From the NCBI RefSeq assembly GCF_000740895.1, contig NC_025260.1, positions 1-64,000 on the forward strand: a DNA stretch of 64,000 nucleotides, written 5' to 3'. Shown piece after piece: positions 1 through 64,000 of this stretch (positions are counted from its first letter, which is position 1; the number at the start of each line of letters is the position of its first letter). The notes beneath the pieces are model-generated. The model searched no databases. It saw only the letters and a program-made list of their open reading frames with translations, and was not told the origin of the DNA. Both the position numbers and the translations under genes were made by a program. The stretch is from Theileria orientalis strain Shintoku. Its lineage: Eukaryota; Apicomplexa; Aconoidasida; Piroplasmida; Theileriidae.

Positions 1-178
1 TAAACCCTAAAACCCTAAAACACTAAAAACTAAAACCCTAAACCCTAAAACCCTAAAACCCTAAAAACCCTAAAACCCTAAAAACCCTAAACCTAAAACC
101 CTAAACCCTAAAACCCTAAACCCTAAACCCTAAACCCTAAACCCTAAACCCTAAACCCTAAAACCCTAAACCCTAAAC
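1..178. repeat. Telomere repeat array (CCCTAAA / CCCTAAAA)
   Basis: The first 178 bases are an uninterrupted run of CCCTAAA and CCCTAAAA units with a few degenerate copies (for example CACTAAAAA near the start). The C-rich strand reads 5' to 3' away from base 1, as expected for the left end of a chromosome. The mixed 7/8-mer pattern is usual for piroplasm telomeres. The array ends at CTTGCCCTAGAGG, where unique subtelomeric sequence begins. Confidence 0.98.
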
Positions 179-700
179 TTGCCCTAGAGGTCATGTGTCA
201 GCTTGTTCGAGTCATATCGGCTCGTTGGATATGGTTATGTGTGTATTCGGTATGGTATTGGTGTGTTAAGTATGGTGTTGACATGGTTTCTGCATGGTAT
301 CTTAGTGTTTGGTACACTAAAGGAGTGATATCAGTGTGTTCGGCATGGTGTTGACATGGTTTCTGCATGGTATCTTAGTGTTTGGTACTCTTACTGTAAC
401 ATATCTGAAGGTTATCGGTGATGTTTGCATGATATCTTAGTGTTTGGTACAATGAAGGTACTATATCTGGGTGGTTGGTATGTTATCGCCATGGTATCAG
501 AGTGTTAAGTATGGTGTTGACATGTTATCTTAATGTTTGGTACCCTGAGGGAGTGATATCGGTGTGTTATGTACCCTGTCGGCATGATATACAACCCTTG
601 CACATGGTGACGGTACCTTATCAGGGTCGTAGGTGTCCTGTTAGTGTAGTACCAGTGCCTTCTCGGTAGTATCAGTGTCTTAACAAAGTAAAAAATGTCA
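179..700. repeat. Subtelomeric tandem repeat, unit about 79 bp
   Basis: A unit built around the phrases GGTGTTGACATGG, CATGGTATCTTAGTG and TTTGGTAC recurs. Two nearly perfect copies start near 271 and 350 (spacing 79), with degenerate or truncated copies near 425 and 511. Open frames here are short and repetitive, and I see no coding signal. Its place directly inside the telomere fits a telomere-associated sequence. Confidence 0.85.
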
Positions 701-960
701 TATCAGTAGCCACATGGTGACTACTATGTGCCTCTTAAGTACCTACTAAATAACTACTAAGTCAGCAATTGTGCCCACTTGTCGCCTCTTAAGAACCTAC
801 TAAGTAACAACTAGTCGCCTACGGAACCCTCATATGCCCGTCCTATGCTCCTCATACGCTTTTCATACAACTATCAATAACATGGATCAACAACTCAAAT
901 AAACCTATACTGATATTATAATGGCAGCAACCGTTGACTCCAATAACTGGGGGGTAGGCA
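701..960. repeat. Short degenerate direct repeats (CTCTTAAG-ACCTACTAA)
   Basis: The phrase CCTCTTAAGTACCTACTAA near 731 returns as CCTCTTAAGAACCTACTAA near 786, each followed by a run rich in TAACTACTA. The rest is unremarkable AT-rich sequence with no supported gene. Confidence 0.6.
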
Positions 961-1480
961 TGTTTCTAGCACGTTTTGCATGTTCTCATAGGGTTTGGTA
1001 TGTATATACAGGGTGAGGGTACGGATGGCCATGATAGGTAAGGGTAGGTAACGGTTGGCCACTGACTGGTCATGGCAACCCAGGTCACTTGATTGTATAT
1101 ACGTGGTGCCACTGAGACACTCAACTGTATATATACGGGTGGTAGGTGCCATGTAGTACACCTAGTGTATATACAGGTGGCAGGGTCTACCGTATATAGG
1201 TTGGCCAGGGTGGCCCTGAGACATACCCCTCTTGTATATATACGGGTGGTGAGGGTGGCCATGGCATACCCCTGGTATATATATAGGGGTGACAGGTGGC
1301 CATCAGCCCATATGGCCATATGGTAGAATATGGAAGCCCATATGGCCGGGTATAGTAGCCGTATGGCAAGGTATGGAAGCCCATATGGCACGGATATGGC
1401 AGCCCATATAACAGGGTGATAAAAGGCGTATACGAGCCAATGACGGCTGGTATGGTAGGACATGACGCCCGGTAAAGATG
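961..1480. repeat. Subtelomeric minisatellites: GTATATACxGGTGG and AGCCCATATGGC types
   Basis: From about 990 to 1300 a GTATATA(TA)CGGGTGG-type motif recurs irregularly every 40-60 bases (copies near 1000, 1097, 1128, 1166, 1236 and 1277). From about 1308 to 1410 a second, shorter motif, AGCCCATATGGCnnGGTATG, recurs about every 20 bases. The frames that stay open across this stretch are by-products of the repeats (repeated Y, T, P and H) and are not accepted as genes. Confidence 0.8.
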
Positions 1481-1804
1481 GGTATTGCCACTCGGCTTAC
1501 CCGGTGTACCAGGTGACAATATGTTATCTTAGGTTATAAGGTAAACTAAAAACGGTGAATGGACTGACATTGATGAAAAACACAAGTGAACTGGTAATAT
1601 ATAGTGATAATTTAACATAACTTTACACATCTTCCAGTAGTTTTAATGACTAATATATGTATCATCTGTGATTAATTGCCCCTAGTTTGGCAATAAAGAT
1701 TTAATTTTATAAATCTTTGACCAAACACAAATCACCTATGGTACATTAGCTTTTAACAAAGTCACTCGTTTAAAGCCACCATTCTACCTACGCATCTGTG
1801 ATTG
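1481..1804. other. Spacer between subtelomeric repeats and first gene
   Basis: AT-rich single-copy-looking sequence that includes the 3' flank of the minus-strand FAINT gene. No gene, RNA or clear repeat is seen. Confidence 0.6.
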
Positions 1805-4800
1805 TTATTCGTGAAGGTAGCGTAAAGCTTCTTTGCTAGTTTTCGGCCTGGTTGGCATGGATGAATCAAAGTCGAGCTTGTTAATAAACTTGACTCGTTC
1901 ACAATATCTTGAATATTCCTCTTGGCGATTATTGGGAACTACTGGCTCAACTCCTACAAAAAAATAGTCATACCTGGAAAGACAATATTTAAGAGTATCA
2001 TGTTTCCATTGCCTACTAGTATATACTATCCTGAACTTGTACACAAACAGTGTGTTAGTGAACACGAGTATTACAATGTCGGATTTATTTGATTCTCTCT
2101 TATACCACTCTATTCTATGAGGGTACACGCCCGTTGGGAATGTGTATAGATCATATCTGTGGTGTTTCAGCCTGTTAAATGCATAGCCAGGGTTTGTTTG
2201 AGCGTAGAAAACGTTATCCTTAGCATTTCTAGCATAATCCCATTTCATATGATAGTAGCTTCTATGATAATCGGTGTCAAACTCAATTTTATTGAGTGTT
2301 CTATGTTTTTCAGTTTCTCGGTCCTTTTTAAATGTGTCAATTGGGTATGGAACGTTATCCATAACTATTATCCTGAAAGGATCTGTTATGTATTTCATGG
2401 CCTCATCATCGACTGACAAGTCTAGTATATTTTTGGCACGTTGTATGTCATTTTCCGTATAAATACCCGTAAATTGAGCAACAGAAGTTAATGTGGTTAC
2501 CAATTGTTTAGTTTCATCTTGTGTAAGTGTTTTACAATCACATTTCTGGATTTCTTTAACCTTAACCCATTTGGAAACGTAACTGTTCTTATCATGAGGT
2601 TTAAAAGCACTTCCGTGCAAACAAAACATCAAGGGGTAATTATAGTTCCGGTAATAGTAGACATATAAGTCGCCATATGCATAATCGTAAACCAATTTAT
2701 TTATAGGAGTTTGACCCGTTTCGTCAAACAGTTGAATCACAGCGTCCTTTTGGTCCCTACGGGGCAGTGACATTTTCAGAGCAGTTACGTAATACAAGTG
2801 ACTAGTCTGCACGGAACTTATCGCTTGTTTGTAACATTTAAAACTACTGTTTTCGAACCCGGGGCAAGACTCTTTGGATACGGTGACACTCGTCTGGGTC
2901 CCAGATAGAGTTGTATACTCGGTTGTGCCTTGGTGATTTATTGCGGAGAATGGGTAGCTGGGCCTTGTGAAGTGCAACTGGATCTTAGCAGAATACTTGA
3001 GGTTATATCTGACGTTGTTCAAAAACTCAAGAAGTTGGCTCTGATCACCCATAATCGTTGCAACAGTATCATCTTTGTCCCACTGCATAGTTCCAGGGAC
3101 TTCGTTACTTCTGACAGTCAGTTTGTAGTACTCATTGGTGTTAGCAGTACCAGCAGTGCCGTCCTTGAACTCCAAGATTACTAGCAGAGGGTCCTGGAAA
3201 TCAGAGTCAAACATGTGGAAATATCCCGTGACCTTGACCAAATGTCTCATTTTCTTGGCTGGTTCCTGTGTGGTCGTAACATAGTTGATTTTGTAGGCGT
3301 TATAGCCTCCATGGGCACTTTTGAATATAACATCACCCAGCGTGAATCCATTGCTATCATTGGCACCCTGCAGCCCGTTGTGTTCATACGTGTGCCTTTT
3401 GTATGATTTTACGGTGGTCTTAGTGATCTTAATGGTGATGGTTTTCTCAACAACATAATCATGAATGGAATATATGGCAGAGGCATTTTCCTTATTACTT
3501 GATATTTCGGATCTGGCATTTTTGGGCACAGTATCGAGACAGAGCTGCACTGGATTCAAGTAGCCAGCTATAGAAATTAGATTATCCAATAGTTTCTGCG
3601 TATTAGAGTCGCTAGAACCGGTTCCCGTATTGACACAGCTAGTGAAACCCTCAACCTCTACCCACTTGGCATAGTCTATCTTGACCTGATTGTTGCGCTC
3701 TGGGTCGCCTGTTCTTAAAGGTTTATAAACCTTGTTTTCATAGCACAACATCAGTGGCCTGGGATCTAGACCGTAATAATAAACATACAAATGGTTGTAC
3801 CCATTCTTATAGGTCGTTTTTATTTTGATGTTGCCTGAACTGTTGTAGAAATTTGCTTCAATGTATTTAGGGGTGTTTGTAACTGTATAGTTTTGTCCTT
3901 GTCCTTTCAAAGTAACATTGATACTGGGTATTAAGAACTTGATCTGGTCGGTTCCTGTGGCACTAATGGTTTGTGAAACGCACTTGAAATTGGAAGCTGT
4001 TAAGATTGGGATGTCTACTGCATTGACTGGTATATTTTGAGGCTGCGCAGATGTCGTTTTGCTAAGATCTGGTATTTGGGGCAATAAAATCCTAAGGGCG
4101 CTATCTACGTCAGATTTATTATATTGAGCCTGCTTGTCTATCAGTGCGATTGCTGTGTACACTGCTTTCGATTCGAGATTGCGCAATAGATTGATAAGGA
4201 GTTCGTTGTTTTTATCGGCCAATTTGCTGTGAGCCTGTTCCTTGCTGAAAGACACGTTTATCAACTCTCTGGAGGAAGTATAATCTAATACTTGCCAAAA
4301 CATACCCATTTCCTTTTTTATCTGATAGTAATATTCCCACCTAGAGGCGCCTGAACAATTTATATACACACAATTAAGAATTTAGGGAGTTAATTATAGA
4401 CACGTGTACGTGTGCGTATGGATATATAACAACTGATAAAGGATCTTGATCAGTTAGTAAATAAACGTATTAGTTATATAGGCTACTTACCGTTAGCATT
4501 GTCTTTGAGCTCAAAGGCTGCAAGCAAGGGGACACCAACCTTGTTACTGAAATAAACATTAACGGTATTCAATATCTTATTCTGGAAATCGTTAATTGCT
4601 CCTGCCTTATTCGCACTACTATTCCAATAAGTCAGAATGTTAGAATTATATATTACAAAAGAAGTTTTGTTGGCTGCATTTTTGGGAGTGTGTGTGTATT
4701 TCGTAAACCCTTGGACGGGATTAGTGCTATGTGCCACTTGAACCCTGCTGTTATAATTGTCGTCCTTTTTGTCCAACTGGTAAGTCACCGTGTCGTGAGC

Positions 4801-7800
4801 GGTATCATTGTCTGCAATCATATGGTCAAATATTGTTTTCTCATCAGTATAAGTTTCCAGATCCTTTATGTTTTTACCGGAGCTTATATCAGTGTCGAAT
4901 CGGGAGAGCCTATAATACCTTTTTGCGATACTATTATTCTTAAAATTTATAGACACCAGTAATGGCTTGTTGTGACTTGTATGATATCTGTTGTAGTACA
5001 CCTCCTCTTTGTTAATGGAACTGTTTTTATCACTAGTATCATTTTGTAAAACTAGCTTCGTATTACAATTTTCTTCTTTGCATACGTTAACGTCGCAAGG
5101 CTTAGGAATGGTATGTTGGTACACATAAGGCACGAACAAATTAGATGAGTAGTCAATCTGGGACTGAGTTGGATATTTGGACCAGTTGACAACATTTGAA
5201 CATTTGAGCTCGCTAAGTAGAACATCCAGCAGTTGCTGATTATGATTGGTTTGGTCAATTTTACAACTTTCGATTGAATCTACTTTAACCCATTTGGTAA
5301 GCTCGGTGTCCTTATTCAGTGGCCTGTAAGCCTTATTCTCATGGCACAGCAACAAAGGACTCGGATCATCTCCATATGAATACGTATAATACTTAGTAAC
5401 TACAGCGGTACTGGAATCTTCAGTTTCAATTTTTGCACAAAATAAATAGTCTCTATTCTGTGGGCTTGTAGTATCAGAACTGGTTTTATACAGGGAAATT
5501 TCGGTGTAAGAAGGAGTTGCAGTCGGACCAGTTGGTATTAAAAATCTCAATTCAATCTTATCTTTTTCCTTAAGGGAACCGCCCTCCTGGCCAAACCTAA
5601 CTTCGTGTTGGTACATATTGAATCCTAATTCTTCTAACTTATTAGATTCCTTTTTAGTGACAGCTATTGGATTAGTCGGAATGTTTGTGAGCTGAGGATT
5701 CGGTATAAGTTCGGGATTAGTCTTTTTAATGGCTTCATATACAGTATTATTATCATATGCATCATGCTTTTCTGTTAATAATACTATTGTATTGAGGGCC
5801 AAAAACTCTATTTTTTGCAACAACTTCACCAATACACTTTTATCCGAAGTAAGTTTGGAGTTTATTTGGTCGTTGACAATAGATTGGCCTAATAGGCTAC
5901 TATACTCATTCTGATCCAGTAACTGCCAATAAAGTTCGCCATTCTTCTTTTTATGGTAATAATATTCAACACTGTTGTTTTGTTTGGTAAATTGAACCAA
6001 TAGGGGCAACATAACTCTATTACTATGATAAACACTAAGGCTATTATAGACAATATTTTGGAGCCCAGTAATTACAACCATTGCTCCACTCTCATCCTGA
6101 CTCAGCAGGACATCACCATTATATATTACACAGGCCTTTTTGGAATTATTGTTGGCTGTAGGTCTGTGAGTGTATTTACTAAACCCTTTCTGTTTGAGTT
6201 CCTGAACCGATTCCTCAGCTAGGCTGATCTTGCCGCCATTGTAATTATTTTGGGCAGTGCTGTCAATCTTTTGATCTATTCTGTAGGTAATCAGGCTACT
6301 GAGGCTGTCATTCTCCTCCAATAGGGGTGTTAGCACAGTTTGTGCGTCAGTGTAATTGTCCATTGCGGATATATTCTTGCCCTGAGCCTTGTCAGTTGTA
6401 AAGCCGGACATTTTATAGTACTTTGTGCCACCGATGAAGTATAAAACGATTAGTAAGGGAGTGTTTGTCTCATCATATTTGTTATAGTAGACTTCGGAAC
6501 GTGAGTAGACCATCTTAGCATATTCTCCGTCAGGCTTTAGGGTGAGCTTTTCGTTGCCAGCCTTCAACACAGTAATGTTTTTTCCACTCTGTTGGCTCGC
6601 TGGCGTAAACTCATATTTGAGCATCAGCTTGCATGGAGGATACTCCTCACCACTCGTTGGCTTCTGGTACGTGTTAATGGCATTCGGGCTGCTGGCCAGA
6701 CCAAATTTGTAATATGTTTGTTCTGCTGTTTCTTTTAACTTGTTCAACAATTGAACCATCACCTCATTGTCATTGTTAGTCAAATGGGTGTGTATATTGG
6801 CCTTATTGATATTTTTTCCTAAAAACGCATTTATGGCGTTTTCATTTATCGGTTCCCAGTGTATAGCGGTTTTTTCGTACAGTTTTTGATAAAAATAGTC
6901 AACCTTATTATTATGGAAAAATCCGACCAATAGAACCTCGTCCGATTCGGGGCTAAAAAAGACATCAATTTGTTTTATCATAATTCCTTGTACATTATCA
7001 ATAGATACTGCTTTCTTGTTGCTGGTGTTCCACTGCGTTAAAATGTTGAGCTTATGTAATATATAGGATTTTTTGATGGTTCCACCTTTAGGTGTGTGTT
7101 TATATCTCATAAAGCCACTGCTCTTAATTTTATTTGAATTATTGGTTGTGTTTTCTACATTTACCTTAGAACTGTTGTAGGTGTTGTCCTTGTGGTCGAT
7201 CTGGTAAGTTATGCTGCCGAGAACTGCGTCGTTGTCCGCAATCATCAATGACAAAAACTCCTTTTCGCTCGGGTACGCCGGGAGCCCAAATGTGGTCTTG
7301 GCGCTGGTGTTGGTTTTATCGCTTTCAAATTCTGAGAACCGGTAGTATTTTGTGTGATCCTGACGATTCTTCTCCTCGCAATATAACACTAACATAATTG
7401 GGTGTGTGAATGTCATATCGTATTTGTTGAAGTAGAGATACTGGGAGTAGACCATGTAGTTTTTGTGGTCTCCTTCCCTCAGTATCACCTTGTTACTGCA
7501 TTGTGCATCCTTGCAAACTTGAATATCTCCGATCTTGTCATACATTAGCTGGTTCCTGTAAAATTTGAACAATTTGCAGGTAGAGTGTTCAATGGTTGCT
7601 TTTGGAATTATGTAGGTTTCAATCACGTTCAGCATCAGCAATGTTTTACGAAGTTCTTCCAATAAAGTAGAATTTTGACCTGTTTCGCAGGGACACTTGG
7701 TAATAGTATCCACAGGTACCCATTTGGTAGTGTAGCTCTCTTTGTTTAAAGGCCTATAGGCTTTGCCTCCATAGCAGACCAGCAAAGGCCTTTCGTCCGT

Positions 7801-10431
7801 ATCTTCGCTGAAATACACTTGAACATTCCCCTTGCAAGTGTTGTAATAGATCTTGTTTATGGGCGTTAGGCCATTCGAATCTGAGTACAACTTTATTTCT
7901 ATAACGTTGCTACTTCGGGGTTGGCGAAGGAACAGCCGTAAGCCGCCAATGGCATTTATTCCCGTTTCTCCGTCGAGTCGATGTTCATAGTACTTAAACC
8001 ATTTAAATTCACCCTCTCCTGGCAACTCTACTGGATCAGACAGGGATATTGGTAAGGTAGGACCGCCCTGTACTTGACTGCCGCTAACTTCGTAAATTTT
8101 ACCTCTATAAGTTTTAGATCCGCCGTCTCCCTGCCTGTTGCCGATTATAACCTGGAGTGTATTGGCAAAATCATGACGTATCTGATTCAGTTTTTCACCG
8201 AGTGCTTCAAAATTGGCAAGGTCAATTTGTTCATCGACCTTTTGATAAAGCTTGGCTGGGCCCGTATTTGACTTCAATATGTAATATGGCCGATAACTAT
8301 TGTCGTTTTTGACAGCAACCAACAGTGGCACGCTGAAATCAGCATCATCTTTGAAGTAGTAGGTCACCACCTCGGAGGCGGTGGTGTAAGGATTTACAGC
8401 TGTGGTTGCTGATATGCACTTTGCGTCACGTTCATTGGTACCAAATTTGATGCAACTTGCATCGTAGGACACATTTCCTAGTCTGTACCCCTGTTTAGCA
8501 GTGTGAACATATTTATCATAGCAGAATTTGCAGCCAGTAACTGATGTGCCGGCCGTTTTGCTAACCACATTCTGTACGGGGGTTCCATTGAATGTGTGTA
8601 CTGTATACGCAGTCTGGCCAGAAAGCTTTATATTTACTGGGTTTAGCAACTCGCTGACTTGAACGAGCGTTTCAAGCAACTTATTGACTTCACTTCCCGA
8701 AACTAGAGCCTCGCAGTGAGAAATAGAACTAACACGGACCCATTCTTGAAAATATTTATCCAAGCTATGTGGCCTATAGGCCTTACCTCCGTAGCATAGT
8801 AACATGGGTCTAGCATCAACTTGATTTCCTGGAGATGAGTAATAAATGTATAATTTATTATTGTTATCTTTGCCAAAATCTTTTGAATAATAAATGAATT
8901 CCTCTTTGGTTTTCTCGTCATTATAAAATGAGATCTCCGTATATTTCCCTTCCCCGGCACTGGTGGGAACCAATACTCTTAATTGTAAACTTTCTGAAGA
9001 TCCGTTAGGTTGAATTGATTGAGAATAGCATTTAAATCCAGATGATTCAAGAGGTGTGAAATTTTCAAGGAAAACATCAACTTCATTTGGCTGATGCTCG
9101 TAATTGGATTGAGATAATGTTAAGGGAGTTGCTGATGCAAGAACTGAGGTAACAAGGCTCTTTTCGTACCGGCTCGTTTTATCCAGTAGTAATATAAGAT
9201 TATCATCGTTTTTCCACTCTCCATTTTGGAACTTGTAATGATAAAGCTTGTCCAAATAGTCTACAAAAACTATTAAATAAGGTTCGTGATTGAGATGTTG
9301 GTAGACTCTGACACTTTTTGTGATTTTTGGTGTGTCCTTCAACTGTATTACAGTTGAATTATACATCAAATGGTCGATAAAAAATTTATTATCATTGGAT
9401 GGAGTGTGTTCAAAGCACCTATGCACACGTTCTATATTTATTTCGTTGATATAAGATGCTAACTTTAAATTATTTACAACTGTTTCTACTCCTTCTGATC
9501 CTATACAGTAATTATCTATTTGATAGGAACGATCACTAGTATCTGTTTTCTGATTGATGTCTATAGTATATTTGAACCCATTCTTGCAAGCGTAATAATT
9601 GAGTTTATCATACAAGAAATCTAAAAAGGAAGGATCGTGAAAAGCTGGAAAGTAAACGTGATGCCATTTTTCCTCAGGTGTGTAGCCATAAAATTGTCTT
9701 TTGTCAAATGTGTACAAAAATTCTATTAAAAGAGGAAAATTGTTATATGCATAAACCTGTATTGAATATACATTGTTTTTGTATGGAATGTCCAAATTTG
9801 ACTCAGTAGACCTTTTAACATCATTTTCAAATTTAGTTGTCAATTCTGTATTATTATACAATATTTTACCTAATCTTGTTGACTCCAAGTTATAATTTCT
9901 TAATGTGTACCTTTTAAACCTATCTTCTGAAAATTTCAGATTTGTAACATAAACTTTAGAATTATTACTGTCATAATCAGCAATATTAGACAAATTTATA
10001 TCAACAATTGCATCAATATCTGAATGGATTCTGGGCTTTATGTTTGTAACTAATTTTTTAGAAAAAATAGCCTGAACATCCAATGATTCTTTTTCATTTA
10101 TAAGTAAAACAGAAGATTGTTCTAAATTTAATTGGATAATGGAAGGTGTTTCAAACGACCATACGACAGATGCAGATAACAAAAGTTGGTCGCTCACAAG
10201 CAGCTGGTCGAAATACAGTCTTTCCTTTCCATTATATATGTCTTTTAATAAAACTGGATTGGAAAACTTATGTGTATATAAATTTTGTAACTCTGTCGTT
10301 TTTTTTACGGTAACCTGACTAGATCCACTAGAATAGTCTGCGATTTTGCCAATATTTAATTCCAAACAGATAGTCTTTTGAATAAAAAACCTAAACAATA
10401 AATATGAAACGAATGTGTAAATGTTTTTCAT
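1805..10431 (-). CDS. FAINT (DUF529) domain multi-module secreted protein, copy A (about 2,828 aa, two exons)
   Basis: A giant secreted Theileria protein. Exon 1 is 10431-4491 and exon 2 is 4350-1805. They are joined by a 140-nt intron (donor GTAAGTAGCC, acceptor TTGTTCAG) that restores frame at NANG|ASRWEYYY. The N-terminus is hydrophobic (MKNIYTFVSYLLFRFF) and looks like a signal peptide. The body is a chain of FAINT-type modules: five copies of a motif like RPLLLCYxNKAYRPL followed by a KWV-V segment and a Cys, alternating with modules ending PLL-V-FK-N--YY. FAINT proteins are a large, mostly secreted Theileria family whose molecular role is largely unsettled; export into the host cell is inference here. 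No transmembrane segment beyond the N-terminus and no enzymatic motif is seen. The nearest relative in the window is copy B at 34.8-40.4 kb, which shares the N-terminus (ELNIGKI / ELDIGKI) and the position of this intron. Confidence 0.9.
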
Positions 10432-12749
10432 TGTAAATAAATATGTACACCATTCTTTTAAAGGATTATTTTTATAATATTAAAATAAAACTGTGGATCT
10501 GTAGTTAAAACCATTCCGAACTTAACTGTATTTAAGTTAAAAACTAGAGGGTATTTACAAGTAAATTTAATGAATTTTTGTACTTAATCGATTTGCCCTA
10601 TCCCTAGAGATGCGAATCATTTATGTGTTATAATTAATTTTTTGGTCTTTTTTTTAATCAAAATAAACTCGAAATCCGTCTAGAAATATACCTAAAAACA
10701 TAAATTATATACTATATATATAACTCAAGAAAACTAAATTAAAAATTATGATCATTCAAGTAGGTAAACTTATAAAACATTATATTTTACAGTTAAACTT
10801 AAAACAAGGTGAAAATATTTCAACTGTTATACATCAAAATTTTAGACCTAGATAAACCTTCATGAGCTATTAAAGAGTAATCTGGTCTTAAGGTTACAAA
10901 TTTGATGTTTAATAGCTTAGAGTCAAATAAGAATTAAACCCTAAAGGATCGATCACTGGGCTACTATACAATGACAATATTAATTCAAATTATTATCGTA
11001 AATCTTTAATCACGTTTTTTATTGGCATTATTTTATTAATGTCGATTTCATACACATAATCCCGAGATAGGCTTAAGACCACAAAAAACTTTTAAGAGTA
11101 TATCAAAACAACATATACCACAACAACATATCATTACACATTTCGCCAGTTTAACATAATTACTAAAGGATCCGTTGCAGGGAACGACAAGACTAAAACC
11201 GAATTGTACATAGTTAACTATTACTGCAAAGATAAAATGTCGATTTATCCTAACACATCGTGCTTATAAATACAGATTCAAACATAATAGTAGATCTTTA
11301 ATAATGAAGTGTGATTTAAAAAGAGATAAAAAAAGTTTGTGTGTGTGGATGTGTGATAAAAACAAATACAAAGAATACCTTAAAATAACCATTTAAAAGA
11401 AAATCTTAATAAACCAAAACCTTCCAACTTCAAAATAAACTTTACATCTATCTAGACCATAATCACTTGATATCTACTAGTGTGAAAATAGTATATAAAA
11501 ACCAGCTACACATTTTTAACAACCAAGATAGCGGCAGTAGCCACATCCATGAATCCCCGAGTAATCTTATATCTTCATATAGTCTTAGCCCAAAGATATC
11601 ATTTTTAGAGCCCAGACTCGATTATATGTTATACATTAGGTTGTATGTAAACAATTAAACCCAACATATTAAAAACGTGATACTGGACAATATACACATT
11701 TTCATTCCATCTAAATTTAAGACAACCATACCACAAAAACTGTAAAAATCATTTTATTTGAAATAACAAATACAGCACAATGACAGGATTAAGAAACGTT
11801 AAAGATAAAACAACTTTATTTCCTTATATCGCAGTTTCATTTTATTCCATAGTCGTTCGCCAAGAAGATGTAAAAGTCTCCCACAGAATTTTGGTAGACT
11901 TAGTTTAAATAAAGTCACAAATAAATAAGTTCAGTCATGTATAGTATACGTATTAAACACATAACTATGTAAATAAAGACAATGAAGATTAAAGAATCCA
12001 GTATCACGATTTATTCAGATTCATAGGGTAAAAAGAGGAGATTTAAATCACTTTGTTAAATGTAAAAATAAAAGTATTGTTACATGTGCAGTTATTAAAT
12101 TCATAACCAATATACAATCTTTATATAGGCGTTTGCGATTAATACACCAGATTTAAAAAAAAGGTTTATAGATTCGCTTCGTGATAACGAACTCGAACCT
12201 CAAGTTTAAAAGTATGAAGTAACGTGGGGAACTACATACCTAAAAACACAAATAAATGGTTAATAGAATTGCCTGTTAACTAAATATCTGATATATATAT
12301 CTGGATTAAAAATTCGATAATACACATCTCAGTGATTAGGGGTTTTAGATTAATATTTGAGTTTGTAAGTGTGTGTATAGGAATTGTTAGTGTTTGGTGT
12401 TTATTGTATATAAATTGATGTTAAGCACTATGATTCCTGGATACCCAACGATTATACCACCAACTAAAACCACTCAATTATTCTAAACTCTGTTTCAGGG
12501 TTCTTAAAAGCATTTACCTGAAACCCTCTATTTCCGATTTATTACCTCAATAAAAACCAAAAATTATAAAAATATATTGTGGTTGACATTATTTTTAATT
12601 AGTCAATGTCTATGTTAATTTTGAAAATTATAACAAAAAGCCATCATTTAACTGGTCAGTATTTAGTTGTTATCATATCTGTTGCCACCTAAAACTACAA
12701 TACACATTTTGTGTGTTTCAAGTATGATCGCATTGTATTTAGAATATTT
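10432..12749. other. Long AT-rich intergenic region
   Basis: About 2.3 kb of AT-rich DNA between the 5' end of FAINT copy A and a relic region. It should contain that gene's promoter. Frames are short and lack any recognisable protein. One CCCTAAA word occurs near 10938 and is probably chance. I see no RNA gene. Confidence 0.6.
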
Positions 12750-12887
12750 ATGGCCGCCCCGGTTTCTGAAGCATCTTCAGCCGAAGGACAATCTATGGTA
12801 CAAGAAGTTAACGAGGCATCAAAGGAGTGCCTTACAAGTTATTACATAATTACTCAACAATGTAGTAACAGTGTAATTTCAATGTAG
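12750..12887 (+). pseudogene. Small Ala/Ser/Glu-rich open frame, possible gene relic (45 codons)
   Basis: An ATG at 12750 opens a 45-residue frame beginning MAAPVSEASSAEGQS and ending at TAG 12887. The bases are clearly more GC-rich and codon-like than the surrounding AT-rich DNA. Composition and position resemble the broken Ser/Gly/Glu-rich frame at 26838-27060: each lies a few hundred bases upstream of a decayed Tpr/Tar-like tail. It could be the broken 5' exon of an old family member or a real tiny gene; I favour a relic. Confidence 0.4.
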
Positions 12888-13209
12888 TATTGTTTATATG
12901 TGTTAATAGCCTAGGATAATATGTGTGTTCGCAGTTCTGTGCTAGAAGATTGACAGTCCATGACTAATTGTTTTATGTAGAAACCATAAAAGTTTAAAAC
13001 AAGTGGTAGATGTATCTTTGATTAAGATATGATAATTATTGTATTATCTTCACAAAACGTATAGAAAAAATAAAAATGTGTAAGATTCCATGGCAAAAGT
13101 ATCATAATTAAGGTATTAGCAATAATTAGGTGATGGGTATAACATTACAGGAATATCATTATGGTTTTTTATGTGTTGTGATATAATATCAAAATGATGT
13201 GTATTAGCC

Positions 13210-13296
13210 AAAAATGTTAAAAAAGGTTGGTGAATATTTAGACAAAGGTTTATAAAGACATGGACAGATTTAAGGATAGAATTAAGTTATATATAA
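13210..13296 (+). pseudogene. Decayed C-terminal fragment of a Tpr/Tar-like membrane protein
   Basis: Read from 13225, the bases give GW-stop-IFRQRFIKTWTDLR and end at TAA 13296. This matches the tail of the intact gene at 19482-21044, which reads LGWYIFRQTFRKTWADFKGD. A stop has replaced Tyr, and the reading frame just upstream (ATGTTAAAAAA) is shifted relative to the intact ATGTCTAAAAGTAAC. Only the tail is recognisable; the upstream 200 bases share short words with 27580-27750. It is a non-functional remnant. Confidence 0.7.
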
Positions 13297-13628
13297 TAAA
13301 ATATTTTTAATTGAATTTAGTAATTTTTGGTTATAATAAAATTTTATACATATTTAAATATTATTATACCTTATTTGTTGTTGTTTTATAGGATTAATGG
13401 TCAATTGTAGCTTTTTATAGTGCCACACATCTATATGTTGGATGCTAGACACATTAGTACATTATATTTGCCAAATTGACAGATTATTACAATATATTTA
13501 TTAAAAATATTGGCTAACAATACTTATATCACATAAAGTGCAATTAAAAAATTACAGTCAAAGTACAATAAACTGTAGAAGCATTCTATTAAACTTTGGT
13601 CGTTGAATAATAAAATTTAAATGACAAT

Positions 13629-16600
13629 TTAAAATTTTTTCACGTTTTGCTCTATAATTGATGAAATAGAGTCACTAGCAGCTACGTCGCTGGCCTTACA
13701 AGTTTTTACTACACACCCATCATGTATCACCCATACAGAGGTACAAGATTTTAATACGTTGACATCGTGTGCTGTGACAAACGTTGTACAATGACTAAAA
13801 TGTTTCTGCAAGAGATCATAAATTGGAACTGCAAGGTCATCATGGCTGGAACTGGGGGCATCCTGATCTTCCTCAGGGGGCTCATCGACTACAATAAGCC
13901 TAAAGAAGTGCCTGTATAACACAAGTCTGGCCAATGAAAGAGTTCTGAGTTGGGTATTGGACAGTAACATGTCACTTTCAAAGCCTACTTTGGTGAAATC
14001 CATTGACATTGACCTTTCCTTTTCAAATGCCCTTGCTCTTGTACTTTTAGGCATAAAATTTAAGCCAACATTGTCAGCCAATATAACAGTATCGAGACCC
14101 TTGGAGCCGGGCAGAGAGTTCACGAATTCTAGTAAGCCACACTTATTAAGAGCATGGTTAACCTCGTCGTCAGTAAACAATCTTCTGGGATCAAGGAACC
14201 TGCGAATATTCCATCCTCTAAAAACAAATGGAAGCTGAGGTAGAACGCCAACTATTTGCCTTAGTACAACCTTGGGGATTACATTCACGTCCTTACCATC
14301 TAACAGTACTTGGCCAGTTCGATTTGATATTATGTTCTGTAACACTGACAACAGGGTTGTCTTACCAGCACCTGTTCTGCCAACCATACCAATAATCTCA
14401 GATTTATGGGCTGACAGGGTAAGGTGCTTCAATATCATGCCTTTGTTATTGTGGATTGAAGAAGTGTAAACACAGACATCCCTCAACTCAACGCCTGAGT
14501 GATCTGGAGTCAGATATCGACCAATGTCCAAAATAGTCACCTTGGGATTGAAGAACAGCTTTCTCAGCCAAAGACTTTTTTTGTTATCGGCTCTGAACTC
14601 AGCTATTCTTCTCCTCATCAATTGAGCCTTATTAATGATAACACTTCCTCTATTTGTAGGGTTTAGAAGATTTTCTTCATGAGCATTAACAAATTTGCCG
14701 AACCTAAGTCTTTGACCCGGGGGAATGAAGTATCTGAACCTCAGAACGGAGCACATAGTCATGTCAAAGAGGCCTGTGTTAAGTGTCAATTTGATGAACG
14801 TCTTGTTAACATTCATACACAACGATAAAGCAAGAGCGAAGTATCCAACCTTCATCTTATACTTTGTATACTTATCCAAAACTATTGGTATGACGAGTAC
14901 CATAAGGGTGGTCAAAGAAAATGTCCAGTTGAACACCGTACTGGCCCATGATATAATTGCGTAGATCATGAAGTTGTATCGTCCTCTGTAGTCTCTGTGT
15001 TCAGTAAAACCGTTTAAGAGGTCGCCGTATCTTTCGAAACTCCTGTAAACTGATGATCCTGCTATTGCCTTTTCATATACAGAGGTAACTTGGGAAAAGG
15101 TTTCCATATGTGAAAGATATAGCCCCCTATTCGACCGTACATATTTTAACATGACAAAGTAGAAGATAAATACTAATGCCACAAATACAAATGGTATCGA
15201 AATTGGAATTAAGTAGAATAATGTAACTATGTTAGTTAAAAACTGGAGGAACAAAAACAATACTATTCCCAAGAAGAAGGCTACAGAATCGTCAATGAGA
15301 ATCATATCTGCAGCTAGATACGTTATGACTTGACTAATATTTTTCTTTATTTTTAGAACTGCTGAACTACAGTTGAAGATTGAATTAATGGTGTACTCAT
15401 GTAGTTTACGAGATGATACAACTGAGGCTGTGGTCATTATCAATGTTGCTAGGAATGATAGAATAATTATCAGTGACACGAACATTGTGGTAACTTTAAG
15501 TGATAGGTTAGCTCTTGATTTAACTAAATCCAAATCAATTGCTTCTCCATCCTTGAACTGTTTAATTTGTCTTCCTATGAAGTCTGTTGTTCTTGTTGCA
15601 AAGACGAACTTCAGAGTATCCATAATATTAACTGATGTGTTAAAAATTATATAGAGAGTGAAAGCTCCGGCTGCTGGGAGCATATAGGTTAAATATGAGT
15701 TAAATCTAACACCTGTAAGCTCATTTTTGACGTAAGATTTGAATGATCTCGTATATTTTTCTCTGGTTAATTCGCAATTGCACATTTTATCCTTGGTACC
15801 AGATGAGCAGAGATTAACCATGTCTTTGGTCAAGGAGTTCATGTAATAAGGTGTGTTGTTATTAGATGATAGGTACTTAAAATCAGCACTATTTACCTTC
15901 CTGTTTTTGGCGAAGTCTTGAAGACTTGAATAAAATTTCAACGATTCATTTTTAAGATTATAAACAGAACAATCGGGCAATTGGCCTACATCTGATGATT
16001 TCAAACACAATTCAAGAGACTGCTTCGACGATGTTAAAACGACACTTAAATCATTCTTTACCAATAGGCCTGTTTTAAGGTTAAACAGGTTATTGAATAC
16101 ATTTTTGGACACATATGGATCTAGGCCATGAAACGAGGCATCCAAACACATCAAGAATGAACACTTGCTGTTATTATACTCCTTGTTTACTTGATGGAAT
16201 ATCAAATAAGCGTACACTGCACGAGCCAACTCCATTCTTACACGTTGACCTCCACTCAGTGAAGGGGCATTATCTGACACTACTCTGAGGTCACCTTTAT
16301 CCCATGTTGAAATATCGAATTCAAGCTCCACTGCTTTAAGGACTGTGTTGTAAATGTGTTCGTCGAAGCGATAGCCAAATGTGATATTTGACCTGATAGT
16401 ACCCTGTTGCAGGAATATGTCTTGTGATGCATAGAATATTGGCATAGAAGTGTGTAGAGGCACTACTGCCATAGAGCCCCCAACCAGGGTCATCTCACCA
16501 AGCATTGACTTTATGAAGTTAGATTTGCCAGCACCTTGAGAACCTGTAACAATAGCCATCTCGCCACGTTTCAACTCGAAGTTTAAATTTTTTAAGAAAG

Positions 16601-18194
16601 TGTCGTATTTTTTATTTAATAGGTCATTGCGTGTGTGGACCCAAGTGAAATTAGCGTCCTTGTAGTAGACGACAACTTCATTGGGAAGTTGATTGGTAAC
16701 TTGATCAACGTTTGAATTCATATTGGAGGCTGGAACAAATTTGTTATCGCTGATGTAAAAATTAGGGGCACATTCTCTCACGTATTCCTCAAATCTCTTA
16801 AATGAAACAAATGCCACACCACACACCTTGATAGCTCTAGGCACCATAAACATGGATATAGCGATTCTAAGGAAAATATAGAATGCTGCCATGAAACCCG
16901 CTGCGTTAATGTCCGTAACAACACTCACACCGCGCACGGACTTGACGAATGCGTATTGTATTATATAAAATGACACATTTATACAGGTGCTGAACATCGT
17001 CAAGTTCAGGAAGGTCAAGAAGATGTTAATAACAATCATTGTGAGCTCGTTGTTTCTACACTGTGTGATTATGTTTACTGCAATATCGTCATTGAACATT
17101 TTCTTAATCAGAGACAAGTACGGGAACATGTAGTTACACTTTGACATCTTATAATCCCTCAAGTATAATACGAATTTAATTGTAATTGTACTCAATAACT
17201 CGACAAATATCATAAGAATTGTAAACACAATTCCAACTACATATAACACCCACATTTTCATTTTAATTTGACGAGCGAGTAAGAATATTCCGTAACTAAA
17301 GTTGGTGGCAAACTCAATGAATATTTTAATTGCGTTGAACGATTGGGAGAAATAAAAGGAATCCTTGGACTCAAAATAAAAAACTTTTGGGTTAATTTCC
17401 TTGTTCTGGTAACGTAGTGCTTGACAGTATAATGGATTCTTTGAACATTCCGAGTCAGGGGAACAACTATGTAGTACCTGATTACACACCCCAAGGGTAT
17501 TAGTGCCGTTGACGTTGTTTGAGAATTTTCTTCTGTAGCAGAGGGCATGGTGGAAAATACCGAACGATATTAAATACTGCACAATAGTAATCAACCGATA
17601 TGTATAGAAGCTTATATTTTCCAAAATCAGTCCATCTGCTATTTGACAGGCTATGATGGCTACCAATAAACCTACAGTTTGCTTTATGTTAATTGATTTA
17701 TCTCCCAGTTTAACAACCAATTTTTTAACCAAAATTGAAATGCTCATGCTTAAAACATTTACTAAAATCAAACCTATAATCACTACAAGTGCTCTCTTCC
17801 ATATGGTCAATAACAATGCTCTGAAAAGTAATGATCGGTATGGTCTTTTTGCTTTCTTTTTTCCGGGTACCGACTTTGAAGTTTCATATTCTTCCAGCCT
17901 TACTAGGCCGTCGCTAACGTGTTTCGAGAAAATCGGCTGCCATCTCAAAATCTGGTCCGATACCGGCAATGGATGTAACTTATATGGTTGTACGTGGTCG
18001 TAAGTAACATTGTTAACCCATTTTGTCAGCCAGTGAAAAAAGAAATATTTTATAAAACAGGCCGTGTCATAGTATAGGTATTTTTTGTGCTTCCTGTCCT
18101 TAAAATACGACTTCGTATACAAGTCACTTTGCCAAAACCATTCTTCCGGTCCCTCCTCAAGATTTAAATCCTTGGTCATCAAGCGTTTGTTCAT
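13629..18194 (-). CDS. Full-length ABC transporter, ABCC/MRP-like, subtelomeric copy 1 (1,521 aa)
   Basis: A single-exon full transporter with two membrane domains and two nucleotide-binding domains (NBDs). Hydrophobic segments begin near residue 120 (ALLLTIWKRALVVIIGLILV). NBD1 has Walker A GSQGAGKS near residue 550, Q-loop YASQD, and signature LSGGQR near 646. Its Walker B is CLDAS, so the catalytic Glu position is Ala, and the H-loop reads LTSSKQ with no His. NBD2 has Walker A GRTGAGKTT near 1273, a degenerate signature LSNTQLR near 1411, an intact Walker B VVDEPPEE, and an H-loop His in VTAHDVN. One of the two composite ATP sites should therefore be catalytically dead and the other intact, the asymmetry known in ABCC proteins. 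Substrate and membrane are unknown. Subtelomeric ABC families are known in Theileria. It is transcribed away from the Tpr/Tar-like gene. Confidence 0.92.
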   Translation of the reverse strand: MNKRLMTKDLNLEEGPEEWFWQSDLYTKSYFKDRKHKKYLYYDTACFIKYFFFHWLTKWVNNVTYDHVQPYKLHPLPVSDQILRWQPIFSKHVSDGLVRLEEYETSKSVPGKKKAKRPYRSLLFRALLLTIWKRALVVIIGLILVNVLSMSISILVKKLVVKLGDKSINIKQTVGLLVAIIACQIADGLILENISFYTYRLITIVQYLISFGIFHHALCYRRKFSNNVNGTNTLGVCNQVLHSCSPDSECSKNPLYCQALRYQNKEINPKVFYFESKDSFYFSQSFNAIKIFIEFATNFSYGIFLLARQIKMKMWVLYVVGIVFTILMIFVELLSTITIKFVLYLRDYKMSKCNYMFPYLSLIKKMFNDDIAVNIITQCRNNELTMIVINIFLTFLNLTMFSTCINVSFYIIQYAFVKSVRGVSVVTDINAAGFMAAFYIFLRIAISMFMVPRAIKVCGVAFVSFKRFEEYVRECAPNFYISDNKFVPASNMNSNVDQVTNQLPNEVVVYYKDANFTWVHTRNDLLNKKYDTFLKNLNFELKRGEMAIVTGSQGAGKSNFIKSMLGEMTLVGGSMAVVPLHTSMPIFYASQDIFLQQGTIRSNITFGYRFDEHIYNTVLKAVELEFDISTWDKGDLRVVSDNAPSLSGGQRVRMELARAVYAYLIFHQVNKEYNNSKCSFLMCLDASFHGLDPYVSKNVFNNLFNLKTGLLVKNDLSVVLTSSKQSLELCLKSSDVGQLPDCSVYNLKNESLKFYSSLQDFAKNRKVNSADFKYLSSNNNTPYYMNSLTKDMVNLCSSGTKDKMCNCELTREKYTRSFKSYVKNELTGVRFNSYLTYMLPAAGAFTLYIIFNTSVNIMDTLKFVFATRTTDFIGRQIKQFKDGEAIDLDLVKSRANLSLKVTTMFVSLIIILSFLATLIMTTASVVSSRKLHEYTINSIFNCSSAVLKIKKNISQVITYLAADMILIDDSVAFFLGIVLFLFLQFLTNIVTLFYLIPISIPFVFVALVFIFYFVMLKYVRSNRGLYLSHMETFSQVTSVYEKAIAGSSVYRSFERYGDLLNGFTEHRDYRGRYNFMIYAIISWASTVFNWTFSLTTLMVLVIPIVLDKYTKYKMKVGYFALALSLCMNVNKTFIKLTLNTGLFDMTMCSVLRFRYFIPPGQRLRFGKFVNAHEENLLNPTNRGSVIINKAQLMRRRIAEFRADNKKSLWLRKLFFNPKVTILDIGRYLTPDHSGVELRDVCVYTSSIHNNKGMILKHLTLSAHKSEIIGMVGRTGAGKTTLLSVLQNIISNRTGQVLLDGKDVNVIPKVVLRQIVGVLPQLPFVFRGWNIRRFLDPRRLFTDDEVNHALNKCGLLEFVNSLPGSKGLDTVILADNVGLNFMPKSTRARAFEKERSMSMDFTKVGFESDMLLSNTQLRTLSLARLVLYRHFFRLIVVDEPPEEDQDAPSSSHDDLAVPIYDLLQKHFSHCTTFVTAHDVNVLKSCTSVWVIHDGCVVKTCKASDVAASDSISSIIEQNVKKF

Positions 18195-19481
18195 CGTTTA
18201 ACTATGATAAAATGTAACCAATAAACTAACAAATGTTATGTCGAAATATAAAAGGAGGAGATTTAACAGAATTTACAAATTAAATTTGTAAATTCCAAGA
18301 ATATTTTAACATGCCGATGACAAATAAAGTTATATTACAAAACACTAGATACTGAATTTCTCAATTACTTATAATTCGGAATTACACATATACGGTGGTA
18401 AAATAGCTTAGTTGTGACAACTGTTGCGGTTGCTGTAAATACCTATATTAATTCCTATTCCCTGATAATATTGTATACAATCTCCCGTCTTAGAAGTTGT
18501 TTCGATGTCTTAACAAAATTTTCGTCCGTTCAAGGCTAAATATGGTATATGTTTCTATTTTCCAGACTATATCTCTTTATTATTATGAATCAATTATCTT
18601 TGTATTCTTAGTTATATAAAATAACAATTATAAATAAATCAATTCATCAACCTAGTGTACGAAATGTATCTCCTAAAATTCATTTCTCACCATATCTCTT
18701 TTAGATGCATCTCATACTGGTAGTATCTCTAAAGAATCGTTTATTAATTTTTAAATAAACAAAATGAAATTATGTATGCGTCAACTTTACATATGTATTG
18801 ATTTAGTGATGGCACAACTGCTTATTACGGGACATCTAATACAAACTAGTTCAGCAATAAATTCAAATTATTGAACAAAACTCACAAAACCTATTTGATG
18901 ACTAAGGAACTTAATGAGGAAATGGTTGTTGGAGCACATTTAGGAGTGTATCGTTGAATAATAAAAATTTCATCGGTAAAATGTTTTTAATTGATTATTT
19001 ATATATACTATATATATATAATACATTTTTGGTCAGATATACTTAACACGAATAAGACATAAACTGACTCGATAAAAAAGGTCTTTGACACATATAAGAC
19101 AATGAGAAATTTTTCTTTTTTTTGGGACTTCATATTCTATTTCTCCTTTCTACTAGTTATAATATTATATCAAACATCACGGTGTGTGATGATAAAATGG
19201 AAGAACCTTTATCAAGTGTCCAAATCTCGGTTGATACCAGGATTGTGTTGTGTTGGTGTCTATACTCCTCACTTATTGACTCAGGCATTAAGCTGTTTGG
19301 ATTTGTAAAGCATTTTTAACATCCTTATACTATGTGTAATTTCTTCCATGTGTAATATCTTCTTCATACTATATACTAGTATACAATCTCTATGGGTATC
19401 TCATGTTGCTCTAAACACTTTTAGTTACCTATATTCTTCAACACACATTCATTGGACTCTGCTTATATATAGAAGATACAA
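18195..19481. promoter_or_regulatory. Divergent intergenic region between ABC copy 1 and the Tpr/Tar-like gene
   Basis: About 1.3 kb of AT-rich sequence that must carry both promoters, since the genes point away from each other. Short frames between 19102 and 19566 run into the plus-strand gene's start region but do not resemble any protein family. No specific promoter element can be named. Confidence 0.5.
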
Positions 19482-21044
19482 ATGTCCGATAAATCTAAAG
19501 AATCCCCGCCTCCTAATCATTGTGGGCACGATGATATGTATTGCAAGGTCTTGTCTGCCTTCTTAGCCTTATCATCGTACTTGATCTTCCAGATTATCGA
19601 CATTACATCTAGGCATTATGCTGTTGCCTTCAAGATCCCAATTCACAATATCGGTATATTTTTCGACAAGTTATTTAGTCTTCGGGTCCTTCTAATTTTG
19701 GCAGGTAACATGATAGAGTACGGGATCTTTCACGCAGCTGGAGCTGATCGTGATACTGGAGACGGCGACAAGAATAAGGGTAAGAGAGTGCGCAGATATA
19801 TCGCAGTAACAGCTTTCGCCGGTTTGTTTTGTGTTAGAGTGTGGTTTTTAGCTGGTTTATATTTCTCCAAGGAGCTCGGTTATCATGCCTATGTATCTCT
19901 TAGTTTCGAGGGGTTTCCTTTCGGAATTAGTGACTCTGCTTTCATGCCTCTTATTGCTCAATATATGTCAGTTGTCGCCATCATGTTCAACATGACCCGT
20001 ATATTTATATTTGTTGTTCAATTTATTCTCGATAGAATTTGGTATGATAATCCTCTGCTGATGATTAAAATTCAGGCTTGGATATGCGTCCTTTTTACTG
20101 GGTGCTCTGTTTTCCTTTGGTATTATTTTAATTTTGTCATCAAAGATCACACTTTTAAACCGCCTAAAATAGAAAACGCAAAAGAACCTGAAATAAAAAA
20201 GCAAGAATATGAAGAAATTGAGATCAATGATGCTGAAAGTATTTTTGACATGCTTATTGACCTATGTTTTTCACCGGATGAAAAAAAGGAAAAAGAGAAA
20301 CAAAAGGTAAATCAGCAAAGTAAAAAATCTGATTGTAATGCTCTTTGTCAAGACTGTAAGAAACGAGTGGGAAAAGACGGAATCTTCACTTTAATATCTC
20401 CTCTTATGATGTATTGGTGTCTTAATCCTTATATGACTTTTTTATTTCCTGGTACCGTTCCTTACGCTCTGTTAAAAAGGGATAAATGCCATAGAATTAA
20501 CATGTTTATTCCTATCTTCGATAACTTGGGGACGCTTACTTTGTTCTTTATTGACAACTTTGGCAAACTTTTTCCATGCTGGAGCTGGCACTATGATCTG
20601 TTTTTGCTTTTGCTTGTACCCTTCCCTATCATATTTGTTTTTGCTTTGATGGCCATGCACTCTAGAGTTTCAGCAGCCAGAAAAATTATCAGTAACAGAA
20701 CTAGAGTTGGAGCAATGACTCTGGTCATGTATTTCTCTAACAGTTTTTGTACTCCACTTCATTACATTGGAATGGCTAAATATTCGTTTAGAGGAAATCC
20801 CTATGGGTTCACAATTCAAGGGCTGCAAAAAGTCATAGGCGGTATTGCTCGTTCGTTTTGGGCGAAAGTATCTGTTGGCTATAGCGTTACCAGAATTAGC
20901 TTAGGGTATCATCTTCCAAAATTCCGACCAAATCACAGAATGTCTAAAAGTAACCTTGGTTGGTACATATTTAGGCAAACGTTCAGAAAAACATGGGCAG
21001 ATTTCAAAGGAGATTTTGTATTGGATATGAAAAAATATCTGTAA
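19482..21044 (+). CDS. Tpr/Tar-like multi-pass membrane protein (520 aa)
   Basis: An intact single-exon gene for an integral membrane protein. At least six hydrophobic stretches are visible: residues about 25-45 (VLSAFLALSSYLIFQII), 60-80, 105-125, 150-190, 200-220 and, after a charged cytosol-like loop, 305-340 and 375-405 (LFLLLLVPFPIIFVFALM). The central loop (about 225-290) is Lys/Glu-rich and contains the Cys pairs CNALCQDCKK. The C-terminus is basic and ends DMKKYL. Architecture and subtelomeric position fit the Tpr/Tar family of Theileria (Theileria parva repeat and its relatives), whose function is unknown. I assign the family from memory of its general features, so it is tentative. 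At least three decayed fragments of the same tail lie nearby (13.2, 21.4 and 27.7 kb), so the family was once larger here. Confidence 0.7.
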   Translation: MSDKSKESPPPNHCGHDDMYCKVLSAFLALSSYLIFQIIDITSRHYAVAFKIPIHNIGIFFDKLFSLRVLLILAGNMIEYGIFHAAGADRDTGDGDKNKGKRVRRYIAVTAFAGLFCVRVWFLAGLYFSKELGYHAYVSLSFEGFPFGISDSAFMPLIAQYMSVVAIMFNMTRIFIFVVQFILDRIWYDNPLLMIKIQAWICVLFTGCSVFLWYYFNFVIKDHTFKPPKIENAKEPEIKKQEYEEIEINDAESIFDMLIDLCFSPDEKKEKEKQKVNQQSKKSDCNALCQDCKKRVGKDGIFTLISPLMMYWCLNPYMTFLFPGTVPYALLKRDKCHRINMFIPIFDNLGTLTLFFIDNFGKLFPCWSWHYDLFLLLLVPFPIIFVFALMAMHSRVSAARKIISNRTRVGAMTLVMYFSNSFCTPLHYIGMAKYSFRGNPYGFTIQGLQKVIGGIARSFWAKVSVGYSVTRISLGYHLPKFRPNHRMSKSNLGWYIFRQTFRKTWADFKGDFVLDMKKYL

Positions 21045-21381
21045 AATGATCTAATCTGTTTTCACAGTTTCGGCACACATTTATACACTTCTGAAGAATG
21101 TTCTACTCTATTTAATGATGTTTTTGGACAATTTCATTTTAGCATCTCTCATAATGATGCGTATCTATGATACATTAAACTAAATATCCTTACATATTTA
21201 TAAAAATGTTACTTTTTCTGTTCTAATTTATGTTTTTGAAGTTATCCATAAAATCCGAGTTTAGGGTAATTAAATGGCCTTATTTGAGGTTTTCGATTAT
21301 CACCTATCCACGATCCTTAGGTGTACAGCAAACTTATCCAGACGAAAAAACTAAAGTTAAAACCCTAAACCCACACACAGG
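21045..21381. other. 3' flank of the Tpr/Tar-like gene with an interstitial telomere-like word
   Basis: AT-rich flank. It ends in AAAACCCTAAACCC at about 21359-21372, one and a half telomere-type units, directly before a decayed copy of the upstream gene's tail. No gene is seen. Confidence 0.5.
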
Positions 21382-21486
21382 ATGTCCAATAAAAATCTAG
21401 GTTGGTACTTATTCAGACAAAGGTTTGTAAGAACATGGCGTGATGACAAGGGTGATTTAAAATTAGATATAAAAAGATATTTGTAA
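21382..21486 (+). pseudogene. Orphan C-terminal fragment of the Tpr/Tar-like gene (34 codons)
   Basis: An ATG at 21382 opens 34 codons reading MSNKNLGWYLFRQRFVRTWR and ending DIKRYL-stop. This aligns without gaps to the last 34 residues of the intact neighbour, which begin MSKSNLGWYIFRQTFRKTW and end DMKKYL. About two thirds of the residues are identical and the frame is open, but nothing upstream of the ATG resembles the rest of the protein. It is either a relic of a deleted tandem copy or, less likely, a translated micro-protein or alternative last exon. Confidence 0.75.
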
Positions 21487-21856
21487 AATAGTACAAAGTA
21501 TAATGTATATGTTATGTTGTATATAATAACTTTATTGTTACGTCACTTATCACACTTGAAATTTTCATAATCTCAATTCCATAATATACACTTAAATGTG
21601 TTAAAATTTAGTATCCTATAATTAGTAAGATTGTCTCGTCTATCATCTGTAGGGCTGTATGTGTGGATTCCGTATTATAATTAAATAAATGCTAATATTT
21701 AATATATATATATTTTTATGTAATGTCGATAATAACAAGCATATGGATGTTACCAACTAGTTTAAAATTATAATATTAGAATGATTTTTAAATACTGTGT
21801 TATATAATAACACACATTTAATTTGCTACATTCAAGCCACTAAAAATATGTTTCAT
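21487..21856. other. Intergenic AT-rich stretch
   Basis: Convergent 3' flanks of the relic and of ABC copy 2. Contains an (AT)n run near 21700. No gene is seen. Confidence 0.6.
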
Positions 21857-24800
21857 TTAATCACGCTTAACATTTTCTTCAATAATCGATGCGATAGACT
21901 CATTTGCGGATACTTCACTGGCTTTACACGTTTTTACTACACACCCCTCATGTATCACCCACACAGAGGTACAAGATTTTAATACGTTGACATCATGTGC
22001 TGTGACGAACGTGGTGCAATGACTAAAGTTTTTCTGTAGAATATCATAAATTGGAACTGAAAGATCATCCTTTCTGACGTCGGCTTTTTCGGGATCTTCC
22101 TCAGGGGGCTCATCAACTACTATAAGCCTAAAGAAGTGCCTGTATAACACAAGTCTGGCCAATGAAAGAGTTCTGAGTTGGGTATTGGACAGTAACATAT
22201 CGCTTTGATCTCCATCTTTAGTCAATTTCATTGACTTGTATTTGAATGAGCTGGGTTGAGCTTCTTTTGATTTCTGATGATATAAAAGAGGATCCTCGGG
22301 TACCAAAATACTATTCAATTTCCTTCCTCCAGAAAGCTCGTTAACAAAATTAAGCAGACCACATTTACTCAAAGCCTGGTTGATTTCGTCGTCAGTAAAC
22401 ATCTTCCTGGGATCTAGTAACTTACGAATAGTCCAACCCTTGAATACGTATGGCAGTTGTGGTAGAACACCTATGATTTGTCTGAGAACAACCTTGGGGA
22501 TATCATTCAGGTCCTTGCCATCCAACAGTACTTGGCCAGTTCTATTTGATATTAAATTCTGTAAAACGGATAATAATGTTGTCTTACCAGCACCTGTTCT
22601 TCCAACTATACCTATGATCTCAGATTTACCAGCTGACACAGTGAAGTGTTTTAGAATCATGCCTTCTGGGTTAAGGTCGGGTGTTGTGTACACACACACG
22701 TCTTTCAGCTGGACACCTGTGCGATCATGGGTTAGGTAATCGTTGACATCGAGGATATGTAATTTAGGATGGTAGAATAGTCTTCTCAAAGCATAAAACC
22801 TTTTGTTTTCAACTTTAAATTCTATGGCCCTTCTCCTTAACAATTGTTTTTTATCCATCTCACTAACATGTTTATTCGCAGGATTAACTACATATTCTTC
22901 ATGGGTGTTGGGACACTTGTCGAACTTGAGCTTTTGACCCGGAGGAATGAAGTACTGGAACCTATCAATTGAACTGATATTCATTTGATTACAAGCATAC
23001 ATAAACGAAAAGTTGCTAAATGACTTGATCACATTCGTACAAAGCGATAGCGCTAAACCATAATAACCAACCATCATATTGTACTTGGTGTATTTGTCCA
23101 GAATGATTGGGATTACCAGTATAATGAATGTGGTTAATGAGAATATCCATGTAAACAAGATTGTTGACCACGAGACGGCAGCAGCAATAAGGAACTTGCC
23201 TCTGGCTAGATAATCCCTATGTTCCAAAAAATCTCGTAACTGATTTGAATTTCTATTGAAGGTTCTGTACACAGATCCTCCTGAAATAGAACTTTCTATT
23301 ACACAGTTCATTTGAGATTGGGCCTCCAATATCCCAATATGTAAGTTTACAGCGTTACCTATAAACCTCCTCAAAATATAAATATATATTATAACCAAAG
23401 TGAGAAGAATGAAAGGAACGGATATGGGAATTACATAGAACAAAGTAATTAAGTTGGTGACAGTCTGAATTGATGAAAATAAGAATAAAGCAATAAATAA
23501 CCCTGTAATATCATCCGTAATCATAATATCACAAGACAGAAAAGTTATCATGTGATTGATCTGTTTCTTAATTTTGACTAAGGATGACCTATAGTTGAAA
23601 ATTGCGTGGAGAGCATATTCGTGAAGTTTCCGACATGAAATCAAAGAAGCCGCGGAAATGGCTAAAGTGGCCAACAAGGACAATGCGATAATTACTGATA
23701 CAAATATTACTGTCACTTTTAGTGCCGAATTACTGCGGGATTTAATCTCAGCAAGGTCCACTATGGTCCCCTTGTTGTGATCGTTGATGTTTTTGGTGAT
23801 GTAGTCTGATAAGTTCGTCGACAATACTAGTTTAACGTAATCCATGGCATTTAAAGCGACAGTTAGTATTATATATAAAGCAAATGAGACTGCAGCGGGC
23901 TTCATGAACATAAAATACGGCTTGAACCAAACTTTTCCGAAGAGATTTTTGTTGTATTTTACGAATGAATCCCGATATAGTTGTTTGATTAACTGGGCAC
24001 GACTCGACCTGGAATTGTCGGAAAAACAAAAACCAAGCATGTCGTTGTTTAGGCGATTAAGGGTGTAATAGCCAGCTTTAGAATATGTCGAATAGTTGAA
24101 GTCGCCCTCGTGCCTCTTGTTCCTGATGAAGTTTCCTAGATAGGATAAGAAGGCCAGCTCCTTGTTCTTGACGTTAAAAATTGGCACTTTCGGGAATTGG
24201 GCTGGATCACATGACTTGGTGCACGTATCCAGTATCTGTTTCGACGATGTTAAAACGACACTTAAATCGTTCTTTACCAATAGCCCTGATTTAACGTTAA
24301 ACAGGTTATTGAATATAGTTTTGGATACGTATGGATCTAGGCCATGGAACGATGCATCCAGACACATCAAAAACGAACACTTGCTGTTATTATACTCCTT
24401 GTTTACTTGATGGAATATCAAATAAGCGTACACTGCACGAGCCAACTCCATTCTTACACGTTGACCTCCACTGAGTGAAGGGGCATTATCTGACACTACT
24501 CTGAGGTCACCCTTCTCCCATGTTGATATGTCAAATTCAAGTTCAACAGCCTTCAACACAGTCTTGTACAAATGCTCGTCAAACTTATGACCAAATACAA
24601 TGTTGGATCTAATAGTACCCTGTTGCAGGAATATGTCTTGTGATGCATAAAATATTGGCATTGATGTGTGTACAGGTATAACTGCCATTGAGCCACCCAC
24701 TAGGGTCATCTCACCAAGCATTGATTTGATAAAATTTGATTTACCTGATCCTTTGGAACCGGTGACAATGGCAATTTCGCCGCGTTTCAACTCGAAGTTT

Positions 24801-26371
24801 AAATTTTTTAAGAAAGTGTCGTATTTTTTATTTAATAGGTCATTACGTGTGTGGACCCATGTGAATGAAGCGTCTCTGAAGTACACAACAGTGTCATTGG
24901 GCAGTTGATCAGTTGTATCAGCGATAATTGAACTGACATTGGCTGAGCCAGTAAATTTATTATCAGCGACATAGAAATTAGGGGAACATCCAGAGAGATA
25001 CTTATTTAATCTTTTATACGAAGCATAAGCCATTCCGACAACGTTTATAGCCCTAGGAATTATAAACATCGAAGTGACTATTCTCATGTATATATAAAAC
25101 GTTGTCATAAATGCTGCAGTGTTAATATCAGTAACAACACCCGCATCATTAACTGTCTTAACAAAATAACATTTAATCAAGTAAAATGAGACGTTAATTG
25201 AGGTGCTGTACAAACACATGTTTATAAACGTGATGGCAATTTTAATGAAAATCAATGAAAGTTCGTCATTCCTTGTTTGAGTAATAATATTAAATCCAAT
25301 GTCGTCACAGAACATTTTTTTAATATTACTTAGTCTTCCAAGGATGTTATTGTACTTTGTTACTTTATAATCTCTCATGAATAAAAGGTATTTATAAATA
25401 ACTGCGTTAAAAATCTCAATGGAAACCATAAAAACTAGAAACAACGATCCGGTAACGTACAACACCCATAAGTTAGCCTTGAGGTGTCTCGACAGCAGGT
25501 AGACTCCATAAATAAAATTCGTTAGAAACTCGACAATAAATCTGGTCGACTCGAATGCCATGGCAATATAAAACGAGTCATAAAACACGTATGTGAAAAC
25601 CTTGGGACTCATTTCCTTGTCTTGATGACGCAGTGCTGGGCAGAATAATGGGTTTTTAGAGCACTGTGATTCAGGCGTAGTGCTGTGAAGTACCTGATTG
25701 CACGTGTTCAAAAGATTTGAACCATCGATGTTGTTGAAGTAGAGGCGCCTGTGACAAATTGAGTAGCGGAAGGGGACGATACCGTACAAGTAATGGAGTA
25801 TGTAAACCATCCTGTTAATATAAAAGTTAATATTCTCAAGTAGAAGCCCGTCCAATACTTGCAAGCCCTCAATAGCCAACAACAACAGTATCGTTTTGGC
25901 CAAGTGGATAGAAGGCTTGGTTAGAATTTGAAGCAATTTTTTGACCAAACTGGATATGCTCATGCTCAAAATGCTCCCTATCACAAGGGCAAAAAACAAC
26001 GCAAATGACCTTTTCCATGACGTCAACAGTATTGCGCGGAGCAAAACGGATCGGTATGGTCTAACAGGCTTCTTACTGGACTTAGTGGTCTCGTAAAGAT
26101 CCAATCTTACTAACCCGTCACTGACATGTTTAGAAAATATTGGTTCCCATTTTAAAATCTGATCTGAAACTTGTATTGGGTGTACCTTATAAGGTTCCAT
26201 ATACTTCCTAGAGAGAGCCAAGGCCCATTTGTTGAACCAGCTATAAAACAGATACCTGAAAATTGTTGCATCATCGTAATAGCTAAATCCATTGTCTTTT
26301 ATTTTTTTAATATCGGATTTGTTATACACATGGCTCTCCCAAAACACGGGACTCGGGTCCTCGTCGGCCAT
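21857..26371 (-). CDS. Full-length ABC transporter, ABCC/MRP-like, subtelomeric copy 2 (1,504 aa)
   Basis: Same architecture as copy 1: an N-terminal region with a conserved lead-in (PYKVHPIQVSDQILKWEPIF), a first membrane domain, NBD1, a second membrane domain, then NBD2. NBD1 carries Walker A GSKGSGKS, signature LSGGQRVRMEL, Walker B with Ala after the Asp (CLDAS), and LTSSKQ in place of an H-loop His. NBD2 carries GRTGAGKTT, the degenerate signature LSNTQLR, VVDEPPEE and a His in VTAHDVN. The linker and the second membrane domain diverge strongly from copies 1 and 3, whereas NBD1 blocks are identical at DNA level to one copy or the other. The start ATG at 26371 gives MADEDPSPVFWES, parallel to DDPDPLIWES in copy 3, which supports the choice. 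It converges on the Tpr/Tar-like locus and diverges from copy 3. Confidence 0.92.
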   Translation of the reverse strand: MADEDPSPVFWESHVYNKSDIKKIKDNGFSYYDDATIFRYLFYSWFNKWALALSRKYMEPYKVHPIQVSDQILKWEPIFSKHVSDGLVRLDLYETTKSSKKPVRPYRSVLLRAILLTSWKRSFALFFALVIGSILSMSISSLVKKLLQILTKPSIHLAKTILLLLAIEGLQVLDGLLLENINFYINRMVYILHYLYGIVPFRYSICHRRLYFNNIDGSNLLNTCNQVLHSTTPESQCSKNPLFCPALRHQDKEMSPKVFTYVFYDSFYIAMAFESTRFIVEFLTNFIYGVYLLSRHLKANLWVLYVTGSLFLVFMVSIEIFNAVIYKYLLFMRDYKVTKYNNILGRLSNIKKMFCDDIGFNIITQTRNDELSLIFIKIAITFINMCLYSTSINVSFYLIKCYFVKTVNDAGVVTDINTAAFMTTFYIYMRIVTSMFIIPRAINVVGMAYASYKRLNKYLSGCSPNFYVADNKFTGSANVSSIIADTTDQLPNDTVVYFRDASFTWVHTRNDLLNKKYDTFLKNLNFELKRGEIAIVTGSKGSGKSNFIKSMLGEMTLVGGSMAVIPVHTSMPIFYASQDIFLQQGTIRSNIVFGHKFDEHLYKTVLKAVELEFDISTWEKGDLRVVSDNAPSLSGGQRVRMELARAVYAYLIFHQVNKEYNNSKCSFLMCLDASFHGLDPYVSKTIFNNLFNVKSGLLVKNDLSVVLTSSKQILDTCTKSCDPAQFPKVPIFNVKNKELAFLSYLGNFIRNKRHEGDFNYSTYSKAGYYTLNRLNNDMLGFCFSDNSRSSRAQLIKQLYRDSFVKYNKNLFGKVWFKPYFMFMKPAAVSFALYIILTVALNAMDYVKLVLSTNLSDYITKNINDHNKGTIVDLAEIKSRSNSALKVTVIFVSVIIALSLLATLAISAASLISCRKLHEYALHAIFNYRSSLVKIKKQINHMITFLSCDIMITDDITGLFIALFLFSSIQTVTNLITLFYVIPISVPFILLTLVIIYIYILRRFIGNAVNLHIGILEAQSQMNCVIESSISGGSVYRTFNRNSNQLRDFLEHRDYLARGKFLIAAAVSWSTILFTWIFSLTTFIILVIPIILDKYTKYNMMVGYYGLALSLCTNVIKSFSNFSFMYACNQMNISSIDRFQYFIPPGQKLKFDKCPNTHEEYVVNPANKHVSEMDKKQLLRRRAIEFKVENKRFYALRRLFYHPKLHILDVNDYLTHDRTGVQLKDVCVYTTPDLNPEGMILKHFTVSAGKSEIIGIVGRTGAGKTTLLSVLQNLISNRTGQVLLDGKDLNDIPKVVLRQIIGVLPQLPYVFKGWTIRKLLDPRKMFTDDEINQALSKCGLLNFVNELSGGRKLNSILVPEDPLLYHQKSKEAQPSSFKYKSMKLTKDGDQSDMLLSNTQLRTLSLARLVLYRHFFRLIVVDEPPEEDPEKADVRKDDLSVPIYDILQKNFSHCTTFVTAHDVNVLKSCTSVWVIHEGCVVKTCKASEVSANESIASIIEENVKRD

Positions 26372-26837
26372 CTACGTTTTATTAAAGTGAGTCATTATCG
26401 TTTATGTTACATTATATGGATGAACTTCCTGTATTTCAAGTAATTAAAACAAGGTAATTATCGAGTTTCAAAGCTGTGTATGTAAATGACAAATTTCCGA
26501 TTCGAATATTCAACAAACAGTATTTAAATATCAAATCTTATAATGAAAAATTTTCTATTTTTGTTTATTTCTGATTGTATATAATTAATTCAAGGGCACT
26601 TCCATTATGTTATTTTCAAAAATGGGCAATAGATTACTCAATGTTGGTATGGGTGTACTTGCTGAACGTGATAACGATAGTGGAATTTTATATAAAATGG
26701 AAAACCAATCCTGATGCATGAAATCATAATAATAATGTGAGACAAAGGGGAAACAAAACTGACATAACTTCATCCCTGACAGCACCAGCACCAGGAACAC
26801 TTACCTCCGGCTTGTCTGCATCATAGACGATCCTTTA
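26372..26837. other. 5' flank of ABC copy 2
   Basis: AT-rich DNA upstream of the minus-strand ABC gene, where its promoter should lie. A 71-codon minus frame (26800-26585) has no family resemblance and is not accepted. Confidence 0.5.
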
Positions 26838-27060
26838 AAGTTCTTCACAAGGTACACCAACATCAATTGGATCACTGAATGAAGAGAATACCGCTAGCGT
26901 AGCACCTGGAGGTAGTGAACCTACTGAAGCCGATTCAGGTAGTGCCTTAAGAGGATCAACAGATGGCTTGTCTGCTGAAGGTTAGGCAGAAGGCAAGGCA
27001 GATGAAGCTTCCTAAGGTGAGGGTTCAGCAGGTCAAGGTTTGGCAGCTACAGATTATTAA
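26838..27060 (+). pseudogene. Broken Ser/Gly/Glu/Ala-rich coding relic with two in-frame stops
   Basis: Read from 26838, the frame gives a low-complexity protein (phrases GSEPTEADSGSALRGSTDG and EGSAGQGLAATDY) interrupted by TAG after LSAEG and by TAA after KADEAS, and ending at TAA 27060. The bias to Ser, Gly, Glu, Ala and Pro continues across both stops, so this is former coding sequence and not a chance frame. Low-complexity secreted proteins are common in Theileria subtelomeres (SVSP and similar), but I cannot assign a family. A similar short frame lies at 12750, also upstream of a decayed Tpr/Tar-like tail. Confidence 0.6.
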
Positions 27061-27689
27061 TAATCATTCATGGATTAAGATACTATAGCCAATTGTACCA
27101 AGAGTATAATCATCCATTATGAAATAATAGCAATGTTATAATCAATCATAACCAACTGAAATAATATGTAAACAACCAATGGCATCAAGCAATATAAACA
27201 AATAATAGCCAATATCTAAAGCCGTGGATAATATAACAACAGTAACCGACCCTGAGTAAATTGAGAAGGTGAAAATACATCAATATTATGGTAATACCAG
27301 TTGACTGGACTGGGATCCATATGATATGATACTATTGGTAGGCTATTAGTGGTACCATTAATATATGTATGAGATAGCAGCACCCCATTGATGAAACGAG
27401 GCATCAAAAGAGAGCCTAAAATAGCAATTTGTAACAAAATTAGTCAACAAGGTAACAACTACTGTAAATTAAATGTACCATATGTTCAAATGTGTTATAA
27501 AATTAATGAGAACTATGTACACAGTGGATGTATTGTCTAGCGAATATGTACTCATGCTGTATGTAGTAGCATAGTATAGTCGATTAAGATACGATAATGG
27601 TAGCACCTGAACAGTATATTCAGATAAAAAATTGAGAATATATGCGATTCCATGGTAATAATAAATGTGTAATTATTAGGGTTATATCA

Positions 27690-27765
27690 ATAGTATGGTG
27701 ATGGGTGTAACGTACCAGGATCAGGTTAGAATATCGTCTTCCAAAGTTCGGTAATGGGAAATTAT
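27690..27765 (+). pseudogene. Very short relic of the Tpr/Tar-like gene
   Basis: Around 27726-27758 the bases read LEYRLPKFGNG, against LGYHLPKFRPN in the intact protein at 19482-21044. The preceding phrase GGTGATGGGTGTAAC also occurs near 13131-13145, in front of the other relic. The frame is destroyed on both sides. Short and therefore tentative. Confidence 0.45.
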
Positions 27766-29843
27766 AAAATTCAATGGTGATTGGCACATATTCATAACAT
27801 ATAAAATTGCTTAAAAGTAAGGTACATATAATTTTAGAATGAACACATGAGATTATTTATGGCATACTGTTGGTATTACATTACATAATATTTTTTACTC
27901 ACACAATATTATCTTTTTTTAATTATATTATATTCATTAATTTAATATTATATATATTTAAATTTGAGCTAAATATTGGCAATTATATTACGATTTAACT
28001 GAATTACATATATCCATTCTTATAGGGTCAACCTACAGATTCCATACATATACCTAATAATGTACTAACTTATACACATTTTAAAAACTTTTGTTTAGTT
28101 AATTTTGTTATATTAATAATTAAATTTTATTAGTATATTTGATAAAGACATTTAACAGTATAAATCGGTAACATACCATACACAAACATAATAGAACATG
28201 GCACCTATGGAATGTGGTAATTAGAAATTAACCACAATTAACACACATGTATTATATTTGTGACGGGGGTCATTATTTACACACCAATGATAAATATAAT
28301 AATATATTCCAATAATAGCTAAGTGGGATATCATCTGATGACATACTAGAACTGGAATATCATTGTTTAGTGTTTCAAGTTTTTGTATTATTGTCATACG
28401 ACACTCAATCTTACACCTAGAACCAATAGAATAACACTAAAACCATGTCTTGTTGTTCGACCTACATTAGGTGTACTTTATACACAGTTATCCATTTTAA
28501 GGTTATTGTGACGACGGTGTCTCCACTGAGTACGACCATCAGGTGATCAGGTACACCTTCCATAACTGTGCCACACTCATCCTATTAGCACGTTAGGGTC
28601 AGTTGGGTCACCCTGATGTACCTGTGCATCCCCTGCTCCTTCATTGTACTTGAACATAACAACTATGGACAGTTAATGTGTGATGCCATTGTAGCCAAAT
28701 ACTCCACCGTATATTGACCTATTATCCAGTTATCCAATGCTAAACCATATTTACAAATTCCACCTCGGTTAATAAACACTTATGTAAAAAACATTACTGT
28801 CACACAAACCAGGATCCGTAAACCACGTTTTAGCACCGGTTTTTACTGATCAAATACTTTATTGGACGTCTATACGTTGCGATAATTAATGATACATACA
28901 AGTAAACAGTATCTATAAATCTAATATAGATACTGTAAATTTAATGTAGATTTAAATGAAATGTGGACAATGAAATTTACATAATATATATATATTTGGG
29001 TCAACTTTACACATTTAGATTTTTGGTACTAGCAATATGGATAATTGACTGATAAATATTTATGCCCTTAAAATTTAATAAATTAAAATTACTACACAAA
29101 AACAAATATATAAGAGAGATTATATTATAAAAAAATTATTTAATGAGAACAAGGGAGTTTAAACAATATGCTAAGGCTCTAAAACCCACATTTCTGATAG
29201 GGTGACACGGACTAATCACATGAAAACGCATAAACAGGTGATATATAGACATATGATCCTATATCATAAACTATTGATTTAAATATGAATAACATTTTAA
29301 TAAATTAATAAAGCATTCAATGGTACCTTATAACTCAACCAAAAATATATAATTGTACAGAATCTGGTTTATCTAACAGTACTACCTATTATATTATTGC
29401 AATAAGACTTTTTATCTATCATTGATGTGTAATTATTATAACTTAATAAAGTTGCTTGAATATATAATTTATAAAACGTTATTACATGTGTGGATTTAAA
29501 GACTTTATGTAAAAATAAAACAAAATAACCAATATATAATGAGTTAACAGAATAAAAAATAAGCTATGTAATGTATATACTAATTATATGACGTAAATAA
29601 TCTTCAAATAATCATATTAATTTAGTTAAAAATGATTAATAACACTACATGAAGACCTTCTGAAATCAAGACAACCGTAGATGGTATGACAGACATTTAT
29701 AAATAATTAACATTAATTTTATTAATTATAGTTATGGTGTACATATTAAATAAAAATACAAATATCATGGTTAAATAATGATTATAGACAATTTGATCAA
29801 ATATATCTCTGGAAGACAAATCATAATTATTTTATAATAATAA
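27766..29843. other. Long AT-rich gene-poor stretch upstream of ABC copy 3
   Basis: Two kilobases with many stops in all frames. It includes a more balanced patch (about 28430-28720, rich in CACC and GGTGTACTT words) that could be decayed coding sequence, and AT runs near 28985. The promoter of ABC copy 3 must be in its right part. No gene is supported. Confidence 0.5.
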
Positions 29844-32800
29844 ATGAATAAGTCTTCCAGAACTATATCGCAAACGTTAGTAGATGACCCTGACCCTTTG
29901 ATTTGGGAGAGTAAGGTTTATTCGAAAACGTACTTCAGTAGAATAAAGAATAGTAATTTTAAATACTATGATAACTCAAGTATTTTTAAGTATTTATTCT
30001 TTCACTGGCTTAACAAATGGGTTTGTTTGCTTTCAAAGCAATACACTGAGCCATACAAGTATCATCCTCTACCAATTTCAGACCAGGTTCTGAAATGGCA
30101 ACCAATATTTTCCAAACACGTTAGTGATGGAATAGTTAGGTTGGAATCATATGATGAATCGAAATTTAAATCGAGAGGCAGTGTTAAGAAACCTTATAAC
30201 TCAATACTCTTAAGGGCCTTATTTCTAACTATTTGGAAAAGAGCCCTAATGCTTATTACAGGATTGATAGTAGTAAATGTTTTGAGTATGAGCATTTCAA
30301 TTTTGGTTAAAAAGTTACTTGAAATATTGGACGATAAATCTATAAGTTTTGTAAAGATTTTTTTCTTGTTGTTGTCTATAATTCTATGTCAGATTGCGGA
30401 TGCTTTATTCATTGAAAATATAAATTTTTACCTTTTGAGACTGATTTGTGTTGTTAACTACTTGTATATGATTGGAGTTTTTCAACATGGTATGTGTCAT
30501 AGAAGGAAATTTTCGAATGGCATAAATGGCTCTAATTCATTGAATGTGTGCAACCAGGTTCTTCACAGTTGCTTACCGGGTTCCGAATGCTCCAAAAATC
30601 CGCTTTATTGCCAAGCATTGAGGCATCAATGTAAAGATATCAACGGCCAGATCTTTAACTTCGTGTATAACGATTCGTTTTATGTCTCACAGTCAATTGA
30701 GGCCGTTAAATATATTGTTGATTTTTTTGTAGATTTCGGATATGGAGTTTATTTGCTTTCATTACAGGTTAAGCTTAATATATGGGTGTTATATTTCTTG
30801 GGCATCTTATTTGTATTCATTATGGTTGTTTTCGAAATACTGAATGCCATTACAATAAAGTTCGTTCTTTATCTGAGAGATTATAGATTAACGAAGAGCA
30901 ATGATTTTGTAACTTCACTGCCACTTATCAAAAAAATGTTTTATGATGATATCGCAATCAATATTATTACTAAAAGTAGAAATAACGAACTATCAGTTCT
31001 TTTCGTCAACATGTTCCTTACGTATTTTAACATGACATTGTACAATATGTGTATAATAACAACTTTCTACGTTGTTCAAAGATATTTTGTGACTTCTGTT
31101 ATAGAAGCTTCGGTTATTACTGATATTGATACAGCAGGATTTATGACATCATTTTATATTTTCCTAAGAATCGCAATATCAATGTTTTTATTACCAAGAT
31201 GTATCAGATCTATCGCAAAATCTTATGTGTCATTTAGAAGGATGGGAATATACATAAAGGATTGTCCTCCTAATTTCTATATAAGTGATAATAAATTTAC
31301 TGGCTCAGCCAATGTCAGTTCAATTATCGCTGATACAACTGATCAACTGCCCAATGACACTGTTGTGTACTTCAGAGACGCTTCATTCACATGGGTCCAC
31401 ACACGTAATGACCTATTAAATAAAAAATACGACACTTTCTTAAAAAATTTAAACTTCGAGTTGAAACGCGGCGAAATTGCCATTGTCACCGGTTCCAAAG
31501 GATCAGGTAAATCAAATTTTATCAAATCAATGCTTGGTGAGATGACCCTAGTTGGGGGCTCTATGGCAGTTATACCTCTACACACATCAATGCCAATATT
31601 TTATGCATCACAAGACATATTTCTACAACAGGGTACTATCAGGTCAAATATCACATTTGGCTATCGCTTCGACGAACACATTTACAACACAGTCCTTAAA
31701 GCAGTGGAGCTTGAATTCGATATTTCAACATGGGATAAAGGTGACCTTAGAGTAGTCTCCGACAGAGCTCATTCTTTAAGTGGAGGTCAACGTGTAAGAA
31801 TGGAATTGGCTCGTGCAGTATATGCTTACTTGGTATTCCATCAAGTTAACACTGAGTACAACAACAGCCAATGTTCATTCTTGATGTGTCTGGACGCCTC
31901 GTTCCACGGTCTAGATCCATACGTTTCCAAAACTATATTCAATAACCTGTTTAACCTTAAAACAGGGCTATTGGTAAAGAATGATTTAAGTGTTGTTTTA
32001 ACAACATCAAAACAAACTCTTGATATATGTTCAAAAACGTCTGATATAAACCAGGTTCCGAATCCTCCTGTATATAACATTAATAACCAGATGTTGAATT
32101 TTTATTCAAATCTTCACGACTTTATCAAGAATAATAGAATAAGCAACGTAGACTACAATTTCATATCAAATAACATTGGCGGTTTCAACATTCACTTTCT
32201 TTCTAATGATATGTTAAGTATGTGTTCATATGGAGTAAAAAACAAAAAAGTACGTATGGAAATAACTAAAGAAAAATATGATGAATCATATAAATCATAT
32301 ACCAAGGATGAATTTCCAGGTGTCAAATTTAATTCTTATATGATTTACTTGGCTCCTTGTTTAGGTTTTTTCGTGATTTATCTATTGATTAACATCATAG
32401 TTTCTGTCATGGATAATATAAAATATGTATTGTCGACTAGATTGTCTGATTACATATCTAAGCACATTAGAGACTTTAAGAATGGCCAATACTTTGATTT
32501 AGCTGAAATTAAAGCCCATAGTTCTTTCTGGTTAAGAATTATGACATTATTTGTTTCAGTTATTATTGTTCTAACCATTTTGTCCACAATATTGTTTTCA
32601 ATTTTGTCAAATATAACTTGTCGTAAAATTCACGAATACGTCGTCGATTCAATTTTTAAAAACAGTTCATCTGTAATAAAGGTAAAGAAAAAAGCTAATC
32701 AGGTCATGACATATTTATCCTGTGATACCACTATGACTGACGACGATGTTGGATATATATTATTGTTATTTTTAAGTTGCTCCATACAGGCAATCACCAG

Positions 32801-34412
32801 CATTGTTACATTGTTCTATTTGATTCCTATTTCTATCCCTTTCTTCATTGTGACATTGACTATTTTGTACAAATTCATACTACTGAACTTAATCAATTCT
32901 GCCAAGAACAAACAGGTTGCAATGTTAGAATCTATGTCTCAGGTCAATTCTGTATGTGAAAATGCCATTTCCGGATCTTCAATCTATAGAAGCTATAAAA
33001 ATGAACTTGCGCTGGTTATAGATTTAATCGAAAACACTGATTACTATATTAGAAGTCGTTTATTGTATAGACTAATCTTAACTTGGTGCACGCTGATATT
33101 TAAATACATTTTTTCTTGTGCAACATTTTTTGTTTTCATTCTTCCAATCATGTTGGACAAATTCACCAAATACAAATTAAAAGTTGGTTATTTTGGACTA
33201 GCTCTATCCTTGTGTATGAATTTAGCCGAAGCTTTTGGCAAATTCAGTAAAACATACGCCAAAATTGAAATATATACATGTTCGCTTAAGAGGTTCACAC
33301 ATTTTATACCACCCGGTCAAAAACTTAAGTTTGGCAAATTCGTTAATTCACACGAAGAATACATAATCAAACCTGCCAACAACGGAGTAAACAGAGTTAA
33401 TAAACTTCAATTGCTAAGGAGAAGGGCCATTGAATTTAAGGCTGAAAACACGAAATTCTACGGGTTAAAGAGAATTTTCTACCACCCCAAAATACACATC
33501 ATGGATGTAGAAAATTACATAACTCCCGACCATACAGGTGTCGAGTTGAAAAACGCTTGCGTATATACTCGTCCAGATTTTGATCCTGAGTCTATGATAT
33601 TGAAGCATCTCACAGTGGCAGCCACTAAATCTGAAATCATCGGTATAGTTGGAAGAACAGGTGCCGGTAAGACAACTTTACTTTCTGTGTTGCAGAACTT
33701 ATCGACTAATCGTACAGGTCAAGTACTATTGGACGGTAAAGATTTGAATGATATCCCCAAGGTTGTCCTTCGTCAAATTATTGGTGTGTTGCCACAACTA
33801 CCATTTGTGTTCAAGGGTTGGACTATTAGGAGATTTTTAGATCCTAGAAGATTGTTCACTGACGACGAGATCAATCAGGCTTTGAATAAATGTGCCCTGT
33901 TAAACTTTGTTAATGAGCTTCCTGGAGGTTTGAAGTTAGATACTCTCATTGTTCCAGACGACTTGTGGATAAACCCCAATAAACCCAAGAATAGTAATGT
34001 AAACATTAAAGAACTTGAAAAAAAATGTTCAACGTCCACCGATCTCATCAAAGCGTCCTTTGAAACCGATATGATAATTTCTAACAGTCAATTGAGAACT
34101 CTTACTCTTGCAAGATTAGTGTTATACAAAGACTTCTATAGAGTAATTATTGTAGATGAGCCACCAGAAGAAGACCTGTTTGATGCATCTATTAGAGAAG
34201 ATGATCTTGGTGTTCCAATTTATGATCTATTACAAAAACATTTTAGTCATTGTACCACGTTTGTTACAGCACATGATGTAAACGTATTGAAAACATGTAC
34301 CTCGGTATGGGTAATACATGAGGGTTGCCTAGTGAGGACGTGTAAGACAAGTGATATCGCAGCAAATGAGTCTATCGCATCAATTATTGAAGAAAATGTT
34401 AAGAGTGGTTAA
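29844..34412 (+). CDS. Full-length ABC transporter, ABCC/MRP-like, subtelomeric copy 3 (1,522 aa)
   Basis: Single-exon paralogue of copies 1 and 2 on the opposite strand. NBD1 (residues about 480-720) has Walker A GSKGSGKS, signature LSGGQRVRMEL and CLDAS, with no H-loop His (LTTSKQ). NBD2 has GRTGAGKTT, signature-position SNSQLRTL, IIVDEPPEE and VTAHDVN. The first 480 residues resemble copy 1 more than copy 2. The NBD1 start (FTGSANVSSIIADTTDQLPN) is identical to copy 2, then IRSNITFGYRFDEHIYNTVL is identical to copy 1. This mosaic points to gene conversion. It lies 400 bases upstream of FAINT copy B on the same strand. Transport substrate is not predictable from sequence. Confidence 0.92.
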   Translation: MNKSSRTISQTLVDDPDPLIWESKVYSKTYFSRIKNSNFKYYDNSSIFKYLFFHWLNKWVCLLSKQYTEPYKYHPLPISDQVLKWQPIFSKHVSDGIVRLESYDESKFKSRGSVKKPYNSILLRALFLTIWKRALMLITGLIVVNVLSMSISILVKKLLEILDDKSISFVKIFFLLLSIILCQIADALFIENINFYLLRLICVVNYLYMIGVFQHGMCHRRKFSNGINGSNSLNVCNQVLHSCLPGSECSKNPLYCQALRHQCKDINGQIFNFVYNDSFYVSQSIEAVKYIVDFFVDFGYGVYLLSLQVKLNIWVLYFLGILFVFIMVVFEILNAITIKFVLYLRDYRLTKSNDFVTSLPLIKKMFYDDIAINIITKSRNNELSVLFVNMFLTYFNMTLYNMCIITTFYVVQRYFVTSVIEASVITDIDTAGFMTSFYIFLRIAISMFLLPRCIRSIAKSYVSFRRMGIYIKDCPPNFYISDNKFTGSANVSSIIADTTDQLPNDTVVYFRDASFTWVHTRNDLLNKKYDTFLKNLNFELKRGEIAIVTGSKGSGKSNFIKSMLGEMTLVGGSMAVIPLHTSMPIFYASQDIFLQQGTIRSNITFGYRFDEHIYNTVLKAVELEFDISTWDKGDLRVVSDRAHSLSGGQRVRMELARAVYAYLVFHQVNTEYNNSQCSFLMCLDASFHGLDPYVSKTIFNNLFNLKTGLLVKNDLSVVLTTSKQTLDICSKTSDINQVPNPPVYNINNQMLNFYSNLHDFIKNNRISNVDYNFISNNIGGFNIHFLSNDMLSMCSYGVKNKKVRMEITKEKYDESYKSYTKDEFPGVKFNSYMIYLAPCLGFFVIYLLINIIVSVMDNIKYVLSTRLSDYISKHIRDFKNGQYFDLAEIKAHSSFWLRIMTLFVSVIIVLTILSTILFSILSNITCRKIHEYVVDSIFKNSSSVIKVKKKANQVMTYLSCDTTMTDDDVGYILLLFLSCSIQAITSIVTLFYLIPISIPFFIVTLTILYKFILLNLINSAKNKQVAMLESMSQVNSVCENAISGSSIYRSYKNELALVIDLIENTDYYIRSRLLYRLILTWCTLIFKYIFSCATFFVFILPIMLDKFTKYKLKVGYFGLALSLCMNLAEAFGKFSKTYAKIEIYTCSLKRFTHFIPPGQKLKFGKFVNSHEEYIIKPANNGVNRVNKLQLLRRRAIEFKAENTKFYGLKRIFYHPKIHIMDVENYITPDHTGVELKNACVYTRPDFDPESMILKHLTVAATKSEIIGIVGRTGAGKTTLLSVLQNLSTNRTGQVLLDGKDLNDIPKVVLRQIIGVLPQLPFVFKGWTIRRFLDPRRLFTDDEINQALNKCALLNFVNELPGGLKLDTLIVPDDLWINPNKPKNSNVNIKELEKKCSTSTDLIKASFETDMIISNSQLRTLTLARLVLYKDFYRVIIVDEPPEEDLFDASIREDDLGVPIYDLLQKHFSHCTTFVTAHDVNVLKTCTSVWVIHEGCLVRTCKTSDIAANESIASIIEENVKSG

Positions 34413-34816
34413 TCACAACATATCACTCCACCAGAACTATACAATTGTCCACAAAATGTAGTTTAATGCTATTCAAACACTTTTGTTAACTCACTGTAAT
34501 ATATTTATTAAATTTGTTCATTATATGTTACATTTTTTATATATTGTTATACTATTATTAGTTTATTCAAAAATTATATATATAAACTTATTTGTAAAAC
34601 ATTTTAATACTAAATCTTATTTAATTGTTCTGTCGTCGGGTATATATACAGCATACTTAACGTAAAATAAATTTGCCATAAAATTTCATATCGCTATTGT
34701 TTTTAATATATAATTAAACTACATGATCGTATTATTGATGGAATTTTACTTCTCTATCCCGATGTATTGCTATAATTATTGTCATCGCATTACAATGTAA
34801 ATCGCATATTTTTACA
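34413..34816. other. Short intergenic region between ABC copy 3 and FAINT copy B
   Basis: About 400 bases of very AT-rich DNA with homopolymer runs. It holds the ABC 3' end and the FAINT promoter. Nothing else is identifiable. Confidence 0.6.
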
Positions 34817-37800
34817 ATGCTTATTGTTTACACATTTTTCTTATATTTCATTATATATTTTTTCATTAACAATATTTTTTGTTTTGAGTTAGACATCGGG
34901 AAAATTGTAAATTATTCTATTGGATCTGTTTCAGTCAATATACAAAAGACAAAGAAATTTGATAATTTGTACACACATATTTTCGATAAACCCATTCTTT
35001 TAAAGAACATTAGAAATGGATATAGAAAATTGTATTTTGATAAGTTGTTGATTAGTGATCAACTATTATTATCTTCATCGATATTATGGGTTAGAAAAAA
35101 ACCTCTTGTTATTCAGTTAAATTTCGAAAATTCTTCAGTTTTACTTTTAAATGAAAACAATTCATTATTATCGGCAGAGGCTGTATTTTCTGAGAAAATT
35201 ATCAGTAATATAACTTATAGAATTCATTCTGAAACCGAAGAGTTTGTTGACGTTGATCTTTCAAAATTTGAAGATTATGATTTTAACACATCTAAAGTTA
35301 ATGTTACTAAACTTGAATTTCATAATGATAAATTTAAACGGTACGCTCTTAGGAACTATAATTTGCAATCAACGAAACTGGGCAAGCTACTATATAATAC
35401 TGTCGAATTGAAAACATTAGTCAAAAATGGCCCTGAAAAAATTATTGAGGAAAATTTTATTATTCCTTTTAAAAATGACTTGTATTCAATACGAGTGTAT
35501 TCATATGATGATTTTCCTTTAATAATAGAGGCTCTATACACATTTAATAAGAGACTCTTTTTCGGTTATACTCCCGAAAAAAGGTGGCATCATCTTAAAT
35601 TTCCGCCCTTTCATCATCCTTCTTATATGGATTTTTTGTACGAAATTATTAGTTATTACGCCTGTAAAAATCGATTCAAATATACTATAGATGTATCTCA
35701 TATTTCCGAGACAAATGATGATACATATAAAATAAATAATTATTGTATCGGATCAGATGGAGTAGAAACAATTTCGAATTTTCTAAAGGTTCAATTTTAC
35801 ACTGATACTCAGTACAATGACGGTGTTTATAGGTGCTATGAACATATTCCATCTAATGATAGCACATTTTTTGTAGATCACTTAATGGATGTAGAGTCAT
35901 TTTTCCGCCTTCCTGACACACCGGACTTTACTAAATTAATCAGAGTTTATTATCGCATAGATTGGAGGCCATATTTGATCGTTTTTGTTGACAAGTCGAA
36001 TAAGTTACACTGCTACAAATACAAAGATAAAATTTGGGAAATTGACGAGACAGTACCGAAAGGTGATCATGAAAGATTTAATGGAGTAATAAGAAATCTT
36101 CTTGATGAGTAGGCCTTATATTTAAATTTAATCCATTACCATTTATTCTTTTTAGTTATGTATTCTTTTTTTTAATTAATTAAATTTTGTATCATTTACA
36201 TTGATTTTCAGACTTGTTATCTATGATAGTCGACTCTTATTTGGATCAATAATAGTTCTGACAGATTTAAAAACAGAGTATAACAAGAAGCATTTGGCTG
36301 TTGCATTGGGAAGTTCTTTATCATCAAAGTTTCTCGAACATAACTTTATTAGTGTAAGTGATCAGACAAGCACTAATGGATCATGTTTAAGCCCTAGTCA
36401 TTTTAAAATCTTTAAACACGATCTAAGTAGAACCACCGGAAATGTATTACACAATGGAAAATCTTCGACTCTGAGTTTAGGGTTATTCGTGGATAAAAAT
36501 AACATTAATCTGTATGATAATCTAAATTCAAGGGAGAAACCTATAAGCATAACTTACAAAACTTCCAGTAATGACCTGTATGTTTACTTTTATGGCGATT
36601 CGGATCCTAGACCTTTGCTCATATGTTACAATAATAAAGCATATAGACCTATTTCCAGTGATGCTTATTTTACTGAATGGGTTACAGTAGATTCAATTAA
36701 ACGCTGTGACTGTACTGATGATAATGGGAACAATAACCTCCTAGAAACCCTTCTAAATGTTAGCAATATAATCAACCCTGTGAACATAAAAAACACAACG
36801 GGCGACGGTTATGTTATACAAAATTTTAACAAACAGCCCATTAGAATCACTTTAGAATCGGCAAATTTATCATGTTTTAATAAACATGTACATAAGACTC
36901 AACAAAATTTTAGATTGGGAACTATTCTTCATGGTTTAAAGTGTATTAAAGAGATCAGTGGAGGCAATGACTCAACCTGTATAACGGCTACATCTAAAAA
37001 TAGTCCATATAACACCGCAAGTGAAGTAGTGGTTTACTACCATAAAAATGATACTGACCATAACACTCCTTTACTCGTAGCGCTTAAAAATGGAAATACA
37101 TATGAGCCAAATTACCTGTTTTCTAGTAGCACAAGCTCAGATAAGTATTATCAGAAAATGGATGGAGATATTGACCTGTCTGAGGCATCAATATCCCCGA
37201 AAATTGATGAAATATTATTTAGACAAGGAAAATTGCTCCAGGTTATTCTCGGCAACAGACAGGGAACTAGTATTTCTGATACTTATCAGGCCAAGCTTTA
37301 TGAAAACACAGGAAGTCTAACTGAGAGTGGTTTGACTATGCGAATAACATTATCTATGCCGACTGAAGTGGCTGGTGATTCTAAATACGATGGATTTAAA
37401 TACTATCAGCATCAACTGTCCTCCATTCCTGGTATAAAAAATATCGGTGGCTTAAAGCTTTACTTATGGGACGACGGTCAAAAAAATGTCAAGGAAATTA
37501 AGTTATACTCAGATGAAAGTGGTCAAACTCCCATGGAAAAGTTGTTCTACAATACTTGTAAGGGTAATATTTATGTATACTTTTACGGGGATAGGGATAT
37601 TAGGCCACTGCTAATATGCTACAACTACAAAGCTTACAGGCCTATGAGTAAGGCAAGCTATGATACCAAGTGGGTACAGGTGAATAGCATAGACAGATGT
37701 TCATCCGAGACCTCTGACAATACAAAGATGTTGAGGGAACTTGATAATGTTGTAAAGTTTTTGAATGTGATAAAAACTCACACGCAGGCTAACCGAGGAA

Positions 37801-40431
37801 AGGATCACTCTAAATGTAAATTATTCAACATCCACAGGCATAAACCGATCTATTCAAAGGCGGGTGACATTGAGATTTGCAAGGATGAAAGTTGTGGTAA
37901 CAAGGTTGTTCTAACTGACGGCGACTATAAGAATCACACAGTTCTATATGAAGAGTTGTATTACAACAGGTATGATTGGTATTTTAACAACCCAATCATG
38001 TTGGTGTTGCATTATGAAGGACAGGATAAACAGGAACAGAAGAGATACTACAAATTTGTAGACTTTGAACAAGATAAAGCTAAGCCCAGAGATATTTTCG
38101 AGCTACCCATGTACCCGAGCGAGTCTGAATTCTTATCAATGCTGATCAATGATAACGATATTATTCTTAGCAGTGTGACATACCAAATAGACAAAAAAGA
38201 TAATAGTTACAACAGTGAAAGGGTAACAGTGACAGTGAATCCTGATTTTCCATGTGCTGGATTTATTCGATACGTTCACAGGCCAAAGGAAGGCTACACT
38301 GGAGGAAAGTCGTATATATTGAATAAACAGGACATTCTCCTTTGGTGGGATGATTATAAATTACGCTCAGGGCCTATTAACGATTTCCAGGATAAGCACT
38401 TAGCTAGTGTCAACGTTTATTATAGTCCAAAGTTTGAGGAGCCTTTGTTGGTAGGATTCGAAAAGAAGAATGGTAAGCGGCTGTTAAATAGGTTTATTTC
38501 TTTTTTTATTAAATATCACCAAGTACTCATGTTCTTGGCTGATTTTGGATTACATATATAACTGTTTAGGAAATATATCATGGGAGTACTACTTTCATGA
38601 AAGAGTTAGTGGATTGCATTGGCAAGTTGTGGACCATGGCGCTTCTGTTAGATTGTTAAATCTTCGGTTCGATAAGAGAGATGTACACAACAAATTTGCA
38701 GCAAATAATAACCAACGTCTGATTCAGTCTTTGAAGAAGATTGAATACTTAATACTTAAAGCAATTTCGCTATTCATAGACAGAACTGCCGATTATAATA
38801 AATCTGCTGCGTTGAATTGGCTTTTACATACTTCTCCTCAAGTTCTTCACTATCCTCAGAATATTTCCTCGCAGCCCGAAAATATAACAGTCACTGAGCC
38901 TGATTGGAAGCCACTAAAAGACCTCGGCTACAAAGTGTTTGAGCATCGTATCAACACCAATCGTCTGGGACACAGAACTGATGACAAGGTAGAGTTAAGG
39001 GTTTTATTACCATGTCCTACCACTGGCGGTAAACACACCGAGGTGATGCTGCGCAAGCCTGAGGCCGAGATTACTGAAGAAGCCCTTACTTTAGACCTGA
39101 GTCGACAGAATGTAAATGCTGCCTATAGAGGTGGCAAATATAGTGTGAGGCCATCTAAAAACACATTTAGCAATAACTCGAACTTTGTGAGCTTTACACA
39201 CCAGGGTTCCAGTAACGAAAAAATGTTTGAGGGAGATTTCACTTTAAAATTCAAGGATATGGGCGCTAAATTCACTGGGGATCTCGGAGATAAATCTGAG
39301 AATAAGCGAATTGATGTGTACTTTCACTCTCTCAAGATGGATAAGTTTGTTATCGCAGCATTCCCTCTTGTGGGTGACAAAAAGGCCAAGTATTTCACAT
39401 ACAACCAGTTCGTCAGCCATTATTTAAGTGGAACTGCCATCTCTCTTTCTTCGCTTTCTGAAGTGGATGTCGACTTAGGTTCGTCAGCTGCTCAATTACC
39501 AGAGTCGTTGGCAGCACTTTTGGAACAGGAGCGCAACAAGGTTGATGAGGTTTATTTTCCCGACCTGGATGTTATAATCTACAAGCCTGGGCATAATAAC
39601 TTCTATACCTACTACTACGGCGATGACCAGCGTCCTCTGCTTATATGCTACAATGGCACCGCGTATAGACCTAGGAAATTGGGCGATCCTGACCCTAATA
39701 ATCAAGCTAAGGTAGACTATACTAAATGGTATAGGGTTAGTAGTGTCACAAACTGCGTTTGCGACGGAACCTTTTCCAATGAACCGCTGATAAGGGCCCT
39801 TTCTGACGTGGTTGGCTACCTTAACCCTGTGCAGCTTAACCCTAAGTACATATCGTTCCTGGTCAATTTTATAAATGGTACGAAGATAAAGTTGGAGAAC
39901 GACGCTTATTACGATTTACAAGCTTTCATCCCCAGCGTCGTTTTCAAGATTTTTATAACCAGCCTCAATTTAACATGCTTCAGAAAATATCGATACGTCC
40001 ACAACGGCAAAGGTGGACAAAACCAAGGTAGAGATGGCTCTGGGTTCAGACTTGGGGACATTGTCTATGACGAGGCTTCCAAACAGCATTTGGTTTTAAC
40101 CTACGACAAATCAAAGCCTCTATCGGTCGTCTCCGTCTACTATCATTTGTATGACGGTAATCACAGCCATCCTTTGCTTGTCGTTCTCGAATTCAAGGGG
40201 CAGGAAGGTGGTGAGTACTACAAACTTAAGAGCGACACCGTAACTTCCAAGTACACTTGGGAGAGGCTCCTCGAAGATGGCGACGGAGCCCAACTTCTGG
40301 CTAAGCTGAAGGTCGATACCAGTTTGGAGTCCGGCCTGTCCGATATCGTTAAGGAGCTCAATTTAACTCTTACAAGAAATAGTGTAAACATTGAAGATTC
40401 CTTGAACAAGTGTGGAAACTTGCCCAGTTAA
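34817..40431 (+). CDS. FAINT (DUF529) domain multi-module secreted protein, copy B (about 1,804 aa, three exons)
   Basis: Paralogue of the gene at 1.8-10.4 kb. Exons are 34817-36108, 36212-38472 and 38570-40431, with introns of 103 and 97 nt; joined they stay in frame. The N-terminus (MLIVYTFFLYFIIYFF) is a likely signal peptide, followed by the shared FELDIGKI and SDQLLLSSS segments. Three FAINT core motifs are seen (RPLLICYNNKAYRP, RPLLICYNYKAYRP, RPLLICYNGTAYRP), each followed by a W-V and Cys segment. The second intron sits after KKNG and before SWEYYF, the same place and phase as in copy A. Copy B lacks about 1,000 residues of internal modules and gains an extra insert near the start of exon 3 (EALTLDLSRQNVNAAY). 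The 5' half is AT-rich; the last 1.4 kb is clearly GC-richer. Presumed secreted; function unknown. Confidence 0.88.
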
Positions 40432-41143
40432 CTTAAAACTTCCTTGATTCTCCAATTACTGTTGTAAACATCCTGAAGGTTTATTGGTTTTTTATTGGTT
40501 TAGGCTCTTTTGTTTTTTAATTGTTGAGGATATGGTCTTTATGCTTTTAGGTTATTTCTGGTTGTTATATTTATATTTTGTTTCCCTAATTGCAGAATAT
40601 TGTTTACTCTGTTGAGCACTCTTTGTATTTTAATGTTTAGGTTTCGTTTTAACCTCATATGTGTATTTGGCTTGTAATATCAACGGCGCATCTTTCCAAC
40701 TAATGTAGTCACTTTTTATACTCTTTAATATAATTTTTAAACATTCTGTCTATTATATGTTCGTATTTTTTACTAATCTAATTCTTTCTTTAATGAAATA
40801 TTGTTTTCATCACTATTTGCCAAAATCATATACTATCTTATTTTATTCTTAATTTATTTACACATTAATAAATAATAAATTAATTATGAAATATTTTTAT
40901 ATTAGTTCATCATATATTGTAAAATATTGAATTTTAGAATCCGTGATTGATTGTATTAATCATATCACTTTCATAAACATACACGTTTCAATTAACATAC
41001 TTCGTCCTAATTTAATATCAAATTGAATACAAAATATCTACTGTACATTCTATAATATCCATTTATGAAAAGGAAGGTCTAGAGATTCCATTAGTTTTAT
41101 TATTTTACTGGCGAGTATGTGTTTTAACAAATTAATAACTCGT
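40432..41143. other. Boundary region between subtelomeric families and core genes
   Basis: About 700 bases of AT-rich DNA between the convergent 3' ends of FAINT copy B and the HIT gene. No gene or repeat is seen. To its left all intact genes belong to subtelomeric families; to its right all recognised genes are single-copy and conserved. Confidence 0.6.
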
Positions 41144-41571
41144 TTAGCCTGGTGGCCAATTGAAGCTCCTTCCTGAAAGCAGGTGCATATGAAGATAAAA
41201 GACTGTTTGCTGTGCCTTTCTTCCTGAGTTGATAACCAGTCTAAAATCTCCATAGTTGTTGTCCTTCGCTATTTGTGCTGCCTATATGCCTTTTTCAACT
41301 ATAACATTTACCTTGACCATCATGTGTCCCAGGACCTTTTCGTGCCTCTCCGTTGCATCTGATAAACTTGCCAGGCCATCGAAATTCTTTGGGATAAGGA
41401 GCAGGTGATTCGGCGCCACGGGCTCTATGTCATGGAATGCCAACATGAGGTCGTCCTCGTATACCTTCTTGCATGGGAGCTCTCCAGTAACTATTTTGTC
41501 TAAATGTCGGTTTATTTTCTTCTTAACTAACGGAACACTGTCAGGTCCTCCCCCTTATCTGATGTCGTCAT
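41144..41571 (-). CDS. HINT-type HIT-family nucleotide-binding protein, three exons (121 aa)
   Basis: Exons 41571-41532, 41499-41312 and 41281-41144 join in frame across introns of 32 and 30 nt. Family landmarks run in order: TVF-KIVTGELPCKKVYEDD, LAFHDIEPVAPNHLL, IPK, GHMMVKAAQIA, DFRLVINSG, QQTVFYLHMHLLSGR, and the terminal NWPPG typical of HINT proteins. HINT proteins are small dimeric purine nucleoside phosphoramidase-type hydrolases. The length matches the family (about 126 aa). The His triad is altered: where HINT proteins have HxHxH, this reads Y-L-H-M-H, so the first His is Tyr while the nucleophilic second and the third His remain. Activity may be reduced or changed. The core identification is firm; the first exon, only 40 bases, is the least certain part. 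Confidence 0.85.
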
Positions 41572-42047
41572 TTCTCTCAACCCTTGGTGATTGTACCTTT
41601 TACGTGTTGGAATCCTAATTAAATATTACTTTAGTTTTCTTCCTTGCCAATTGACTATCTGATTATACTTAGTGCTTGTTGTTATGTAGCTCAAATGCTT
41701 TGTTCGTGGTGTGGTTCCTAGCCTTCCTAAAATAGATGATACACTCAAGCAGCGTCCTAATATCATATAATTAAATACGATGATTACGATTTTGTATATC
41801 ATATATTTTTTTGCAATGGTTTTAATATATTGAAATGTGGGTGTCGGAACGCGCTAAACGTCAACATTTAAACCTCTATTAGCTCTTATCGGACATTTTA
41901 AATTATTATTCTCCTTATATTAAGTTTACTTTAACTCCAGATCGCATATTGGGGTTGAGTAGCTGAATATCATTTGTTCTTTTTGCTACTTACTGTGACT
42001 GGATACACATCAGTAGACTCTTCAACATTTCACTATTTTTTTCAAGT
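41572..42047. other. Intergenic region between the HIT and RRP45 genes
   Basis: About 475 bases, AT-rich, holding the HIT gene promoter and the RRP45 3' end. No other feature is seen. Confidence 0.6.
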
Positions 42048-43062
42048 TCATGTTTCAGAAGCGAGTATAGTTTTATTGCTTTGTTTTTTGAGACCTAAAT
42101 TCTATGTTTATTTTCCTTTTTACCGAGACTGCTCCTTCGAATGTTTCCAATCCCACTGGCGTCGACCCGTATTTATATGTCCAAAACACTTCTCCAAATT
42201 GGTTATATAGTATCGATATCTATTCACTTATATCTATTTTCTCGTTTACTTGTGTGTTTAATATTTTTTCTTCGAATGCGTTTGCGTCGAGAACGTATTG
42301 GTCTTGTCCTTCCATTATTGACACTGTCATCATTATTGGCATATTGTATATGCTACGCAGCTCTATTTTTATTTTTACTTACCTGAGTGGTACTCCTTTG
42401 TGCCACAACATGTAGGACGAGTATGTGAACTCTTCTGATTCCTGTAGGTTCTAATACATTATGTTTGTCTTTATTTTTTACTGGTTTGCGATATTGCGAT
42501 AGTGATGCCAGTGCTGCGAACGAGCACGCTCCTAGGAGGTTTCCATCGTCTTGTAGCACGTGCACATATACTCTTAACGCCCACACCTAATGATTTTTAA
42601 TTTTCTCACACATACCTCCTTTCCGCTCTTTACGCACAGCGTTTCTAGATCCAAAAATGACGACTCCTTAAATATATTTTCAAGGAAATATATTAAGTTA
42701 TTCTCCGAGTCTGAGGTTTTTCCTGGATCATAGTTTTCCGACGTGAATGGTGAGAGTTCCACATTAAAGTAGAGAAATCCTTCGTTTGGTCTTTCAAAAT
42801 TCGGCTCTACTATTTCTTGCGATATGCAGCAAAACACTACTGTATTTCCGAACGATATTGTTACCTATCCACTAATTTTTTTCCTTGTTCTTCTTACGCT
42901 TCCTGGTGATCCGTTGAACTCTATACTCACGTGGCGGTGAGAATCCAGCGACCTTCCATCTATTCTCAGGCCTTTTTTCAGGCACTCTTGTCCTATTAAC
43001 AACGTCGACACGTCCGGACTAATGTTCTGTATAAAATCAATCTCGTTATCTTCCCTCAACAT
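42048..43062 (-). CDS. RRP45: Exosome core subunit RRP45 (EXOSC9-like, RNase PH fold), seven exons (about 279 aa)
   Basis: RRP45 is one of six RNase PH-type ring subunits of the RNA exosome, which degrades and trims RNA from the 3' end. Exons: 43062-42898, 42864-42616, 42586-42482, 42450-42383, 42352-42250, 42219-42124 and 42101-42048. Summed they give 280 codons including the stop. Landmarks: GLRIDGRSLDSHR near the start, then VTISFGNTVVFCCISQEIVEP, RPNEGFLYFNVELSPF, DLETLCVKSGKEVWALRV, VHVLQDDGNLLGACSFAALAS, GVPLSIYNMPIMMTVS and DANAFEEKILNTQ. The pattern of segments matches RRP45 better than RRP41 or RRP42. Introns are 22-33 nt. The last intron (42123-42102, 22 nt) is the least certain; if retained, the protein would end at 42073 instead. 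Confidence 0.85.
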
Positions 43063-43287
43063 ATTTTTGGATTGTGTATCTTATATCATTCTGCAATAAT
43101 CTTTATTTTCCAAAATTAATTGCAATATGTTAATACTTACTTTATTTTAACTATTTATAATGTTGTATTACTATTTATTCACCCACATATTTAAACTTGC
43201 ACCTTACTTATTGTGTATTAAATTTTGTAATTAGATTACATTTTCTATCATTTTGTGGTCTAACCGTTTTACATTGGAGCTTTACCT

Positions 43288-46200
43288 TTACTCCATGTGT
43301 GTGTATGAAAATGTGTTTCCGTCATCTGCGAATCCTCCCTCCGTCTTCACCTCCTCGTTGCCCGTCTGCTTACTCTCCACTGCTGCTGCCTCTATTTCCT
43401 TGCGATATTGATCTCTGTTTTTGAATAAGTTTGCTATGTTCTTGATCATGGCCTTTGTGTTCACTCTTTTCCACAGCCTAGTGAACACTGAGCTCATTGC
43501 CATGTCCAGCCTGTGCAGTATTTTGAATTGCCTTTTTAGCAGAGTCCAGCTTGCGTACGCTCCCATGGGTATCATCATGTACGGCCCCGTCAGCGCCAGT
43601 ATTGTCGACGAGAAAACGTCTCTTATTGCCACTGAGCTCGCTGACAGCGCCAGTGTTGACACTGGCTCCACTGTGCAGTGGACGCTCGGGGGCTTAACCA
43701 GGTACCAGCACGTTTCTATTGGCGGGTGTCCCATGTCCACTGCGTGCTGCGCTATGTCCATGCACTCCAGCACTGTGTACGTTGCCATTGTTCCCAGCGC
43801 CAGAGCTGAGAACATCACCTTCGTGTTGTTCTTCTTCCTCTCCTTTATCCACTCTGCTGTAAAGTTCCCGAAATATGGCGCCTGAACCTTCATTGTCGTT
43901 GCTGTGTACACAAATCCCAGTCTATTCATCAGCACTGAAGCCATTTTCAGTGTGTTTGCGATATAGAAGGCCTTTCCGTACTCCATGATCTCCAGCTCCT
44001 TTTTCATTGACTTCGGCAGCATCGTTTCGTAGAACCCGTTCCAGGCATCTCCCTTCAGTATAAACCTCACGTTGTTAACGTAATTTGGGCTATACAGATC
44101 CGATAAAGAGGTTGTGCTTGACAGGTTCTTCTCGTATGATTTGATGCTTCCTGGGTTCCTCAGCGTCGACATTGTGAAGGCCATAATTGCCTTCCATATT
44201 GCCCCGCAATGTTCCGAGCACATACTCTGCTGGAACTCTATTCTTCTTTCATCCAGACTCATCCTTCCGTACATGTTCGACAGCGTTGGCATTCCGTAGT
44301 TGTCCTTCACTCCCACTGGGATCCTAGACGTCTGGTTCGTCAGCACCTCCACCAAGTCCTCGATCACGTCTATGAATGCTCCTTGCAGATTCCATGACTC
44401 GTTTCCGCTCAACTTCCTCTGCAGCTTGTGCAACTCGTTCACCACTCTCATGACCTTGTCCAAGTCTAGCTTTATTCCGAACCATATTGCGTGGTCCACG
44501 TTCCTTATTGACCTGTTCATTACAAAATTTCCGAAGTTTTTAGCTCTTCTGAAGTATTCCTTCAACTTAGATTTGATTTCTCGGGATCCCAGTATTCTTC
44601 CGAAGAATATCGTCTGCTCTATGTTCTGTTCCAAATTGTCTCGGCTATCCTTCACCACCTCGTAGAGCATGTGCCCTCGGGACTCAAGCATCTTGATTGA
44701 CGGGAACTCCAGGAACTGGTTGTAAGCGTTCAAAATTTCAGTGTTCAGGTGCTTGTCCCACTTGATGCTCTCCGTGTTGTGTATGTGTTGGAAATCTGCT
44801 ATCTTCAGGTCGTTTTCGTTCAACTCGACGTGGCCTTTCAGCTTCTCCGAGATTGTCTTCGTGTATCCCTGGTCTGACCACACCTTGATTGTGTTATCTA
44901 TCAAGCTAATCACTCCTCCCTTCTTGAAATACTGGCTTGGGTTTTCCGGGTCGTTGAAGCTCCTTCCCCAGTGCTCTGCGTTCTGAATCACTTGTATGTT
45001 TGCCATTGAGTGGGTCACAAATGTTATCGACTCCAAGGCATCTCTCAGAACATCCCCTCTTACCAGCTGTTTCAAGGTCAATTTCGTTTTCTCCTTCATA
45101 AACTTTTTCACAAAGTTGCCTTTCAGGAACCATTTCACCACCTTTTTCATTTTGGCTGGTGCAAATATCGACGTTGCATCTACAAATCTTGAAAATGGGT
45201 CCGCTTTACTCAGCTTTACCAGCTCACTCAGGTATTCTTTTGCTGGGAATTTCTTCGATAGCAAGTTGTAAAGGAACACGTGCGCAAGACCTATGCTCGT
45301 AGAATCATAAAAGTCTCTAAACCTATTTGCAATAGACCCTCCGAGCAACACTGAGGGCGAGTAGTTGTATGTTTCGTGCATAAGACTCATGTTGGTCTCT
45401 ATCCACTTCTTTATTCCTGACGAGGCCATGTATATGTAAAACCTATGCAAGGCTCTGTGACTAAGTATTTTTTTCTTCTTCTTGTTGTTCTCTATTCCCA
45501 ATTCGTAGGGGAGCTTTTTGTAGTATTCAACTGCATTATATGCCGGAACCACTTCGGCTGTCAGATTTCTTCCAATCCTCCTGGTCTCGTCTATTTAATT
45601 TATTATTAATCTACGGATTTAAACTTACATTTGTTGTAGTCCGCCATCCATGTTCCCTTCTTTTCTCCGCTGAACATTCTAGGATCCCACATCAACGACA
45701 TCTCAAAAAACGACCTGAACCTTCTAGGATCTGCTAGAATCCTAAACCATGAGTATGGAACGTCGTCCACCGAATTGATGTCGCCTATTCATTTTTACAA
45801 TAAATTTAAACTTACTCATCATTAATAATATATCAAACGCCTCTGACAAACGCTTTCTCAAGTCTGTTGCTTCCGCTTCAGGCACGCCTCTATACGTTTC
45901 TTCCCTCACTAGGGTACTGTGCTCAAAATCGCACCTTACGGAGATCGTTGCCTCCTTAGGGTTTGAACATAACTTTGCCTGCATTCGCTTACCATTCACT
46001 ACTGAACCTACGTTCGGCTCATATGTTGCTCCCTTCTGGTTTAGCAAATCTCCCATTGAATCCATCGTCAAATTAATCGATCGCAGTAATACTTCCAACA
46101 TTTCGCACAAAAACACTCCATCAGATGACACGTTACTTTCATACTTTTTCGCAGTAGATATTTTTTTTGTTACTAGGCCGTTTGACCCCCTAGAGTACCT

Positions 46201-47715
46201 TGATCCTCTTCTTATTCCACACATATAGTCCAGTCTATTTACTGATCCACCAGGTCCTGAGCGCACCAACTCCAGCCAGGAGTAAAACCTACGCCTAGGG
46301 TGCTCAGAAAAAAATGAATCATATTCTGTGTACCCTAACATCATCGTCGCCAGGTGACCCAGGATAAATGGGTTATTTCCAGATACCCAGAACATGTCTG
46401 CGCCCAAACTATTTGCCAAGGGCGCCCCTGACGGCGCCTTTCCCTTTTCCTTTTTTACTATATTGTATCCTAGCGCATTTGCTAGGTTTTCCAATCTCTT
46501 TGACGACTCTCTAGTTGTCACATCTGACACTAACAAATATAATGTTTTAAGGAGTGTGGCCTGTTGTATATTTGAGTCAACTTCCCAACTCTTTAGTCTA
46601 ACCCTCGTCTGCTCCATTTCATTTTTTATTTCCACACGCTCCTTCTCGGTGAGGTCTCTTCCGTTTAGGGCAAAATTAGTTTTTGGATTCGATTCCGATT
46701 GAGCTTTCTGCTGAACTGGTGGATTACTTGGGAATTGGTTTGTTGTGATTTGAACACTGCGATTAGAATCTTGAAATAACTGTAGGTATGATGGTTTCAC
46801 TGGAGTATGTAACTCGTGATCTAAAGACACAACTTCACTGGTGATTGTTGATCCGTCAAAATTTGTAATACTCTTTAAAATTGGGTTTGTTATTGAAAGG
46901 AGCCTTTGGGATATTGTGTAGTACGTTCTAAAATATTCCACGGGCTGCCCTCTCAATAGCGCCTTAAACTCAGGCTTTAAACTAGCGATAAATGGGCGTA
47001 AAAACTGTTCATATCCTATGGCTTGTTCCAGCTGTTTATTGTTTTCTTCCTTGACGTTTTCCGATCCAAACGTGTAATACTTGTACAACTTCTTTCTCAA
47101 CAACTTGGCCTTCAGCCTGTCGAAATCTTTTGCCAAGGGATCCTTTCTAACCACTGACGATTTGGTTTCTCTTTCTGAGGAGTATCCGCCTTCGTCTGAG
47201 GATTCAGAATCTGAACTCCCACTCTCACTTTCAGATTCTGTGTCACTATCATCACCAAGAACCTTATCTTTAATCATTTTATTAACAGTTGATATTTTTT
47301 TCTTTATTACATCCGACGTAGTTTCCTTTTCCTCCTTTTCTTCTTTTACTCCCTTTTCCTCCTCCTTTGCTCCACCGTACTTTTTTTCAAGTTGATTTTC
47401 AATTTCAAATTTATTCTTGTGGAAATTGTTTATCGTATCATTCATGTTTTTTGAAAATTCGTACATGTTCATTAACACATCTTTTGCCATTCCAAGACCA
47501 TTTGCCGTCTTCTTTGCTCCCATTTCAATGTTTTTGGCCACGTTTTTCAGGTCTTGTTTGTCCACTGTTCCTAACGCATACGCTCCACTCCCATAACCAA
47601 CCAAATTTTTGTTTAAATTAGGGTTTACAAAAACCCATATTAACAAAAATTTAATAATTTTACTTAAATAACCAGGAAAATTTTTAATTTTCCCTGACAT
47701 ACTTATATACTTCAT
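43288..47715 (-). CDS. RON2: Rhoptry neck protein RON2 homologue, three exons (about 1,452 aa)
   Basis: RON2 is released from the rhoptry neck, inserts into the host membrane and is bound by AMA1 on the parasite, forming the moving junction in apicomplexan invasion. Exons 47715-45816, 45784-45629 and 45590-43288 join in frame over introns of 31 and 38 nt. The N-terminus is hydrophobic (FLLIWVFVNP), followed by an acidic low-complexity region (Glu/Lys/Ser, residues about 110-190) and a conserved region (RRRFYSWLELVRSGPGGSVN). The C-terminal exon carries hydrophobic segments either side of a loop beginning DIAQHAVDMGHPPIETC and closing with a second Cys eleven residues later (HC-TVEPVS). A short disulphide loop in this position is the known AMA1-binding element of RON2. 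The length fits piroplasm RON2 proteins. It diverges from TSR1 across a 645-bp gap. Confidence 0.85.
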
Positions 47716-48360
47716 TTAATTGCGATTTTTATAGACAAAAGTCCATATTAAGAATATGTATCTTTTATTTTACAAATGTTTACACATTTAACTAATTTTT
47801 TTAAAATCAATATCTTCTATATATATTATTTATAGATTTAATTCATAAATTCATGTTTACTGTGATTTTGAAGAATTACGTTAGAGGAGTTGTCTAACTC
47901 CATAGAATGCAATTAGGTGCGATGAATTTTTTTCCGGTTTTCAACTAATACTTATAAACAAATTGATATTATAAATTTATTTAATAATAATAGATTAAAA
48001 AAATACTATAAACCCTAAGAATAAATATTATGGAATCCAGATGGGAGGGATTACTTATAAATCATTTTGAGGCACAAATATCAACAAATCTACATTATTC
48101 ATCTTTATTATTATTTATTGTAGTATATTTTAGCTTTAAATTGTTTACTCAGTCCATATAGCAAATCTTCCATTCGATATTTATATAACAGATACATAAT
48201 GCTATTTTACACTAATCTACATTGATTCCATGTTGAAGAAAACTAAAATAAATTTATTCAAGACGCTTTTATAATTAAAATAAATTTGAACTTATTTTTT
48301 GTTAATTTAAAATGGTGTTTGTGCGTATTCTTTTGCAACATTAGTTCATATGTATGTATA
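47716..48360. promoter_or_regulatory. Divergent promoter region between RON2 and TSR1
   Basis: AT-rich, about 645 bases, between two genes pointing away from each other. A plus frame extends upstream of the chosen TSR1 start to 48286 but encodes an unlikely hydrophobic leader for a nuclear protein. One word, ACTCCATAGAATGCAATTAGGTGCGA near 47900, stands out from the AT background, but I cannot assign it to a factor. Confidence 0.5.
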
Positions 48361-50837
48361 ATGACTATTCACAGAAATGTTTTGAAACAGAAAAACAAAC
48401 CTTTTAAAAATTCAAAGAGCAATAAATTAAAAACAAAACCTACAGGACTCGCTCAAAAAGTTTCCGTTAACCTCGATAGGAAGGCAAAAAAATCTCAGAT
48501 CATCGCCAAAAAAAAGGCACTAAGAATACATTTGCTTGAAGAATCGCCACGGAACGTATTTGTTGTATCTTTCCATTCTAAAATAAATCCGTTAGATTTT
48601 ATAAACTCGCTTTTAAAATTCCACTCTCCGGAGTCGGTTCCAAAGTCCAAACATTCAGAAGATGGTTGGTTTATATCGCATCCAGTGCTGTTAAACTCCA
48701 GTTTAACGCACGATGGAATTCCTCGGAGGCTAATTTTACACTCGTGCCCCCGAAATCTTTCAGATATTTTGTATGCTGCGTCATGTGCCGATATTCTGCT
48801 CTGCTTGTTCAGAGGAAGTTCGCCAGATGAGCCTGCCTATGACGAATACGGGTGAGTCGCGAGTTACTTACTAATATTTAGGTATAAAATCCTGAGCTCA
48901 CTCAGGCTTCAGGGCATTCCTACACCCGTAGGCGTGAACGTTGAGGCTGGGTTAACGGGCGATAGGCAGGCCAGCTCAGCCTTGGTCAAAAGATACTTTC
49001 AGTCAGAATTTGGACTGGACAAGTAAGCTGAACTGCGATTTAATAATCGATTTAGGAAGTTTACATCAGTGTTTGTGGAAAATGATCTAAAAAATGTTTT
49101 GTCACTGGTGGCCTGCGTCTCCATTCCGCAGCTTTCATGGCGGAAGGATAGGGGCTACATGCTGTGTTCTAACTACACTTATGACCAAAACGCCAGGGAG
49201 TTTTTTGTAGAGGGTTACGCGAGAGGTATGGGATTCAGCGTCCGACACGCAGTTCACCTAACCAGCGTCGGCGATTATGTTTTGAAGAGAATTGAGCTGT
49301 TACCTGACGTTTGCCCAGCAAGTTCCAGCGGTTACAGGATGTCGATTGAAAAGACAGTGGACGAGCAGAATAGTAACGACCTGACGCAGCTTCTGGCGGA
49401 GGTCGAATGCCTTAATGAAGTTGAGGTCAAGCCCGAAGAGCTGAAGGATGAGCTCGCGGAGGAGGTTTTTGATAAATTTGAAGCTAAACTGTCGATAAAT
49501 AAGATTCCGATGGGCAAAGAAATGAGCGTTGACGACACGGACATTGATAGGGAGGACTACTACGAATACGAGGGACTGAGCGACGACAAGTCAATCGCGT
49601 CCTCGGAGTCGGACGACCTTGACTTTAATGAAAGTATGGAGGAGCCGCCAAGCGTCGAGAAAAAATTAGAGTTCGAAAAGAGGACGTACGAGGAGCTCTC
49701 GTTTCCGGATGAAGTGGACACTCCCGTCGACCAGCCTGCCAAAGAAAGGTACTTTACGAAATGATAGACCCTTGTAGGTTCCAAAAGTACCGCTCCCTGA
49801 AGAACATCAGGTCGTGTATCTGGGACCCCTATGAGTCCCTGCCGCTCGAATACTACAAGATCAACGAGTTCGAGAATTTCAGGGTACGCGTTGTTCTTTT
49901 AATTTTCTCCAGGCAACCATGAACTCGTCGAAGAAGCAGCTTAAGGCAAACTGTGAACTGGTCAACGTGTCATCTTCGTACGTGCGACTCACGCTGATGA
50001 ACGTGTCGCCCGACGACTACCTTAAGATCACCGCTTCCGACTCGTCCTGCCGCCCTGTCGTCGTATCGACCGTCTTCCCCTACGAGAGGAAGGTCTCAGT
50101 GCTCAACTTCAGCGTCAGCAGGACCGCCGAGGGCCCGGAGCTGCTTCCGTCTAAGACACCGCTCTCCCTCTTCTGCGGTTTCAGGAGGTGCGTCTTCCAT
50201 TGGCTTAATTTCTCTACCTTTAGGTTCCCCGCAGTTCCTATTTACAGCAAAAGCATCAACGCTGAGAAGGGCAAGAGGGGTCTGTACGACCGTTTTTTCA
50301 AAAAGGGCGACAACTGCATTGCCACCATCTACGGAATGTCCCTCTGTCCCCCGACCCCCGTTCTGGCTTTCGGCGAAGGTATTTCCACTATTTTGTCCTT
50401 ATCTATCTTTTACCCCTATCATCTGTGTGCTAATTTACCTTCAGGCGAGACTGTCATGTTTGGCGGCCACGTTCTTGGCGCCGAGCCCTGTAGAATAATA
50501 ATGAAACGCATTCTCCTCACCGGGTACCCTATGAAAGTGCACAAGAGGCGCGCGATTGTTCGTTACATGTTTTTCAACCCTTCCGACATCAAGTTAGTTT
50601 CCTTCTACCTTTCCCCTCTCCCGTGCTATCTCTTAATCTTTGCCTAGGTACTTTAAGCCAGTTCAGCTGTTCACCAAAAAGGGCCTGCGCGGTAAAATTT
50701 TGCAGTCTCTCGGCACTCACGGCTACATGAAGTGTCTTTTCAGCGACTTTGTCACTCAGGACGACATTGTCTGCCTGCCCCTTTACAAGCGTGTTTATCC
50801 CAAGTGGTTTCCGTTCACTTGGTCTAGGCATCTTTAA
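48361..50837 (+). CDS. TSR1: Ribosome biogenesis protein TSR1, eight exons (about 732 aa)
   Basis: TSR1 is a GTPase-like but non-hydrolysing assembly factor for the 40S ribosomal subunit, related to BMS1. Exons: 48361-48851, 48882-49022, 49056-49748, 49778-49883, 49913-50187, 50224-50378, 50445-50592 and 50648-50837. The sum is a whole number of codons. Landmarks: a basic N-terminus [34 protein letters not shown], an acidic stretch [37 protein letters not shown], and the C-terminal [15 protein letters not shown], [19 protein letters not shown], [39 protein letters not shown] typical of the TSR1/BMS1 family. I chose the ATG at 48361 because the upstream in-frame extension is hydrophobic and unlike the family. 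Most introns are 29-36 nt; the last two are 66 and 55 nt. Confidence 0.93.
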
Positions 50838-51161
50838 TCGATCCTTAATCTGCTCATGTGCTTCACTCTAATACATACTTTGTTCCTCCGTATCTCCATC
50901 CACCAATGTGTAATTACATTTACCAATTTGTATGTGCATCTATATATAGATCTCAGTGTGCACATAAGTGTTAACCCGTTACCTATACACATATACCCAT
51001 GTGTATACACAGGTATGTATACCATTATGTGTAAGTGCGTATGTAAGTGTATATACAACCTTGTATATACACACGTGTATGTGTGCTCATATTATTGTGC
51101 GCTTAAAAATACTATATTAGTGTGTATTTTGTTTACTTTGCATTAAAATTCATTACTTGTT
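50838..51161. repeat. Intergenic GTGTATA-rich low-complexity patch
   Basis: Between the convergent 3' ends of TSR1 and the sortilin gene lies a stretch (about 50930-51090) of recurring GTGTATA, TATACAC and ATGTGTA words, including the palindrome GTGTATACAC near 51001-51010 and another, TATACACACGTGTATG, near 51063. In style it resembles the GTATATAC minisatellites near the telomere. No gene is seen. Confidence 0.55.
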
Positions 51162-53982
51162 TTACAAAAGTTCTATTGTCTTCGGCTCCTGGTTTTTTTC
51201 CGAGTCGTGGAGGTAGTTCAGCAGTGTCGGCACCTCCTCGTGCTCCTGCTCCGCGTCGATGAAGCCCAGCTCCGGCTCGAACCTTCCTCCTATGTTGGTC
51301 CTCTTTCTGCTGTTGACGCTCGAGTACGGCACGTGTTCGTAGCTCTTGAATCCGTAGTTGTGGAACATCAGCTTCAGCTTTTCGTTTTGCGAGACGTAGA
51401 CCATGACCAACATTACAAACGACAGTATCAGCAGGAACGTCAGCACCATCTTTGACCCTACGGCGGAATTATTTTTGATTAACTAACGAATAGCTGCTAA
51501 TGGTAACCGTGGGAAACTGCTATAGGGTAACTATACCATGTAAATGTCATTCGCTACCAAATGACTACCACCAGGTAACTAGTACCACAGAATAAATAAC
51601 TACTACCAATTAGGTGGTGGCTGCTACTACAATAATAAATAACTACCGACTAGCCACTGTCTACCAAACAGCTGTTGTATCTATCTAGTATTGCATTGCG
51701 TGCAAACGCCACTCTCGTGTCGTAGCTGCTCCTACATGCCTACCTTTAGACAGTGGTGAGTGCGGGGGGCACGCCACTGCCACCATCTCCGGCACCCAGC
51801 CGTCCACGCACACGTCGCCCGGCACCTTTCTGTACGCGTTCGTGTAGAAGTAGGACGCGGACCTGCAGCCCTCCTTCGCCAGGAAGGAGCCCTCGACCTT
51901 GCAGACGTCGCTTCCTATTCCTCGCGTGAAGCCCACCTCGCACTCGTAGTCCTGCTTCGTGCACTGGCAGAGCTCCTTGTCCACGTTCCTCTTGAAGTCC
52001 TTTCCGTTGAAGCACTCGCTCGACTGCTTCCTTCTCTTGTACGTCACCTTCTTGCCCAGCAGGCACTCGTTTCCTGACATGTCCTTCGGCGTCCACGTCT
52101 CGTAGTCGCTGCTTGACGAGTTGATTGACCAGATTCCTTTGCAGGCTGGCTGGTTCAGCGTCGTGAAGTCCAGGTGGAAGACCACTCCGATTCCGTTCCT
52201 GTTTCCGTAGAGCAGGAACTCCAGCGAGCTCGATGTCGGCTCGATAACGATGTTGTTAACGCTCAGCTCGCTCTTGCTCAGCGAGAAGTCGAACCAGCTC
52301 GCTCCTTCGTTCCAGCTGAAGACCACTTCTCGCGTCTTGTTCTGGTCCTGCGCCATCACCAGCAGTCCTCCGTGGTCTCCCAGCTCGTAGATGAAGGCTC
52401 CCTTGTGCACCTCCTTCCACGTCAAGCCTCCGTCTCTGCTCAGGAACGTGTTGACGCTCGAGCTTTCGAACGTCAGGTGGTCTCCCACGTTTCCCGTGCC
52501 CAGGATAAGGCCCACTGCGTTTTCCACTGAGTAGAAGGGTGCGAAGTTTTTAAACTGCGTGATTCCGTGCAGGTGCAGGAAGCATCTGTTCGGGTCGCAG
52601 TCGTACTGTCTTCCGTACGAGTCCACCTTCGGCGGCGTCAGGTAGTTCCACTGTGCTCCCTTGTTGAATGATATCACTGTTCTTATGTTCGGCTCCACCT
52701 TTCTGTGCGAGGCGCCTCTTCTCTTCTTGTCCACCTGCGTTCCTGTTGCGCTTTTCGTTCCTGCGTTCCCGTTGATGTGTGCTTTGAACGACTGCTGCGG
52801 GTCCAGGAATCCTCCTGAGTCGTCTCTGAAGTTCGCCAGGTATATTCCTTCCAGTGAGAAGACCTTGTCGAACTCGCACTCTCCTGTTGACGCTCTTATG
52901 TTATTTGGCAGCGAGAGCGTGTAGTTCAGCCCACTTGCGTCTGATATGTACACGTTTCCCACCTCCACGTCGCTTCCTTCGTACTGGTGACCCACGTGTA
53001 TCATCACTGCTCCTTCCGACGTGTCCAGGATCGTGTAGCTTTTTTCGTCTAGCTCCGTGCTTATTCTTGCTTTGTTGAACGTCTTCGCGTTATCTGTGCT
53101 CACGCACAGGTTTACTGTTTGTCTTGCTGTGTCTGCCACTTGCGCTACAAACACGTATCCGTTGCTCACCAGGAACTTGTTTCCTCCCTTCAGCAGCTCC
53201 TGTGACGACTCTCCGAAGTCATCTGTGTACTTAAATGTGATTGTGTCGTTCCAGCCGTCTTGTTTAGGCTGGTCTCCTGATTGCATTTCGTATCTGCTGT
53301 AGTATATTCTATCTTCGCTGTTGTGCTTCGGGTCTCCCCAGCTGAACTGGCCCACGTACTTCGTCACCAGCTTATATGTTGCTCCCAGGTCTCTACTCAC
53401 GTACATTGCGTGCGTGCAGTCTCCTCCTGTTCCCTTAGACAGGCAGTCTCCTTCCCACGTGCTCAGGAGCGACCATGACGCTTTCGACGGGTGAAAGAAG
53501 AACATGTTTATTTCTCCTTTGAATCCCATTGGCTTAAATGTTTTCGCTCCGTCTGAGGACATGTAATGTTGTTCTCCTGTCCCCAGGATCGCCACTACAT
53601 TCTTGTCAGACTCGCACACGAACATTGAGTCCACGTGGAACGGGTCGTTCTTGTTCTGTCCTGACAGCTGTGCTGTTATTTCTGACCATTGTTTTCCGCT
53701 ATTAAGGCTTCTATACAACCTTCCTGAGGACGTTTTCAGTAACACTACTTTATTTTCCGTTCCGCACCATACTATGTCCTCCACCAGCGCGTCGAAGCTG
53801 ATCTCCGTCACTGACACCTTCTTTTTATTCTTCGCGTCCACGAAGGTCTCTCCGTTTACGCTGTAGTAGTCCAGGCTTTCTCCTTCTCGCACTGACACTC
53901 CCACTCCGTCATCTCCCTTTACCATCTTCTCCATCATGTATATCCCTAGTATTAAGGATACACAGCTTATTAGTTTACTCAT
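51162..53982 (-). CDS. SORTLR: Sortilin/VPS10-domain receptor, two exons (about 844 aa)
   Basis: A type I membrane receptor of the sortilin family; in related apicomplexans this receptor sorts rhoptry, microneme and dense-granule cargo from the Golgi and is needed to build those organelles. Exon 1 is 53982-51744 and exon 2 is 51457-51162; the join at LSK|GSKMVLTF keeps frame. The signal peptide is MSKLISCVSLILGIYM. The VPS10 beta-propeller shows repeated Asp-box sequences: SLNSGKQW, SRDLGATY, SFNKGAQW, SRDGGLTW and SWNEGASW. A Cys-rich 10CC-type region follows (CLGKKVTYKRR to CRSASYF). Exon 2 encodes one transmembrane helix (MVLTFLLILSFVMLVMVYV) and an 80-residue tail with a possible YxxPhi signal (YEHV) and an acidic stretch (DAEQEHEEV). 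The single 286-nt intron is unusually long for this region and is repeat-like. Confidence 0.92.
51458..51743. repeat. Repetitive intron of the sortilin gene
   Basis: The 286-nt intron is filled with variations of the words AACTACTACC, ACTACCACCAGGTAACTA and AATAAATAACTAC (on the plus strand), spaced irregularly over 51490-51680. Nearly all other introns in the core genes here are 22-66 nt. The words recall the TAACTACTA phrases at 730-815 next to the telomere. Confidence 0.6.
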
Positions 53983-54969
53983 TATATATAACTTTTTGCA
54001 TTAGAATTTGTATTTTTGTTGCGATCTGGGCGATACCCTGTTTATTTTACTGTTTTTATTTCTATGTAAGGCTTGTGGCCCTCAATTATTAAAATTGTTA
54101 TTAGATTTTTTATTTTCAAAGTTCATTTATACTCTTTCACGGGCTCACACAAGTATTATTATATACACAATAATTTAAAATTTTGTCACAAACAATAAAT
54201 ATGTATATTTTTGAATATGTTACCGGGTAAACAATTAGTTGCTGTTTTGTATTATTTCATTATTGGGTACCACTCCAGATTCACAATTCAGCAAGAAATT
54301 ATTATATTTATTCTTATTTAAACACTAATCCTAATTTTTATTTCTATACTTAGTTTATACACTTTTTTAAACTCACCACTTATCTATAAATAATTACACA
54401 TAAATAAACTAGCAATGGTGATGTTGTATAAATAGTTCTCTTCCATTGCTATAATTTAAAATTCTTTTTTAAAATAGGATACATATCACATAAAAATTCA
54501 TCATATTTATTGAGCTACACGATTTTTCATTTATTTGTAAATATATACACTACAATACATTTTTTATATCTATATTAAACTTATTTTATTTTTTATTATG
54601 GTACCTTTACAATTATACTAAATATATTAACTGATTTTACTTTCCAATTTTTAATAATTTTCAATATTTCTTCCAGAATTATCTCTTCGGTTCTTCGTTG
54701 TTTACATATTTTTGTCTAAATTATTATTTTTTATTTACACATCATTTTTCCTTTGATTAAAAAATACTTGTATTAATTTGAAATGTTTTTTTTTTCAAAA
54801 TTTTAGTCCATTATATCCATGTTTGTTTTAGTTTTTTTGATGTCGTAATTGGGCTTAATCCTTAGTTGTTAAATTACCAAAATTCTTTAGATGTGTACTT
54901 TTAAAACACTGTAAAAATAACAGAAAAATTCTGATGAACGTAAAATGTAAAGATAAATATAATGTTTAG
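53983..54969. promoter_or_regulatory. Divergent AT-rich intergenic region between the sortilin and FN2-PA14 genes
   Basis: Nearly 1 kb of very AT-rich DNA with stops in every frame and long T runs (near 54789). It must hold two promoters. No gene or RNA is seen. Confidence 0.55.
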
Positions 54970-57900
54970 ATGGATGTTCTAGTATTTTGCGTATTTGCGT
55001 TTTTAGCAAAATCCATCTTATGCTTTTCGAAAAGTTTAGATACTGATCCGAAAACTGAAATTCCCCTACCAAGAGACCTTACTATTCAATCTTCTGATGA
55101 CTATGATCAGTCTGAGTTAAAGGTTAGTGGTTTTCGTTTCATATTCTTTAGAAACTGACTGAGTTTCGACAAAGACATCGCAAAACGCTGGATGGCGCTC
55201 TTTGTGCCGCTGCTTTTGTGAGAAACGGCAACACATTCACGGATTGCACGACTACGGAGGCTCCTGATGGCTCTGTTGGTTCGTTTTTTATTTGTAACCA
55301 CGCTCTTCGTTAGGCCGAGAATGGTGTTACTTGGAGGTGCAGTTGATCGGAACAGGCGCCAGAGATTGGGACTTCTGTGCTGGCGTCGTTGACTATGACC
55401 TGTTGAGGGAAAAGGCGAAGTAAGCTTAAATTAAGTCACTCATTCTTTAGGTCTATTATGAGTTTGAGGGCTTTGGAACTGCAACAGGCATACAGGTCTC
55501 TCGTCAGGGAGGAGAGGTAGGGGCTTATACTTTATATTCTCGTTCAGGCGACTCGACAACACCATGTCCAAGTACGAGGAGGTTTGTGGGTCTGGCGAGC
55601 AGGACTATGAGTCGGATATCTCCAGACTCGAAACTTCACTTTTGGGCGTTGAAAGAGCTATTGAGCAGCTTCGTGCTAACAATTCTTCGCTCTCATCTTT
55701 GATTGAGAGTCGCGATTCTCTGGAGGACGAAGTCTCAGTTCTCTCCAAAAGCGCCTTGCACAATCGCAAAAACTGTTCCATTGTCCGGGGCTATGATGAC
55801 CACGAGGTACGGGTTGTCCATTTACAATTCAGGGTCACTCTTCACATTTAGGGCCGTGCTGATGGGTTGAGGGCCACCTATTACGACAACGCGTATTTTA
55901 GGGGCACTCCTTCTGGGTTCCTGGACCATCCTAATGTGAACTTGATTTGGGAGGACTTCGTTCCCGTTTCAGGCGTTCCTCACGACTCGTTTTCCGTGAG
56001 GGTGGAAGGGTATTTGAGGGTCCCTTCCACCGACATATACACCTTTTACGTCAGGAGCGACTGCAACTTCCGCGTTTTCATGGACGAGGAAGTGATTATG
56101 TCCCAAGGCTTCGACGTGAACAAGGACGGTATTTTAGGCCCTGTCAACCCCTTGCCCCTGGATGGCAGATCCACCATGAACGTTTTCCTCAAGTCAAATC
56201 CCTTTCACCTGATTGGAGGCAAGCGATATCCTATAACCATCGAGTACTCGCATCAAAAGGTCCTTAAGTACTTTAACTCTGATGTTGCCAAGATAATTCT
56301 AAGTTGGTCCTCGATGAGCATCCCGGAACAGCTGATTCCCCCCGAGTACTTTTTCAAGGGCTCCGGCCAGAACTCCTTTATCGCAATCAGCGGCCTTGAG
56401 GGCGAACACTACACTCTGTAAGTTCCACTGGTCCCGCCAGCATTCAAAATTTGGGAAATAACACATTTTCAGTTCAATTCTTGAGAATGGAGCGCAGGCG
56501 TTCAAGGGCGCCTCCAACTTTGTTATCGCAGACGTGCCCGGCAGATTCGCCGGCGCCCGGATGATCCGAATGCCAACGAAACCTGCTGAGCAGCTGGTTT
56601 CCTTCGAGGTTTCCAATGATGCAGTTGTTTTCGTTGCAATTCCCACCGTATCGCACACTCTTCCGGTAAGGATAGAGCCTTTTCACTCTTTTTAGAAAAA
56701 TGAAAATGATGTCCCCTTCGAGAAAAACTCCGACTTGCTCTCATTGTACGGTATTGGAGACAATTGTGTAAGTTGCAATTAGCGTAAATCATGTTTCAGC
56801 AAGTTGCTCAGACTCAGGTCGAGATGAGCATTTATTCCATGAAGTTTTCCAGGGGTAACGTCAAACTCCTGCTTCCAAAGGACACGTCATCCATCATTTT
56901 TGTCGTTCCTTCTGCAACCAGCGGTATTTGTAAGGGCGATGTTTCCATCATTTCCTTCGGACCCAATGACAAGTGCATCGCTTCCTCCTCTAAAAACGGT
57001 ATGCTTAATAATCCTTCTCAATTGTGAGCAGAATATTCTGGGTGTAACCAGGGGTTTGGCAACGGTATGGTCTCTGAGGATTCTGGTTGGATCACTGCCA
57101 AGGATAAAACTGAAGGCGAATTTTTGCGCAGGGATTTTGAAACCATGGTCGAGCTACGGTACTTCCATTTCGTTCCAAAGGGATCTTTAAGGGCGTCCGT
57201 TGTCACTTTCAACTTCTCGGATGGGACGAGTGAGGAGTTTGCGTTCACCGACGACCTCCGCTATGAGTTCAGGACCTTCAGAATCGTGAACTGGGTGCGG
57301 ATTGAGATAAACAGGGTCGAAATGCTCGAGGGAACTGACAACACGACTGGTGGACTATTCACTCTGTTTGGCATTGTGTGCCAGGGAATGAAACCTGTCT
57401 CTGAGAATGTGCAGGAGGTCGACATCAGCTTTTGCGCTGATAACTGTGACCTCGCCAGCTCACTCGTTGTGGACTCCGGCCATACCAAGTCCATTCATCA
57501 GGGCCTGTATTTTGGCTGGGAAACTCAGGCAAAGCCTGACACATGTAACCATACACACCTTGAAAAGGAAAAGGACGGGCCTAAGGGTGAGGCCATGCCC
57601 CCGAGTGAGAAGAACCTCAAGGAATCCGAGCAGGAGGGTGTAAATACTCCTAATTATTCCACGATTAAGGACGGATTTTTGCTCAAGGGCAATAAGTGGT
57701 CACTGGACGCTCCATTCCATGGCACATTCCGAATCAGGGTGAAGGTTGGAGCAAAGTGTCGAGATTTAACAGAGGTTTCACTAACAATAAATGGGTATGA
57801 GGTCTTTGGGGTAAGTATTTTACTGTAAATGTGTGCTTTAGGTTGAGAATCTACATACAGGTGTAACTGCAACTGTAAGTTTATAATACATTTTTTGGCT

Positions 57901-58100
57901 AAAAATAACTAAATATTTATAAAATATTCCAAATTTGAAGCTTAAAATCCATTTTTAATTAAAATTAAGCAAATTAATTTAATTTTTAGTATTACGGTAC
58001 CATATCTCTTGAAAACGTTGGGAAGATTGAGTTGGGCAGCAAAACCGAAGGTTTATCACTACTAAATTTCAAATTATCTCCAACTTTAACTGATATTTAA
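54970..58100 (+). CDS. Secreted multidomain protein with FN2-like, coiled-coil, PA14 and discoidin-like regions; FNPA/CCp-like (about 890 aa, twelve exons)
   Basis: A secreted adhesive-type protein built from animal-like domains. The signal peptide is MDVLVFCVFAFLAKSILCFS. A fibronectin type II-like module follows (ALCAAAFVRNGNTFTDC, then WCY and DWDFC), then a coiled-coil region (LRALELQQAYRSL to ESRDSLEDEV). A PA14-like domain comes next: GLRATYYDN, FRVEGYLRVPS-type strand, IYTFYVRSDCNFRVFMDEE, and RYPITIEY. Later, SGCNQGFGNG, GWITAKDK and VELRYFHF up to VRIEINRVEML suggest a discoidin-like beta sandwich. The mix of FN2 and PA14 domains recalls FNPA of the Plasmodium LCCL/CCp gametocyte protein set, but no LCCL domain is seen, so the name is tentative. 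Eleven introns, mostly 29-60 nt, all phase-consistent; the last (about 57876-57989) is about 115 nt and very AT-rich. The stop codon overlaps the next gene's start. Confidence 0.8.
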
Positions 58101-58548
58101 TGGGAGATGTAAAAGAGGCCGCTATAGACCCGGATTTTAAGGGAATCGTGTTCAGGAACTACATTCCTAGGGACGAGAATTTAAAGAAGCTTTGTAAAAC
58201 GTTTTTGGATGATTACTCTTCCATTGAAAATACCATAGATGAACAGATTGACCAGACTATTCGGAACTACGAATCAGAGGTATTCACTTTATTCTATATT
58301 ACTGTACCTTTCTCTTTGTTCATACCCAAATTTATTTTTAGGACGTTTTATCGTTGGTTCGTCCTCGCCGCCAAAACTGGGATTTAAAGCGTGAATTAAA
58401 TCGCAAAAAGCAGATTCTTTCAAACAGGACTGATTCTGCAATTTTAAGGCTGCTTCGTGAAGGCAAGAGCAACAACCAGATTCTAGCACACCAAGTCGCT
58501 CAAATGGATTCAGATGCTTCCGAGGACATGGATATAGAAGAAATTTAA
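58100..58548 (+). CDS. CWF18: Spliceosome-associated protein CWF18/CCDC12, two exons (128 aa)
   Basis: A small component of the Prp19/NineTeen-related splicing complex. Exons 58100-58279 and 58342-58548 join in frame at NYESE|DVLSLVRPRR across a 62-nt intron. Landmarks are VFRNYIPRDENLKKL near residue 20 and PRRQNWDLKRELNRKKQIL followed by TDSAILRLLREG, the conserved cwf18 core; the C-terminus is acidic (DASEDMDIEEI). The length is near that of the fungal and human proteins. The only suitable ATG shares one base with the TAA stop of the upstream gene (TAATG), so its 5' leader must lie inside that gene's last exon or intron. Confidence 0.9.
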
Positions 58549-58805
58549 TTTTTGCTTGTACCATATAATCTTTTTTCATACACGGATGCTCAGATAAACA
58601 CGGCCTGATGTCGTCCACTTTCACTTTAAATTTACTTGTTTTTTTAGTGTTGAATATAATTTTATCTTTTAAACTATTTTTTATATTTTTAAATCAAATA
58701 TGTATGCGTAAATTTGTAATTTTTCCCTGTTGTAATGTAACATATCATTTTTCGCCTTTTTATTTATTGAAATTTTAATGTTCATCGACACATCATTAAT
58801 ATTAA

Positions 58806-59888
58806 ATGAATAAAATGGAATCGACGCCCATTCCGCATTTGCGAATTGTTCCAACTTCTGAAGCAACTGCAAATCGCGACCACTTCTCCGTGCCAAGGCC
58901 GCTCAATTTCAGAACTGATAGCGACTTTGCCACGAGTTCTTCTTCTCGCCTCTTCTCTTCAGTTCTAAATCATAAAACTTCCAATGGTGAAGAGGTCGTT
59001 TTGTTTGCGATTCATCCCCTTACCATAATTCGTCCCCTACGCCGACGTGTGTATAAAAAAATTAATGATGTACTGGAGTCTCTCATAAATAGCCTGCAGT
59101 CCAAAGGCTTATCAAAAACTGTAATATTATCGCGCCTACAAAATACTCGTTGGTTCCTAAAAATGTTTGATTATGAAGGCATAGGCTCACTGATTAACGT
59201 TTTTAAGACTTATTTGTGTCATTCGGACACGTTGGTGGTACCCTTGATATTTAAGGAGGTTTACGACGCGTACAGCTCTGAAATGGACAGGACTTACTCA
59301 AAGGAAGTTCTCAGAATTGGACTCAATTCTGATTTAGACAGCAGGAGGGCCTTCATTATGGGCGGAATTGACTTCACCGAGGAAACGATGCTTTCCACGT
59401 ACAGGAACCCCTACGAATCTCTCAACAACGATCTGCCGACTTCCTCGATTTGGAGAATATCGGGGACCAACATCAGGAACTTTAATCCCATACCTACACT
59501 GGCGTCAACTCAGAGTAACGTTCAGTCGGTGGCCAACACGAACAGGGACTTTTTTCTGAATGAGCAAAACGTAAGCGTGTTCACAGCATTCCTTCCCAAG
59601 TTGAGGGGCATACTGAGTAAGAAGAAGGAAGAATTGAGCGAACTGAACAAACGGCTGGAGCAGGAGCGGAAGCTTACCAACGAGCATCACAGGCTCCTCC
59701 TCACCAATACCTACAAACATGTTTACTCCGCGGTGGAGTTCGAGTTTAACGAGCTAGAGGAGTGCCTGCTCACGTTTGAGAACATTTTCGACATTAAATA
59801 TTCTCAATCGAAGTTTGCAAAGTCTCTCGACGAATTGCACAAAAATATGAATTTAATCGACAGTTTTGTGAAGAATAAAGTCCTTTAA
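58806..59888 (+). CDS. Unrecognised 360-aa protein with C-terminal coiled coil
   Basis: A single uninterrupted frame with balanced codon use, clearly coding. I do not recognise the family. The N-terminal 60 residues are Ser/Thr-rich and probably disordered. A conserved-looking segment follows (VVLFAIHPLTIIRPLRRRVYKKIN), then helical sequence. Residues about 265-310 form a charged coiled coil (LSKKKEELSELNKRLEQERKL), and a helical C-terminus ends FVKNKVL. There is no signal peptide and no transmembrane segment, so a cytosolic or nuclear scaffold is possible. The ATG at 58806 is followed by a second ATG three codons on (58815, MESTP); either may be used. Confidence 0.8.
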   Translation: MNKMESTPIPHLRIVPTSEATANRDHFSVPRPLNFRTDSDFATSSSSRLFSSVLNHKTSNGEEVVLFAIHPLTIIRPLRRRVYKKINDVLESLINSLQSKGLSKTVILSRLQNTRWFLKMFDYEGIGSLINVFKTYLCHSDTLVVPLIFKEVYDAYSSEMDRTYSKEVLRIGLNSDLDSRRAFIMGGIDFTEETMLSTYRNPYESLNNDLPTSSIWRISGTNIRNFNPIPTLASTQSNVQSVANTNRDFFLNEQNVSVFTAFLPKLRGILSKKKEELSELNKRLEQERKLTNEHHRLLLTNTYKHVYSAVEFEFNELEECLLTFENIFDIKYSQSKFAKSLDELHKNMNLIDSFVKNKVL

Positions 59889-60076
59889 GCTTAATGTACT
59901 ATATTTACCTGCGTATTGTGTATGCATAATCTTAATCGTCTTATGCTGTGGAAGGTTACACACTTTGTAAGGTCAGGCGCCTGAATCGACATAAATACTC
60001 TTTATTTCTGATTGTAATTTTAAAATGGAAAGATTGGAATTATTTACACTCTGGCGTGGACTGAACGCCCCTTGAT

Positions 60077-61758
60077 ATGTTGTCTTTTTGTAGCACATGT
60101 GCCCTGCTCTATCTATTGGTAAATAACGGCCTGGTATCAGACTGTTTTATACACAATAGTGGTATTCCTAGTTCAAAGCATGAATTAAGTAGTGATAAAT
60201 GGTCCCTGTTCGCCACAAAGAGTAAATTGAAGGCAGTTAGAAAGTTCACCCGGGACAGGCCCAAAAAAACTCGACCTTCTGCAATTTATCCTTCTCCTAC
60301 CATCTATTACGGCAACGTTCACAACCATTTCGGGGCACCTCCGGAGTATTTGGCCATTCCAGTCGAAAAAACACTGAACATTCTGAGAAACGGGCGGCTT
60401 TCTGAGCTTATTTCCATGATGAAGAGGGGCATTACTGGCTCTGAGCTCTCAGAGGCTCTCTCCGACAAACCGTTCTTCAGCGCTCTGTCGGACGAGGTTT
60501 CCGCAATTAAGCAGATTTCGGAATATGAGGTACTTGCCTGTTCTTTTATTCACTAATCTTCGGTTTCAGGCTTGCGACGTCAGCAGCGACCTGCACCAGT
60601 ACTTCGAAAGCATCTTAAGGTCGCCGCTCGACTATGAGAACTATGTGGACAAGTTTTACACGGTTAAGAAGCTGCAGTCGTACTGGGAAAACAGGGAGCG
60701 GATGCTGTACAACCTGACCTTTAAGAGGCTGTTCGCCCGATTAAAGAGCGTGGCCCACAAGTTGAACGAGGCGGGCACTCCTCTCAGCGAGTTCGCCGAT
60801 CCGAAGCTGTGGCACCGGTACGGCGTCTTCAAGATGGTTCCCAATTGTAAAATGGCAGAGAATTACCTGGAGAAACATAAAATCGCTCTCAGTTTCGACA
60901 TCCGGAGCTTGTACTATAGAGACGTAAACACCAATCAGATTAAATCCAATTTTGATAAATTTTATGCGGAACTTGGTTTAAAAGACGGCGCTACTGCTCA
61001 CACACTGGGCGAACATCTCACTGACTCAACTGATACTCAAACTGGTATAAACGGCACTGCCTCAACTGATACTCAAACTGGTGTAAACGGCACTGACGCA
61101 ACTGATACTCAAACTGGTGTAAACGGTGCAGGCTCAACTGAAGGCGGCTTCAACTTATACCCCGATAGACCAGGGTCTCAGGAAACCGGCTTCTCTCTCG
61201 ACGAAAAGGGGAGGCTGCCCGGGGAACTCGTCGACCGGATCGTCAGTGACCTGGCGGCGCTGGGCGTCCTGGACCCCAATGCGCCCTGGTCCATCAACCT
61301 CTCCAGGATCGACGAGTTGCAGGAGGGCTTTGCCTCCCAGCAGGCTCAACACGCCTACGCCATTCGCGACTTTTACTTGTCGCTAAAGTACCCTGGCTAC
61401 AGGGTTGAAAGTGACCCCTACGTCTTAGGTGCGTTGATACCTTCTCTGTATACCACGTATTACGCATACACTTTTTATTTACTTAGCCTGTTTCTTAAAC
61501 TTTTATTAATCTCTATTTAAGCTACTTGGTGACATTTCTTCAGAGTCCTTGGTTAATCACGAGTTTCGGACTAAAACTTTTGAGCGCGACCTGCTTACGA
61601 AGTACCGGAACTGGCTGCTCAGCGGCGCTCCCAGGGACTCCTTCAGGCCCATGAACCTCAAGTTTCGGCACCTTGCCATTTGGCATGGTCTTTCCAAGAA
61701 CCAGCGCAGGAGGCTTGCTCAGAAGTACGCCAAGTCGATCACCGTTCCCGTCAAGTGA
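60077..61758 (+). CDS. Unrecognised protein with signal/transit-like N-terminus and 12-residue repeats, three exons (508 aa)
   Basis: Exons 60077-60529, 60570-61428 and 61544-61758 join in frame (SEYE|ACDV and YVL|ESLVNHEF). A hydrophobic leader (LSFCSTCALLYLLVNN) is followed by a Ser/Lys/Arg-rich stretch (KSKLKAVRKFTRDRPKKTR). That bipartite layout is typical of nuclear-encoded apicoplast proteins; apicoplast targeting is inference. The middle is helical and carries three 12-residue repeats of TDTQTGVNGT type. The last exon is highly basic (RHLAIWHGLSKNQRRRLAQKYAK), which would suit RNA or ribosome contact. I do not recognise the family. Confidence 0.78.
61025..61138 (+). repeat. Three 36-nt tandem repeats inside a coding exon
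   Basis: Three copies of a 36-base unit (ACTGATACTCAAACTGG plus 19 more bases) encode TDTQTGINGTAS, TDTQTGVNGTDA and TDTQTGVNGAGS. The repeats are AT-richer than the exon sequence that follows them. They probably vary in number between isolates. Confidence 0.9.
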
Positions 61759-62014
61759 CACTTGTTCTGGACCCTTTCCGCAACCTTCATCATTCCTTCT
61801 TCTAAACTTGTACTTTACTGCATATTGCCCGTGTATTTTACTTTACTGTGAATTCTACTGTTTATGCTTTTTAACGTGTACTCAATTGTGTATATCGTAT
61901 TTACCGTGTAAATGTGTACTTGAGTATATTGTTTTAACGCGTGTTTAACTGCGTGATAATCGTGTTAACTGTGTGTTGTGTTTCGTGTGGTTATCTGTGT
62001 GTTCTGCTCGTGTG
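61759..62014. other. Convergent intergenic region, GTGTGTT-rich
   Basis: About 250 bases between two converging genes, with repeated GTGTA, CTGTG and GTGTT words near 61890-62010. No gene is seen. Confidence 0.5.
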
Positions 62015-64000
62015 TTATATCGTCAGTTCCCAGGGGTTGTGTGCCACCTGCTCCTTCTTGTTGTCGTTCCACTCCACTGAGACGCACTTCCAGATGTCGA
62101 GGCTCGTGTAGTTGGTCTTTTTGATAACTCCCGTCTGGTTCGTCTTTGCGTTTTTGCACTTGAGTGGTGTTCTCCACAGGTACGTGAGGCCGCTGAAGAC
62201 CCTAAAGGTTGCGTTAGTTTATCTGTTGGTATGTGGGCACAGGTGTGTTTCTTGTATGTGTATTGGTACCAGTAGCTGTATATTTGTTATCGGTAACTGC
62301 ATAACTAAATGGATGCGGCTGTTACTATCCAGGCGACTATATAAATAAATGCTGCTGCATAAACTTCCGTGTGTGAATATCTGGGTGCGACTAGGCGTGT
62401 AAATATCTGCATCTATGTAGGCGTGTAAATAACTCACTTTTCGTACGGCTGGACGTACTGCGGAAACTGGGCGCACCCGGGCGCGCGCAGCGCCACCGGC
62501 ACCGTCAGCGTGAACACTCGCGGCGGACTCCCGTCGGGGGCGCGCGGCGTCAACCCCGGCTCCTCCGTCGCCCTCCTCGTGGCCCGCGTCTTCTCGACGC
62601 GCGAGAGCGTCCTGCAGACCCTGCGCAGGTTTTTCACGAGCCCCAGGCTCTCGCTCAGGTCCTCGTCCTCGCCCTCGCTGTCGGCCTCGTAGCCCATGCT
62701 GCTCACCGTCAGGTTAAGGCAGAGTATCTCTATCGAGGGCCCCCTGCTCTCCTCCGCGTGGTCCACGGACTTGCCGTCCTCGTCGTCGGTTTGATTTTCG
62801 GGCGTGTTTTCTGCCGTTTTCGGCGGCAGGTCCACTTTCAGCAGGTTACTGGTCATTGTCAGCACCTTGATTTCGCACGTTTCCTTCGGCGCGAGCTGGT
62901 ACGCGAGCTCCAGCTTCGCCAGCAGCTTCTTTATCGGCTCCAGTAGCTCCTCGTTGTTTGTTTCCTTGCTCTGTTCTCCTTCCTTCTGGCCTCCCTCTAT
63001 TTCGTTTGACGACTCTTCTTCTTCCTGCTGCTGCGACTCCTCCGCTGCTGCTCCTTTCGTCATCTTCGCCTTCTTCGTCTTCTTTCCCTTGTCTCCCTTG
63101 TCGTCTCTTTCTCTCTTTTCCGACGATGCGGGTTTACTTTCGTCCGGCTGACTCGTCTGCGTGTCCTGTCCTCCGTTTTCGTACTGCGAGTCGTGCGCCA
63201 GTGGCGACTGGTCGTACGTGCTGTTTCCGTTAGACGGCTGGTCGCTCTCCACTGCCTCCTCTCGCTTCACGCTCATCTCTCCCTCCGAGTCCCTCAGATC
63301 TTGCTTTTCTACCGAGTCCGTTTTTCCTTGCGAGTGCTGCTTTTCCGGCGTGTCCGACTTGTAGCCTGATTCCGTCTTCTCTGGCGTGTCTGACTTGTAG
63401 CCTGAGTCCGTTTTTTCCGGCGTCTGGTCCTTCTGCTCGTTCATTGGCGTCACTATTGGCGACTGGTCCTCCATCGCGTCCGCCCCCAGCTCCTCCTTAC
63501 TCTCGGCGGGCTCCGGCTGCAGGTCCTGGTACATGTCGCTGATGTCTATGTTGCTTTCCACGTCCGTCAGTGCTGAGTCTGACTCCTCGTCCTTGTCCTT
63601 CTTCTTCTTCCTCCTCTTCGTCTTCGCCTTCGTGCCCTTCGGCTTACTCGTCTCCACCTGGACCTTGATGCCCAGCAGCTCCTTCAGGTGCTGCAGCATG
63701 TCGTTAACTGACGTGATGAGCTCCAGGAGCCCTCCTGAGAAGAAGACCAGGCTGTCGTTAACCTTGTTTTCGCTCAGGAACTCGAACAGGTCCGTGCTGT
63801 ATGGGGCCAGCTCGTCCAGGTCCAACTTTTCCGGACTCGAGCCTTCCACCTCCTTCGCATTCCCGTCCACTCCGGTCGGCGTTTGGCCGTTTTTCCTCAG
63901 TGCCGTCTGCGCGTTGTGCCCTTCCATGAACTTGGCGTAGTTCACTGACGTGTTCATGTCGAAGTTGACGCTCTTGTCGTGGCAGTATACTTCGAAGAAC
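62015..64000 (-). CDS. Charged, repeat-bearing protein of unknown function, C-terminal part (truncated by the window edge)
   Basis: The frame is open through the right edge of the window (upstream of the Met at 63957 it still reads FFEVYCHDKSVNFD), so the true start lies outside. Visible exons are 64000-62439 and 62201-62015, joined in frame at PYE|KVFSGLTYLW over a 237-nt intron and ending ELTI-stop. The sequence has a leucine-rich helical part (FFSGGLLELITSVNDML), a Lys-rich patch (KAKTKRRKKKKDKDEESD), a long Glu/Ser/Gln/Lys low-complexity region with 12-residue repeats (TPEKTESGYKSD), and a conserved-looking C-terminus with Cys and Trp residues (TPLKCKN, WKCVSVEW). The GC content is the highest in the window. 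Not recognised; a FAINT-like or secreted antigen nature cannot be judged from this part. Confidence 0.75.
63341..63427 (-). repeat. 36-nt tandem repeats coding TPEKTxSGYKSD
   Basis: Two full units and a partial third of a 36-base repeat, reading TPEKTDSGYKSD, TPEKTESGYKSD and TPEKQHSQGKTD on the minus strand. They lie in the disordered middle of the truncated gene. Confidence 0.85.

What the first reader, a model, noticed from the sequence alone, without database searches (positions are those of the whole stretch)
31288..31746. ABC copy 3 is a DNA-level mosaic of copies 1 and 2 (gene conversion across opposite strands)
About 260 bases at 31288-31550 are identical, third codon positions included, to copy 2 (complement of about 24705-24964). 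The next block, about 31628-31746, is identical to copy 1 (complement of about 16290-16411) where copy 2 differs (ITFGYRFDEHIYNTV against IVFGHKFDEHLYKTV). Upstream and downstream membrane domains are widely diverged. Switching identity partners over a few hundred bases is a classic sign of recent gene conversion.
Basis: seen in the sequence. Interest (0 to 1): 0.75.

Follow-up and report, generated by a model that had tools for sequence, protein, structure and literature searches.

The report
Parasite transporter genes sharing ATPase segments
Neighbouring transporter genes at a chromosome end of the cattle parasite Theileria orientalis appear to have copied short DNA pieces from one another, mostly in the part that binds ATP, so this part stays alike within each parasite genome while the membrane parts drift apart.

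Summary
ABC copy 3 (29844-34412, +) is identical to copy 2 over 267 nt (31286-31552) and to copy 1 over 122 nt (31626-31747), silent sites included, while membrane domains of the three copies are 44-59% identical in protein. Gene conversion is the best reading, with two corrections. First, copy 3 has its own lineage (sister on contig C4, orthologues in two other strains) and carries two short shared tracts in the first ATP-binding domain (NBD1); it is not simply a mosaic of copies 1 and 2, which share tracts themselves. Second, the pattern is family-wide: in 30 aligned copies, 10 of 12 non-sister pairs within 60 kb share an identical tract of 60 nt or more, against 39 of 386 others; 74 of 82 such tracts lie in NBDs. 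Across three genomes, the NBD1 tree sorts by genome (23 label changes; shuffles 28-42); the membrane-domain (41) and NBD2 (39) trees do not. Most likely: ongoing, homology-dependent ectopic gene conversion, giving NBD1-centred concerted evolution. This is a known kind of process; no report of it for this family was found in the searches made. Reads were not available.

The parts
13629..18194 (-). ABC copy 1 (c1), 1521 aa, TMD1-NBD1-TMD2-NBD2
   Evidence: ORF and translation; two PF00005 stretches and PF00664
21857..26371 (-). ABC copy 2 (c2), 1504 aa
   Evidence: ORF and translation; two PF00005 stretches, PF00664 not listed
29844..34412 (+). ABC copy 3 (c3), 1522 aa
   Evidence: ORF and translation; two PF00005 stretches and PF00664
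31286..31552 (+). Tract A in c3: 267 nt identical to c2; about residues 481-570, from the TMD1-NBD1 linker through NBD1 Walker A (residue 550)
   Evidence: maximal exact match; motif position
24699..24965 (-). Tract A in c2 (favoured donor)
   Evidence: alignment with sister copies
31626..31747 (+). Tract B in c3: 122 nt identical to c1; about residues 595-635, just before the LSGGQ signature (residue 645)
16288..16409 (-). Tract B in c1 (direction undetermined)
31407..31468 (+). 62 nt identical in c1, c2 and c3, inside tract A (c1 complement 16567-16628; c2 complement 24783-24844)
16159..16256 (-). Tract C: 98 nt identical between c1 and c2 (24375-24472) in NBD1, from the signature towards Walker B; also identical in the copy at C1:2735514
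13894..13970 (-). Tract D: 77 nt identical between c1 and c2 (22122-22198) in NBD2
1..177 (.). Telomeric CCCTAAA-type repeats at the contig start; the three genes lie 13-35 kb from it
   Evidence: sequence

Best explanation
c1, c2 and c3 are three anciently diverged members of the large Theileria ABCC-type (MRP-like) transporter family, next to a telomere of chromosome 1 of Theileria orientalis Shintoku. Short tracts of NBD1 have been copied between them by ectopic, non-allelic gene conversion at the DNA level. Shown: the tracts, their statistical excess, their concentration in NBDs, the excess of sharing between neighbours, and the clustering of NBD1 by genome. Inferred: strand invasion starts where two paralogues are still alike (the NBDs, NBD1 above all) and gives non-crossover tracts of about 100-600 bp; each conversion raises local identity and so favours the next. 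The result is concerted evolution of NBD1 within a genome while the membrane domains, which set the substrate, diverge. For tract A the favoured direction is c2 to c3; for tract B it is unknown.
For: Exact tracts and run probabilities. Partner switching: among 29 other aligned paralogues c3's best partner is the copy at C4:59197 in 36 of 50 twenty-codon windows over the two membrane-domain regions, then c2 (1.00) over c3 31332-31511, then c1 (1.00 and 0.98) over 31632-31751. Of 398 non-sister pairs (membrane-domain identity below 0.6), 10 of 12 within 60 kb share a tract of 60 nt or more against 39 of 386 others (Fisher p 1.8e-8, and p at most 4.2e-6 in all 18 cut-off combinations; pairs share genes, so p is only a guide). 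82 tracts by midpoint: NBD1 48, NBD2 26, TMD1 5, TMD2 3. Across genomes, 77 of 90 directed reciprocal-best orthologue comparisons have NBD1 nearer to an own-genome paralogue than to the orthologue, and in 73 of the 77 that paralogue is the more distant one by membrane domains. Control: 28 of 37 non-sister pairs with NBD1 identity of 0.92 or more are same-genome; label shuffles mean 12.3, maximum 24 in 5000. Genome-label changes on FastTree trees: NBD1 23 (shuffles 28-42), TMD 41, NBD2 39. Local trio: NBD1 0.90-0.94 within Shintoku and 0.92-0.93 within Fish Creek, but 0.84-0.88 between counterparts of the two; membrane domains 0.44-0.61 within, 0.77-0.92 between counterparts. Tract size fits conversion tracts measured in T. 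parva crosses (medians 108-426 bp, PMC3575351, passages).
Against: Tracts B and C are weaker within NBD1 alone (c1-c3 0.038 and c1-c2 0.10 after correction for 398 pairs), and none of the three window pairs exceeds the joint-shuffle maximum. The genome effect is in the tail: mean NBD1 identity of non-sister pairs is only 0.006-0.007 higher within than between genomes. Opposite-strand neighbours share tracts less often (3 of 5) than same-strand ones (7 of 7), with tiny numbers. Direction is not proved: c3's orthologues partly resemble tract A at its start. The Fish Creek counterpart used for c2 (MACJ_003314) is not its reciprocal best match. NBD2 shows tracts too, and its own-genome best matches exceed other-genome ones 102 to 51, so the restriction to NBD1 is a matter of degree; in T. 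annulata and T. parva NBD2 looks as homogenised as NBD1 (9 and 8 of 14 comparisons). No reads were available.
Confidence: 0.88

Rival explanations
1. Assembly chimera or collapsed repeat: the shared tracts were created by the assembler.
For: Subtelomeric repeated family; no reads could be examined here. One Robertson protein (P0089) looks patchwork against Shintoku copies, so draft assemblies of this family may hold chimeras.
Against: The tracts (267 and 122 nt) are flanked by diverged sequence on both sides, and the three copies keep differences from one another inside NBD1.
Confidence: 0.05
2. Constraint, not exchange: NBD1 is under strong protein or nucleotide-level selection (codon use, overlapping signal), so silent sites look alike.
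For: NBD1 is among the most conserved parts (mean pairwise aa identity 0.84-0.89 in its core), and mean codon identity at aa-identical sites is higher in NBD1 (0.58) than in the membrane domains (0.44).
Against: Constraint predicts one conserved sequence; instead different silent haplotypes coexist and the partner switches within 75 nt. The run test conditions on NBD1's own level of matching. Constraint does not explain why NBD1 clusters by genome or by distance along the chromosome.
Confidence: 0.03
3. Recent duplication or unequal crossing-over with later loss (birth and death) rather than conversion.
For: Some family pairs look like recent duplicates, for example the copies at C1:1476484 and C1:1471137 with an identical run of 914 nt; c2 and the copy at C1:2735514 are sisters (TMD 0.87).
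Against: c1, c2 and c3 are not sisters: membrane-domain identity 0.44-0.59, and their closest relatives lie elsewhere. The shared tracts are internal, bounded on both sides by diverged DNA.
Confidence: 0.04

Closest known systems
Theileria ABC transporter family (38 genes annotated in Shintoku, 55 Fish Creek, 43 Goon Nure; PMC9323827, passages; T. annulata members named subtelomeric ABC-transporter family)
   Same: c1-c3 are members: same length and domain order, c3 up to 84% identical to T. orientalis members of other strains
   Different: The passages seen treat copy number, dN/dS, SNPs or recombination between genotypes; none of them describes exchange of sequence between ABC paralogues
Concerted evolution of the Tpr family in Theileria parva (Bishop et al. 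1997, seen only as a reference entry; later study PMC10730637, passages)
   Same: Theileria multigene family with a conserved part and diverged parts; gene conversion invoked
   Different: Tpr is a dense locus of unknown function with a conserved C-terminal domain; here dispersed ABC genes with a homogenised internal ATPase domain
Meiotic conversion tracts in T. parva crosses (PMC3575351, passages)
   Same: Tract length (medians 108-426 bp)
   Different: Exchange between parental strains' alleles, not between paralogues
ABCC/MRP transporters (ABCC4 and others in the PDB)
   Same: Two TMDs and two NBDs; asymmetric NBDs
   Different: A large Theileria expansion with low identity to them; substrate unknown

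Membership tests
Ectopic gene conversion tract | Bounded stretch of identity including silent sites, beyond chance | tested here: met
   the joint-shuffle maximum over all pairs was not exceeded by the window pairs
Ectopic gene conversion tract | Flanks on both sides follow a different genealogy from the tract | tested here: met
   c3 partner switches: C4:59197 copy / c2 / c1 / others / C4:59197 copy
Ectopic gene conversion tract | Non-reciprocal transfer with identifiable donor | tested here: inconclusive
   c2 to c3 favoured for tract A; tract B undetermined
Ectopic gene conversion tract | Present in raw reads | not testable with these tools
   no reads held
Concerted evolution | Paralogues within a genome more alike than orthologues between genomes | tested here: met
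   NBD1, at protein level: 77 of 90 comparisons, tree label test 0 of 500 shuffles at or below the observed value, control
Concerted evolution of the whole gene | Same for membrane domains and NBD2 | tested here: not met
   TMD 41 and NBD2 39 label changes, no fewer than shuffled; NBD2 29 of 90, although NBD2 own-genome best matches exceed other-genome ones 102 to 51
ABCC (MRP-type) full transporter | TMD-NBD-TMD-NBD, closest solved relatives ABCC | tested here: met
   (c3; best hit MRP4/ABCC4, E 1.3e-49); PF00664 is not listed for c2
ABCC (MRP-type) full transporter | Asymmetric sites: NBD1 Walker B without catalytic Glu, NBD2 with non-canonical signature | tested here: met
   NBD1 LSGGQR in 29 of 30 copies; no Glu after the Walker B Asp in the 28 of 30 shown; NBD2 signature LSNTQ-like in the 25 of 30 shown, VDEPP in the 20 of 30 shown (most frequent forms only); that this defines ABCC is recalled
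ABCC (MRP-type) full transporter | Transport of organic anions or drugs | not testable with these tools
   none

The most novel reading that the evidence does not exclude
NBD1 behaves as an exchangeable cassette that each Theileria genome keeps uniform across transporters with very different membrane domains (for example NBD1 98-99% identical with membrane domains about 38% identical), and this is favoured by selection, for instance because all these pumps must fit one strain-specific partner or regulator, rather than being only a by-product of higher starting identity.
Probability: 0.15. Interest if true: 0.65.

Novelty: new member of a known kind. Interest (0 to 1): 0.5.

Why it matters
Orthology, drug-target and virulence comparisons of Theileria ABC genes that rest on the conserved NBD (PCR, phylogeny, Pfam PF00005 hits) may give wrong gene relationships, because NBD1 tends to follow the genome and the membrane domains follow the gene. 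It also offers a natural system in which conversion acts more on one of two homologous domains of the same gene, so the roles of homology, distance and selection can be separated.

Tried and rejected
(first family alignment) is invalid: minus-strand loci were not reverse-complemented; it was replaced and nothing from it is used. A joint column-shuffle test of the maximum run over all pairs was uninformative for the window pairs, because two other pairs with nearly identical NBD1 dominate the maximum; exact per-pair probabilities were used and both results are told. A search for an independent Ikeda-genotype copy of c3 in the Robertson draft with a 361-aa piece (best 120 of 2113 listed) listed two MACL proteins, 66% identical over 91% of the query and 89% over 24%, so c3's mosaic is not confirmed in a second isolate of the same genotype. 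Robertson protein P0048 differs from its Shintoku counterpart at 13 of 1253 aligned residues, 10 of them between residues 622 and 733, in and just after NBD1; this suggests recent change, but Robertson is a draft and 6 of those 10 residues match none of the three other Shintoku copies compared, so it is not used as proof. A recurrent tract start near alignment column 480 was considered; the pairs are not independent and it was dropped. cDNA-mediated conversion was considered: for another pair (C2:1522628 and C2:1516975) near-identity runs from 745 bp upstream of the matched start into the gene, which shows duplication or exchange of DNA there; for tracts A and B cDNA cannot be excluded by sequence, since these ORFs show no introns. 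Papers: none of the titles, abstract beginnings or passages seen treats exchange between ABC paralogues in Theileria (searches; passages). The Shintoku genome paper itself is not held and most subscription papers are absent, so absence from print is not shown. The bird ABCG2 paper listed for ABC plus gene conversion reports no clear conversion (PMC7362505, passages).

Rows dropped before counts: the family analysis used 30 of the 31 matches found (39 candidates at first look, 31 scored); the 31st (L031) was fetched but not aligned. The cross-strain tests used 30 Shintoku copies, 27 Fish Creek and 20 Goon Nure proteins: of 117 proteins in file 103 passed a 1300-1700 aa filter, themselves drawn from the best 120 of 627 hits, so short or unlisted members are missing; Robertson proteins were left out of these tests; the 90 comparisons are directed, limited to reciprocal-best pairs with membrane-domain identity above 0.70, and not independent. 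The T. annulata and T. parva test used 24 proteins.

Full report
What was checked. The window is the first 64 kb of a 2,746,313-bp contig (C1) in a 9.01-Mb, six-contig genome, and begins with CCCTAAA-type telomeric repeats. Database names and the contig length point to chromosome 1 of Theileria orientalis strain Shintoku, a tick-borne parasite of cattle. Three ORFs of 1521, 1504 and 1522 aa without apparent introns, c1 (13629-18194, -), c2 (21857-26371, -) and c3 (29844-34412, +), encode full ABC transporters; the best solved relatives of c3 are ABCC4 and other ABCC proteins. c2 and c3 are divergent, with 3.5 kb between their starts.

Maximal exact matches are 267 nt between c3 and c2 (31286-31552 against complement 24699-24965) and 122 nt between c3 and c1 (31626-31747 against complement 16288-16409); 62 nt (31407-31468) are identical in all three; c1 and c2 share 98 nt in NBD1 (16159-16256 / 24375-24472) and 77 nt in NBD2 (13894-13970 / 22122-22198). 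In 40-codon windows of the three-way codon alignment, c2-c3 third positions are 0.97 and 1.00 identical in the two tract-A windows, and c1-c3 0.93 in the tract-B window, where c2-c3 falls to 0.35; most other windows lie between 0.25 and 0.57. With the number of synonymous matches held fixed, the longest runs have probability 1.4e-11 (c2-c3) and 9.7e-5 (c1-c3) within NBD1 and 9e-23 and 1e-9 over the gene; c1-c2 is 2.6e-4 and 3e-7. Multiplied by 398 non-sister pairs, c2-c3 and c1-c3 stay below 0.05 in NBD1 (5e-9, 0.038) and c1-c2 does not (0.10). A joint shuffle test using the maximum over all pairs was not passed by the window pairs, since two other pairs are nearly identical over all of NBD1.

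What c3 is. Among the 29 other aligned family copies of the genome, the best partner of c3 is the copy at C4:59197 in 36 of 50 twenty-codon windows over the two membrane-domain regions. Around NBD1 the best partner changes from that copy (0.93) to c2 (0.93-1.00 over c3 31272-31511), to the C4:59197 copy and others in the short stretch between the tracts (where c2 is still at 0.95), to c1 (1.00 and 0.98 over 31632-31751), to others, and back to the C4:59197 copy at 31992. c3 also has reciprocal-best relatives by membrane domain in Fish Creek (MACJ_003316, 0.87) and Goon Nure (MACK_003157, 0.85). So c3 is an old lineage with short imports, not a mosaic of c1 and c2. The start of tract A is shared by c2 and by c2's sister copy at C1:2735514, with their upstream flank, but not by c3's sister copy: c2 to c3 is favoured, though c3's orthologues partly resemble the start of the tract. 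For tract B the sisters of c1 and of c3 both differ, so direction is open.

The pattern is family-wide. Of 435 pairs among 30 copies, 398 have membrane-domain identity below 0.6. Of these, 10 of 12 pairs within 60 kb share an identical tract of 60 nt or more, against 39 of 386 others, Fisher p 1.8e-8 and at most 4.2e-6 over 18 cut-off combinations; pairs share genes, so p is a guide only. The 82 tracts fall by midpoint in NBD1 (48), NBD2 (26), TMD1 (5) and TMD2 (3). Extreme cases are the neighbours at C4:1354139 and C4:1359232 (631 nt identical, NBD1 0.98, membrane domains 0.38-0.39) and C2:2197064 and C2:2191977 (551 nt, NBD1 0.99, 0.37-0.38). For the pair C2:1522628 and C2:1516975, near-identity runs from 745 bp upstream into the gene, which is duplication or exchange of DNA.

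The pattern repeats in other genomes. Prefixes MACJ, MACK and MACL stand for Fish Creek (Chitose), Goon Nure (Buffeli) and Robertson (Ikeda) (PMC5921998, passages). In 77 of 90 directed orthologue comparisons NBD1 is nearer to an own-genome paralogue than to the orthologue (over the 90: best own paralogue mean 0.935, its membrane domains 0.507; orthologue 0.888); for NBD2 29 of 90. Since a best-of-many paralogue has an advantage, controls were run: with equal numbers of non-sister candidates, the own-genome best match beats the other-genome best 120 to 34 for NBD1, 102 to 51 for NBD2, 76 to 78 for TMD1 and 75 to 79 for TMD2; of 37 non-sister pairs with NBD1 identity of at least 0.92, 28 are same-genome (shuffle mean 12.3, maximum 24 in 5000). 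The effect is in the tail: mean NBD1 identity of non-sister pairs is only 0.006-0.007 higher within than between genomes. Genome-label changes on FastTree trees: NBD1 23 (shuffles 28-42), TMD 41 (29-43), NBD2 39 (28-42). For the local trio, NBD1 is 0.90-0.94 within Shintoku and 0.92-0.93 within Fish Creek, 0.84-0.88 between counterparts, and 0.85-0.87 between non-counterparts of the two genomes, so little or no orthology signal is left in NBD1; membrane domains are 0.44-0.61 within and 0.77-0.92 between counterparts. The counterpart of c2 (MACJ_003314) is its best but not its reciprocal-best match: it matches the copy at C4:38531 as well. In T. annulata and T. parva, 9 of 14 reciprocal comparisons for NBD1 and 8 of 14 for NBD2 favour the own-species paralogue.

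How it most likely works. Shown: tracts, proximity effect, domain bias, clustering by genome. Inferred: ectopic strand invasion where paralogues are alike, short non-crossover repair, and feedback through raised identity. The lengths fit conversion tracts of T. parva crosses (medians 108 and 207 bp for non-crossovers, 277 and 426 bp with crossovers; PMC3575351, passages). NBD1 carries the canonical LSGGQ (29 of 30 copies) and, in the 28 of 30 shown, a Walker B without the catalytic Glu; NBD2 has a degenerate signature and the Glu in the forms shown, so NBD1 completes the one site expected to be catalytic (recalled rule for ABCC). Whether NBD1 is homogenised more than NBD2 because it starts more alike, or because selection favours it, is open.

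Known and new. Concerted evolution is on record in Theileria for Tpr (reference entry and passages), and paralogue conversion in general is well known (recalled); the ABC family and its strain differences in number are known (PMC9323827). No title, abstract beginning or passage seen in the listed searches describes exchange among these ABC genes or its concentration in NBD1. It is a new member of a known kind, with a clear and testable pattern. The main gap is read-level proof for c3 and DNA-level tests in the other strains, for which only proteins were at hand.

Noticed in passing
window 9361-10445 and complement of 34805-35890; also 7171-7899 and complement of 37494-38216: Another pair of related stretches flanks the ABC cluster in inverted orientation (68.6% and 62.9% nt identity), in ORFs without a Pfam match above its cut-off: a second repeated subtelomeric family.
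   Followed up: partly
L003/L030 (C4:1354139, C4:1359232) and L004/L029 (C2:2197064, C2:2191977): Neighbouring genes whose membrane domains are only 37-39% identical have NBD1 98-99% identical, the strongest cases of NBD1 sharing.
   Followed up: partly
P0048 (Robertson, MACL_00001015) against the copy at C2:1516975: Within one genotype, 10 of 13 differences over 1253 aligned residues fall between residues 622 and 733, in and just after NBD1; draft assembly, so uncertain.
   Followed up: partly
L006 (C1:1471137): One in-frame TAG near residue 115 of the matched stretch in an otherwise full-length family copy.
   Followed up: no
window 51685-53982 (-): Sortilin/Vps10 family gene, and G+C rising from 0.31-0.41 in the first 48 kb to 0.43-0.51 beyond it: probably the passage from subtelomere to chromosome core.
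   Followed up: no
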